From Phorcus lineatus (lineage: Eukaryota; Mollusca; Gastropoda; Trochida; Trochidae), in assembly GCA_921293015.1 (NCBI GenBank), contig OV121082.1, positions 50,426,971 to 50,490,970 of the forward strand: 64,000 nucleotides of DNA, read 5' to 3'. The translations under genes and the position numbers were made by a program. Shown one piece after another: positions 1 to 64,000 of the stretch. The notes beneath the pieces are model-generated. The model was given only the letters and a program-made list of their open reading frames with translations, ran no database searches and was not told the DNA's origin. Numbering within the stretch: the stretch's first letter is position 1; every line of letters starts with the position of its first letter.

Positions 1-2379
1 TTTGGACAGATTGTAAATATCAGAGAAATGGAAATCTGAGTTTAAAAGTTTCTTCTTCAACGTAAATTATTAAATTTTGCTATCAGAATCAGGTAACGCT
101 AAATGTATCTGTAATACGAAACAAAAAATATTATTAGGGTTCTAGTACAATCCTAATCCCCCACACCCCCCTCCCCCAAAGAAAAAGGAAAATTCAAGCA
201 GCTCTGATACAGACGTTATACTTAAACTAATTAGATAACTCTGATGTACTTTTTATAAAATGACAAAATCTGTAGATTATAAAACGAAACAACGAACTAA
301 AAGCAGAATAACGTTACATAGTATTAAAGTTTGGGATGTATACTTTTTAACATAGTGGGAGGCCTACACGTACCCTAAAAATAATTAATTCAAACTAAGT
401 ACAATACAAGTATTGTATATGGCAAAGAAAAGTTGTTTGTATCGTTTTTTTTTTATTTGTTTAATAAATTTGTTTGGTAAATAAAAATTAGCATCTGTGC
501 ACACATAATCACATTAGCTCAAATCATACACGTATTACATGGATTTTTATTGACAAATATGACACACAAGAAACAGGCATATTTTTCACATCACTAACAA
601 AGTTGTTTGTAATTTTGGAACATTAACGTTGATGTTATGTTTATGTATTTTATTGAAATTCATAATTTATTGTAAGTGTATATTCAACTTGACACAAGCT
701 TTGTAGAAGAAACTTGATATCTATTAATAATTTAAATCATTGGTTGGGTCATGACTATAAATGGGTTATTAAGGAACCTATTTAACTATCTAAAACACAA
801 TTTTGCAATACCATGAATTCACAAATTAAGAAAATGTGTTGCATCGTTTGAAAGAAGAAAAAATATCAAGACAAAACTGTTATTTATCAATGTGCAAACC
901 AACAAATCATGTATTATCAAAAACGGCTGTAAATATAAACGATGAATGTACAAACTGATAAAAATGTTTTTCTCTTTTAAGCAAAATCAAGACGCTTCAT
1001 GTATATATTGGTGACTTCAGTAAATTCTTTACATACGTGTCTTATATAGAATATCTGAAAGTTATCAGGCATTTACAAAGTTTATTTGCTGAAAGAATCA
1101 CTTGATGCTCTATGTAAACAATGTATTTACTCTCAATTGGGGTCCGTATACACAAAAACTTGCTATCAGTTGACATGCCTCTGTAACCTGATTTATTACA
1201 ATGTAAGAGGAGATATTGGACACTCCCGCGTGTTGTGTCAACTCCCGGATCTTTCCCGGAATATAAAATTGATTAAAATGACATTCGGCTGAAACTTCAT
1301 AAACAAACACTTCATCTTTTAGCGATAAAAATATCTATAGGAATGAATATAAGTTTGAAAGTCTTCAGCCTATCCTCAAACATTTCAATGACGTAATCGA
1401 TAATATTACTAATGTGTCTCACAGTCAGACACAATTTATTATTTATTTTAGTAATTTTTTGTTTTATTTCAAAGTGAACTTGCTTTGTTCAAACTGTTCA
1501 CGTCGGTTAAACGCACGAAGAAGTTATTTTGACGATCAAGTAAAACAATCCTATGAAAATGAAAACAGAAGATTTATCACTTTTATACTATTTTATGTTA
1601 TTGAACGTATATGTTCTCTTTCGATCCCCCATGCTATGGTGAACCATGGAAAATAATTTCATCGATTGTTGATAATTCATAATCATGCTGTAAGGAAAAA
1701 AGTTCCATGAATTCACACTAGATAAACAACGTAATTACAAACATGGTTTGGAAATATGTATAAATGATGTCCAGTCCAAATGATTTCATTGAGAAGTGAC
1801 ATGTTTGATTCAGATTGGAAGATTTTAGGATTTATCCCAACAAATAACCCAATGGACAAATGACTCCAATTTCATGTAAAACAGATGAGGCAGTTAATCA
1901 CAGGATTAGTCTGGATCAAGCTTCTCCTTCTGACACGTGGCGGGGTGAAATCCTTACCCCCGGGCAAACGATAGACCAACCCATACTGTGAGAAACAGGT
2001 TTGCAACTCCCCTACCCCAGGCCTATGCAAAGCGTGGATCAACTCCTACTGTGGGTAACAGCTCAACCACTCCCCTTCCTCAATACCCATCCACCCCTCC
2101 GCCCTCACCCCCAATCTTTGCAGGCAATCCATGGATCGATCACTACAGAGCACTATCCTTGCAGTTCTCCTACCACGAACCATCCATGTGAATAAAATAA
2201 CGTACCACCCAACCCTCAATTCAAACTCAACTCCATAAAAAGAACCAGTTTGAGCACCACCATAGGCCTACCAAATTCTACGAAAACCTATTCAAAACCC
2301 TTTAATGCATGAATTGGGCGTCTTTGTTCTAGGTTCGTCCTATCAAGACCTATACCCCTTCTCTGCCATCTATGTATTA
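1..2379. other. AT-rich intergenic DNA, no gene seen
   Basis: No open frame here has coding character or splice-phase partners. The stretch at about 1,900-2,370 is noticeably C-rich on the plus strand, which opens two short proline-rich frames, but neither has a domain or a plausible splice context. I see nothing else I can name. Confidence 0.6.
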
Positions 2380-3410
2380 CAATCAATCAATCTTTATTTG
2401 CACTGAAAGAGGCTACATGCCTATAGTACATATTGTAAACACACATTAGGCAGTAGAGAGTATATTCGTTCTACGTTTAAAGGCATGGTACAGAAACATT
2501 GCTAGATTTTCGACATGCATTTTGCTAGAACAGCTTAGTAATGATATGAATTTATAGATATTATGATACGTAAAATAATATTTTTTGATATACATATGCC
2601 TCAAATCGAGATAGGCTGGACAGACACAAAGAAAATGATACTCATCTTCAGTTTCATTTAAATTACACATTTGACATAGACTATGTTTTTTTTCCAAACC
2701 AATACACCTACCGGTTTCAATTAATAAATCATGAGAGGAGCAGCGAAATCTTGAAAGCGAAATTCTAAATTTCGTAACATTCAACAATGATAAGTAATTT
2801 TCATTGCATATAGATTGTTTGAACATTCTGAAATAGAAACATTTATTTGAAACTGACAATTTGTAGAGCCAGTCTTGTAGATATATATCTTGCAATCGTT
2901 GTTTAAAGGACATGAGAAAATTCGATTGCGAATCTATACATTGTTGTAGCCATATATTACCAAATCCTACTGAACATAACAAATGTTTAACATCTGATAC
3001 CCAATTATATTTTCCATTTTCATCATACAACATCATCATATTATAACATTCTTTTCGGTAATCTATACTTTTATCCAGTATCTTATTGCTTTCACTTTAC
3101 ATTCCACATATAGTGGAAATCGGCCACATTCGCCGTAGACCATTATGTTTGAAGTAGTAGGTTTCACACCTAAGAATTTTTTTATTGCAAATAAATGAAC
3201 CCTTTCCAGAACATCAAAATTTTTAAATCCCCAAACTTGGGAACCATAAAGGAGTATTGGGCTAATCTTAGAATCAAATAACCTAAAAACGTTTTAAAAG
3301 GTAAATCGCCCAAGATATGAATGTACCTCATGATACCTAGTAATATTTTCTTTCCTTGCGTTGCAGCATTTTTGACATGTAATGTTATTACAATATCATT
3401 TCATTCATTC
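2380..3410 (-). mobile_element. 5'-truncated, frameshifted LINE retrotransposon 3' end
   Basis: The minus strand encodes the C-terminal part of a non-LTR retrotransposon polyprotein. Reading 5'->3' on that strand, a segment near 3,300-3,360 (GKKILLGIMRYIHILGDLPF) runs into the very typical LINE motif LFDSKISPILLYGSQVWGF near 3,200-3,290. It continues to about 3,070 and then to the 197-residue frame 3,039-2,446. That frame carries the C-terminal zinc-finger-like motif CQMCNLNETEDEYHFLCVCP. At least two frame changes (near 3,295 and 3,070) break the reading frame, and the catalytic RT core is missing, so it is a dead 5'-truncated copy. The 3' end after the stop contains AATAAAGATTGATTGATTG at about 2,380-2,402, a microsatellite-like tail typical of several LINE clades. 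I cannot assign the clade without a search. Confidence 0.85.
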
Positions 3411-4673
3411 CTAAGCGAAACACTTCTCCAAAACTACTATAACGTCAGAATCAGTACCGACCCATACACAAACCTGGTCATATAGCTTGAGTACCCGATC
3501 TCACCAACCCCTAAAAAGGCCGATATCCCACCTCTAAACAGTTGGTGGATTATAGCAAAACAAGCACCTGCTTCTAACTGTGCTCATATAACAAACGTCC
3601 CTTGGTCACACAAAGCAATCGGCCAAAGGTCAATCGTGAGGAGAATGGACAGTCCATGAATGTCCACACGCGACTGGACAAAGGACGACTGAGAATAGCC
3701 TAAGTCCAGTGGATAATTAGCTGTGTGTGAAGTGCCGACCGTGTAATAGCTTGGAGACGAACGTGTAATGTCTGGGTGACACTGGGGACCGTGGAGACGT
3801 GAGGCCATGCTACAGAACACTTCCTTCAACTCTCCGCTTTACTCTTAGAGCTGGAACAAACCAACGCAATTAGATGTATTCCCAGGAACCAAATTACAGA
3901 CATAACGAACGTCGACATCTCCAAGAGAAACTTCTAACAGAATTTATCATATTATTTCAGTAGTTTCGTTCACATTCAGTGTGTCCACTTATCCCTTCCT
4001 AATTTCAGGGTTACTTTTAACCAGAAGACTTCGACCTCAACAGAACTATTGGCTGGAGCAGCAAATCTGACTATCAACTGAAAAAAATAACTTTATTCTT
4101 AGGGATCTTAATACATGACGAACTCACAAGAGTTATCGTACAGCTTATTAGCAATCAACATAAAGGAACTTATCATCCAAAACAATGTTCCCCTGAAGGT
4201 ATCGTTTTGACAGAAGATTTTGAGCAATGCTCTGCCGTGTAAAGTACATGACATGTTATACAGAATCAAGTAATGATAACAAAATGCTACATGACGTCAT
4301 GAGCATGACGACATCACAATGCTATGACATCACTGCACTTTGGAGTGTTATGGGTGGTGCAAAGTTCAGGGAATACAGGGTTGTACATTTTCAATGATAA
4401 GAGCAATTTCACCCTCGTGTCTTCTGTTATCAAGTATAATAACACTCGTTGATAAAGATATGGAAATCCCCTGCAAGGCTCGAATATTTGTAGTGTTTCA
4501 ACTCATTTGGATAATTTGATTTCATACATTTTGTTGAGAATATCTTTATTATTGTAGTCTTGGTGAACAGGTGACAGTAAGCTTAAGAACGTCTGGGAGG
4601 TTTATTTACTTCAGCTGAGAGAGTTACAAGCTTGATCGCCATCCCTATTAAACCATTAGGTTATGGCATCTTA
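3411..4673. other. intergenic, nothing recognised
   Basis: The stretch is AT-rich apart from a more mixed-composition part at about 3,420-3,830. It has no coding frame with support and no repeat structure that I can see. Confidence 0.5.
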
Positions 4674-5307
4674 ACTTAAACGCACTAGTGCACACCAATA
4701 TTTCTTTAACACAACGAATGCACAGATACTGCATATCTCTCGATATTATTCAAGAACCTCACTCAAATAATCTACCTCGTAAGTTATTTAACGAATATTT
4801 ACGTATTCAGGTAGTAAAGTTGGTTTTTAAAGACCGGAAGTATTTAATGTTACGTTACAATAAATCCGCATGAACTATGATAAGGGAAATATTAAGATTT
4901 TGTTTATAACCAAAATAGCGGAAACGGCAGCCACTTTGGTCAATCTAATAGCAATGCTAATGCTGTGTTATTAAGTCGGTTTATTTACAACATTGCTTTC
5001 ATTAAACATAATTCATTATTTGTTCTCAGTTCAGAGTTTAGGTAAATTCAACAGCTGCACATATTAAGTGTTCAGCCGCTTTCAACTGTCTATAATTTAT
5101 CCGTTTTGTGCACAGCTAACCTTAGATTTGTTATATGTCCAAGCCGACAGCGGCTGTCTAAATTTTTTCATTGTTGATTGCAGGTCAATTGTAAAGAATT
5201 TTAAGTATTTCATTGCATCGATAGAAAGCTTAAGTGATTGCATAAGTCCTCTTAAACCTTAAAACAGCCAATTTAAACCGTAAAAGCGTGCACTAGTGCC
5301 TTTAAGT
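4674..5307. mobile_element. candidate non-autonomous element with 20-bp inverted ends
   Basis: The left end reads ACTTAAACGCACTAGTGCAC (4,674-4,693). The reverse complement of the right end (5,288-5,307) reads ACTTAAAGGCACTAGTGCAC, so 19 of 20 bases match in inverted orientation 634 bp apart. Part of the match is the self-palindromic core GCACTAGTGC. No transposase frame lies inside. A target-site duplication is not clear (TTA or TTAA-like flanks at best). It is most simply a MITE-like DNA element, but a chance pair of palindromes is not excluded. Confidence 0.4.
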
Positions 5308-8177
5308 AATTTATAAATGCATTTTATCAATTGGACTATTTTAAAACGACTTGAAAGCGGTTCCCCTACTATAAAGATTCAAAATAAAGTTCAATAAATT
5401 GTACAATATTAACTCAAATTTCCACGGTTTTGGAATATCTAATGATTTACCTGATCGAAACAGAAGCAGTCTATAGGATGCTGTATTTAACCAATCGCTT
5501 TTATCGTGTATCTTTCAAAAAGGTTAACATGCATGATAGAAATCTGACGACATCAACAAAGTTACGTTACAGACAAACCATCTGAACCTCTAAATACTGA
5601 ATACAATTACATTTTCAATTCAGATATGGTCAAACTTTTGTTGTAGATCAATATATCCCTTAAAGATGATATCTAATTTTACAAGTTTACTTTTATCTAA
5701 TGATAACTATGAAAAACAAATGAAAAAAGAGACCGATTGCATTGAATTTTGGTTTGGTTTTGTTTTTCGAAAAACTGGCAAACTCTGGGAGACTGAAACA
5801 TTAATGAATTTGTTATGATGAATAAGCTGCGAAAAACAAACGTGTACATAGAACCTTTCAGGTTCATGGTATTAGAAAATAAAGAAATTATGAATCAATT
5901 TCACAGTTTCAGATTGAAACTGCTAGTTATTTTGCATGTAAGAGTAAGATAAAACAAGTTTGATAATTTTGAAGGCATTGAAATTATTATAACACTCGGG
6001 TGCTTTAAAAATCATTCTGCATTTATCAAGGAGAAATATTTCTATTGAGCTTGAATTCGCCATCATTTAGCATGCATACTCAACCAAGCGAAACACACGC
6101 GAGGCTTTAGTTGTACCATGGGAAATTACCACCAATTCTGTGACAACAATTAAGACATACTGATGAAATATTAATAACGTTGTATTACATTTAATTGTCA
6201 TTATAATTTGCATTATTGATAAGACCTTATTCGCAATGTTTATTTTGGAAGGCCGGCGTTACGGGAGATGATGTGTAGAGCGACATGAACAGTGATGAAA
6301 GAGGGTTTCCATTGTAACAGGGTTCTGGGTAGTGGTGTAGTAATCACTCCCTTACTTATGTGACAATAGGACGAGGAAATATACATCAAAAATGCAGTTT
6401 GAAAACACACATCATGCCCGTGAGGCTTCTGTTAATGCAAAGTCTTTCGCGTGATTAATTTCGATGTCAGACAAAATAAATTCTTGTTTCTTCGTCCGAA
6501 AAGTTTCGTGAAAAGAGAAAAAATATGCAATTCAATATTTCTATGTTTTAATATCCCATGTTTCATATGTGACAAATATGCTATTATTCATTAGGAAGAG
6601 AATTTATTAATCATAAGTTTATGAAAAAAATTGGGAAATTTTGTTTACTTGTCTTGGGATACTTAGATATTTTGTTCTTGTTAATCATCACGTTTTATTT
6701 TAAACTAATAAATACATTAAACTAATATACATGTATTCATTTGTACACTAAAACAAACTTACTCGTTTATGCTTTTCTGAATTTCAAGGAATATCATATT
6801 AACGTGCATTTTAGTCGTTGAGAAATTAGTGGTTAAAGCTTAATCATATAAGGATTTCAATCTAAAATCTAAGAATTTTACAACAAATGAATTTAACAAT
6901 AAACCCGACAATATGATATATTACAATCACCTAGGTCAAACTTTGTGATGCAATTCTGGTTGGAAACAGATTTTCATAAACTTCCTGTGTTGTTATTCTG
7001 AAATATATTTTCTACAGATCTGTTTTATTTTTTGTTGTGTTGTACATGAATTGAACATTGATAATACATTTGTAAGCCAAATATCAAAGCAAACTTTACT
7101 TTAAAACAAACTTTAAAACATGGGGTTTTTTTACGGACAATGATTATAAATTCTCTGTTATCTCCGGAAAACTTGATTTTCCAACATTTAAAATATTTGA
7201 ACACTACCGGAAAGCAACAATTACGTATTTGCTGTAAAATATTACACAGTCATTTAAACACAGCGTAAAATGAAATGAGATATAGTTTAGCTAAATAATA
7301 ACACAACAAAGTGTAGACTTACACACCATACAACAAACCAAAATGTCGTAATGTTTCCCATACAACTTTTGTTCGAGATATGGAATGGTTTTAGACTTTC
7401 TTCGACATTGCGGTAAGTTCAATCAATTCAGGATACTAGGCGTCTTTTCGATATATTCTAGAAAATAAATAAACGTTGAGAGTCGCATACAATAAAAGAG
7501 GCGCATACGAAGTAGAGAGTATATAATTTGATACTACTTATAAATTTTAATCAGGGGTCAAAGTAGCCATGCGGGTAATTAAAAACCTTTAATTCAGAAC
7601 TTTAATTTCAGAATTAATTTCACCTTGCTAACAGTAAGAAAATGAGTGTAAGACAATCCGTCCGAAGGAAGAAAAGAGTCAGGATAGCTTTAGTCTTATA
7701 GAATATCCGTCACATCTGTCATTACACGAGTCAAATTACAGACAGTTCAACCCCCATTATTAGTAAAGAGCGAGTTTCTTATTTATCAGGGATCTAGTTT
7801 TCAACATGATAAACAGAATAAATAGTGAAATGATATCATGTTCATGACAAACGTATGTGATTTAAGTCACCTAAATACTAATACCTAAACTTATCTAACA
7901 AATTTAGTTTAGACTAATGAAGAAACGATACATATTAATACTTAAAGAAACAGCAGAAAAGGTGTATTAAAACAACAATAAGCCGAATACACCTCTTTAA
8001 AACATATTTTAAAACAAGATGAAGGGTTTTTTTCAATTTATAGTATCATTTCCTTGATGTTTGTATAGTATATAATTAATCACGTTGCAAATATATTAAA
8101 CAATACTTGTCCAGCCGAGCATTAATAAATCCTGCGTTCTGGTGAACAGTAAAATCAAAATATGCTAAACAGTTTTT
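5308..8177. other. AT-rich intergenic DNA, nothing recognised
   Basis: There are frequent stops in all frames, no splice-compatible exons, no RNA gene pattern and no tandem repeat that I could see. Confidence 0.5.
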
Positions 8178-8947
8178 CTATGTGCAATGATCACATGTCC
8201 TAACGCTCTTAAGTAAAAAATATTAATCATGCATATATCACAACCATTTATGTAAATGTAATATGTCCAAAGTGTAATGATGTATAAACACCTTTCATGT
8301 TGCTCTGAAGTAAAAACATTAATCATATATATATATATATATCACAACCATTTATGTAAATGAACTATGTCCACAGTGTAATGATGTATAAACACCTTTC
8401 ATGTTGCTCCAAAGTAAAAACATTAATCATGTATATATCACAACCATTTATGTAAATGAACTATGTCCACAGTGTAATGATGTATAAACACCTTTCATGT
8501 TGCTCTGAAGTAAGAACATTAATCATATATATATATCACAACCATTTATGTAAATGAACTATGTCCACAGTGTAATGATGTATAAACACCTTTCATGTTG
8601 CTCTTAAGTAAAAATATTAATCATATATATATCACAACCATTTATGGAAATGTACTATGTCCACAGTGTAATGATGTATAAACACCTTTCATGTTGCTCC
8701 GAAGTAAAAACACTAATCATGTATATATCACATCCATTTATGTAAATGAACTATGTCCACAGTGTAATGATGTATAAACACCTTTCATGTTGCTCTGAAG
8801 TAAAAATATAAACTCATGTATATATCACAACCATTTATGTAAATGTACTATGTCTACAGTGGAATGATGTATAAACACCTTTCATGTTGCTCTGAAGTAA
8901 AAAAAATATATATAATAAATAATCATATATATATCACAACCATTTTT
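8178..8947. repeat. minisatellite, about 96-bp unit, about 8 copies
   Basis: The landmark CAACCATTTATG (or close variants) starts at 8,241, 8,345, 8,441, 8,539, 8,635, 8,731, 8,828 and 8,937, giving spacings of 96-98 bp apart from 104 and 109 where an AT run has expanded. Each unit contains ATGATGTATAAACACCTTTC and an (AT)n tract. Copies differ at only a few positions. The first and last copies are partial or more diverged. The array is non-coding. Confidence 0.95.
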
Positions 8948-9236
8948 ATTTTATAAAACCTGTTTATGGTTTAATCGCTTTTTCATCTCCCCGCTGTTAT
9001 ATTCTTTCATTGAATTATCTCGTAAGATATATTTGATCTGAACAATATTTTAACATATCTAATTTTAGCAAACAAAGACAAACTGTATTGACTTATGTTA
9101 TGTACCTTGTTAAGTCTTTGACATTTTAAATGATATTTGAAACACGCAAAATGCGTATGTTATTAATTATGCATTGGTTTTGTCTGGTGGATTGCCCACA
9201 CAAACAATACAATATTTTCATACCCTTCTGTTAAAA

Positions 9237-9400
9237 CCAAAAGAGAATAATTGTATTGTTTTACTTGACGTTTAGTCAATAGATGACGGAACAGATTAAA
9301 TACCCCGTGGGCTTAAAACAAATCCTCCATTCGTTCTGGGATTCGAACCCGCATTTCAGGAGACGCACTGACAAAGGATGGCTCGACTTGATGGAAAGCT
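9237..9400 (-). repeat. tRNA-derived SINE-like fragment
   Basis: On the minus strand the complement of 9,339-9,349 is GGTTCGAATCC, a perfect Pol III B-box. It is preceded by a tRNA-like stretch and followed by a non-tRNA body. No acceptor-stem pairing or full cloverleaf is visible, so this is not called as a tRNA gene. The family is unknown to me. Confidence 0.4.
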
Positions 9401-11690
9401 GAAAGATGGAACTTTGATACGTTATTGATTGATCATCCGGATGTAAAGATACGCCTGTGTCAGATACACTGGAGTTGGTTTATCTTCTGGTCTGTTTCAA
9501 TATGTCGCATTTATTTTTAATCTCCACGTTCTTTGTGTTTGTTTCTCTGTACAACTATGTCCAATCTGTCTCTTTAGATTGTCGATATATGATATATACT
9601 ACGTTTATTTCGACAATTTTACTGAATTAACCATTTCTAATCTCTGGAACTGGAATCTTCTATCAAATTGTTATTTTTGTCTGCTGCCTATGCTCTGCGT
9701 TTGACGTAGCGACACTCTATAGAATAAAGAAACGATTCAAATGTTATTGTACTTTACTTTGCACATACACGATTTCAAGGCATACACGATGTCCTTATAA
9801 ATCACTTAGGGGTCTGCATAAGAGATTTTAACTAAAAACTGTGTTTATATAGTGCACATTATCTCTATCAAAACAATTACATAATAATAAAACAAAACAC
9901 ATGATTGATATATAAAACAGAATAAGTAAATATCATAGGAAGCAACGCAAGACAAATTTTCAAGCAACGTGGTTCACATTAGGGTTATCTATATTTCCAT
10001 ATTGTTGCTATTGCCAATCTTCAAGACTATCTGAAATTGATCACATGGTAAAAACATAACAATCTTCATGAATTCAGTTAACGATAGCTTTTTAAAGGTC
10101 CATATTGTGAAGTTACTTATGATGCAATTATACAGCAAATGTTTTATGTTGTAACAAATCCTATAGTTTAGGGAAAAATCAAACCAAAGCGATCTTAAGA
10201 TGAGTGAGCATGTTTGATGCGATCCAAGGGAAGCAACTCCAATTATTTCAAGCACGAATTCCATGCAACTTGACTATTCTCTGTTGTAATAACCCTCAGA
10301 ATACGATTTAGTAATTGCGTGGAATTAAAACCTCGTGGGTTCTTAAAGGTGACGTAAAACAACAAGAGTTTTACTAATGTGTGATCAAATTGGTTTGCAA
10401 GGATGTGGTACGTGGCAATTATACTTTCGAAATATTTGGGTCACTATTCAGAGTTTCTTTATTAAACTTATTTGATGCATGTATCAAGCATATTTACTAC
10501 AATGAGGGGTATGAAACGCCCTTTATTCACTTAAGCACGCAGCGAAGTACATAGATTATCACGCCATATCAACTGAAGGTCTGACATAATGGTACATTGT
10601 ATCTTTCTATTGCCTCCTTGACCGCGGTCATCGCACATTGACCTGTCCACTAACAAACAGGACATGTAGATTGCCTCTATCCGAGATCTATCATCATGCA
10701 AGTAGATGCATGAATTTCCTCCCTCTATTTTGAAAGTCTGTTTCCCGTGTTTCGTCTTAGTCATTGGACTCAACTAGCGGGATTCCGGTTCGTTTCATCA
10801 CTAGAACATTCTGTGTACTGTGGCTGTCACAGAGTACAACTACAGATTTAATTGCACATAAAACACAGCTATTTTGCATATGTCAAAGTACTATACACTT
10901 TGATTGCTTTAAAGGGATTAGAGGGGACATTGTATGTATTCTTAATATATCTTTATATGACAACCAAATTAGAAAACATCCCTCAGGTGATATTTTAGTT
11001 GCTATATATGTTTTAAAGATTGACAAAGAATAGCGTACATACATTTATACTGTAACAAAGGGAAGCCTTTCATCAGCACTACTCGCGTGAACAGCCTTGC
11101 TACGGCATGACAGTACTACGTTGATCACTCAAATGGCTGAATATTTTTTAATATGTAAATAATACAAATAGTTTAGAATTAATTTTAAAACGTTATGAGA
11201 CTAGATATATACATAATGGTCCTCACGAAGTAGAGATGTGGCCACTTTGAACATACTTTATTGACAGACAGGTCAACAACATTATAGGCACAATTTTAAA
11301 AAACATACTGAATTTTAGAAAAAATATATGCATCAAATGTACTTCACTATAGACATAAAATGTAAAGAGAAATGAACAAATAGCGCAAACGATAAAGGTA
11401 AGCCCGCTTTGAAGGTAACGAACCAAGCGATTAGTAGGAAGAACAGTATTTAATTACACTCTTTCATTTAGTCTTCTTTTCTTTTTTTTATCTAAAATGG
11501 TTTCTTCAGGAGAGGAAAGATTTACAGTTTTAATGTTCAAGTGCTGATGATGAGGAGGCCACCGAAAATGCTTTTTTTCTAATTATTCTGAAAAAATCCC
11601 TAAAAAAGTGTATAATTGATCGGTTACCCCTCGACTGTATTCCATGATGTACATCCTCATAGTTATAAACTTGTATAGAAGTACAAAAAA
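9401..11690. other. intergenic, no supported gene
   Basis: A minus-strand open frame at 10,531-10,773 (80 codons) has somewhat balanced composition. I found no splice partner or recognisable motif for it, so I do not call it a gene. Confidence 0.45.
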
Positions 11691-11911
11691 CTGTACACAA
11701 GTCTCTTTTTTAAGAAAAGGTCATGGTGAAAAAGACTGTACACAAATCTCTTTTTTAAGAAAAGGTCATGGTGAAAAATACTGTACACAAGTCTCTTTTT
11801 TAAGAAAAGGTCATGGTGAAAAAGACTGTACACAAGTCTCTTTTTTAAGAAAAGGTCATGGTGAAAAAGACTGTACACAAGTCTCTTTTTTAAGAAAAGG
11901 ACATGGTGAAG
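11691..11911. repeat. 45-bp minisatellite, 5 copies, open in both strands
   Basis: Units begin with CTGTACACAA at 11,691, 11,736, 11,781, 11,826 and 11,871, exactly 45 bp apart, and are nearly identical. Because 45 is divisible by three and the unit lacks stops in one frame of each strand, long open frames appear on both strands. They are a by-product of the repeat rather than evidence for a gene. Confidence 0.95.
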
Positions 11912-12973
11912 GGATAATCTATAAGTGTGTCCGAACACACTGTTTGCTGCCGATGCAATCTAGGGATTATAAACAAAAACGTTCAAACATCAAATATTCA
12001 GGGCCTTTTCACACCTGGTTCAACATGCACACCGACACTCATACTGATACAAATGTACCATTGTACCATTGTACCACCATTTCACCTTCTTCTCTTGGAA
12101 CAACCTCTGAACATGCGATAGTTCTTTCAGCGGTGGTGAAAGGATTTTATGCCCGCTTTACACCTTAACCCTTTTTTATATCTATCGACCTGAGAAGTAG
12201 CATGGTTTTTTTTTACACAAATAAAGCGATAGACCCAAAGAAAAATAATGTTTTTTAATTTTAAAAAAATGGCAGTACCATAATCGGTTAAGATATGCAT
12301 TTCCCTACCACCACTGATTAAAACGTGTTCACACAAAAATGGCCGCTAGTGTTTTTGCTTGATATTATTTCCCTTATGACAATAAGTGATCGGGTTGAGT
12401 AATAACATTTTTCGAACATCTGAATATAATACATTGGACATAATGCAATGTTTATTTGGAAAAATTTGAAGAAATAAATAGATAGATAAATAAAAATGAA
12501 TAATAATTCTTCCGAACAATGTGCTACGGTCCTTTTAAACCGAACATTTGTAATTTTTTATCAAAACAATACTTTTCCGCAAAAAACAGAATTTGGAGCA
12601 TAAATTTATTTTAATGAAGCTGGTCAAACAGCATTTGAGGAAACGGAAATATGGAATCAAAGAAATTAAGAATTGCTAGACTGAGGCTCAGTCTAGTTTA
12701 AGATATTCCTTATTCATTCATAAGAAAAAAGTAACTATGAGATTAAAAAATAGAATGAAGACTCACTGAATTGGTAACTGCAGACTCAAATCTAGACTTG
12801 CTTTACAAGAAGTTTCTATATTTGGGATTCTAAAGATGATAATTAAACGTAGTCAATATATAAGATTATGATATGCATGTCGCTATTTGCATTCGGATCC
12901 TTATTTATCAAATATTCATTGCTTGCATGTATGTGCTGTAATTGCTTCAGTGAACACTACTGAAAAGTGTCTA
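11912..12973. other. intergenic, nothing recognised
   Basis: AT-rich DNA with no coding support. A short GTACCATT repetition lies near 12,055-12,075. Confidence 0.5.
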
Positions 12974-13399
12974 AAAAATAACATAGTTTGTAGATCTACT
13001 CCTCAAAATAACACAGTTTTTTTTATCAACTCCTCAAAATAAAACAGTTTGTAAATCTACTCCTCAAAATAACACAGTTTGTTAATCTACGCCTTAAAAT
13101 AACACAGTTTGTTAATCTATTCCTCAAAATAACACAGTTTTTTTATCAACTCCTGAAAATAACAGTTTGTCAATCTACTCCTAAAAATAACACAGTTTGT
13201 TTATCAGCTCATCAAAATATTACAGTTTGTAGATCTACTCCTCAAAATAACACACTTTTTTATCAACTCCGCAAAATAACACAGTTTGTCAATTTACTCC
13301 TCAAAATAAAACAGTTTGTAAATCTACTCCTCAAAATAAAACAGTTTGTAAATCTACTCCTCAAAACAACACAGTTTGTTATTCTACTCCTCAAAATAC
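12974..13399. repeat. about 30-bp minisatellite, about 14 copies
   Basis: Degenerate tandem copies of a unit close to CTCCTCAAAATAACACAG plus a T-rich/TAATCTA part repeat about every 30 bp across the block. Copies vary by point changes and one- or two-base length differences, so the array is older or less homogenised than the 45-bp array at 11.7 kb. Confidence 0.9.
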
Positions 13400-14099
13400 C
13401 CTTGTTGTCCATTAGATATTTCAAATAAAACAGTATTCCGTACCACATACTGGGTTACAGGTGTTACATGTTCTATTGTTTGGTATTTGCTTTATACTTT
13501 ATCGATTTCGTTATCGACACTTCATACAAACAGTTGACGATACATCCTTGAATTTTAATAAACTATTCCACTAATTTATGATAGCGTTTTTACAGTCATA
13601 AAGTACTATCTATATATGCTAAACGCCGTAAAGCATGCTAACACTGAAACTGATATATATTAACTATATGCAATCCTCATTTGATATCACTATACTAAGA
13701 TATATGGCTTATGGTCTTGCTCTATAGGTATTTCGACTGTAAGAGCTTTCAAATTAAACCTCCCGTAACTGCCAGAAATACTTTGATAAAATCTAATCAT
13801 GGAGTCAGAAATACAACTTTATCGGTATAATAATCATTGCATATGTGCATGCACTCACAATATATGCCAAGCGTGTCAACTCTAAAGCTATAATATTTCT
13901 GATGCATTCGCTACTACTGCTTAAAAGCACAACGTACCGAGACGTATTTAGAACATATTGGAAGTGCACAACAAAGTATAACCCAATGTTTAACAAATGT
14001 GTTTATAACGTTCAGTAGACGCCATTTAGAGACCGCAATGCCACAATGTCGGAACCATAATTCTCTTTTGTACCTCAGGTAAAAGCAAATCGTTATCTG
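13400..14099. other. intergenic upstream of the unrecognised gene
   Basis: No coding frame with support. Any promoter of the downstream spliced gene should lie here or just beyond, but I cannot identify a core promoter element with confidence. Confidence 0.4.
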
Positions 14100-14295
14100 C
14101 ATAGTTCAGTGCTATATGGACTGTCGCCTGGTAAGACCCCATTAGAACCGGACTGGGCTCCGTCTATAGAACTGTTCCGTCTAGATTAGGTTTGCTTAAG
14201 TGAATAAGCGCACGCAGATCGTCGTCTTGATGGTGAGATACCAGTCCTTACACTGATACCAACACGGTTCAAACGTTGATTGTACCTGCCAAGAG
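14100..14295 (+). other. candidate 5'-untranslated exon of the unrecognised gene
   Basis: A strong donor, AAGAG|GTGAGT, lies at 14,295/14,296 in a locally less AT-rich stretch. The next matching acceptor on the same strand is TTCTTTTCAG at 16,267-16,276, just upstream of the start-codon exon. The left border (transcription start) is not visible; 14,100 is only a rough limit. Confidence 0.35.
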
Positions 14296-16430
14296 GTGAG
14301 TATTACACGCATTAACGCTGTATGTGGGTATATAAGTAACATAGGTTAATCTTCCGTGTTGTAAAATAAACTATCTTACAGTTTTTCTAGACAATCAATC
14401 ACAATTTTAACTTAGTAATACATAATTTATTCTGAAGATGCAAACTAAAGGAACTTTAGAATGACTAACTTCATGTTTTAATGATTTAACCGTTTTACGG
14501 TATTATCACTTCAAATTATGTGAGATTTTGTCTAACATATTTGATAAACTTTTTCACCTTCAAAATTTAGTTTATCTGAAAAAACAATGAACATTTTGGG
14601 ACATCTGTGAATGCAGACGTTTTCATATGACTTGGTCTAGACTAGTATGACACATCCTGATTACATCTCACCTTTATAAACTTGACTCAATACTTATTCA
14701 ATTGTTACCCCTGTAAAGTAAGCCAAAACCTTCTTTGTGCTAAAAGCACATCATAGTTATGCCTTGTTTCAAAAAGACGTTAGAAAAATTTAGTTACCGA
14801 AAACGTTTCGTACAGCAACTAATATAGTTCTATTTACGTCTAATAACCTTTATAATTCAAAAATATTGTTGGGTAAAGCGATGTAATTCAAATCAAAACA
14901 CAAAGCCTGTTGATGTCAGGTAGTCAAGGTAACGATGTTATATACCCAACGTTGTTGGGCAACCGTCAAGAGTACAGGTTTAAAGTATAGGTGTTGGAGC
15001 GTTCACACATAAACTCTCACCTAGATACGGGGGACCAAGAGCGTTAACTATACTTTGTATAGCCCACAATAGCCCCCTCATTTACTCCGGGTTCAATAGG
15101 AGACTTCTGGTCATAGAAGTGATATAAATCTTTAATAGGCAATTGGCAACACTTGGTGGTATTTACTCACACTTATAAATCGAGAAACAATTTATGGCAT
15201 TCAAAGGGAGATCGCTCATGAACATATTTCTTAAATCTATTTTCCCAGATGAATATTATTAGGAATTCTATTCAAAATATGACACTTACTAAGTAACCGA
15301 CTGTTTATTCTCAATGGAAGGTCACTCTTGAACATCAAAGCTCAGCATAGACAATGATAACTTTGACATAGAATGCATGTATTAATCTCGTATGATTGAA
15401 TTTCAAATTTCTTATAACAGTATAAATCAAACAAAATGTTGCCTTAGAGACTTGATGATATTTGTTGTAAAAACAGGTCTTGACAAGGTCGTCTGCTCGA
15501 AAGCAATGAGAGTTATCGCCCTTTGTTTGCTCTGTTTCTGTACCATCAATCACCTTGTTAGTTGTTAACTGTTGACTCTCACTAACTAGCACACCCGACA
15601 TGAAATAGCAGGCCAACTTTGCTGACAAGTCATCGATTGACTGATCTCTTTCTGATGGGGAAATGATCGGGAACTGAACAGCTGAGCAGGAGCTATCGGC
15701 AAGCGATTACGGTTCTAACCGTACAAAGATGACGTTCAATGGAAAGGTCCAATTTAGCTGTTGCCCGGCTAGGGAATAAAAGTCTTATCTTCATTGTGGC
15801 TTGCCTCTGAAGTGGCCAGGGGACTGATATGCTTGATGTTGTCAGGTTAGTGACGTGCTATAGACTGACCAGGAGAATGGTTTGTTAATTGATTGTGATT
15901 TCTATAACGGCAGGTCATAGTCAGCATTTCAAGACACAATTAGTTTAGTGTTTTCTTTTTTTCTTTTTTGTTAATCTTATCTATTTGGTGTATTATTTAT
16001 CCAACATTGTATGGTCAATATGGATACAGTCAATTATTTTCAGTCTTCCATGGTATGCTTTGTTAATAAACATTCGTTGCTTGTGTACTTCTGATTTACT
16101 TATTGAGAGTAACATATTTATGACGCTATTTGGGAGAAGGCTACATAACTTTGTTTAAACGTAAATCATAGAGACACAAGAAACAATTTTTTTCGAAAAA
16201 TGCAAAAATTAAACAGCGACATTTTGAAACTTTCATACTTTAAACTGTTAATTGTTTAGATATACATTCTTTTCAGAAGACAAACGGAGGACAATATTAA
16301 CTGTGCCGACATTCAACAAGTCATTCGTCCAGGAACTGCCTACCGCTTCAATGCGAAGTCAGGCCTAATATAAGAGACCATTTGTGACAGAATGTCTTGA
16401 TCACCTTTTCTTAAAGTGGACGTAATTACC

Positions 16431-19400
16431 ATGGAAACTAAACATGAAGAGGACTGGAACAATCCACCAGAAACTGAAGTTCGGCGAGCGAAAACTGCCA
16501 TGGAAGACGAGTTGCTCATCAAACTTGGCGTCAAGAGGGAAAACGTAAGTAAACGTTGATAATGATAGTGCAAGGTAATGATATGAAAACCGCGAGTTGT
16601 ATCCACACACATGGGGACGAGTATTACAACACCTGTTTTCTAATGGATATCGTGATATGAATAAATGATATTAGACTGAGAGAATTCAGTTGATATTAAG
16701 GTGATTCACCCAAGACTGAAGACCATCATACTCTTCGGTATGACCAAGTTATGTTTAAGAATTAGTAAAAACAATAACCTTTGGAAAACAGTTAAATTTC
16801 TGTTACAGCAACGTTAGCGTTCGATTATTAGAGGTTATATCCAGTAACTAACTCATAGGCCGATTACTGTAGACTAAAAGAACAAGGAAGCTGAAGCTGA
16901 ATGAACATACATGACTGCCACAAAACGTCTCCTCATAGGCTAAAACTGTTGTGAGGCTGTTGGTTCTATTTTGTATTGATATTCGTGTGTTTGAAGAGTT
17001 CTAATTATATACATGAAACACGCTATTAGTTTATATGGGTTACAGTAGATGGGCAGGAATCAAGACATAAAAGGTGGTGCAATAGTTTCTTCCAGCTGTA
17101 TTTATAAATGGTAGATAGATTTTCTTTATTTCCTCCATCAAAAACTACAAAATATTATAAACATGATATTTCTCGTATTACAACCACTGTACACGTACAA
17201 TAAATGTTTCCATTTGCTTACAGCATAGTCATCTGATAGCATGACGTTTTTTTACCAAATATCTAGATAGTTTTCGCAGAAGAAAAGTATCTCACCAAGT
17301 ACAAAAGATAACACTGCAGTGTAATATTTATACGGCGGTATTCAACTAGTGTAATACCGCCGCACGTATCACGTCATAAAATTGTGTGGTTGTGAAGTCG
17401 CGGAAATGTTTCGTTCAGTATACTTTCGGCAACCACGCTTGATTACTGAGGTCAAGTAATAAACAGAATACTAAACTTCCTTCATTAATGATTTGGTATC
17501 AAACTCGCTTTCGCTCGTTTTATACTTAATCATTAACTCGTTTAATAAAAATAGTATTAAATGGAAGGTCGTTTAGTATCCTCTATTCATTAAATGACTA
17601 AACATGACAAGATGAAATGAATAGCATGCTCAAAGGAAGACGTCGTGTCAATTGTTAATTTGATACCGTTTTGCAACACTATACATTGAACTTTGGGCCA
17701 CGTACGTAGCCCCATATAATGAAATAAATCCTATAAATTGATACTAAGATGCCAACAAATCATATAAGTTGATACTAAGATGCCGTACAAGGTAAACAAA
17801 TCCCATAAGTTGGCACTAAGATACCGTACAAAATAAACAATCACTTTGAAACAGGTAAAGAACACGAAACTAATGGTATGTAGGAGGTATTTTGTTATAT
17901 AGCTGAACTTATATGAACCGAATATAAGGATCTTCTTGAGAAATGTTATATGAAAGTTATAGATATCTTAATTAATGTTTCATACGAAAGTGAAAATCAA
18001 GAGAGTGATATGTACAAATGTGTCCAAAACGTTGTATCCACTAACGCGACCGGCTTACATTTCAGCTTACAAACGAATCAGATATGATGAAACAAGTGAA
18101 ATCATTTTATTTATTTTTTATTGAAAAAAGTATATATTGGGTGTGTAACTCAATCAACTCTTATCACATTTCTTTGAAGTCATACTCGTGATATGCAAAA
18201 TTCATTTATGCAGTTCAGTCCGAGACGAAAAATATTTACTCTCGAAACACATAAACGAAATGGATAAACTGATAATAAAACATGAAAGCAAAACAGATTT
18301 GATTGTCTGAAAATACTATATTTAACAAAACATTTTCCAAAATGGAATGTGAGGAAGACAGTTCATAAATCATAAACGGATATGATATATGTCATGAAAC
18401 TTGTTTATACTCCAGAATGTTTAATTATACTCATGTGGGGGGATTATAAATCACACAAAGTGAATTTACTATTATATCAGATAAGCAATATCAGTTCTTG
18501 AAAATGAAGTCAGATATATGTGTAGGCACGTATTGCCCAACTGCTATAGATATATAATTGTGAAATCTCTCTGGTTAACTGCTATCCATGTCTACATGTA
18601 ATTAGATACGTAAAGAAACATATCCAGGCTTATGTGAACTAGTTTGTTAAAGACTCTTATCAAAAGCTTAGTGAAGTCTCGAAAGTCTATATTTCTTGAA
18701 AGTTAAAATCGTTCAAGGCCCCATTTGTCCATTGCAAGCATACAGATTCAGCATCTTCACACGTATAAGCTATTCTTACGCCAGCCCCAATGACTTGCTA
18801 AGATAGGACTTGCTGCATTTTACGTACTTTTCTGCGCTTGTGACGGATAGCGAAAATCCAATGAGAAATTCTATGAGAATTGCAACTTTCGCAGAAGAGG
18901 GCGCGGCACTCAATACACGAATTTTGAAAGGTTGGCAGCAAGGTTTATTTTAGCCTGAGAGTGGTGCAATTTAAAGCCATTTGGGGGAAGATGAAGTAGT
19001 CCCTTTCAGTTGGAAAAATGGTACATTCATGTATCTATAGACTAATGATTATCATTTCGCCAATCACATGACACTCAAATTGTTTGTTAAAAATCAATAT
19101 GAGTTTGTCAAGTCATTTGTAATTAACGTAACATATATGAATTGATAGTTCACACCCTTTGTTTCAGTGAGCAGTTTTATTGAAGGGAAATAAAGATCTA
19201 CATGTTAATCAAACCTGCTCAGTCATCGCAGTCAACCTGTAGGCGAACTGACTAGTACGCTGACTAAAGCAACCTGCAACCAGATTTATGAAATATCTCA
19301 TCTCTAGGTATTGATCAACCACATCTATAGCAACCCTAACACACGTTCATAACCAGTTCAACCTTATGTATCGCCCGGTTCGACAGTCGTGTTTACTGAG

Positions 19401-21748
19401 TGAACAATTATATCTGATATTCAATCTAAACAACGGTGAGAAACTGCATACGAATACCACCAATCAACCAGTCTACATATATAATTTCAACAACCAGTAT
19501 TCTAGATAACAGAACAACGATATCGCACGGTGAAGATCCTTTTTACACGAATAAATGGTCGTTGTCTAGGGAAACATGTGGACAAACATGCGCCAATATC
19601 GCAGGTTGTAGATCAATCACAATTTGCGTACTAACACTAACAGTATCCTAACGTCATAATGTAACGACAATTGCCAGCGTGCAAGATCTTATTTCCAGAC
19701 AGGTCCATAGTATTGATTGCCAATACAATAGAAAAACCAATATAACAAAACAGAATTCCATGATTCAAAAACAAATTCCGATTTTTCTGTTTTCTAAATT
19801 GGGCAGCTGTTCTTAATTTGGAATAGAATTTTCGGTTTGAATTGAATAAAGAACATAGGTGTTGCATCGATTCTGATTGAATCCGAATGACGATGAGTAT
19901 ATTCTATCATACTTCAGATCGAGTTCCACCCCCTGATCAAGCACCAGCGGGTGGACAGGGCCAACACCTCACTGGCACTGAAGTACCAGAGAGTGAAACC
20001 TCCATACAGGGAGCGCCCGCTCTGGATCAGTGAGTTCATTAACATTGCCATCAACTTATCGCGCAAGGCATAACTCTCGCCAGTTTCAATTAGAGGTAAT
20101 TAAAGTCTTGCTGGATTTCGTCGCCTTTTCTGTGCTAGTTTCCAGCATAACTCACCTGGGCTTGATAGTCTTTCAGAAATCTCCTGCTAATGTCAAACTA
20201 TGAATCTAAACGCAATCAGACAAGGTTAAATATTGGCTTGTCATTGACAGATATGCTCGGTTGAAATCGCATCAGATCAAAGGTGGAAGAAATTTACTCT
20301 TTTAACAAAACAATTAAAATGAAAAGGTTAAAGGACATTTTGAGTCCTCCCTGTTTAGTTGTTCTTTTGACATCAATTATATGCCAAGTTACATGTTTAC
20401 TCATTTTTCTCACAGGAAATGCCTGGCGATGTAACAATGTTGCCATGCGGCAGATGTCAGACGTAAGTAGCATACAATAATACCATCTTCTTAATACCAA
20501 AACCTTTGATTCAGTAGGGCTGTAAATGTAGATCTTTTACTGAATTTTCGAATCTCCTTAAGTAAGATTATAAGTTGAATATAACAAATAAAAAACAGGA
20601 TTGGCTATACAGAACGATGTCCTTTTATAACTTCATAACTTGATAGTTCATGACCATTATCTCTAAGATGGGGATGTAGCTAAGTTGGTAAAGCTTACAC
20701 GGGGTATAGATTTCTCGCCGTGCATACAAAAAGACGGTAAAATGTTGTTGCTACCTTATTAGTTCATCATAGAAAAATGATAGACCAACGCATGAAATGA
20801 CGCTGAACTGTGGCTTCAGGGTGCCGAGGGCACAGACGAATTTGCAGTTTACAATCTATTGAGAACAATAAAGAGTTATTATATCATATTTCTCACCAGC
20901 TTGCAAAACGAGGACCAAGGGAGCTTACTCTCGATCCCGCCGCAAAATGTAGAAGCAGACGAGTTCCTTTCCCGGCTGGTGATCCTGAATACCATAAGAA
21001 GAGGTACATTTAACCTTTAAAGATTTGTCATTCACTGGATGATCTGGAAAAAAGTAGGCCAGACGTTCTATTATTCTATTCATTTATCTAAGAAGGGACA
21101 ACAAGCCTGCCATGAACGCCGTAATGTATCCACATTGCTGAAGTCGCAAGAAGATGTCCAAAAATGTCCTTTCTTCTCAATTTATTTTCCAAATGATTGT
21201 GCAAAGTGTAGACCAGAAACGTCGTGTTTATCTGATGAAAATTGTAGTCTTACCAAACATTGTTCTAGTAATAGAACACCGGTACCCCTTATAGATCATG
21301 TGAATGGACTTGGTTTATTTTGAAACTGAAAAGGTCTATAAGAGATAACGATCGCTTCCAATTTAATGCAAATATATACTTATAATACTTAACTGTTTAT
21401 TCTAACAGTCAAATCACAATTTTCATTCAAATGCTGCCTAATTTGTTATTTTGTGAGATAGGCAAATAATTTTGACAATGAAATGTAAAGACATATTGCC
21501 AATTCTTCATTCTCAACAATTATAACGATATATGTGATCATGTAAATTGAACTCACCATTTATCAATGTAAAACAGAGCGGCGAGATTTAAAAAGCTCTC
21601 AGAGTTGCTGACAGAATGGAGAGGTAACGCTAAAGAGACTCTAACTAGCGATAGCCTTACCAACCATTCAAACCTTTTCCACAGCCTTGTGTCATCTAAC
21701 CCTTTCCTCTTTTCACCGGAGATGATAGAACTCTTCAATGTGACATAA
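16431..21748 (+). CDS. unrecognised 208-residue protein, five coding exons
   Basis: Coding exons are 16,431-16,544, 19,918-20,029, 20,416-20,462, 20,820-21,003 and 21,579-21,748. All introns are GT/AG; donors include GTAAGT (twice) and GTGAGT. The sum, 627 nt, gives 208 residues plus stop, with every junction phase compatible. The ATG at 16,431 is the first after an in-frame stop about 30 nt upstream, and the exon probably starts at 16,277 after a good acceptor. The protein is soluble-looking, without signal peptide or membrane segment. It has an acidic/basic N-terminus (starts METKHEEDW), a basic proline-containing middle (KYQRVKPPYRERPLW) and a leucine-rich C-terminal half. I do not recognise a family. 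Exon 5 has two adjacent candidate acceptors (CAG|AG|CG); only the second keeps the frame. An AATAAA lies near 21,936. The third exon is only 47 nt. No neighbour suggests a function. Confidence 0.7.
17333..17362. repeat. perfect 10-bp stem hairpin
   Basis: CGGCGGTATT (17,333-17,342) is followed after 10 bases by its exact complement AATACCGCCG (17,353-17,362). It is GC-rich in an AT-rich setting and close to a second foldback at 17,469. Confidence 0.8.
17469..17579. repeat. nested foldback element
   Basis: The outer arms ATACTAAAC (17,469 on) and GTTTAGTAT (to 17,579) pair. The inner arms TTAATGATTTGGTATCAAA and the complement of TTTTATACTTAATCATTAA pair around CTCGCTTTCGCTCG. This is typical of MITE-like foldback DNA and has no coding content. 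Confidence 0.65.
17711..17841. repeat. short degenerate tandem repeat, about 45-bp unit
   Basis: About three imperfect copies of a unit containing ATAAGTTGATACTAAGATGCC follow one another. They are intronic and non-coding. Confidence 0.6.
20668..20720 (+). repeat. tRNA-like 5' half (SINE head remnant)
   Basis: The sequence GGGGATGTAGCTAAGTTGGTAAAG resembles the 5' half of a tRNA, including an A-box (TAGCTAAGTTGG). No matching B-box or acceptor stem follows, so it is a fragment of a tRNA-derived SINE rather than a tRNA gene. It lies in intron 3 of the unrecognised gene. Confidence 0.45.
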
Positions 21749-22869
21749 GATATGTAGATGTTACAATAACAAAATTATGTCATGTTCTAAAATGAACCTA
21801 ATCTTTTAGATATTTCCATTTGACTTTAGAATATATCTAATGTTGTTAGTGAATGTAGATTTTTTTGATTAAATAGATTATAGTTAGATCTGTAACTCTT
21901 GTATTCAGTTTTAGACATAATCTTATGTTTAGTAATAAAATGACGAAGGTAGTTTTGTAACATTTTTCGCAAATGCTTCGTGTCGCTCTTTTGTTTGCTA
22001 TAGACATGTAAAGATATATAATATATTAAATATTTGGGTATCATTATAATAATACCCTATATATAATGCTCATTTATCTTTGTGCTATACAATACATTAC
22101 ATGCTCAAAGCGTATAAATATATCAAACTCTTTAACACCATCATCATCATCCTCTCTCGTAGAATACTATGTGTCATGTATATAGCATCCTTTTGTACAG
22201 TTTATCATTTTTTCGATTGTTCCCTTTTACATAGCATGTTCTTAAATCATTATACGAAACTATAGTGTTGCTTTAATAAAGTGAAATCATCCATTATCGA
22301 AAAAACATTTTCGATTTCCTTTTGTTTTACGTTTATACGATTTAGTTGCCCACCTGTTGTAGACCCTACATAGCCATCGATGTAACATAGACCTGATAAA
22401 GGCTGGTTGCTGTTTACAGAGTTATGAGTAGCTTTTAATGTATTCGATATATTGTAAAAACTTCCATTTAGTATGCTGTAAATACAGTGTATGGACTGTT
22501 ACAAACTAACAAATTTGTATGGTTCTTTTATAATATGACACGTTGTTTTGATGTCTTTATGTGCACGGTTTCAGTCACCTATGCTACGATAATACCATTC
22601 TACAGATGTGCACGTAAAATCCTTTACTTGAGATAAATTTCATAATCATAAAACTAAGGTACATTATGTGTTGCCTGCGATTACCGCGCTAGGAGAGCTT
22701 TAAACTCGAGGCCTGGTGCGTTTGACCCTGCACCTTTAAGGTTACCTTTGTATGTATATCAAATACCTTGTCTATGATTATGAGCGCACTAAGGAAACAT
22801 AGATAATCGTGTTCCTGTAGTCTTAACCTTGTATCAGTAAGGTAGCCAGGTAAACGCTTCTCAAATAAA
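21749..22869. other. spacer between the unrecognised gene and the NWD gene
   Basis: AT-rich DNA holding the presumed 3' UTR of the upstream gene (AATAAA candidates near 21,936 and 22,274) and the presumed promoter/leader of the NWD gene. No further gene is seen. Confidence 0.45.
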
Positions 22870-25800
22870 ATGGCCCGGCATTTTCCCCCAGTTTACCACC
22901 AGATAGCGTACGAGATCCCGGAAGAGGAACAACTGGACATAGACAAGCTTGACACACTCCGTCCTGCCTCCAGCTCCACCAACAGCTCGTCCAGAAGGGT
23001 CAGTTACTCCCGCCAGAGGTCTTCTGCCTCGTCCATCGGTAATCGGATTAAGGGCGCCAAGAAGAGGACACGGACCATGGCGCAGAAGTGGATCAATATG
23101 AAGCGAGAGATGTTGCTTAATCTGAAGGCTGCCAGACTCAAACTGGAAAAAGAGATTCCGCGGTCTGAGGTCAGGATATATCTGTCCTCCACGCCAGGTA
23201 AAATTCACTTCCGGTCGGCAATATTGGTTCGAGAATAGAGAATAGAGGCTGGAAAAGAATTTTTGTTGCTAGCCAGATTGCGGTTCAAACACTTTTCCTT
23301 CTAGATCACAAGATTTCACGGAAAACATGCTTATTTTCGAAAAGAAATAATTTTAATTGAATGTTACAGAATTGTTTGTTTAGAATTACATTAGATGATT
23401 TTTTAATCGTAAAAAAAATTGTAATAATCTTCAATTCGTCTCAAACTCTTCTGAAGAAGTCTCTTGTTGAAAATTATACGACGTAACAAACATATTTTAT
23501 TTATTAATGACACTTGAATACAATGAAAGTAATGTGCCATAAACAGAATGGGAAGAGTTTTAGGAAAGAAATCATGATATCATATATCATTATAAATTGA
23601 AAAAAAATACCATATAACTATATATCATAATGTTAGAACTGTATCGTACTCGGTTTTCATTCATATGATATTATCTGAACCAGACATGGCGGAAGAGCGG
23701 GAGTTTCTATCGGAAGTAGCTGCCCCGGAACTGAAGCGGTACTGCTCCAAGATCGGACTGAACTGCCATCTGGTGGATCTGAGAACCGGCTCGGACCGGC
23801 TGGGAAATGACCTGTCGACTTTCAAGATGTGCGAGATGGAGATCGAGAAGTGTCGGAGGCTGTCTGTCGGACCCAACTTCGTGGTGGGCATAGTTTAGAT
23901 TTGTGAAAAAAAAGATTGGTTTAACTTCATCACAGTAACAAGTTATTTAAAGGAAGTTCTCCTCTGAGACAAAATATTGGTGCAGTGTGACAATAATGTT
24001 TTGATAACTATGATAACTTTCATATATTGTTGAACTGGTTTTTTTCTATATAACTATTGCTGATTGTTAAGGTGATCAATTATTTTCAAGGATAAGTATG
24101 TTAAAGGTGCAAACAAAAATTTCTGATTATGCTAGGAGTAGAGCCACGAAAAAAGAAAATGATTTTCAAATCGTTGACTGTTGTCAAATTGTCGAACATC
24201 ACTATTTCTAAGCAAACTGTTTGTGCTTGTTTGATAAAAACTGGATGGCGGGTTTTTCTCATATTTTTTTCAAAATTCACATATGAACATACAGTTGCGA
24301 TATGAATTGTTAAAACGTAATCAAAATAAAAAGTAGCATGCATATTTGAAATCTGTTAAACTTGCGAGAAAAATTGTAATTGTAACTAACAATTCATTTC
24401 CTAAAATAAACCTCATAACTACAAGAAGTTAGATTAATCATGTTATGCCCAGTGTCTGGTTGGAGAGCAAGTCGACCACGACCTCCCAGGGTTCATCTCC
24501 AAGGAGGAACTGGAGGAGATCAGAGAAGTTGTCATCAAGCAGAAGATCGAGGGTGTGGAGCTCCTGGACGAGTACTACAGGCTGGACACAAACCTGCTGT
24601 CCCCTCTCTACGAACTAGCGGTACGTGTTTGGTTGTATGGGTTTTAGGGTGATTAAGAGATAGATGGACTAAGGGAAAGGTTGGCACATGTGAGGAAGGT
24701 CATCAAGTAGAAGAATGATGGTGTGGACCTCCTATAAACGATTACTACCGACTGCACGTAAATTTAGTGTCTCCTCTCTACGGACAGTACGTGCTTGGTT
24801 GTATGGATCGTAGTTTGTTAAAGGAGGAATAGAGTAAAATTATGCTGGCAGATGTGGGGTAGGTCATCAAGCAGAAGATTGATGGTGTGGACCTCTTGGA
24901 CGAATACTACAGACTGGACACAAACCTTCTGCCTCGTCTCTATGAACCAGCAGTGAGTGGAAGGGGAGAAGAAAGATTTGTAAAGGGATTTTGTATGGTT
25001 GTTTGGAGGTTAGCGCGTGGAGGTGTACTACAAAACCTGTCACAAACCATCAGTCTTCTCTCCATATACTAGTGACACGTGGGTGGTAGAAGGGATGGAT
25101 CACTTAGTTAGAGAATGTCGGTTGTAAGGATAGGAGGTGGGATTAAGCACACTAAGCATTGAGACTACGAAATGAGTTCTCAAGACGTCTTGTGTAAGTC
25201 CTTGAGTGAATTCTCCTCAAAATGTATGGGGAATTATTGTAGGTGAATCGATATTAAACGATATGGGAAAACTGATGGATCAATCATTCAAACATCGGTA
25301 AGTTGATTAGTGTTCTGAGGCAGAAGCGATCAATTAAGAGTGATGTGATCAACCAATCAACGACTGAGAGTTGGTCACTAATCAATCAATATGCCAAATA
25401 GAAATAGTTTAATCAATCAAAAAATCGATTATTTCATTAATTCACCATTGATTCGTTAAATTTGAAGGGAATTTTTTTTATTCAAGCAATGTTTTTTTCA
25501 CTTTCCGATCGTTATTGCAAGCTCGGGAAGTCATATATAAATTGCTTTTGGAATTGAAGTATCGTGCACTGGAACCAATTTACCGTTCAATGATAAAAGA
25601 AGTGGTTTATGATCTCCAAAAAAAATTTTGCACAGAAAATTATGAAATCTTTTAAGCTCTTTAAAATATTTATATACAGACGAATGATTGCCACCCTGTC
25701 TAACTTTGATAACCAAATCCTTCCAAGTCCTTATTAACAAGAACATAAGCTCCCGAAAGCTGTTTTTAAAGTTCAGGTAGTCACCAGAAGTGTTAACGTG

Positions 25801-28800
25801 TTTGGTATCTATGACATTTCTGTGTTAAATGGTCTGGGGACAAATTTTTAATTCATTCACATAAGATCTATATAGGCCCATGATCTCTGACATTAGCAAT
25901 TACATCATTTTACACTAACATTCTGTCCCTAAAAAAACATAACTACAACATAATGATGTCAAAACAGAAAGAAGGAAAAGGAGCCTAAAATAAATGGTAT
26001 TTATAGACGATGATTTTGAAAAGGTTGTGATTTGTGCTGGAATAAATCAAAGATAATAACATCATAAGCTGCAGCCTGTGCTAAACTAGTTTCCTTTATA
26101 TGCCAGAAAGATGATCTGCTATCACTGCCCGACCCTGAGGAGGCTGCGGAGACACTACGGGAGTGTCTGGAGCAAGCTATGCAGGTCCTAAGGGACAAGG
26201 GGCAGTTCGGCAGGAAGACCATAGACTTCTACAAGTGGTCAAGTGAGTGGCATTGCATACCAGGGTTAGATACTTAGGTATCATGAAACATTTGAGCTAA
26301 ACTCGTTTCTTTTAAGGTCAGCGTTTGTTTTTGCTTGTGCATTTAAATCACCTTCATTTCTTTATATAAGAACGACATTTTCATCTTCCTGGCTACGAGT
26401 TTAAAAGGGAATTCGACTTAAACTGAAAATAGCATTGGCTGAGCAAAAACTGTCCTCGGAAAAATTTTGACTACCGAGCTCATTTATCTAAGTATATGTT
26501 TTGTTTTGCTTACATTTACATCTTTTGTAATAAATCCAGGTGGTTTTTGTATTGCTCCCTATCAAACTTTTAGCATTCATTCAAATGCATATTGGTCAAG
26601 ATTAATTCAACAATGGCAGCATAACTAAATCCCATAAATTTGTTGTTGTTACATATTTGGTCTTCACTTCATCTATAAAATGAAGATAGTGACTTATATA
26701 CTTGTATAAGTTCTGATTTATATTTGAAATGCTTATGTTTAAGTGTGTGCAAAGGAGGTAGAGACTGGGTTTGGTGGTTGCAAGGCACCAGGGGATGAAT
26801 TGCTATGTTTCATGAAGGAAAAGAATGAAAATGATGATCATGATACCGGCTTTTCTCATCTCAACACAATAATCACTCGCTACTTTGAAAACAACAACTG
26901 CTTCGGAAACGTTGTGACGATTTATCGTGGGAAGAAATCTCTCAATTACATGAGAAAACTCTGTGATACATTTCTCATCCATGTTATCCGACTGATTGAC
27001 CGAAATCTAGACAAGCAGCAGTTTTACTTGTCAGATCATCTCTCGGAGACTTCAGACCTCATTCAGCATCTGCAACATCAGAAACACCTCCTCAAGTTCT
27101 ATGTAAGTCCAGACAACCAGGAACTGGAGCTTAAGATCAAGGATGCAGTTGAGAACCCGAATTACAAGCGGACATTGGTCATTTGCGGGGATGAAGGCTG
27201 TGGGAGAAGTGCCTTTGCTGCCCATGTTGCTGAGTGTTCTGTGAATTGGGATCCCTCAACAAACACTGTCATCAGATTTATAGGACGGTCTCTGAAGACG
27301 TCTACTCTCTTCCATACACTCATCAGTGTCTGCAAGCAGATTGCCTTCCTGTATGACCAGATTACGAGAATTCCTACCCAGGCAACTCTGGTCGACATCA
27401 TCAGGATCTTCAGAAAGCTGCTGAAAGGTGCATCAGAAGAGGTGGATACAGGTCCCTTAGTGATAATTCTAGATGGCCTTGAGAATGTTTCTGATTTCGA
27501 ACCGCATCATGTGTGGGGGCTGTTGGATGATCTCCCTTTGAGGATTTCTCTTATTTTGACAGTGGAAAGGCAACATCCTCATCTTAAATTACTGAAGGGG
27601 AGCCCTCTAGGTGCAACATACTTCACTATGATGAGTTTGGCTGGAGACGACAGGATGAGTATCATATGTGATATTTTGAAATCTCAGGACAGAAAACTGA
27701 CGGAAGATCAGGTGAATTTAATTGCAAAGCAGTTAAATCACGAGGAGATGCCCCTCACAATCACAGCAACTGCTGCAATAGCAACACACTGGCCATCTCA
27801 CACACTGCCTAATCTATGTGCCCTTGAAACTCCAGTAGAAGCCTTTGAACAATTGATCATTGACATTGAAACTAGTGTTGGTGTCGCATTCACTAAGTAT
27901 GCTCTCTCATTTCTTGCTCTTTCCAGATATGGACTTGGTGACTCAGAATTGTTTCATTTGCTTTTGTCAGAAACTGAACTGCTTAATGAGTTGCAGCAAG
28001 AAAATGAGGACCTCAGTGTTTTGGAGGGGTACCCTTATCAATCACAATTGTGCAAATTTCTGTTGTGGATGAAGCCTGTTATTGATGAAAGGAAAATGGA
28101 AGGAGAATCCCTTTTTGTGATAAGACACAATTCTCTAAAAACTGCAATTAAAAAGCGTTATTTGCAGCCCGAGTTTTCCATAGGCATCCATAAGCAGTTG
28201 GCTTCCTTCTTCCAGTACACACGGTCAGGCGTTCTGCTCACTGCCAAAGAAATAACAGAAGGAGTTGGCTACACACTAGTGAGTCAGAACTGGAGAAATC
28301 TCAGATCAATTCCTTATCACCTCTGTCACTCAAGCGATGACATTCCAGGAATAATGAAAGTGTTGAAAGAAACTGTTCTCCTGAACATGTCATGGGTTAT
28401 CAACGAAATCTACTCTGGATATCTGAATGATTTTCTGCTGGATATGAAATACATCATTGGATGTCTCCAACTAGACGAGGATGTATTTTTGGTGAGGAGA
28501 TTGCTGCTTCTCCTCCGGCCTGTGATAGAAGAGAGTCCATCATCATTGGCGAGCATTGTGTCCCAGTTTCCGGCCCATCACTCCAACCAATTCAACAACT
28601 TCATTGAGCAAGCAAAGGCCTGGATGAAGCAGGTCCACAGCACTATCCTCATTCCTTCTCCATCCAGCGGGTTCTTCAGTGGATCATTCTTCTATGGTAA
28701 TGTTACCAAAGATTCGGAATTCTTCCTTACAAGCAGCGATGGACTTTATCTCGCTTCCTTTTCAAAGGGAAAATGTGAAGCCATTGAACTTGGCACAGGT

Positions 28801-31800
28801 GAATGTCTTGCTTCAATCGATGCTACCCTACAGAAGCCCCATGTGTGGGGTAAATACAATCTGACTGGAATCATGGACAACGCTCTCAAAACCTGGGATA
28901 TACTTGGAGGAAAGCTGTTGAGAAAAGTTCCTCTTGGCATCAATAGGATAACTTGGATGAATGTATTCCAAGATGGCACTGTTTTCTTTGCTTCTGACAA
29001 TCAAATAAAGCGAATGCAAGCTGTCACTGGAACTCCAGCTGTTGTCATCAAAGCGCCACAACAAATCAGGGATGCTGGCATGTCACAGAGAACAATGCCA
29101 ACTATTGCAACACTGCACATACAAACAGAATGGTGTGTAAGGATTTGGGAAACGACTGATCCACAAAACTCTCAATCTATTCCACTAGAAGAGAAACCTT
29201 TTTCCACACATTGTAGTCCGTTCCATATGACCAATGATGGCAAATATGCCGTGGTCCTATATGAGAGAGAGGCAGTGGTGCTGGCAATCCTTGACATCGA
29301 TGTTGAATGCACACTAGGTGTTGACAATGAAGTACTCAACGTTGTAACCTTCACAAGGAGTCACGACCATGTCTTCCTTGCATCAGAGTCAGGAAAGATT
29401 AAAGGATATCTCATGAATTCAGGCACAGATTTATTCACATCCTCTGTGTTTGAAAAAGGAGCCAAGAAATCAAAGAAATCGACTCGTTTGATCTCTGCCA
29501 TGACTACTTCTGAAGACGACCATTTCCTTGTCGTAGGGATGACAACAGGGATGGTGATTGTGATCAATATTCCATCTGGGCAGAGGATTCAGTACATCAC
29601 TTCCCACACAGACCCGATCACTCAGGTATACTACATGACAGATCAGATTCACTTCCAACATCTCATTACTCTGGATAAACAGGGAACAGCCAAGCTATGG
29701 AACCTGCAGAATATATTAAGATTGGCAAGGGAAAAACTCTTTGAGCTAATGTGGGATGAGGATCTAGTAAAGGAAGAATCTGAGAAGATTGACCTGGCTT
29801 CGTACTACAAACTTTATGAAAAGAAAGGCAAAAGTAAAATGTTTCTCAATGGTCCTGATGTATCCGCGTTTTACAATAAGACTGATGTGAATCTATTTAC
29901 TTCTGGGCAGTTCACAAATTCAGGGGGAACAAGCTGGGAGCAGTCAGGGAAGCTGCAGGACTGTCGCCAGGTGACTGCAACATGTGCAGCAGTGGGTCGA
30001 GGTGACATCTTCATCACCTACTCGGACGAGAACAAGCTGGCCTGGTGGGATGTGAGGAGAGAGACCTTGTTATCAGTCCGCAGTGTGGCGCCAGGGGGGA
30101 AGTTCTTCAGACTCAGGTCTGTCTTCTATGACCAGGCAGCTTGTCTGATCACGAAGGACAGTGCCGACAGGGAGACTATTTCAGTGAGTTCGGTTTTAAT
30201 GTGTAAGTTTTCTCTATTTAAGGTTATCTGAAATTATGAATATGCATATAATGTTTTCTTAATGGAAGTGGTCATATATCATCAATAGATTCTTAAAATC
30301 CCTTTTAATTGGTTTTCGAATTCTACATACTTTACCATTCAACCTAAGGGTATATCTTTTAGCTGTTAGGATGTAGTATTTCTTAAGGAGAAAAGTTGAA
30401 ATGAGAAATACTTACGTGTGACCAAAAACAGTGGCTCATTAAAATTACATTAAGCCTGGTAAGCAAAATAGAAAATCATCTTAAAGTTATTTTACAAGTA
30501 TTTAAATAAAATAAAAAGAATAAGTATATGATTTCCGGTGAGATACCGGGATCTATCATTGAAAATAAATTGTGCTATTAGTCACTAGCGACTGATAACA
30601 ACAATGACCTCACGTCATCAAACAATGATCCGAGGTAATGACACGCTCATAACGTCGTGCTGTTGGTTAGGTGACAGGATCTTTCAGGGACCGACTCATG
30701 GTAAATGCGCTTCATAAAATAGGCGTAAATGATTAAATCATAAAAAAATAGAAAATTTTCTTTTCTTGACAAATGCCATGTTCATCTCATCTCGTCAGGT
30801 AGAAAAGTAATATATTATCACTCATGGCTGCGCCATTCATGATGATATAAAGTTTCTACTTCACTCGATGAGATAAACATTGTATTTGTCAAGAAAAGAA
30901 AATATCCTCTACATATTTCAGGTGGTGTATGGCTCAGGGAAGAATAAGAAGTTCATTCAAAGAGAGAAGGTTTTGCGTTGTGATACCAGTGCTGACTTGA
31001 AGAAGATGGCAACTGTGACTGTTTCTAGACAAGGTGAGTGCTATATTTTAAAGTCTTTTTATGTACTTTCAATGAAATCCCTGGGTAAGAAATGTGTATA
31101 AAAATTAATACCTGTTTAAAACAAGCTTATGACAATTGACTTAATGAGTCAAATCTTCTAAGAATTCACTGACAATCAAATTCTGGTGACACATGAGCAA
31201 ATCCTTCCCTAAAGATAGCAATGAACAGTGCTGCCATGTGAGTCCTATTGCTTTCTAACCTCTACCTTTACCAAAACCATTTCTTGTCAGGTTTCAAACT
31301 GACCACTATCGACATCAGCAGCGAGCAAGAACAGCGCTACTACCTCCATCTTGGGACCATGGCAGGAACATTGTCCGTGGACAAGGCTCGGGTCACGCTG
31401 TCCAGAGATCTGACAACTGTGCTTGGCTTCCTCAAGGTATGGATTACCCAGTCATTTCTCTGCTGCAACTAATGATTACAGCCTTAAATCTTTAAAGCTG
31501 TAATTTTTGGTCCACAGAAACAAATGTTTGTGATTTGATATTACATTTATTCTGACTGAGTTTCAATCATACAGAGGTGATATCAAAGTATTAATTTAAA
31601 ATTAATATTCAAGATATAGCACTGATGTATGGCCTACAACTTTACCAAGAGATAACAGTTATGCCCTTTGTTTTCTTGTAATACACTTTTGTCCCAAATG
31701 CTTGATAAGTCTTAACTTAACCAAAGTTGAATGGCCTCCAGGTAGAGGACAGAACTCTGATTATCTGCTGGAACGTTGATGACAAAGAAGGCAGCAACAA

Positions 31801-32921
31801 CCCTAGCCAGCAGGGTACGCCGGCAGTAGGCGGGGGAGCACCACAAGCTCCTCGGGTCTGGAGTGCTGCCTCCTCCAGTGCTGACAGCGTCCAAGGAGAA
31901 GTCAGAACCTTCACCAACATGAAGGATCTCAACATCAAGATTACCAAGTCTCGCTTCTACAACAACCAGGAGGTTCTTCTCGGCAACAGAGAAGGTGACA
32001 TTTACATTCTGGACACCTCCAACCTGAAGATCACCAAAATGTTCACCAGGGAGGGGATTATGGCCTGCAAAGGGATGAATCAATCCCATGCTAAACCTCA
32101 CAGAGCCTCTATCAGAAGCATGTACTTCACGCCGGACTACGAGCACCTGCTAACGCTTGATGCCACTAAGATCTCTGTGTGGAACATGAGGAGGAAGATT
32201 CTGGTGTACGCTCCTGCAGCTGGGGATAAGGTATGTGTCTTGGTAGGAATTAGCGACGTCTACACTCTTAGATATATTAAAATGGAATAATTGTTTTGAA
32301 GGCATATTGAGTTCCTGACATTTTCAACACTGTAATAGGCACGAATATTCAACATAGCTTTGTTCTAGAAGTGTGGTTATGTTTTTTTTATGGCGATAAC
32401 AATCCAATACGACATTTTTTAAGTTGATATTTTCAACTGCTGGCAGAGAAGTTACGAATATGAATAAAAGAATGGTGAAAAACATGGTGTGGTCTATTAT
32501 ACACCTAAAGGTATCAAATATACACAACTCACAGTAACTAAACATTTCAGAGGAAATGGCATTCTTTCTTTTTCATTATCATGATCAAAATTTTCATCGA
32601 CCAAAAAGCATTTAAATCAAATCATTCAATAACATGCATTGTTTGCTTTAGATGGCAAATGCAGTCCTGTCAAAGGAAGGTTGTTTCACGCTGGCAGGGT
32701 TGACGACTGGAATCGTGCGCCTTTGGGCAAACTACCACCGGAAGTTACTTTACTCCTTCCGGATTCCTTCAACTCTTCACCATGTGGCCTTGACCCCTGA
32801 TAATGCAAGGGTTCTCGCCCTTGTTGACGAAAACAGCGGAACACGTGTTGTGGTGTTTGAAACCAAGAATACGGATGATTACATCCTTGACAAGACAGAG
32901 AACGATGCAAAGACAGCCTAA
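22870..32921 (+). CDS. NWD2: NACHT and WD-repeat domain protein, NWD2-like, nine exons
   Basis: Coding exons are 22,870-23,197, 23,684-23,883, 24,453-24,620, 26,107-26,242, 26,744-30,183, 30,922-31,033, 31,291-31,436, 31,742-32,230 and 32,652-32,921. Together they give 5,289 nt, or 1,762 residues plus stop, with all phases compatible; human NWD2 is of similar length. The N-terminal 110 residues are Ser/basic-rich. A DUF4062-type segment follows across exons 1-3, with VRIYLSSTP, CHLVDLRTG, EIEKCRRLSVGPNF and a LLDEYYRLDTN stretch. NACHT is in exon 5, with a P-loop GDEGCGRS (about residues 426-433) and Walker B LVIILDGLENV (about 516). The C-terminal half carries degenerate WD40 blades with endings such as KTWDIL, VRIWETT, AKLWNL, AWWDVR, SVWNMR and VRLWAN. 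NWD proteins are cytosolic STAND-type NTPases with poorly known roles. The Walker A lysine is replaced by arginine. The exact exon 2/3 border (GTG|GTGGGC) is the least certain junction. Confidence 0.88.
24527..25030 (+). repeat. tandem triplication of the 3' half of NWD exon 3
   Basis: The segment starting GTCATCAAG occurs at 24,531 (real exon), 24,699 and 24,863, spaced 168 and 164 bp, and includes exon sequence plus the donor and adjoining intron. Copy 2 has an in-frame stop (AAG TAG) and other damage. Copy 3 stays open for 30 codons (…LLDEYYRLDTNLLPRLYEPA) and ends at a good donor GTGAGT, but a TAG stands directly before it and it lacks the first half of the exon. The extra copies are best read as decayed exon duplications, although copy 3 could still be spliced in from an internal AAGCAG acceptor. 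Confidence 0.85.
25031..26106 (+). other. intron 3 of the NWD gene (3' part)
   Basis: Mostly AT-rich intron. At 25,531-25,746 the minus strand has a 71-codon open frame with protein-like composition (contains KDLVIKVRQGGNHSSVY). I cannot assign it, and it may be a relic of a mobile element. Confidence 0.4.
26744..30183 (+). CDS. NWD2: large NACHT/WD40 exon (exon 5) of the NWD2-like gene
   Basis: This single 3,440-nt exon encodes about residues 278-1,424. It holds the whole NACHT NTPase (P-loop at 27,187-27,210, Walker B near 27,457-27,490), the winged-helix/superhelical linker and most of the WD40 platform from about 28,680 onward. The acceptor TGTTTAAG lies at 26,736-26,743 and the donor TCA|GTGAGT at 30,183/30,184. 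The frame runs past the donor for another 16 codons into the intron. That is ordinary read-through and not the true C-terminus, because three more WD-bearing exons follow in phase. Confidence 0.9.
30755..30903. repeat. 149-bp near-perfect foldback in an NWD intron
   Basis: The arms 30,755-30,805 and 30,853-30,903 are inverted copies (both read ATTTTCTTTTCTTGACAAAT at the outer end). The inner part (TATCACTCATGGC…GCCATTCATGATGATA) also pairs, so the whole unit folds into one hairpin with a tiny loop. Its right end is 18 bp from the start of exon 6. It has the structure of a MITE-like foldback and no coding content. Confidence 0.85.
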
Positions 32922-33319
32922 AAGTTGATGTTTGTACAATGCATATAATTTTCTTGCAGTCAAAATACCTCCTTCAAAATACCCAAACAAATATATTTAC
33001 ATCCATGCAGATTCGTGCATGTAGATGATATTCTCTGCAGAACAATGGCAAACTAATGTTTCGACTGAAACATTAGAATAGTAACCTTCAGTAAGTGTTA
33101 TTGAATTAAGTTCTTGTAAATTGTGAAATACGACTGCTGGTCTTTCCTAAAGAATTTGAAGTTTAGGGACAGTGACGAATTTGTTTGATACTACATGTCA
33201 CGTTTGATTCATGATTCAACGGCAGCAACAAAGGCTTTCATGTAAAGTAGGGCCTCCATGCTTCTATGTATGAATACATATATAAGTGATATCTGAATAC
33301 CATGAAGTTCATGAAGGAA

Positions 33320-33325
33320 AATAAA
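33320..33325 (+). other. candidate polyadenylation signal of the NWD gene
   Basis: This is the first canonical AATAAA after the stop codon at 32,919-32,921, implying a 3' UTR of about 400-430 nt. It was chosen on position only. Confidence 0.4.
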
Positions 33326-33339
33326 CACGCATCAGGTAT

Positions 33340-35354
33340 ATTTGTACAACATACAGGCCTCTTGCACAATGTCATTACATATAGAAGTAGAAGTAGCCGC
33401 AAATAGGTAAGGGTAGTTAATTGTTTTTGGAAGGTGTATATATAAAGGCTTTCTCAAAGGAGACGTAGGGAGCTTCGTTTGCAGCGGTAAAGGGGGGCGA
33501 CACGATGAAAACTTTACTTTTTTTCAAAACGGTTTGAGGCCATACGGAAATGATTTTTATTTGAACACGGCGTCATGGCGTTACCATCATATTATTGTAC
33601 ATATATGCCAAAATGTTCCACTGGAAACTTACACCTCCTATATGAAATCACAGGTAAACCCAGGTAAAGCTCTGTACAAATCATCTATTTTTTTGTATAT
33701 ATGAACAATAAGACTGCTATGTCCTATAGATATGCAGCTTGTTGCTAGTGTTAATGTTAACAGTGTTTTTGAACTGTACAATCGAGACTTCACTGTTAAT
33801 AATAAATATGCCTGAAGAAAAAGAAATGGATTCATTTTGGTCTTGACATCGTTGGTCCTCTTCATATTTTAAACCAAATATGACAGAAGGGTGTTGTTTG
33901 TTCTAAATACATAACCGTTAGGTCCATTGCCATCCAAAGTACGTCTCACCTGACTACACACTGTGGCGGTCAAGACAGCAAATGGAATTTCCCCCGGAAA
34001 GGAATAACCAGTTAAATATGGCGACTTTCTAACTTCCTGGGTTTACGAAGACTGTTGGTATGTTGTGATGACAGACGTTTTCTGCGCAGTTTCAGCATGT
34101 AATTATGAGGTATTCATTCATGGATGTCGACGACAAAGGGTGCTTATACGAGTGGACATGTGAGATGCATTTTCAGAAGCTTGCATAATGCAAAATCATA
34201 CAAAGGAAAAGTAAAAACAGTTAAAGTCCTTGACAATCTGTGGAAATAACTATGTTGGAAGTTACATACTAAAATATCTTTACATGATTAAACATATACA
34301 TGAATGCATACACATAAATACAAACACAAATACTTATTCGTACATATGTAGCATTGAAAGACGTTTTGAATAATTTACTAATTTGTACATATATCTTCCT
34401 CTTTTTTAAAAGTTTGCCAGAGGACATTATTTAACAGATCGAAGCAACCATAAAATGTTCAAAATGTCCTCTATTCAAACAAAAAGGTGAAAACAACAAG
34501 GATTTTAATTTTTATAAAGTAGTTTTCGAACGAATAATAATGCCGCAACACTGTTAAACTAAATTGAGAATAAAGTCGAAATAAACAAAATTGAAAAGTT
34601 TGGTAATTATAAAGATAAGTAAACATGCATCTAGTAATGGGTGACAACTGGTCAAGTTGTATACGTTTTAGGAACTTCAGCTCAGATTTATTGAATTTAG
34701 AATAAAGGCTACAATCGAAGGCAAGAACTTGGTAATCAATACGGACATTTTCATGGATGAGCAACTTCTTCATTCTGTGAAAGCGACGCTTCGGCATAGA
34801 TTCTTATGTTGTTGTCAAAGCAAGTGATACATTAGAAAAAGTTGGATAAAATATATGCATGGATTGGTTTTACAACAAATAGGCTTGATGTACAATGGTT
34901 TGATATGGGATTGAGTAGGCTACTTTGCTGTTTAGATTGAGGAATTGGTAGCAGATAAAGTTATTATAGTTATACATGGCTTGTTTAAATTGTATCCAAT
35001 TTCATTGTTAATCGTCGGGCTACGACGAAAAAGGCGCTTACATCAGATAAAATATAAAATACCAGAAAGAAAACTAATTTGATAGGCCTAAATGGCGAGG
35101 TACCTTTGGAAACTTGGGAAATAATCAATCAAAGATAGGCTACAGCTCTATCATTTAAAAGCTTACACCATTGCAACATTATAGCGTTTCAATGACATGT
35201 CTGATTTAAAACACCATGAACACGTTGTAATGCCTACTGTACATACAGAAAATAGCTATTGAAAATGCAACTTACACACTTAAATAAACGAAAGAAGACT
35301 GCAAAAGAAGATTGAAACAATACGAAAACAATGTTTCTAAACCGTAAAAATTGC
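33340..35354. other. spacer between NWD gene and 7SL RNA gene
   Basis: AT-rich DNA with no supported gene. A 108-codon minus-strand frame at 34,471-34,797 is basic/aromatic-rich, starts in AT-rich DNA and has no splice or domain support. A locally less AT-rich patch at 33,920-34,150 is unexplained. Confidence 0.45.
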
Positions 35355-35652
35355 AAAAGGAATGAGTCCGATTATATTGGACGGGCTACCTCCAGACGCC
35401 TATTCACGGGTGCGATCCCACTACTGCGCGACACGGGGACTTTTGCCTGCTGCATTTCTGCCCTGGGCCGGTGCGTCCCTCCTTAGTCAACCTGGTGGCA
35501 TCAGACTCCTCCAATGTCACCATATTGATGCCGGGCTTAGCGCGGACATCCGATCGACATAGCACGCCTGAAGGCAGAACCCCCGTCCTCAAACCGTTCC
35601 CAAACCAGGCTTCCAAGTAGCAGGATTACAGGAGCACGCCACAACTCCCAGC
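35355..35652 (-). ncRNA. RN7SL: 7SL RNA (signal recognition particle RNA)
   Basis: Read on the minus strand, the 298-nt block aligns by eye along the whole metazoan 7SL RNA. The 5' Alu-domain start is GCTGGGAGTTGTGGCG with CTGTAATCC. The S-domain follows with ATGTCCGCGCTAAGCCCGGC and ATCAATATGG, then the SRP54-binding helix 8 region (CACCAGGTTGACTAAGGAGG and ACCGGCCCAGGGC), a GNRA loop in GCAGAAATGC followed by AGCAGG, and the 3' Alu partner strand with AGTAGTGGGATCGC and GTGAATAGGCG. The 3' end runs into CCTTTT, a Pol III terminator (complement at 35,355-35,360). A TATA-like TAAATAAAAG sits about 25-35 nt upstream of the 5' end. The block is strikingly GC-rich against its surroundings. SRP RNA scaffolds the particle that targets secretory ribosomes to the ER. 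Length and all domains look intact, so I take it as a real gene rather than a pseudogene. Confidence 0.95.
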
Positions 35653-37661
35653 CGACAATACATGGAAAATTTCTTTTATTTATCTTTAGGGCCCTATTTT
35701 TGACTACCATTTGTCTGGAATATGTAGCTAATGTTAGACTTTAACATTCAAAGTTGAACTTTGATTCTCTGGTTATCCGAATAAAGCATTATTTGAGAAA
35801 AATGTACTTCTTTGGACCAACATGACGGAAGTGAGCCTCGTTTCCGATGAACTCGGTTAACTGGACATGAATCAATGAACAGCAAACTGGGGCTTTACAA
35901 GAAAGGGCGCGAAATATAAAAATATAGACCATGTTCTTTGAATATGAGGAATTTTATTTCCAGATACATATATCTATATCATTGTACTTTGTTAAAGAAT
36001 AAATTTTGTTCATCAGCTTTTACCCAAAATATATAAACATGTATAGGACAAATATGTCATGTTTTAAACAAGATGTGGTACCTTGTGATGTTGTTTCAGC
36101 CTTGCATTTTTTTTTCAAATTGATAAAATGTTGTCTACTCATTAGGAATGACTACTTTTCAAAATATTGTTGAACATATAAATGAAAACATTTGAAATTT
36201 TACGTTTCTTATTCTATATGTTTTTGTTGTCACTCCTTTGTGTCGCATGCATGACAATAGCCTACCAAAGCAACTTTTGTGCAGAGGACTGCTAAAAGTA
36301 AACTTTGGCAAAGAGCAGTGTTCCAAATACATATTTGACTTTTCAAGCAATCAGGGCATGTGGTTTGAAAAATAAACCAGCCCTCCTAACATTTGACAAG
36401 CCTTGCAATATGTAGACACAGAAGTTCATCTAAACTCACACAAGTCAGAGAGGCTTGCCGACCTGTATTCCAACAAGCCCCATCTGAAATTAACCAGCAC
36501 ATTGGCTTGCAGGCAGGCAGCTATTTCAAACACTGGCCAGCGAACCTATCTCCCACATTCAAAATGCACTTTTTAAATTCATTTCCTATTTTTCCTTGTA
36601 GCACTTACAGCATGCCAATTCATGTATTAGCACAACATAAATATTCATTTATTACTATATTCATATTATTATTGAAGCTACAAGCCGATCAGTCAACATA
36701 ACTCTGTAAACTACCCACATTCTATTGCAGACAAAGACAAATGGTTAAATAGAATGAGTAATTTTGGCTTCAGTATGTGATAAGGATGTTGTTTGATTTC
36801 CATTGAATATAATACAATTCATCAATTCTTTTGTCGTTAAATATGTTTCAAAATAAACAAAGAAGTTCAAGTCTAATTTATTCATGAATTCAGTGAATGT
36901 TTTACAATATATAACATTGTACAACAAAATGATAGCACATGGTGATCACAAAATACTGATAACAATTTCAAATACACTGATATGATATTCCAATAAATGC
37001 ATGTTTCTATCTTGTATAGTATTGTAGACTACGTAACAAAAGCACCATTCAGAAGATTAAGTTAAAAAATACAGAAATTACTTAATCTTCACAATCTTCG
37101 CAGTGATTTTTATATCTGTGTGGACATGGTTTTGTTGAGCTAATAAGGGAAATTACTACAACACACATTTGATTATATGACCTCTTCTCCTGAAAAAAAA
37201 TGATAATCTCAATTAAAATTTTGAATTTTACATACTATTTAATTTGATGAATAACAAAGTTCATCTTTAGAAAAAAAAATTTCGAGTTGAAATTCACATA
37301 TAGCCCAAAACAAATAGCTGGTTTTAATATCTGCATGAAATTATTATCAAATTTCCCTTTAATATTTGAGCCTAGTAAATTTTGTACATCAGATATTGTG
37401 TCCTTTCATACAGCCCTTTAAATGATTGTTGTCAACACTATGTAGGGATGGGGGTGGGGTTAATGGTCGACTACAGGTCTTATATTCAGACTGGCAAACT
37501 TTGGTTTCAATCTTAAATCTTGCATAAACTCGACCATCCAATCTTCAAAACACTGGGCAGTAGTAAAATGTGAAATGACATTTTGTACAAGAAAGCATAA
37601 GCTTAAAAAGTAATTGTAGTACCTACAAATCTGTTCACCATTTCGCCACTGTAACCTGACC
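35653..37661. other. spacer upstream of the 7SL gene
   Basis: AT-rich, no supported gene. A moderately GC-richer patch at 36,380-36,560 has no phase-compatible exon structure that I can see. Confidence 0.45.
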
Positions 37662-38004
37662 TTACTATTGGATATTTTCATGTCAGAAAATCAAATGATC
37701 TAAATGAAATGAACATGGGATGGATAATTCTAATCAACAGTGATTACAAAGGACTTTAAGTGAGTAAACAGTTTACCATTTGACATTTTCATGTCAGAAA
37801 ATCAAATGATCTAAATGAAATGAACATGGGATGGATAATTCTAATCAACAGTGATTACAAAGGACTTTAAGTGAGTAAACAGTTTACTATTGGTTATTTT
37901 TAAATCAGAAAATTGAATTAGCTAAATGAAATGAACATGGGATGGATAATTCTAATTAACTGTGAGTACGAAGGACATTTAAGTGAGTAAACAGTTTACT
38001 ATTG
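37662..38004. repeat. 111-bp tandem repeat, 3 copies
   Basis: The landmark TCAGAAAATCAAATG-type sequence recurs 111 bp apart (37,683, 37,794, 37,905), with copies 1 and 2 almost identical over the shared unit and copy 3 more diverged. Each unit carries GAACATGGGATGGATAATTC and AGTGAGTAAACAGTTTAC. It lies 3' of the large minus-strand gene. Confidence 0.9.
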
Positions 38005-39615
38005 CACATAGTAGTTCTACTGGTGATAAAACTGAAGCTCTTTTTGCATACACAATATTTACAGTTGACCAGAATACATAACACTTGAATCAAAACAACC
38101 ATCATATACTGTCAAAAACACCCTTTTGCATTATCATTTTGGTTTTCTTAACAATTCAATCCTAAAATATGTGACACAATATTAGTGACAAATCACCCTT
38201 TCAATCATTAAGTAATACTAGTAGATATTTCATCATGATACTTTAAAGGGGGAGTAGGATGTATTCTTACATAGATGAGTGTTGTCATAAAAATGAAAAT
38301 AAACGTTGACAATGTTGTATAATCAAAAGTAATAGTTTTAAAATAAAAATATCATGATCGTTTAAGCGATGCTTATGCAATTTACTATCTCAAATGATTA
38401 AAAGGTGTTAACACAAAAATGGCCAATCATCCGAAGTTGAAGACAATATAATCAAATATCAAACAAAAACCACTGGCAGGTGTTTTGTTGTGAACACCTT
38501 TATTTATTTTACCTTTCATGGTACGTTCATTGTAAGACTGCTTCTTTTTATTAAAAAACATGGTTTTGCATTTGGAAACAGTTATTTTCATTTTGGTGAG
38601 ATCACCTTATTTATCTAAACAAAAAAATGCTACTGTCCCGTTATCAAGCTTTTACAGTATACATCAGTATGAAATCTGGGTGTTATCTTACCCTATTGAA
38701 TACTCATAAAAAGACCATACAGTACCAAGATGCTAGGATTAAACAGAATGAGACAATTAAATCATATTCCCTATAAATGGAATTTAATATGAACAAAATG
38801 TCATGGACGGATTTACAATACTCAGAAATACTTTCTATAACTTTACATCAAGACAGAAGTTACTTAATAAAGTGTCATGATGCTTTTGGGATTTTAACTA
38901 CTAATAAAGCATCTGCACCCCTATACATATTGTTAGGGTAAAATGTATGCACTCTTGCTCCACTTAGATACCCTGGGATATAACCAAACTAAAAGCTACA
39001 CACTGTAACCAATGATTCAGTTTTATTGTGATGGTTCACGATAAAACTTCAGCCAAGCACAGAGAGCTTTTATACTACAGTTGGCTTTTGCTCTTCTGCA
39101 TTATGGTGACAAGGGAGATAAAATCAAAAGCTATTCACATTTAATCAGTGAGCGGCAATTATTTGAAAACACTGTTTTGTGAACCTGTAGGAGTTCAGCA
39201 GCAATCTAGCAAAAAGAATGAATGGCAGTGCAACATTGAAATTGCCAACTCGCATTTTAAGTGCTGCTAATGTTTTAGCTACTCTTAGATAGTTCATAGG
39301 TCATAAGTCAAAGCACATAGCTTTAAGGGGGATGATATCCCAGCGGAATATACGTGGAGCAGGAGCATATAAGTTTGCCATACAATAAACATCTTTTGAC
39401 TTTTGACCATGAGACAGGGTGGTTAGCTAAATGGCCTTGTTGCTTATTAGCTATTACAATTGCACAGACGATACATCAAGATGATAATTACAACCACAAA
39501 TATATTAAAATTTGAATGCACACTTTCATTTTTAAAGCTGTGAAGTGAATAACAAATCATACAATATAAATTTCTTCCATATTTGTGTCTTCAAGTTGAT
39601 TTTGTTGTTTTCTAT
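38005..39615. other. 3' flank of the large minus-strand gene
   Basis: AT-rich DNA without a gene. The 3' UTR of the TASOR/TEX15-like gene should extend here; several TTTATT (AATAAA on the minus strand) candidates exist and I cannot choose among them. Confidence 0.4.
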
Positions 39616-42600
39616 TTACAGTGTAGGAGAAATCTGAAATAAAACAAAAGAAATCATTGTGGATTATGGGTGAGAAGATTCAAGTCAGTTTAATGAAATG
39701 TTATTAACTTTCGTAAATGTAATTGTACTGAATGCAATTTTGCTACAACTAACTTTATAAGAAATATAGGTAAATGCCAATAAATGGTTAATAAATATTG
39801 TCTGAATAATATGTAATTGCACAGAAGGGTATCTATGTATTACCAGTTCCTTATGGACGATCCTTATGTGAGTGTTGATAGACCGGTGTAGAGAAGCAAT
39901 GTATTGCAGTTTCTTCATCTCCTCCACCCCAAGCTCCTTCTTGAGGTACGCCAGACACACCTGGTACTTGGTCCTTACCAGATTCAATTTCCTCAGACGC
40001 TTCTTGCCAAGGGACCCTGTGAAGGTTGTCATCAACTTCTTCCGATCAGAGTGGAGAGATTTGATCTTCTTCTGAATTATGGCTACGTCCTGAGTCATGT
40101 TCTTTGTAGCCGCCAGGAGAAGCATCTTGTGAAGTCGCTCAAGTTCTTTCCTCATGGCCAGGAGACGACTGTGTGGTTTTGTTGAAACTGCAGAGAGGAG
40201 GATGAGGAAGCAACCTTCTTCTGAGTGGTATTTGTTCTTCTCATTCTTCAGGAGAATGTCGTCTGGAATTTTCTGGTGTGGACGTCCTATGAAATTGAGT
40301 TTCTGAAAAGCTTCCATAAGGTCGCATGAGACCTGGTGCAGCGCATCTCTCTGTCTGTTCAGATCTCGGTCTGGTGGTTTAACAACTGATTCAGTTCTCT
40401 GCCCGAGTTGACCTGATGGATTGTTACTAGGTCCTGGCAATTTGTTCCCTAAAGCTGAAATGTTTCCTTCAAGTGTCAATGGTCCTACTCCTCCTTGAAT
40501 CTTTCGAAGTTCATCACACTTCTTGATACACTCTTGAATTATCTGAAGCTCCATCAGTATTTGATCTTTGCTGAAATCTTCTAATTTCTTTTCAGACGGC
40601 TCTTGACAATTGTGCATGGCTTCTGCATTATTTTCTGTGGATAATTCACAGACCGTTCCGTCCATTGTCTCTAGCTTCTTTAAATAATGAGCAGCAACAA
40701 CCTTTGCTTTTTGAACCATTCTTCTCCGTTTGTTCTTTGATTGTACCATCAGGTCTGTATCGAGAGGCCATAAGATTCTTTCTTTCACCTTATCAGGTTC
40801 TTGAACCCCAAGCTTAAACTTCAAATAGGACTCAATAGTCAAAGACATTCTTGGTCCAGGTTCCTTGGATGCCTTGTTTCCAGCCACCAGATTACTGTTC
40901 AAATCCTCAAGGTCCTCTAAGCTGTCTCCTGAAATGCTGGAGTAATCATCTGGTGTGTCTGTTGCATCAACCTTCTCCCCAGAACATCTTCGTAGTTCAA
41001 CAGCAAGATCTTCATGATAGTCTGTCGATTGTTTGAATAATTTTGTGGATGAATCAGTATCTCTTGAGTTAGATGCTCTTACTACACGCCTTATATTTTC
41101 AAAAGTGCCCTGTGTTTGATGGGGCTGGTTCTCCTCAATAACAAAAGCTTGCCTTGAATGTTCCACATGTGGTCTTGTCCTCGAGCTAGAGTTGACTTCC
41201 ACTCTCCTGACATCTGTATTAGCTGTCTGCATGCTTGGGTGGGATCTTATGGTAGTTGCATTTGGACCCTTATCATCAGAAGAAATAGTTGTCTTTCTTT
41301 CATGCTCGACTGAAGTTCTGTTACTTTCTGTAGAAAATTGCCTTGAAAATCTTCTCTGATTATCTGAGTAATCGTTTGAACTGCTATTCTGATTTGCAGG
41401 ATGAGCTAATGGCCAACTGTGCTGATTTTCAGAATAATCCTTTGAAGTTCTGTTCTGACTGATCATATTGTTTTGATGATTAGAAGAATAATCTATTGAA
41501 TTATTGATTTGAGGGACTGACAAATTGCTCAAACCTTTGTTGACATCTGTAACATGACCTCTTGAACTGTTGTTTGGAGTATTTGAAAGGTCCTTTGACC
41601 TTCTGCTTTTATCAGTCTGGGTCCTCTTGTTATCTGGTGAAAAGTCCCTTGTCCCTCTGTATCTTTCAGGAGAATAACCTTGTGACCGTCTATATCTTTC
41701 TTTGGAGTAATCCCGTGACCATCTGTATTGATCCGGTGAATGATATCTTGAACGTCTTCTGTATCTATCAGGGGAATCATCCCTTGAACTTCTGTATCTG
41801 TGAGGTGAATAATTCCTTGATCTTCTGTATCTGTCCCTGGAGTAATCTCTAGACCTTCTGTACCTGCCACTTGAGGAACTCCTTGACCGTGACCTTGAAC
41901 ATCTATCTCTATATCTAGCTCTTCCATTTCTGCCTCTAGATCTTTCATCCCAGTCTGTGGAGCTATCTCTTGACCTGCTCTCATCTGTTGAACTAGTGCT
42001 GCAGCTGTCAGAATATTCAGTTGACTTTTCTCTTTCTGTTGATCGCTCCATTGATACTTCCCTCTCTGTTGAATGCTCCCTTGTTTTTTCCGTCCCAAAA
42101 CCATAATTCTCAGACCATTCTCCACCATCAGGATGATCTCTGGAATTACGATAACTAGTTGCATCCCAAGATCTATCATCAGGGTCAATGGACTTTCCAC
42201 GCACCATTGAATGATCCCACTCACTTTCAGGATAATCATGTGATTTCCTATAAGATGCTGCATCCCATGATTGCTTCTCAGAAATATCTTTTGTTCTTTC
42301 CTTACTCCTTGAAGAATCCCTTGACCCTGGTCTTTCTGAAAAATCATTTGAACAGTGTGCAACTGCAGGGAAGTCTCTTCCTCCTCTGTTTCTTGAGGAA
42401 TCTCTCGAATTTGGTCTTACTGATGAATATCCTTTTGTTCGTTTGTCTAGCAAGCTATCTCTCAGTCCAGGTTTCCCAGTAGAATGGTCTCTCATCCCTC
42501 TGTTTCCTGATGATTCTCTTGACCCATGTCTTTCTGGGGAAAAACTGTTCGTTCGATGGGTTCTTGAGGAATCTCTTGAGCATGGCCTTTCCGGAGAAAA

Positions 42601-45600
42601 GTCTCTCGATCTTCTGTCCTGGGACTTATCTCTTGATACTGCCCTTTCTATAGAAACATCTTTCATTTCTCTGTTTCTTGATAAAGCTCTTATTTCGTGA
42701 TTTTCTGGTAAATAATCTTGTGTGTCTCTAGATCTAGAGAAATTGCTTGATCCAACTTTTCCTGGGGAAAATTCTATTGTTTCTCTGTTTCTTGAGGAAT
42801 CTCTAGAATCATATCTTTCAGTGGAACACTCTCTCATTTCCCCCTCTCTCTCTGATGAAGAGTCTCTTGATCCATATCTTTCTGCAGAGATATCCTTTAT
42901 TCTATAGGAGGCTGCATCCCATGATCTATCTGGATTACGATTTTTTGTAGTTTCACTCAAAATTGTTCCATTTAAAGACTGCCCTATTTCAACAGAATCT
43001 CTGCTAAGTTTGCCCTGAGCAGGTTCTTCTTTTCTGCTCCTCGGATCAATAGTCCCTGGGACAAGTGACTCACTGATGGTTTGCGTCTGTGGTAGAAAAA
43101 CTTCACGTTTGACAATCTCCTGTCCTTCCTCACTGTCGCTTGTACTGCTCACAAGGTTCTGAAGAGCATTAAGTATTTTCTCCCTTTCTTTGGACAAGTC
43201 ATCAAGAGGTTTCTTGCTCAGTTTCTCTCTCGGTGGTTGTCCCGGTGAAGGACTAGAGCTGAAGTTACTTGATAAAGGTTCTGGTGAACAATCAGATACC
43301 ATCACAACTCTAATACTTGGGGAATGTGGAGTTTTTATGTCATTGCCAGGTTGCACAGCCTCCCCTGCATGTACATCCCGGCTAGATTCGCCTAAAAAAG
43401 AACCCTGTGTATTTGTTGGAGTTGAGTTTCCTTGTGCGGATGATGGTGTTCCACCACCTCCACCCAAGTCATATGTCATGGACCATAAACTGGACTGAGA
43501 GTCTGGTGTTTGTTCTCTGGAGTAGGACTGTTTCTCTTGAGAAGTTACTCCACTCTCTGGTGTGGACTCACGAGGAAGAGGAGAGCCTCTTTGCTTCTGG
43601 GCAGGCTTTGGAGCAAACATATCTGCAAACCAATCAGCAAGATGACTAGATTTCTTTGGTTCATGTAAAGATGGTTGATTGTTAGTTGATATTTGTGTCA
43701 GGTTTGAAATTGGCCTAATGTTCATTGACTGTGTTGGTGGAGGTTGATTTGGGTTAGGTTGTCTCAGTGGAGGTTGGTTAAGATGTGTCTGTAATGGTTG
43801 TGGATGAATTGGATTTGGCTGCCCAGGTCTGGGTTGACTGAGATGAGGCTGATTGGGATGTGGTTGACAAAGACGATTTTGAACTGAAAGTGGGTGATTA
43901 GGATTTGGTTGTCCTGGAGGGGGTTGATTTGGATTGAACATTGGTCTTTGCAGAGACTGTGGTACTCCAGGATGAGGAACTGGCAATCTCTGATTAGGCT
44001 GTCCCAATACTTGAACACCAGGCATACCTTGAAGTGGAGGTCTTGGAGGCATTCCTAATGGAGGTCTGACAGGAGGAAATCTATAGTTGTGTGAATTTCC
44101 CTGGAGAGGAGGTGCAGGGTATGACGGATTGATATGTGGAAGTCCTTGAGTGTGAGGAGGTTGGAACTGCTGTCTAACAAATGATTGCACTGGTCTAACT
44201 GGGGGCGCAACAGTTAAGGGCTGAAGAGTCTGAGAAGCCATGGAGATTGGAGGTGGAGGTCTGACAGGCATCTGTTGAGGTCTGAGAACTCCTGGCATTG
44301 GCTGACTCTGATGAGGAACTGTTGGTGGTGGTTGAGAAAATCTGTTGGTTTGAATTGGATGGTGTTGAACATTTGGAGTCATGTTTGGCATCCTCACTTG
44401 TCCTTGAATTGTGCCTGGTGGAAAGCGTAGAGGTGTTGTGACTGGAAGCCTAACACTTAAGTTACCTTGGGGGTGTGTTAGGTTTACTTGTTGAGGAATA
44501 AATGGTACATCAAGTCTCTGACCAGGTACTGGTCCAAGTAGTGATCTTACAAGTGTTGTTCCAGCTTGGACAAGTGGTTGACCAGACAAAGAAGTAGGAG
44601 CAAAGGAAGATGGCCACTGTGGAGGAGGTTCAGCTTGAGGTTCATGAGCAGCAACTGACACTGGTGTTGCAGATGTTTGCGGAGCAGATACTTGTATTGG
44701 CTGTCTAGTAGGTGTTGGTGAAGGTCCCCTTGACAATCCAAGAACTGGGATGGCATTTCCACCCAATTTCTTTAAAGGCATAGCTGGATACTCTTCCACA
44801 GATTTCTGGTAAGCTTGATGAAAGGAGAAGCCTTCTTGGTCAGTTGGTTTCTTGATATCAATAATGACTGGGGAAGATGCTGGAGATTTTCTTATTCCCA
44901 TTTTGTACTGAACCTTTGGAGTAACTCTTGTTGCCTCTGATGTTACTGGACTTGCTTGTCCAGAATATGATGGAGCAGAAACTGTTGATGAACTTTCTGA
45001 AGTAACAGAGGTGGAAACTGTAGATGGATTTGCACCCGTCATTTGAGATTTTGAGATTTCTTTATCTTCTTGACCTTGCTTCACATCAGACTTTTTCTTT
45101 TTTCCTCCAACACATATGGTTATTGACAACTTCCTCTTCATGATTGGATTGAAAGTGTTATGAGTGCCATTAATGTCAAGTTCCTCGTCATCATTCCTGG
45201 GAGTCTTTTCCGCAGATTTTTCTGCTTCCTTTTCTTCTTTTTTAGGGGACTTGAGTTGAAACTTCAAGCGAAGTGGTCGATCCCCTTCAATACAGTTGTA
45301 GCCCCTGATCTCCTCTTTGGGAATTTCTTGTTTTACGACTGCTTTCACATTCTTGGCTTCATCTTTAACACCTTCTTCTTCTTTGGACTCCTTCTTCACT
45401 TTAACTGTTGAAACAGTTGAAACAGATTGCTCTGGAACAATCAAGTCTAACCCTGGAAGGCAGTTCTTCATGTAAAACTCTGTGGTCTTTGGTAATGGCT
45501 TGTCATCTGAAACATTGGGTTTCATCAGTTTCATTGCTTCTACTCTTTCAAATAATGACTCTGAGCTTCTTGATTCCAGTTTGATCTTCTTCAATGCAGG

Positions 45601-48600
45601 TTCTAACACGTTGCTATACGGTTGAAGAATCTTCGCAATGTCCTCACACTTTGCACACTTTCTGTTAGTTACCTGCAATAGAGGAATCAAATCATCAGTG
45701 GATTTTGCATATGCAAACACAAGCATCGTTTTCTAAGAGCACATCATAAATCATGTTTTACGTAGTAATGTGTCAAGTTGATAAGCCATAGTTTATATTA
45801 TGATGGATGAACAGGTAATGCTTTAGAGGGAAATTATTTGCTAAAGAATGATAAACTGCTTCAATTAAAAACAAAAGATTTCTGAAATGTTAATGACTAA
45901 ATACTTCATTGAACAGGAATGGTGCTCTCTAGATTAACATCTGAATACATTAAAGTTGCTATTTAGCTTATCAACTCACCATGAGAATGTCTACAAGTTC
46001 AACCCTAGGAAGCTGATGAGACCTATGTATGTCCTGTTGTAAGTTGTCAATGGAAGTTATCGTAGTCTCGGTGGTCACTGAGGTCTGGTCATCATCAGAG
46101 AAGGGCACAGTTTCGACATATGAGGGGGGCATGTCAAAACTGAAGTCATTGTAGTCAATATCATCATTGTCATACTCAATGCTGAAGTTCTCTGATGGAC
46201 ATGGGGACCAAGACTTTTGGTCAATGCTATCATCAATGAACTTCCCAGTGACTGTTTTCTTTTTTCGTTTCCTTCTTTTCTTGTAACCAGCCATTGCCTT
46301 GTTTACTTTTCGTTTCTTTGTTTTCTTGTCATTTTCAATCGATTTTCCTGGCAGAACATCAGGTAGAACTGCTTCAGTCTCTTTTCCAAGTTCAGCAGTC
46401 TCTCCTTTATTTGATTCAGTGCCCTGTTCAACAACAGTTTCCTGATCTACACTTTGTTCCTGAGACTTTTCTTTCTCGGCTTCCATTGCAATGACCTCTG
46501 CCCATGACCTTGCTTGACTCACTGCAGCTTCTCCACAAGTGTCTTGCCTTCTGGCTTGGACTGGCTTGGATACGTCCCATCTTGGTGAAACAGATGTAGC
46601 TTTCTGGAAACCAAAGGAAAATTAACATGACATGACATGAATTTGCAGGCCATTCTTCACTTTCAGACTTAAATAAATAAGAAATAGGAGCCACTCTACA
46701 CCAGAGTGCACACAATCAAAATGTGATCCAAAGGAATTGCAAAACTATCACATGTAAGAGAAACTACAATTTGATTATTCAGTAACATTTTTCTAAATAA
46801 CTTCCAATTTTTGTTCTTGTTTACTGGTAAAACACATTAAACACACAAAGATACTTACAAGATTACTAAACTCAGGTCCAGCTTTCCATTCCTTAGCACC
46901 AAAGAGATTCCTCCTCAAATGCATTGCTTCCTCATTGTCTGTTGGATGATAAAGCAACTCCTCAGATTTGTCGGGAGAAGCTTTCACAGGAGTCATCTCC
47001 ACATCACTGTTCACTTCTCCCCCAACTATCTTGGGTGCCATCCAAACCCCCATGTCATCATTAGGTCCTTTTGCAGAGTCAGCATCAGTAAAATCTTCAA
47101 CTTTGAAGTCAGATGAGGTCTTCCTTCTGCTTTCACTATGAGAGTCAGGATAGTCTCTTCTGTCATCTCTTGAAGGACTTCTGTGGCTCGTCCTTGGAGA
47201 ATGATATCTGGAACTTCTGTAATCAAAGTCACCATACTTAGATGCATCTTCCTGTCTAGGACTGTCTCTTCTGTGATATCTTCTCTCAGATCGACTCTCA
47301 TATCTTCTATCATCATCTCTTCTGTACCTACGATCATCCCTCCTCCTCAAATCCACATCTTCTCCATGAGCACTCCAGTAGTCATCATATTTAGAACTAC
47401 TCCTATGTCTTTCATCATAGTCATATCTGTGTCTTGAATGTGAAGATCTTGAGTCCCTGTCTCTAGAACTCGTCCCCCAACTCTCCCAGTCCTCACGTCT
47501 GCTTTCTCTATTGTCCAGTTGTCCCTCACTGCTGCTATATCTTGGGTGTGAAACATCACTTGATTGATACACTTGTTGATTGGTATCAGACACTGACATT
47601 CCTACTGACCCTCCTATCTTCCTGTATCGTTCAAACTGTGTCGTTTGTGAGAGCTGTACTGATTGAGGAGATTGAGTGAGTTGTACCGGCTGTGGCGATT
47701 GTGATTGTTGTGTTGGCTCTGAAGTGACTGGAGCCACAGGAGCTGTTGGTCTGATTCCCATTTTTGATAAAATGTCCTTCACATCACCAAGTGACTGAAA
47801 TTTTGAAACAAGATCTTTTACATAGGCCTGGCTAGGGTCTGGTTTAGCTACAGGTTCAGGAACAGATGAAACTGGTCCTGCTATTGGACTCTTTGGTAAA
47901 ATAGGTACTGAACTTGCCATGGGCACGCTTTGTGGTTGAACACTTTGAGTTGACATTAGATCAAGAGATCCAAGGTGTTCACTTGAAGGACTTTGTTGCA
48001 CTACTGAATCACGAACCAGTGGCACGTCTTCCTGTTCTGTTGTAGCCACTTTCACTGGGTTAGTTTGGTCTCCCGGAACAACTGGGCTCTTTGGTACATT
48101 TGCCCTTACAACATTTTGTATATTTGATAACAGTGAAGTTTTTAAAGGTGAAATAGGAGCAGGCTTTGGAAACTCAATGTGAACATTTTTCTTCACTGCT
48201 GCATATGGATCCTTGTAATCAGCACTGCCTTTCGGAGAATATGGTATGGTTGTGTCTTTGATCACTGATGAAGGTGGGGGACTCTGTGGCTGTACTGTCT
48301 TACTGATGCTTTCTGTGGAAGATATGCCTGTAGGTGTGCCAGAATCCTCAGCAACTTTAGCTGGTGACTTTTGAGGACTAACTGGAGGTACCATAGGAGT
48401 ATCTGATTGGTCAGAGAAAGGATCATACAGATCATCATCGTCAGCTGGAAGTATCATTGGCGGAGCAGACATTGGAAGAGGAACAATTGGAGGCAAAGCT
48501 GGTGGGTGAGGAAGCTTTGACTGAAATGAGGACAACATATCAGTAGGAGTGGGAGCGGGGACTGGTGTGGGTACAGGAGCAGTAACAGGAGCAGCAACAG

Positions 48601-51600
48601 GAGCTGGGACAGGAGCTGGTGGAGGAACTGAGGAAGGTGCTTGAACTCCTGCAGGCAAACCTGATGCCTGAGATGCTGGATCAGGAGGCGGTTGATATAA
48701 AGAAGGTTTTACAGGTGTAAAGGAGGGTGAAACTATGGTTGTCACCTTTGAGGGTGATGTATTTGAGCCAGCAACAGAAAACCGACTTGGTGGAAATATT
48801 TTGGTAGCTTCCTCTCCAAATGATGATGAAGCTGTACCCTGTCCTTGTGAGTAACTTGCTACAAGGCCAGTTGCAGATGTAGCTGTGTTTAAATCTGGTA
48901 TAACATCCACAGCTGTAACTGGTATTGATGGTATTGGAACAGTTGTCATTGTTGGAGCGGAGGATGTTGATGCATCTGATTTTGCAGATCCTTGCTTTTC
49001 AATCTGTTTGACACGTGTTGAATAATCTGCTAAGCTTATTTTCTTTTTCTTTTCTTTAGCTTCAGCTTTCTTCTGTTCCATTTGCTCTTGAACTTGTTTC
49101 ACTACACTATTACCCATCTGATCTTCACAAGTGATAGCAGTTTCATCTTGAGAGGTGGGTCCCCACAGCTGTTCTACAGTTTTAATCATTGATTTCATTT
49201 CAGGACTGATTGTCTTCAGATCTGGTTTCATTAGTCCACCTTCACCTAACCCAAACACTCCCGGAATATTGACATGATGTCGCTGTCTTGGATCACCCTG
49301 GGCAAACATCCTAGGATCAATAGCACCTGACCTTGGATCATTCTGCAATATGCGAGGGTCATTTTGAGCAAGTCTTGGGTCATTCTGCATTACCCTGGGA
49401 TCACTTTGCATTAATCGAGGATCATTTTGCATTAATCGAGGATCATTTTGCATCAATCTAGGATCATGTGGCTGAACACCTTGCATAAGACGAGGATCAG
49501 AAGAACCTTCCATCTTTTCTATACTATTCCTCTTTCTAGCAATGCGAGGATCCTCCCTCCCAGATGGAATCTTATAAGCAGTTGCAGCTCCTGGCATCAG
49601 AGGAGGCATCATGGGAACTTGAGGCTGAGTGTCTGGTCTGTTGAAGCCAGGACCTCCTTCATAGCTGCTTCTCCTGGGGACGCCTGCTCCTTCGCCACGA
49701 CTCTTCCACTGACTGGACTTCCTGCTGTACTCGGGCCCTGTGGTCTTGCTACCGTACGATCCCCGAGAATATTGTCCATATGAGGATGCTGATGCTGATC
49801 CAGCAGTCTCCTTCTTTTCATACTGGAGCAGGGCATAAGGCAGGCAGTGCCGAGGTCTTTCTGATGGAAGGGCTTCATCTGTGTACTCATAGAGGTAGAT
49901 CTGGAAGACAAGGCAGCTGTTTAAGGCAACTATCATTTTATTTGCTGATTAACATATATTTCAGTCAGAACTACTAATGAGAGAAAATTTAAAAGATTCT
50001 ATTTCATTATGGTGATATGGTAACATAAAACTGTGAATACTGCTACATCATTATTCTAAATTGGCAATTGCTTTCTGATTTCTTTGTAAATTTGTTTGCC
50101 CTAGCTTGCTGAAGACAAACTTAAAATTAACAAAAATATGTTCCATGACTGGAGATGCTAACCTGAGACCTTTGAAGCTGCATGGGATGAGGAGTGTTAG
50201 TCTGAGCAGCGACCACAGACACATGGGAGTCATAATTGGGTGTCGGCTCTACTGCGACTTCATGTGGACCGGTGAACTGCTGTGCCTTGCATCGCCCTTG
50301 TGTGATCTGCAACAGTTACGTTAAATTTTTACTCAACTTTACATCTATAGGCATCGGTGTATCTGGCAAGCACAACATGTTTGATCATGCATTAGAAGCT
50401 TGGTTAAGGACTAATACAACTTTAATAAAACACAGTGAAGTCCTACTTATTTTACTCACTTCTGTCAACCGAGTTTTGATAAATGCAGATTCAAATGAGG
50501 AAATCTCTTGATCAACTATGTGTATAGATGAAGATTAAATGTCTTGAAATTGAATTTGTGGGTAAATCTTCAATACATCCCAAACGAGTACAATTCAAGT
50601 CCAACTTCATATTACACCACAGAAGTCTCGAATCAATTCCATACACATTTTGTAAAAATTCAAAACCAAAAATTTGAAAACACTGCAATATCTAAAAAAA
50701 CATTGTTTCATGAACAATATTACAGTCTACTACAATTCCTGAATTGGTTTGATAGGTAACTCAATAAATAAGCTTATAAAAATAGTAGTTCATTAAGTTT
50801 TCCATATCCAATAGCCAAAAGTTTAAGTTCAAAGCCAAAATTCATAAACCTTAGTCTTCATGTGACAAAGATGTTATTCTGGATTTGAGGTCTGATTTAG
50901 GACCAAAATTACAAACTTTGAAATTTGAGCTGTTGTGGTGCAGCAGTTTTGAATGAGAAAATGTGGAAGTTAAAAGACGACAGATGGCGTATGGGCGGTA
51001 GCCGATTCAATAAACCCCGCCATCCTCATATACTTGTGGAGCTCATTGAAAGAAGAAGAAAAAAGAAATGACATTACCTTGAAGACAAATATACAAGCTG
51101 TCTTCTCCTCCTTTTGTTCTGCAATCTTGATCTGAACATCCGGGTGTTTACATACGTACACTCCACTCTTGCTGTCTCCTGAAAACAGGATTTGTAATTT
51201 GAAAAACATTTCAAATGAAAATACCATTTCTGTAGTCTATGTCTAAGAAGAAACCATGATAACAAGACAGTCATAGATGAAAGCTTCCTTCTCCAATCTC
51301 ATTGAAATTAGAGTACCTATCATTAATTAATTCCTATCTGCGTTTTTAGGTCTGAGTACAGCTGTATAAAGGTAGTGTCTTGTCTTCATTCAAGCCAATC
51401 AGGAACAGGCCCATCAGCACAATTTCATATCTTAGCTGGCTTCTAATGGTTTGATGTTATGGAAGTTTAAAGGTTAAAGACATGGCCATCCATATGGGAT
51501 AGAAGACTAGAACACTGTGAGGTATGAGTGCTAAGTTTTATCCAATTTAATGAGGTTGTGTCCTCTCTGATCTGCACTAACGTGTGTGCAGGATAAAAGC

Positions 51601-54600
51601 TCATACTTCAGAACAGAATGAGGTATGTATGAGACACATGGCTAATTTATTGAAAGGCTGAAAAAATTGGATCGAGTGAAATTTTCCATCCAATGGACAT
51701 GAAATTTGCATATCCAAGAGTGTGCCACCTCTCTGTTAAAAGAGGATGATATTTAACCTGATGAAATATAAGGTTACCAAGGTTTTTTTCTTTTCTTTAA
51801 GCCTATCACAATCTTTTCAATCATGTTATCAACATAGTAATATCTATCATGCTAATTAACTTTGTATTTCAGAAATTTGTCTTTGCTTAAAAATCATTCC
51901 CATTGTTTACTGTTGTGATTCCTGTTAATTGGATAATCAATTGGTTTGTTGGTTAAAGATTCAGCAGCTATAAATTGATTGTTGTCTATTGGACATAAAT
52001 GAAATTGATAACAATTTTATTCTATATAACTTTTTCTGGTTTTTTCTATGAACATTTTTAAGTTTTTTTAACTGGATCTAAAGTTTAGAACATCAGTTGA
52101 CGATAATCTGAAGGTTAACCATTGGTTGAACACTCAAAGGTAAAGTTCTAATGTAGCATAACTTGAAAACTGGAGTTATCTCCCTTTACCATGTAGGTGG
52201 CACTTGTCATGTGTAAACAATGTCTATAAATAGGTCAGTTAGCTGCCTACACCACCATAACACACCTCTACAGGATTTTATATCTAAGCCTCTGTGTCCA
52301 GGTGGACAAATTGGGTCAATGTAGGGGAAAGGTAATTGCCTCTTTCTATTTATCTTAGTGACATGCATGATATTGTAGTAGAAAGGTGTGCTGCTAGATA
52401 AGTGCAGTGCCCCTTTACAGAACAAAACAAAATGAAACCTGTTTTGATATTTTTCTCTTAATTATAAACTCTGTATACGTAGTTATATACATTGAAAATT
52501 GAACATTCAGCTGAAATACAGAGCAGTTGTCTAGATTGGAAATCATATGAATACTATTAATTGGACAATCTGTTAACCAGTCTACAGTTGTGGTGTGGAG
52601 CATTCATGATGTAAGAGCCTTATAGATTTATACAAGGTAGGTCGTAGCCGTTGCACTCCATGTGGTTTTTATACAGCTATAGCCAACAAAATCAAATTTC
52701 ACGTCTTCACAAGTAACAACAGATTATTATTCTCTCTGTATTCTTACAATGTGACCACTAACCCTTGACCAGTAGTAATATTTAAAGACATTGATTTTCC
52801 TGGATTATTTATTTTTCATACAGTTTTGATTCCTGAAAATATAAACTCACATGGGTTGAGTAGTAATCAGTTTTTGTGTCACTGATATTCATTAGACTGA
52901 CCAATGCCATAAACCCACGCCCCGATTCTCATCATAAAACAGACTGTGTGAATAGAAGAAATAGAGAAATTGAATGCATAACCCTAACCCTGATTCTCAT
53001 CATAAAATAGCTTATGTGAATAGAAGAAGCACAACCCCAAGAAATAAAAGTTATGCAAGGTTGCGACAGAAAATTAAAGTGTATTTCGCAAAATGTTTAT
53101 CACAAAAAGACACAAACTTCAGGAGTCAACATTTGTAAATTAAATGCTCTGATGCACATAGAAATGCATAACAAGTCGTGATATGACCTGCATTCCTCAA
53201 ATATTCACTGAACCATAGCTAGTAAACATCGATAAAACAGAAGTTTAAATAGGAGATCGACTGCTGAGTTTTCCATAGCATTTCTCACATATTCTGGGCC
53301 AACTATAGAAAGTTCAACCAGGCAATGGCAGAGCTGGTAAGCTAAGAGGCTACGGTTTGATAAGACAACAGAAGAGTAAGAAAACTAAACGGGGGAAAAG
53401 TTCCATCAGGAAATAGTAAAACTGGTAAGAACACAGATGTTTTGGGAAGGGTCTTAGGTTTTATTTGGCAATAAAAGAGTTGGTAGGCTAATGGGCTAGG
53501 TTTCAACAGGTAGGTATGCTAAAGAGCTACCTAGGGCATCAGGCACTGGTAAAGTTGACATAAATTGCAACTACACTTTGAAAACTATCTAGCTAGCTCA
53601 TGATATCTTAAATGTTTTTTACTTCAACTTCCAAAATGAAAAAATTCAATCAAATATGGTAATAAAATCATGTTTCGGCAGCAACCACTTTTCAACTGTT
53701 TTATTACAACTGTAAACTGTCTTGCTTACCAGTTACAGAACACTGTTCAAGATTAAAGCAGTAAAATCAACAAAGTTAACTGCTACATCCAAAAAAACTA
53801 CAGTAGAATTAAAAACTTTTAACTAATTAACCAGTGGTAGTTCATTGATTATCAATCATGTTGGGTGATTACTTATGTCAAAACTTTCCCCATTTGCCAT
53901 AACAGGTAAGGACTTGACTGAGAATGGGAGATTTTGACTGCGGAGACTGTGGAGACTGCGGAGACTGTGGAGATTGCAACTGTAACTGTTGTGATGAGTG
54001 TTGCAGCGGCAGCAACAACAATGGGTGCTGTGACGGAGTATCGTGTAGTTTCTGTGCTGGATGCTGTTTAGCAGAAACAACTCTCTCTGCAGCTGAAGAT
54101 ATCGACCATGCCTCAAATCAAAGAAAACGAGAAGATGAGAGACAGGTGAATGGTGGGCCTCCACCTCCAGTTACAGCCCAACCTGGTGTGGACCCGAGTG
54201 TCATCACCCTCCAACCTCAGGGTGATCCACCATCTTACGAGGCAGCCATGCAAGAGAATACTTAGCAACGGACATGAAGAGTTGCAATAATAAAAGGTAA
54301 ATGTCTGTGATTTGCCTGGCGCTGCTTCAGGTAAAAAGTCTTGGAGTGATTTAATCAGAAAAAGATTTGTGAAGTGATTACTTATGGATTACTTCTACAG
54401 CCTTGCGAAGTTGGGGATGAAGTCGCACTCAATACTGCGACAGTGTTATACCTAAGGCACCACAAGAAACAAGACTCTGACAAGACTTTCCTATTTTTGT
54501 TTATCAGACCGTAGACAATGTCTTACATAAGATTTCTGTATATTCAACAACCAAACAATATGAAAACAACAAATTTCTCTTAACATATTTACAACCTATG

Positions 54601-57600
54601 AACATCTAACTAAATTACAAAACAAATCAACTACTTTGAGAACTATAAATTATACATATAAGAAATTGAAACTGATGCTTTGACAGCAAGCCCATTTTTT
54701 ATTCCACAGACACTGCTGTCATGCAGTGTTGGAATGGTATTTTCAGGTAAAATCATTGTTTGTGACATAAATAAGTACATAATCTTGAACAAAAGTACAA
54801 TTAGTATGAGACCTCTTTATCAATAAACAGTCAGCAGTGATTTATAGCCAATTCATATGTCAATTTAGAAACAGTCAATGATTATCCCCCTGGTATAGTT
54901 CTAATAGCAGCTGAAGTTTTTCTGATGATGTTTTTCTATAGGGGCAGGGATATTTTTTATTGTCATTGTTTATATTGTTAGATGACTACCTGACTATGTT
55001 CTCATTTTCTGAAGCATTTTTTTCTTGATAATGATTTGATATGAATTACCGGTACACGTGTTCACATTCACATTTGCCTAAATGATATTAATATCATATA
55101 TATTTTCAGCTCTATTTAGGTGCTTAAAAAATAGATTTTGAAGTCGAGCAAACATATCAACAAAACTTTGTGCAAAATTTTTTGTGTATTTTCTCACGTG
55201 CCTTATTTCATATTTTAAAAGACATTCTAGATCTGATTTGAAATTTCATTCATTTGATAATTGGTTTTATATATTCTTTATTGATATTGCTTTGTTTTGA
55301 TAAAAGACTGTGATTTTATGTGATAAAGATGTTTTCAAACTAAAATTTTAGCCCTTTTAATTTTCAAATAAATGATGAACAAACAACTCGCATTATCTTT
55401 TTTACTTATTTGTCACTGATTAAAGTACTTGCATCGTCAGCTGACAAATCAATTACACAGGACATTGAACTAATTTAGAAAATAATTGATCATTCATAGA
55501 CAGAAAAAAACTTAGATAATGAATCAAATATTATACAGACCCTTTCTGTAAATGAATAAAACAAATAAAGTACATATGAATTATGATACACTTGATAAAG
55601 AGAGAGAAAGTTTATTCGGGTGATTTTTTACAAGTGATATATTTCTTAAGTGTTGAAGGGGGAGGACTCTATACACACTGGAACCTCTGGACCTGACACT
55701 GGATCTAGACAATCTTTGAGGGTTGAAACTTTCCACCCCGTTTCTTTTCTTAAAGTGACCCAGTTAAAGAGAGGCTTTAGGAAGCCCTTTACTTGGAGAC
55801 AGCTATAACTGTCACTATCTATTGTGTCTGATTCACTTGACCAGGATATACAATACTCTCCCAGGTAGCATAACCTGATAGGTGGTTATTGCACATTAGG
55901 AAGGGGAGTTCCTAGAAAGTTCCTGTTTCAAGGATAATAGCACATTTACAGAGTGCCTAGTGTTGATACGGTGCACAAGGTTAGGACATCACAGGTAATT
56001 GAATGTATGTATGTTAAAGCTATCAAAGTCTTTCAAAAGTAATATTATCTGCACGTGAACATGTATTTAGATCCTACTGTTGATACAATGTACAAGAGAG
56101 GATATCATAGGAGACTCGATGAATGTATGTAAAGAACAATATGACTAACTGCATAACTGTGACCTGGTTTAACATGGCTAGAGGAAACCTTATAGTTTGG
56201 GATCGCTATGCCTGACCAACTCTGCGTCTGCTTCACTAAACTAGGATTTATGTTAGTGGTAATGTCGGTGGTTATTGCGACATTGGGATTTCCCTGTCAG
56301 TTCTGAGAAAGTTTCATTTGAGGATAGCTGCACATTGCCTAGATAAAATTAAATACAATCTGAAATTTTTTCCATGTGTGTAAACATATTTTATCAAAGG
56401 GGCCATAAATTTGGTTATGAAAGTGAGGACTAAATGAGAAATTCAAAGTACGTATTAGGTTTTACATTAATAAAAGAAATATCTTGTCTTTTCAACCTAT
56501 AAAAATTCCACCTCTGACTTATATCATTTATTTCTTACCATATCTCTATATTCGAACTGTCGCTTAGCAACAGTCAATGTTTATCGTGAATTCATGCCTG
56601 TAACTGTCATTATAGAAGTCAGTATCAATATATCTGTTCAGAAAACATTATGACCTACTATCTTGAAAGTTAGTATGGTTTAAGATATTGAGGACAATAT
56701 AAGTGATGCTATATATTTGTAAATATTTCACTTTCCATAAAAAAAAATATCCTGTGTCATGTGTCATCAAACAAGCTATGTACAAGAAGAACAACGGACC
56801 AAATATGTGTCCCTTAACTACAAGTTTATGAAAATTCTTTTGATAAGTCTTTTGATGAGGGAAATTCCTTGATAACATGAATCCTGATATCCACATTTTG
56901 TCAACTTTGAGGAAAACTCCTAAACATAATCATTCTTGAGAAGTTCTTAATGAAAGGATGAGCTAAAATGATCCCCCCCCCCCTCCCCACACACACACAC
57001 ACAATCCCCTCCCCCACCTCACCCCCATCCCTTTCCCTTTTACATTGTATGCTTCAATCAAGCAGGGCCTAATGTTCTGCTACCGGGGTCAGACATCACC
57101 CTTGGTAATTTGTTCATGGAAATTTGTACTAAACTACCCGCTTTGAGTCTATTAATGATAAAATAATTCGATGAAACATTTTGATATTAGAAGATAAAAA
57201 TATATATTTAGTAATGCAGATTTAGTTCTTGCTCGTGAACTTCAATTCAAATTGTGATTTGAAAAGTTTGAGTTAAAGGCTAAAATTGCAATTCAGTATC
57301 TTTAAGTTTACACAAGAGCAAAGTGTGTTGTAAAAATCTTTTGAGAGGCATGCAGGTTGAGCAGATGTAGCTGTTTGATTGGCTTACTCAAATCAAGCAC
57401 GGGTATTTATTTAGTGCCCCGATTATTAAAGCGTAGAACATTAGAACATTTAACACTGCGTTGCTGAGCATGTTTATCCTTCAACTCAAAGCGATTAATA
57501 TTATTTTCTTTTTTAGAAACTCCATAAACAAAATGTCTGACTTGTCCTGTGACTGTGACTGCGGAGACTGTGATTGTGACTGCACGGATACAAACTGTTG

Positions 57601-60600
57601 TTGCTGTTGTTTCTGCTGTGACAATGACCCAAGTGGAGGCCAAAACTGTTGTAACAACGTCAACTGCAACTTCTGTTGTAGCTGGTGTTGGTCTGAAACC
57701 GCTGTCGACACAGCCACAGACATAGATAATGTTTTAGGGAGCAAGAAAGCGAGAAGAAAGAGAGTTGAAGAGGAAATAAGGAGAAGGAAAGAGAGGAGAG
57801 CTGAAATGGAAATGGAGCAGATTCATGAACAACAGTTATCTCCCCAGTCTCCTAGCAACGAGCCTGTGATGACCCAGCCTGGTGTAGACCCAAATGTCAT
57901 AACTCTCCAGCCAAGAGGTGAACCACCTTCCTATGAGGCTGCCACTCAGGGCGAGATCAGTTCGAAAATGGAATCTGCATCTGATTGAGCAATGTGACTG
58001 GGATCATTCCAAAAAAGAACATCTATTCTGCCAGAAGATGAACTCACTCTGAATGATGCTTAACAATAAGATCATTTTCTCCATGTTTCAAAACACAGGA
58101 GGTAAAAAAAGTGATCAATGTTTCTTGTCAACATCATAGATGGAATAGAACACAACATAATGCCTCATCAAAACAATGTCATATATTGTGAATCTAGTAT
58201 CCCCTCTTCAACAGGAAGACAGGGGTTCCTGGTCATGTCATACAAAAAGACGTTAACAGATGGGAGTTGTTGCTTCCTTGCTTGACACTCAGCATTATCA
58301 GCACTTTAATTGGGGCTTCACTGTGTAGCTACCAAGCGCAAAATGAACAAATTGAATTTGCTATGTACATTGTATTGAGGACAACAACAAAAAATTGTTT
58401 CTATTATATCATGTGATTTGCTCAATGATTATGATCAAATTGATTATAAGGAACTTATTGCTATAAATCAACAATCAATATTCCCAAATAATGGGTACAA
58501 TTAAGCTGTATTTCAATTAGAGAGGAAATCTGACGTATTTATCTATACGTCTCTGTTCTGTTTAATGGCAGTGATACTGGTTAAACCCTTAAAATGTTTG
58601 ATGAACATTGACTGTCAAACATTGAATGAATGTATAGAACAATTTGTCAGTGTTTCTAAGGGGAACATAAGTTTTAGATCCATTCGTGCATCTGTCTGTG
58701 AGTCTGTCTGAGTTACAGGGGGCAGCTTTTCTAAGTGACCATTAAAGATATGATGACCAAATTTGGTGTGCACATGGTTTCAAGGTAACAATGATTTAAA
58801 AGATGACAAGCAGACAGAGTCAGCTATATCCCCGCCAAAGGGAAAGGGTAGTTAAGGATACTAGTTGTGGAATACTGAACAGTGATCATGTTGTTTTTCT
58901 ACAAACAACCTTTAAGAAATCATGATGTTGTAGTGACTTGTTATTACCAATTTTAAATATTGGTGATGCATTTTTGTGGTACATTTAACCCGACTGTCCT
59001 GCATATTATTGTATTTGAACAGTCACAAGTATCTTAGAAAAATAAATACAAGAAGTTGAAAACCCCAAAAGGCACATCTACGCATGATGCCCGTTGCACA
59101 TACCAAGTTTCGTCGAGCTAGGTCTCACCGTTTTGGAGTTGTGCTCCGGAAACATTAACGGGTAAAAATGATAATGCAAAGAAGTTGAAAACCCCAAAAG
59201 GCACATCTACGCATGATGCCCGTTGCACATACCAAGTTTCGTCGAGCTAGGTCTCACAGTTTTGGAGTTGTGCTCCGGAAACGAAATCCTATGTTACGTT
59301 TCCATGGAAACGGGTAAAAATAAAAATGCAAAGAAGTTGAAAACCCCAAAAGGCACATCTCTGCATGATGCCCGTTGCACATACCAAGTTTCGTCGAGTT
59401 AGGTCTCACAGTTTTGGACTTGTGCTCCGGAAACATTATCGGGACGGAGAGACGAACGGACGGACAGAGCCCATTTCAATATCCTCCGCCAACTACGTTG
59501 GGCGGGGGATAATAAACATGCACTTTAGGGTATCTTCAAAAGGGCAACTTTTCAAAGAAATCAATACCTTGATGGATTCTTTTAAATGTTAAGCACAAAT
59601 ACCCTCTTCAGAGTAATTGACCTTGTTTTGTTTATTTTTTTGTCTCTTTCGCTGAACTGGTAGAGTGTCTGACTCTCACCCAGAGTTCCTGGGTTCAACT
59701 CCCACAGGAGGTGGTCTAACAATCACCTATGTTACATTATTACTCTGTTTTAGAACATTCAGGAAAATGTTGCGATATATATGAAGACCAACTTTGACCG
59801 AATATGTTGATGACTATGTCCTATTGTTTTTACTTAGAGTATTTCAGTGATGAACTTATTCCTTTGTCTTTGTAGATCCATCTTACTGGAGCTAACCAAG
59901 TTTTATCATTTAACACATCAAAATATTTTGTTTGAAGATCAAGACAATGAGGAAACATTTCTAAAAAATACCTATCTACTTCTCTTATGCCATATCCTTT
60001 CACTAAACAATTGTACATGAGTTGAGTTTCTATAGACACCATGTATTATCATGTAGGCTGACTTTATCTTTTTACAACATAAATCTATTGAATCAAAATA
60101 ACACCCCGTTGGAATTTTTTACATTTGCTTAGCTCACATCCATATTCAGTAATTATAGATCAACGCCAACAAATCGTCACGCAATGTTTTACAACTCTAT
60201 CCAATTGATAATGTTGAACAACACCAAAATTGGTTTCATACCCATCACCTTTACCCCCTTCTCTACAAGAGATCAATACTAGTCGGTGCACTTTCTGTTA
60301 AGTCATGTCAGCATTTTCTTCCAAACATGTATCTATATGCACAAGGCCAATAAACAGCAATGTTAAGGATCAAATGTTCAATATAAAACCTTCGAGGATT
60401 GATTCATACAATATCTCTTTGATTTCCTCATTTGAACCTGGCACAGAAACCCCAAAACTTTAAAACGATATAAATCAATAGAATCAAATATCTAACCAGA
60501 AAATATTCTATGGTTTGGAGAGTAAGCCAAATAATGACCTGATTCATATGCCTTAACCGCTCAGAAGCTGATCATTATTAACCCAATGGTGTTCAGGGTA

Positions 60601-61988
60601 ATACCATTTTTTATGAAAGGATTTAGTGGTTGCATCTAATAAGCAAAGCAAATAATAAACCAATACCACTAAAATGTTTCATAGTTCTCATAATAAACAG
60701 AATCAAGATTAATATTTTGAATGAGGACACTATGACAAGATCATGGTTCAATTGTAACATATCATGTCGTTCTAATCCATTCAGAGTGAGAACTCTATCG
60801 GTTTTCATCAGATTCATCAAATCCATGGTTGGCTATTGGTAAAAGCCAAGGGACCTTACACAAATTTCTCATTTCATTGTCATTGAGGCTTGATTAGGTC
60901 TCATGATTTCCATTTTTCAGCTTGTTTAAAGCTGCCCCACAGCTCCTACGCGTATGCGGTTATAATGGTTAACAGAACTTACCCAAACCACTGAAGGAAT
61001 CTGGCTTTGTTCTGAGTCCATTCTTGGCAATACTGGGCACAATGTTGGTTGTATCTCTGATGTACAGGAATCCGAACTGTTCAGTTAATTCTCTTGTATG
61101 TCGACCGTCATCTTTCATCTCTGTTCGCTTTTCCCTGAAAATCAAATCAAACTATGAAATCAATTCCATTTCTGACAAAGATTTTCCCTTTAATCTCATA
61201 CCAGTATAACATATTGGTCTTGTGGCCTCTAAGGATGAAAGGGTTAAATCTAATAATCTATTCTAAATACTTTTTACAAATCCAAGCATGTGTCAATCCA
61301 GAGAACAAATGTAATAAGACTTATGTGTTATTTGAATTGTTTCAACAGGCAACCCTTTTTCATCATATTAGAAATTCTCAGAAGATTGTTCATACAATAT
61401 GATGATAAAAACTTCCTTGCCAAAATAACATACCGATATGCTTTCTCCAGCTCCCGGTTATCAATGGTTTGAATGACCTTGACCTCCCATTGACCCCTGA
61501 ACTCTTGGTCAAGGTAACATCGATCAATCGTTTGAAGCAATTCGGTTGCATCTCTGCTGTTTAAGCTCACACTCCGCAAATTGTCTGCAAAGATACAATG
61601 ATAACTTGTACTACACCTCATTACTAATACATTATTTACCTTATGAAAAATATTTTGATTTACCTTATCAGTTGAATGATGCATGAATGATTGGACCAAA
61701 TGTCATTTATGTGAAAAATTATTTATTTCAAAACAGATTTTCATTTGTTTCTAATTTCCAAAACTCCAGAAATTTTAGCATGAGATTTTATCAGAAGCCT
61801 TTTGAAACTATCACTTACAATAATACAATAAAATTTCTGATTTAAAATGCTTAAAATGTTTAGAATTGATTAAAATCATTTACAGTACATAATCAAAAGT
61901 AAGAGTTATCTCCCTTTAATTTATCACCTTTAGACAATTGCCTCTTTATCTTTGGTATGTTGAAGTTTAGCTGTGACTGTTCAGACAT
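39616..61988 (-). CDS. TASOR/TEX15-family (DUF3715 pseudo-PARP) giant protein, nine coding exons
   Basis: Coding exons in transcript order are 61,988-61,928, 61,584-61,434, 61,134-60,983, 51,178-51,078, 50,306-50,163, 49,900-46,859, 46,603-45,980, 45,672-39,844 and 39,633-39,616. All have GT/AG borders and matching phases; the total of 10,122 nt gives 3,373 residues plus stop. The start is MSEQSQL. Residues about 75-232 fit the DUF3715 pseudo-PARP domain of TASOR, TASOR2 and TEX15: FGFLYIRDTTNIVPSIAKNG, then GVYVCKHPDVQIKI, FVFK, EPTPNYDSHVS, and finally YLYEYTDEALPSERPRHCLP. The remainder is mostly disordered: DPR repeats, RS/RD blocks, a basic KKRRKRKKK segment (exon 7), a long Pro-rich stretch and a helical Lys/Leu-rich tail. 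Vertebrate TASOR scaffolds the HUSH silencing complex and TEX15 acts in germline transposon silencing; a nuclear chromatin role here is inference. Orthology to one or the other is unresolved. Confidence 0.8.
39844..45672 (-). CDS. 5.8-kb exon 8 of the TASOR/TEX15-like gene
   Basis: It encodes about residues 1,426-3,368. It opens with VTNRKCAKCEDIAKILQPYS and continues into Lys/Glu-rich and then Ser/Thr/Pro-rich sequence. A Pro/Gln/Asn-rich block (about 43,650-44,700; repeats like NPNQPPP) and a very long Ser-Arg/Asp-rich block follow (about 41,600-42,900; repeats like SRDSSRNRE, SPERYRRS), then a helical, probably coiled-coil C-terminal part (about 39,850-40,600). The acceptor TATTGCAG lies just above 45,672 and the donor CTG|GTAATA is at 39,844/39,843. 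Without that splice the frame would read 53 further AT-rich codons to a stop at 39,685. Splicing to a five-codon final exon gives a cleaner end, but I cannot decide between them. Confidence 0.85.
45980..46603 (-). CDS. exon 7 of the TASOR/TEX15-like gene (basic NLS-like segment)
   Basis: A 624-nt exon, 208 residues, phase 0 at both ends. The Glu-rich first half is followed by a dense basic block (KKTKKRKV…YKKRRKRKKK), a strong nuclear-localisation candidate. Next comes an acidic Asp-rich stretch with MPPSYVETV, which happens to carry a PPxY motif. The acceptor TTTCCAG is above 46,603 and the donor ATG|GTGAGT at 45,980. Confidence 0.85.
46859..49900 (-). CDS. 3.0-kb exon 6 of the TASOR/TEX15-like gene
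   Basis: It encodes residues about 204-1,217. The first 29 residues finish the DUF3715 domain (YEYTDEALPSERPRHCLP). A Ser/Gly/Tyr-rich linker and an array of DPR(L/V/I)MQ-type repeats follow (about 49,290-49,555), then a Lys-rich helix and a long Pro/Ala/Ser stretch. The last 300 residues include an RS/RD/RY-rich block (about 47,150-47,480). The acceptor GTCTTCCAG precedes 49,900 and the donor CTT|GTAAGT is at 46,859. Confidence 0.87.
52915..53030. repeat. 69-bp direct duplication
   Basis: GATTCTCATCATAAAA…TGTGAATAGAAGAA occurs twice, about 69 bp apart (starting near 52,924 and 52,993), with few differences. Confidence 0.7.
53320..53560. repeat. degenerate tandem repeat upstream of Cys-rich gene A
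   Basis: Several imperfect copies of a unit containing GGCAATAAAAGAGTTGGTAG / GCAGAGCTGGTAAGC followed by GCTAAGAGGCTA-type sequence. Divergence makes copy number unclear. Confidence 0.45.
53924..54265 (+). CDS. small Cys-rich PPxY protein A (113 residues)
   Basis: Single coding exon. The head (residues 1-50) holds 16 cysteines, beginning MGDFDC followed by four GDC repeats encoded by a 9-nt DNA repeat, then CNC, CC and CxxC clusters. A charged linker follows with a DID motif. The tail matches protein B: QPGVDPSVITLQPQGDPPSY, then EAA. PPSY at residues 102-105 is a PPxY motif, the ligand type of WW domains such as those in NEDD4-family ubiquitin ligases. There is no signal peptide or membrane helix; the Cys clusters could be palmitoylated or bind metal (inference). 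A candidate acceptor (ATTTGCCATAACAG) ends 18 nt before the ATG, suggesting an upstream untranslated exon. The gene lies antisense inside intron 3 of the TASOR/TEX15-like gene. AATAAA occurs near 54,288. I know of no named family. Confidence 0.75.
   Translation: MGDFDCGDCGDCGDCGDCNCNCCDECCSGSNNNGCCDGVSCSFCAGCCLAETTLSAAEDIDHASNQRKREDERQVNGGPPPPVTAQPGVDPSVITLQPQGDPPSYEAAMQENT
54266..57460. other. spacer between the two Cys-rich genes
   Basis: AT-rich DNA with no third gene copy seen. At about 55,870-56,345 fragments are repeated in diverged form (GGTGGTTATTGC… twice, GTTGATAC…GAATGTATGTA twice), indicating an old duplicated repeat. A C-rich/CA microsatellite lies near 56,970-57,042. Confidence 0.5.
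56971..57042. repeat. poly-C / (CA)n / CT-rich simple repeat
   Basis: A run of C residues is followed by (AC)n and then CCCCTCCC-type sequence. It is a simple low-complexity tract. Confidence 0.9.
57533..57988 (+). CDS. small Cys-rich PPxY protein B (151 residues)
   Basis: Paralogue of protein A, 3.3 kb downstream on the same strand. The head (residues 1-55) has 19 cysteines: MSDLSCDCDCGDCDCDC, then a run of five consecutive Cys (NCCCCCFCC), CC, NC, FCC and a W-C-W. After SETAVDTATDID (compare AETTLSAAEDID in A) comes a strongly charged Arg/Glu helix of about 35 residues, longer than in A. The shared tail follows: QPGVDPNVITLQP and PPSYEAA (PPSY at about 131-134). The ATG at 57,533 is chosen because it aligns with A and directly follows a good acceptor, TTATTTTCTTTTTTAG, 17 nt upstream; the open frame extends further upstream only through that intron sequence. 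There is no membrane segment. Function unknown; WW-domain binding through PPxY is inference. Confidence 0.78.
   Translation: MSDLSCDCDCGDCDCDCTDTNCCCCCFCCDNDPSGGQNCCNNVNCNFCCSWCWSETAVDTATDIDNVLGSKKARRKRVEEEIRRRKERRAEMEMEQIHEQQLSPQSPSNEPVMTQPGVDPNVITLQPRGEPPSYEAATQGEISSKMESASD
58000..59040. other. 3' flank of Cys-rich gene B
   Basis: AT-rich DNA holding the presumed 3' UTR. At 58,655-58,860 a more GC-rich stretch (CTGTCTGTGAGTCTGTCTGAG… to TATATCCCCGCCAAAGGG) resembles dispersed repeats seen in invertebrate genomes. No further gene. Confidence 0.45.
59041..59518 (+). repeat. dispersed repeat with three internal tandem copies
   Basis: AGAAGTTGAAAACCCC starts at 59,051, 59,180 and 59,332. Each copy continues with AGGCACATCT…GCATGATGCCCGTTGCACAT, AAGTTTCGTCGAG and TGTGCTCCGGAAAC. 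Spacing is 129 and 152 bp because copy 2 carries an extra ATCCTATGTTACGTTTCCATGG-type insert. The block ends with a GACGGACGGAC-type stretch and a palindromic CCGCCAACTACGTTGGGCGG. High identity between copies suggests recent amplification. Confidence 0.85.
59645..59722 (+). repeat. tRNA-like SINE head or tRNA pseudogene
   Basis: GCTGAACTGGTAGAGTG gives an A-box and GGTTCAACTCC a near-perfect B-box at tRNA-like spacing. The acceptor stem does not close, so I do not call a functional tRNA. Confidence 0.5.
59830..60850 (-). other. unresolved coding-like relic
   Basis: Minus-strand frames at 59,830-60,042 (contains KTWLAPVRWIYKDKG) and 60,623-60,826 (contains LNGLERHDMLQLNHD), with a fragment between them (KSFHKKWYYPEHHW near 60,570-60,610), have protein-like composition but are broken by stops and frame changes. 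This may be a decayed mobile element in the intron. I cannot name the family. Confidence 0.3.
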
Positions 61989-62281
61989 GTTGATAGCAGC
62001 TGAAAAAGAAACAGTTATCTCGTACAGAAAGTGCTTGAAAAGTATCTTTATTCAATGTCTAGACTATATCTAAAATTAAGACTCGGTTAGATTGACATAA
62101 GATAATATTCCAAATTAATATAGGGCAAATACGTGTGTTATCTAGAATGTCCTTTTTATTTCCAATCAAAATTTGAATACACCTTGGCGGCAGAAATGAA
62201 CTTTTGTCATCTTTAAATCTTCCTGTTTTAAAGTTAATGTTTCCTGTAACAAAAGATACCAACAAGATAGCAGGTGAATAA

Positions 62282-62430
62282 TGAAGGCAATCTTTATGAA
62301 TATACAACTTCTTTATTCTAGGCAACATTTCTGCATAGATGACATGCTTGAAAACAACATTAGTATCTATACCGAAACATTGCCTTTCCAGAATAAAGAA
62401 GTTATATATCCACAAAGATTGCCTCAATCA
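62282..62430. repeat. 149-bp foldback element
   Basis: The left arm (AGGCAATCTTTATGAATATA then CAACTTCTTTATTCTAGGCA) pairs with the right arm (TTGCCTTTCCAGAATAAAGA then AGTTATATATCCACAAAGAT). The inner ends (CTGCATAGAT / ATCTATACCG) also pair. The short open frames in both strands here are by-products. It lies in the 5' untranslated intron of the TASOR/TEX15-like gene. Confidence 0.8.
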
Positions 62431-63102
62431 TTCTTCATCAACTCAACTTCTAGAATGCCCATTAAAGAATAAATGAGGTATATAAATATACAAAATGTGT
62501 AACTGTCTATTTTTTCAAGAAAGAAAATGAGAAAGGTTTAGGTAAAAAGAACTTTCAACTTCAACAATAACTGACTCTTAAAGCTTTGCAAAACCTTTCT
62601 TTGCTTGCTCTGTAGGCTTCTACAACAAAGCTATGTTATTAAATAAAATATCTTAGGAAGATCATCTTTCGCCAAAGGGGGCGCTGTACTAAAACAAACC
62701 ACAAACTTTGGTGTTAAGCTGCAAGGCTAAATTAGCCAGTGACGGAAACTTGTGCAGGTTTTACCTCCCAGGAGTGGCTGATTAACCATTATAATACAAC
62801 ATAGGAGTTGTGACAATATGATAAGTATCATGGTAACTCATAATGATACAAGTCAATATGATACATGTTACAACACACAATTTTCAGGGATCAGAGAAAA
62901 GGTTGCCTTTACAAACATCTTGATTTGTAGGGAAAATTAATAATTTTTAAATCAACAACACTTATCATAATAAAGAAACTTTATCAGGATACATACATCA
63001 TCATATTCAGTATGCCCATTCTGGATACAGCAATAATCTGTTACAGCTCTAACACTGTTCAAAGGACTTCCTAAGGGATATTGGCTAAGTCAATTTACTC
63101 AC

Positions 63103-63141
63103 CTTGATAAACCTGTTCATTTTATTTTGATTTTCTTCATT
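63103..63141 (-). other. candidate 5'-untranslated exon of the TASOR/TEX15-like gene
   Basis: A 39-nt block with acceptor TGTTTCAG above 63,141 and donor AAG|GTGAGT at 63,103 can join the acceptor TTCTTTTTCAG just upstream of the start-codon exon (exon start about 62,000). It contains two short upstream ATGs, one ending within the exon and one running past the main start codon in another frame. Confidence 0.5.
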
Positions 63142-63479
63142 CTGAAACACAACACAATTGAATGTTAATGAATCTTAAAATCTTATATGCATACATCAAA
63201 CACTTCAAGCACCATTATTTCTTATAACCAATATTGTTAAAGAATCAGCTCAAATACATCCCTTCCTCTCAGAGGTACTCAAGTCATATCAACCCAAGAA
63301 ACATCTTTGATTTTTGCTAAGTGACATTCCAATGCTGATCTGTTCAGAAAAAAATGTGGATGTTTATATACTAGTAGTGCTTTTATCATGCAAGAACAAT
63401 TGCTGAAAGCGCTACCTACATCATAACCCTAATGGAAATGTACTTTCAAAGCAGCTACTTGCGTTAAACGTCTAAAAAG

Positions 63480-63655
63480 GTCGGTACATCCTTGTTTTCA
63501 GATACCCAATTCACCAGGGTGGACTGAGTGCAATGTGGATGAAGTGTCTTGTCCAAGGACTCCTTACAGTATTTGTAGGCACAAATTTTTAGGGTTCCGA
63601 CCAGGATCTGAACCCTGTACTCCAAGAATTAGACATTTAAAGGTGTAGGGTGAAG
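63480..63655 (-). repeat. SINE-like element
   Basis: On the minus strand a B-box-like GGTTCAGATCC (complement of 63,604-63,614) is followed by TTGGACAAGACACTTCATCC and ACATTGCACTCAGTCCACC, a core that resembles central domains of several metazoan SINEs. No long open frame. Confidence 0.55.
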
Positions 63656-64000
63656 TAAGCAACCAATTACTCAAACTTATTGGGAAACTTATCTATTACA
63701 GTTAAAAGACAGATTCAATAAGTGTTCCATTTTGTACCAATTAAATGGTACATGTCAATTCAGCTTCAGTACATCTTTAAGGATAATGCCCAAGTTTCAA
63801 TGGAAAGTTACCATATATTTGCCATTTGGTATGAAAGTCCAACGATATGATGCAAACAACAAATTAAGTATTTTGGCATGTATGAAAGCAAATTACAATT
63901 TCAATTAAGATACTCGTACAATCATTATGTTCTTGTCTTGTAGTTATGTTATCTCTGCAGGCTCCGGTAGTAGAACTGGCCCGAAGTCCTGAGTGTGATA
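63656..64000. other. window edge, nothing recognised
   Basis: AT-rich DNA. Further 5' untranslated exons or the promoter of the TASOR/TEX15-like gene may lie here or beyond the window. Confidence 0.4.

Follow-up and report, generated by a model that had tools for sequence, protein, structure and literature searches.

Two short plus-strand genes of the gastropod Phorcus lineatus, here called P1 and P2, lie within an intron of a minus-strand TASOR-like gene, and each encodes a cysteine-saturated N-terminal head followed by a conserved tail with a PPxY motif; as judged from their alignments, they are an intact gene pair that was duplicated anciently. We read P1 and P2 as adaptors that would be held on the membrane by S-acylation of the head and would recruit NEDD4-type WW-HECT ubiquitin ligases through the PPxY tail, a reading to which we give a rough probability of 0.45. 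The window, i.e., the whole stretch of DNA that was analysed, comprises 64,000 nucleotides of contig OV121082.1, and its relevant features are as follows.

51078-51178, minus strand: TASOR-like exon downstream of the intron that holds P1 and P2; DUF3715 profile positions 44-81
51179-60982, minus strand: TASOR-like intron of 9,804 bp holding P1 and P2 on the opposite strand, placed by splice sites and frame
60983-61134, minus strand: TASOR-like exon on the upstream side of the intron, matching DUF3715 at profile positions 1-37
53904-53905, plus strand: putative splice acceptor AG of a P1 5'-UTR intron, 18 nt upstream of the ATG; consensus judged by eye
53924-54265, plus strand: P1 coding sequence, stop included; 113 aa, 16 Cys, single PPSY
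53924-54073, plus strand: P1 head (residues 1-50), with Asp-Cys-Gly repeats, CC pairs and a C-x-F-C motif
54179-54253, plus strand: P1 tail, QPGVDPSVITLQPQGDPPSYEAAMQ, identical to P2 at 21 of 25 residues
57515-57516, plus strand: putative splice acceptor AG of a P2 5'-UTR intron, 16 nt upstream of the ATG; consensus judged by eye
57533-57988, plus strand: P2 coding sequence, stop included; 151 aa, 19 Cys, single PPSY
57533-57694, plus strand: P2 head, residues 1-54; CDCDCGDCDCDC, CCCCC, C-x-F-C motif
57695-57838, plus strand: P2 linker; DID motif, long charged segment, predicted helix
57875-57949, plus strand: P2 tail, QPGVDPNVITLQPRGEPPSYEAATQ, placed by sequence comparison with the P1 tail

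TASOR is a gene-silencing gene of animals. The two TASOR-like exons join in phase across the intron (SGL-G-DSKSG), and the joined product matches DUF3715 with 41.7 bits (cut-off 28.5; E 1.5e-10) and the PDB sequence 6tl1 (Protein TASOR) across the join with E 2.3e-8. The description of P1 and P2 as nested, made in an earlier sequence-only reading, is thus borne out by their position between two minus-strand exons, and its account of two Cys-saturated PPxY genes was exact in coordinates, cysteine counts and the CCCCC run. All the cysteines of P1 fall within residues 1-48 and all those of P2 within residues 1-52, with CCCCC at residues 22-26 of P2, and each protein has exactly one PPxY, the PPSY at residue 102 (P1) or 131 (P2). 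An in-frame TGA (53915-53917) lies between the putative acceptor and the ATG of P1, and a pyrimidine-rich tract precedes the putative acceptor of P2. The best 19-residue Kyte-Doolittle means are 1.27 for P1 and 0.45 for P2, so that no strongly hydrophobic stretch of transmembrane length was found on this simple scale. Within our reading, the proteins would be intracellular, with neither signal peptide nor transmembrane helix.

The common tail, QPGVDPxVITLQPxGxPPSYEAAxQ, carries the clearest trace of selection. Its codons differ between P1 and P2 at 1, 3 and 15 first, second and third positions, respectively, which indicates purifying selection with saturated synonymous sites; tail dN is 0.094 (dS not computable by NG86), and over the whole genes dN is 0.48 and dS 1.99 (YN00). 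The tails align with a score of 116 (shuffled mean 21.5) and the heads with 142 (shuffled mean 83.7, sd 10.3), neither score being reached in 2000 shuffles, while the linkers are only weakly alike (39 vs 24.0; reached by 14 of 2000). At the nucleotide level, blastn of 51901-55500 against 55501-59600 gave a single strong match, which covers 72 bp of tail sequence (E 2.6e-11); the other matches, including a noncoding one of 22 bp, had E values of 0.004 or worse. The paralogy and the strong selection on the tail proposed in the sequence-only reading are therefore upheld, and the equality of synonymous and nonsynonymous change that it named as evidence to the contrary was not found for the tail in the comparison run, which was between the two paralogues only. 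Its view of the heads as alike in composition and not in exact sequence, with the tail alone as the selected part, has to be revised: the heads align above composition with 14 Cys-Cys columns, and these columns were kept although the Cys codon differs in nine of them. The heads are thus homologous by alignment, beyond compositional likeness, and at the level of sequence these comparisons show selection acting on both tail and head. That P1 and P2 are chance or decaying intronic frames is scarcely credible; both are intronic, and a 9-bp tandem repeat (53936-53977) makes up part of the P1 head, but synonymous change is saturated, tail and head are conserved and both reading frames are intact.

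P1 and P2 were the only convincing copies found in the 958-Mb assembly. The tail retrieved only P1 and P2 themselves; the search with P2 gave four matches, one of them foreign (E 5.07, two stops), and that with P1 gave eight, five of them foreign (E 0.77 to 7.5), of which four have in-frame stops and one is open yet dissimilar. Since these searches score the best candidates only, a copy number of two is a lower bound. The pattern D-C-x-D-C-x-D-C occurs 15 times (7 forward, 8 reverse; 4 and 9 in the reversed control), three of the occurrences belonging to P1, and none of the 11 loci inspected has a frame longer than 104 aa or with more than 8 Cys. Pfam returned no family for either protein at E up to 10 (HMMER filters applied; P1 query without its first Met), and the P1 head matched none of the PDB sequences. 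The sole PDB match of P2, a fermitin at E 7.5, was rejected. Three pentatricopeptide chains in the PDB matched the tail (best whole-chain E 3.7e-6) and were dismissed because that value is made up of eight repeats, over 13 residues, that score only 2.5 bits apiece (i-E 3.7e3). Head patterns, as distinct from the tail, were fitted by 600 stretches in a set of viral contigs and 266 in a set of genome contigs, which together cover viruses and prokaryotes; none of the stretches was confirmed. Literature searches gave no match for PPSYEAA, nor for PPSY joined with a cysteine-rich domain and a WW domain, which is weak evidence of absence. As the sequence-only reading had it, P1 and P2 match no known family, here meaning none in Pfam or among the PDB sequences, and we infer their function.

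For P1 and P2 as adaptors, we propose that the Cys/Asp-saturated head is S-acylated and would hold the protein on a membrane, with the C-terminal part of the head (V-x-C-x-F-C...C-x-E-T) forming the start of a helix. The tail probably docks ubiquitin ligases: its single extended PY motif, G-x-PPSYEAA, would bind the WW domains of NEDD4-type HECT ligases and either bring the ligase to the membrane or relieve its autoinhibition, so that neighbouring cargo would be ubiquitinated, and the second conserved element, QPGVDPxVITLQP, would offer cargo or ligase another place to dock. In AF2 models of low mean pLDDT (52.9 for P1 and 56.4 for P2), a long helix is predicted to begin at C-x-F-C, spanning residues 41-74 (P1) and 45-102 (P2) with low confidence there; the helix in the P2 linker has pLDDT 72-88 over residues 71-100. 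The same genome has 23 WW, 64 HECT and 27 DHHC domain matches, the WW and HECT genes being potential partners of the kind foreseen earlier, and two clusters, one of four WW then six HECT matches (C16) and one of three WW with two HECT matches (C1), look like NEDD4-type genes. We infer expression, acylation, WW binding and the adaptor role alike.

The single PPxY of each protein speaks against an adaptor; according to PMC12720080, TMEM127, with one PY motif, bound WWP2 without activating it on its own. A PPxY can equally label a protein as a substrate, or bind WW proteins outside the NEDD4 type. If P1 and P2 were themselves NEDD4-type substrates, the PPxY would be a degron keeping a Cys-rich protein short-lived. 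PPxY proteins may be adaptors or direct substrates according to PMC11399591, and P2 is rich in lysines, but P1 has only one and conservation extends well past the PPxY to QPGVDPxVITLQP, more than a degron needs, which leaves this quite unlikely. The tail may instead serve YAP, WWOX or a similar WW protein as a scaffold, with no part in ubiquitination, an idea that we regard as decidedly improbable: genes with WW matches outnumber those with HECT clusters and VOPP1/WBP1, of the STMC6 family, are reported to be connected with WWOX, but PPSYEAA is similar in form to the extended PY motifs found in Comm and PRRG4, although this likeness cannot separate WW classes.

Asp-Cys repeats fit metal binding as well as they fit acylation. 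A metallothionein-like head, in which Asp-Cys would supply mixed S/O ligands, while the level or place of this metal buffer would be adjusted by the PPxY tail through NEDD4-type ligases, is the chief rival, unlikely but of appreciable weight. It draws on the C-x-C, CC and D-C spacing and the Cys share of 33% (P1, first 48 residues) and 35% (P2, first 54). Against human MT2A, the one reference used, the P1 head scores slightly higher than against MDFI/MDFIC (z 1.09/1.37), but the score is reached by 308 and 208 of 2000 shuffles, and that of the P2 head by 579 and 500, i.e., not above composition. Pfam gave no metallothionein match, and the aromatics amid the cysteines (F43 in P1; F27, F47, W51 and W53 in P2) and the predicted C-x-F-C helix are unlike metallothioneins.

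Should the adaptor reading hold, PPxY ligase recruitment built on a Cys cluster instead of a transmembrane helix would make a switchable adaptor, and QPGVDPxVITLQP would join the features needing explanation; a ligase-controlled metal buffer would be of comparable interest. The heads are in addition a clean case of selection on composition-biased sequence. The boldest extension, a metazoan and perhaps lineage-restricted class of NEDD4-ligase adaptors that lack a transmembrane helix and are held on membranes by a head of 16-19 clustered cysteines under reversible acylation, with recruitment switched by acylation and the head convergent with the acylated MDFIC end, seems to us improbable.

Among known systems, MDFI, MDFIC and MDFIC2 share with P1 and P2 a Cys/Asp-saturated segment with a CCCCC run and a C-rich helix, which is C-terminal there and N-terminal in P1 and P2; the P1/P2-type tail was not seen on the MDFI proteins. 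The homology of the heads to MDFI/MDFIC, first noticed by eye, was rejected, being not above composition under two nulls (sequences from the PDB; 2000 shuffles, full/Cys-fixed): the scores were reached by 610/1097 shuffles for P1-MDFI, 374/540 for P1-MDFIC, 749/1121 for P2-MDFI and 1055/1472 for P2-MDFIC. P1 and P2 have no Pfam match to the I-mfa domain (PF15316), and MDFI has one match in the genome, at another place and with 17.5 bits, below the cut-off of 27. The Cys/Asp-rich end of MDFIC is S-acylated (PMC12626003 and PMC10531961), a precedent that is therefore an analogy. Metallothioneins resemble the heads in Cys density and in C-x-C and CC spacing, and differ from P1 and P2 in having Lys, not Asp, beside Cys, in aromatics and in the conserved PPxY tail. 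NDFIP, CYYR1/WBP1L, Comm and PRRG recruit NEDD4-type ligases with anchors other than the one proposed for P1 and P2. In the STMC6 family (CYYR1, WBP1, WBP1L, VOPP1, TMEM92; Shisa-like), a Cys-rich N-terminal part likewise precedes a PPxY tail, and PMC11399591 and PMC5578492 give it the role proposed for P1 and P2, recruiter of NEDD4-type ligases, with CYYR1 recruiting WWP1 via PPxY (PMC11399591); STMC6 proteins have a transmembrane helix, whereas P1 and P2 have none hydrophobic enough and no Pfam match, and CYYR1 has a signal peptide and three PPxY. Comm and PRRG1-4 are near to G-x-PPSYEAA in P-S-Y-[DE] with Ala following two or three residues later (GLPSYDEAL in Comm and GLPSYEQAV in PRRG4; PMC5578492), but they are single-pass membrane proteins without a Cys-saturated head, with a Gla domain in PRRG and possibly in Comm. 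With NDFIP1/2 and the single-PPxY adaptors TMEM127 and SUSD6, transmembrane proteins to which no sequence relation was found, P1 and P2 would share the proposed mode of action, in which a membrane-held PPxY draws in the ligase and may also release it (PMC12720080).

P1 and P2 are neighbouring paralogous genes for small cysteine-saturated proteins, each with an N-terminal Cys-rich head (residues 1-50 and 1-54), a linker and a conserved 25-residue C-terminal tail, and are located on the opposite strand within an intron of a TASOR-like host gene:

53924-54265, plus strand: P1 coding sequence, 113 residues, 16 Cys
57533-57988, plus strand: P2 coding sequence, 151 residues, 19 Cys
61134-60983, minus strand: TASOR-like exon, joined in phase (…FSGLGDSKSGVYV…) to the exon at 51178-51078
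51178-51078, minus strand: TASOR-like exon, joined in phase to the exon at 61134-60983
51179-60982, minus strand: TASOR-like intron of 9,804 bp, holding P1 and P2

The last Cys is residue 48 in P1 and residue 52 in P2, and each protein carries one PPxY, within PPSYEAA close to the C-terminus. A 9-bp tandem repeat (53936-53977) forms part of the Asp-Cys-Gly stretch of P1. Since an AG preceded by a pyrimidine-bearing stretch is found shortly before both start codons (18 nt in P1, with an in-frame TGA in between, and 16 nt in P2), the two genes may share a predicted intron in the 5'-UTR that immediately precedes the coding exon.

Among 113 aligned codons of P1 and P2, 25 are identical, 35 differ synonymously and 53 nonsynonymously (YN00, whole gene: dN 0.48, dS 1.99). 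For none of four partitions was an NG86 dS computable, so synonymous change is saturated. In the 25 tail codons (9 identical, 12 synonymously different, 4 residue-changing) the differences at codon positions 1/2/3 are 1/3/15 and dN is 0.094 (NG86), against 17/20/30 and a dN of 0.49 over 49 head codons: the head evolves faster than the tail, yet is not free of constraint. The head-head alignment scores 142 (shuffled mean 83.7, sd 10.3; reached by none of 2000 shuffles) and keeps 14 Cys-Cys columns, nine of them with different codons. The linkers have a DID motif in common and are weakly similar, their score being reached by 14 of 2000 shuffles. The codon comparison, the head shuffle score and the kept Cys columns show that head and tail are both under selection, the tail most strongly, and that the duplication is old. 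P1 and P2 are real genes, an old pair whose small PPxY proteins are saturated with Cys.

When P2, the tail and P1 were searched against the Phorcus lineatus assembly (958 Mb, 74 contigs), they found each other, and the other matches listed were weak (E 0.77 or worse). No Pfam family was found for either protein, the PDB sequence search returned nothing credible, and no relative was found in viral and prokaryote contigs scanned with head patterns.

The host gene (39685-61583, minus strand; a HUSH complex relative) has its DUF3715 domain split by the 9.8-kb intron: single pieces match weakly (E 0.008 and 0.00014), the exons joined with a further upstream exon reach 41.7 bits (cut-off 28.5), and PDB 6tl1 (Protein TASOR) matches with E 2.3e-8. 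TASOR-like proteins are described throughout metazoa (PMC10578480), and nesting alone makes no statement on function. Several long open stretches in the region (2015, 216 and 1051 aa) have no Pfam match at E 0.01, and their strand and position are the sole grounds for placing them in this gene. A weak second DUF3715 match in the assembly (locus L009, C11:10106656-10106808, minus strand; 24.7 bits, cut-off 28.5, E 0.011) is perhaps another TASOR-like gene.

Elsewhere in the window are a full-length metazoan SRP (7SL) RNA match (35356-35652, minus strand, 263.8 bits) and an NWD1-like NACHT and WD-repeat gene (26743-32921, plus strand; HTH_NWD1 31 bits, cut-off 27; NACHT match below its cut-off). 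A tRNA-like match (59642-59713, plus strand; 33.8 bits, gathering 29; no ARAGORN call there), near tandem units at 59050-59434, is perhaps a tRNA-derived SINE. Minisatellites at 8205-8903, 11685-11910 and 12975-13398 have units of 96, 45 and 30 bp, the latter two with one frame open over 182 and 138 aa.

By eye, the heads resemble the acylated Cys/Asp-rich end of MDFI/MDFIC; this homology was supported by neither of two nulls, while the P1-P2 head relation was readily detected by shuffling, though with a different gap penalty. The metallothionein MT2A fared no better against these nulls. On the Kyte-Doolittle scale, neither protein reaches the hydrophobicity of a transmembrane helix over any 19 residues (best mean 1.27 in P1, 0.45 in P2). 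AF2 models, built with the two sequences, were poor (mean pLDDT 52.9 and 56.4), only P2's charged helix reaching 72-88; in both, at low confidence, a helix begins at the common V-x-C-x-F-C motif. Because CC pairs adjoin aromatic residues at the helix start, we infer that S-acylation of the head is favoured over metal binding. A metal-binding protein under ligase control, the next reading in order, is rather unlikely. Most likely, at a probability of roughly 45%, P1 and P2 are adaptors bringing NEDD4-type ligases to a membrane.

PPxY adaptors recruit, and can release, NEDD4-type ligases; CYYR1, Cys-rich with PPxY, is reported to draw WWP1 to late endosomes (PMC11399591); the single-PY TMEM127 is described as binding WWP2 without activating it alone, and as working with SUSD6 (PMC12720080). 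The assembly holds 23 WW, 64 HECT and 27 DHHC matches (E 0.001 or better, counted per exon), and the clusters at C16:29.988-29.999 Mb (four WW matches followed by six HECT matches) and C1:57.999-58.008 Mb (three WW with two HECT matches) look like NEDD4-type genes. The extended PY motifs given for Comm (GLPSYDEAL) and PRRG4 (GLPSYEQAV) in PMC5578492 have the same form as G-x-PPSYEAA of P1 and P2. By the tests made here P1 and P2, without transmembrane helix and profile match, are not members of STMC6; judged by features, they would work like the STMC6/NDFIP proteins.
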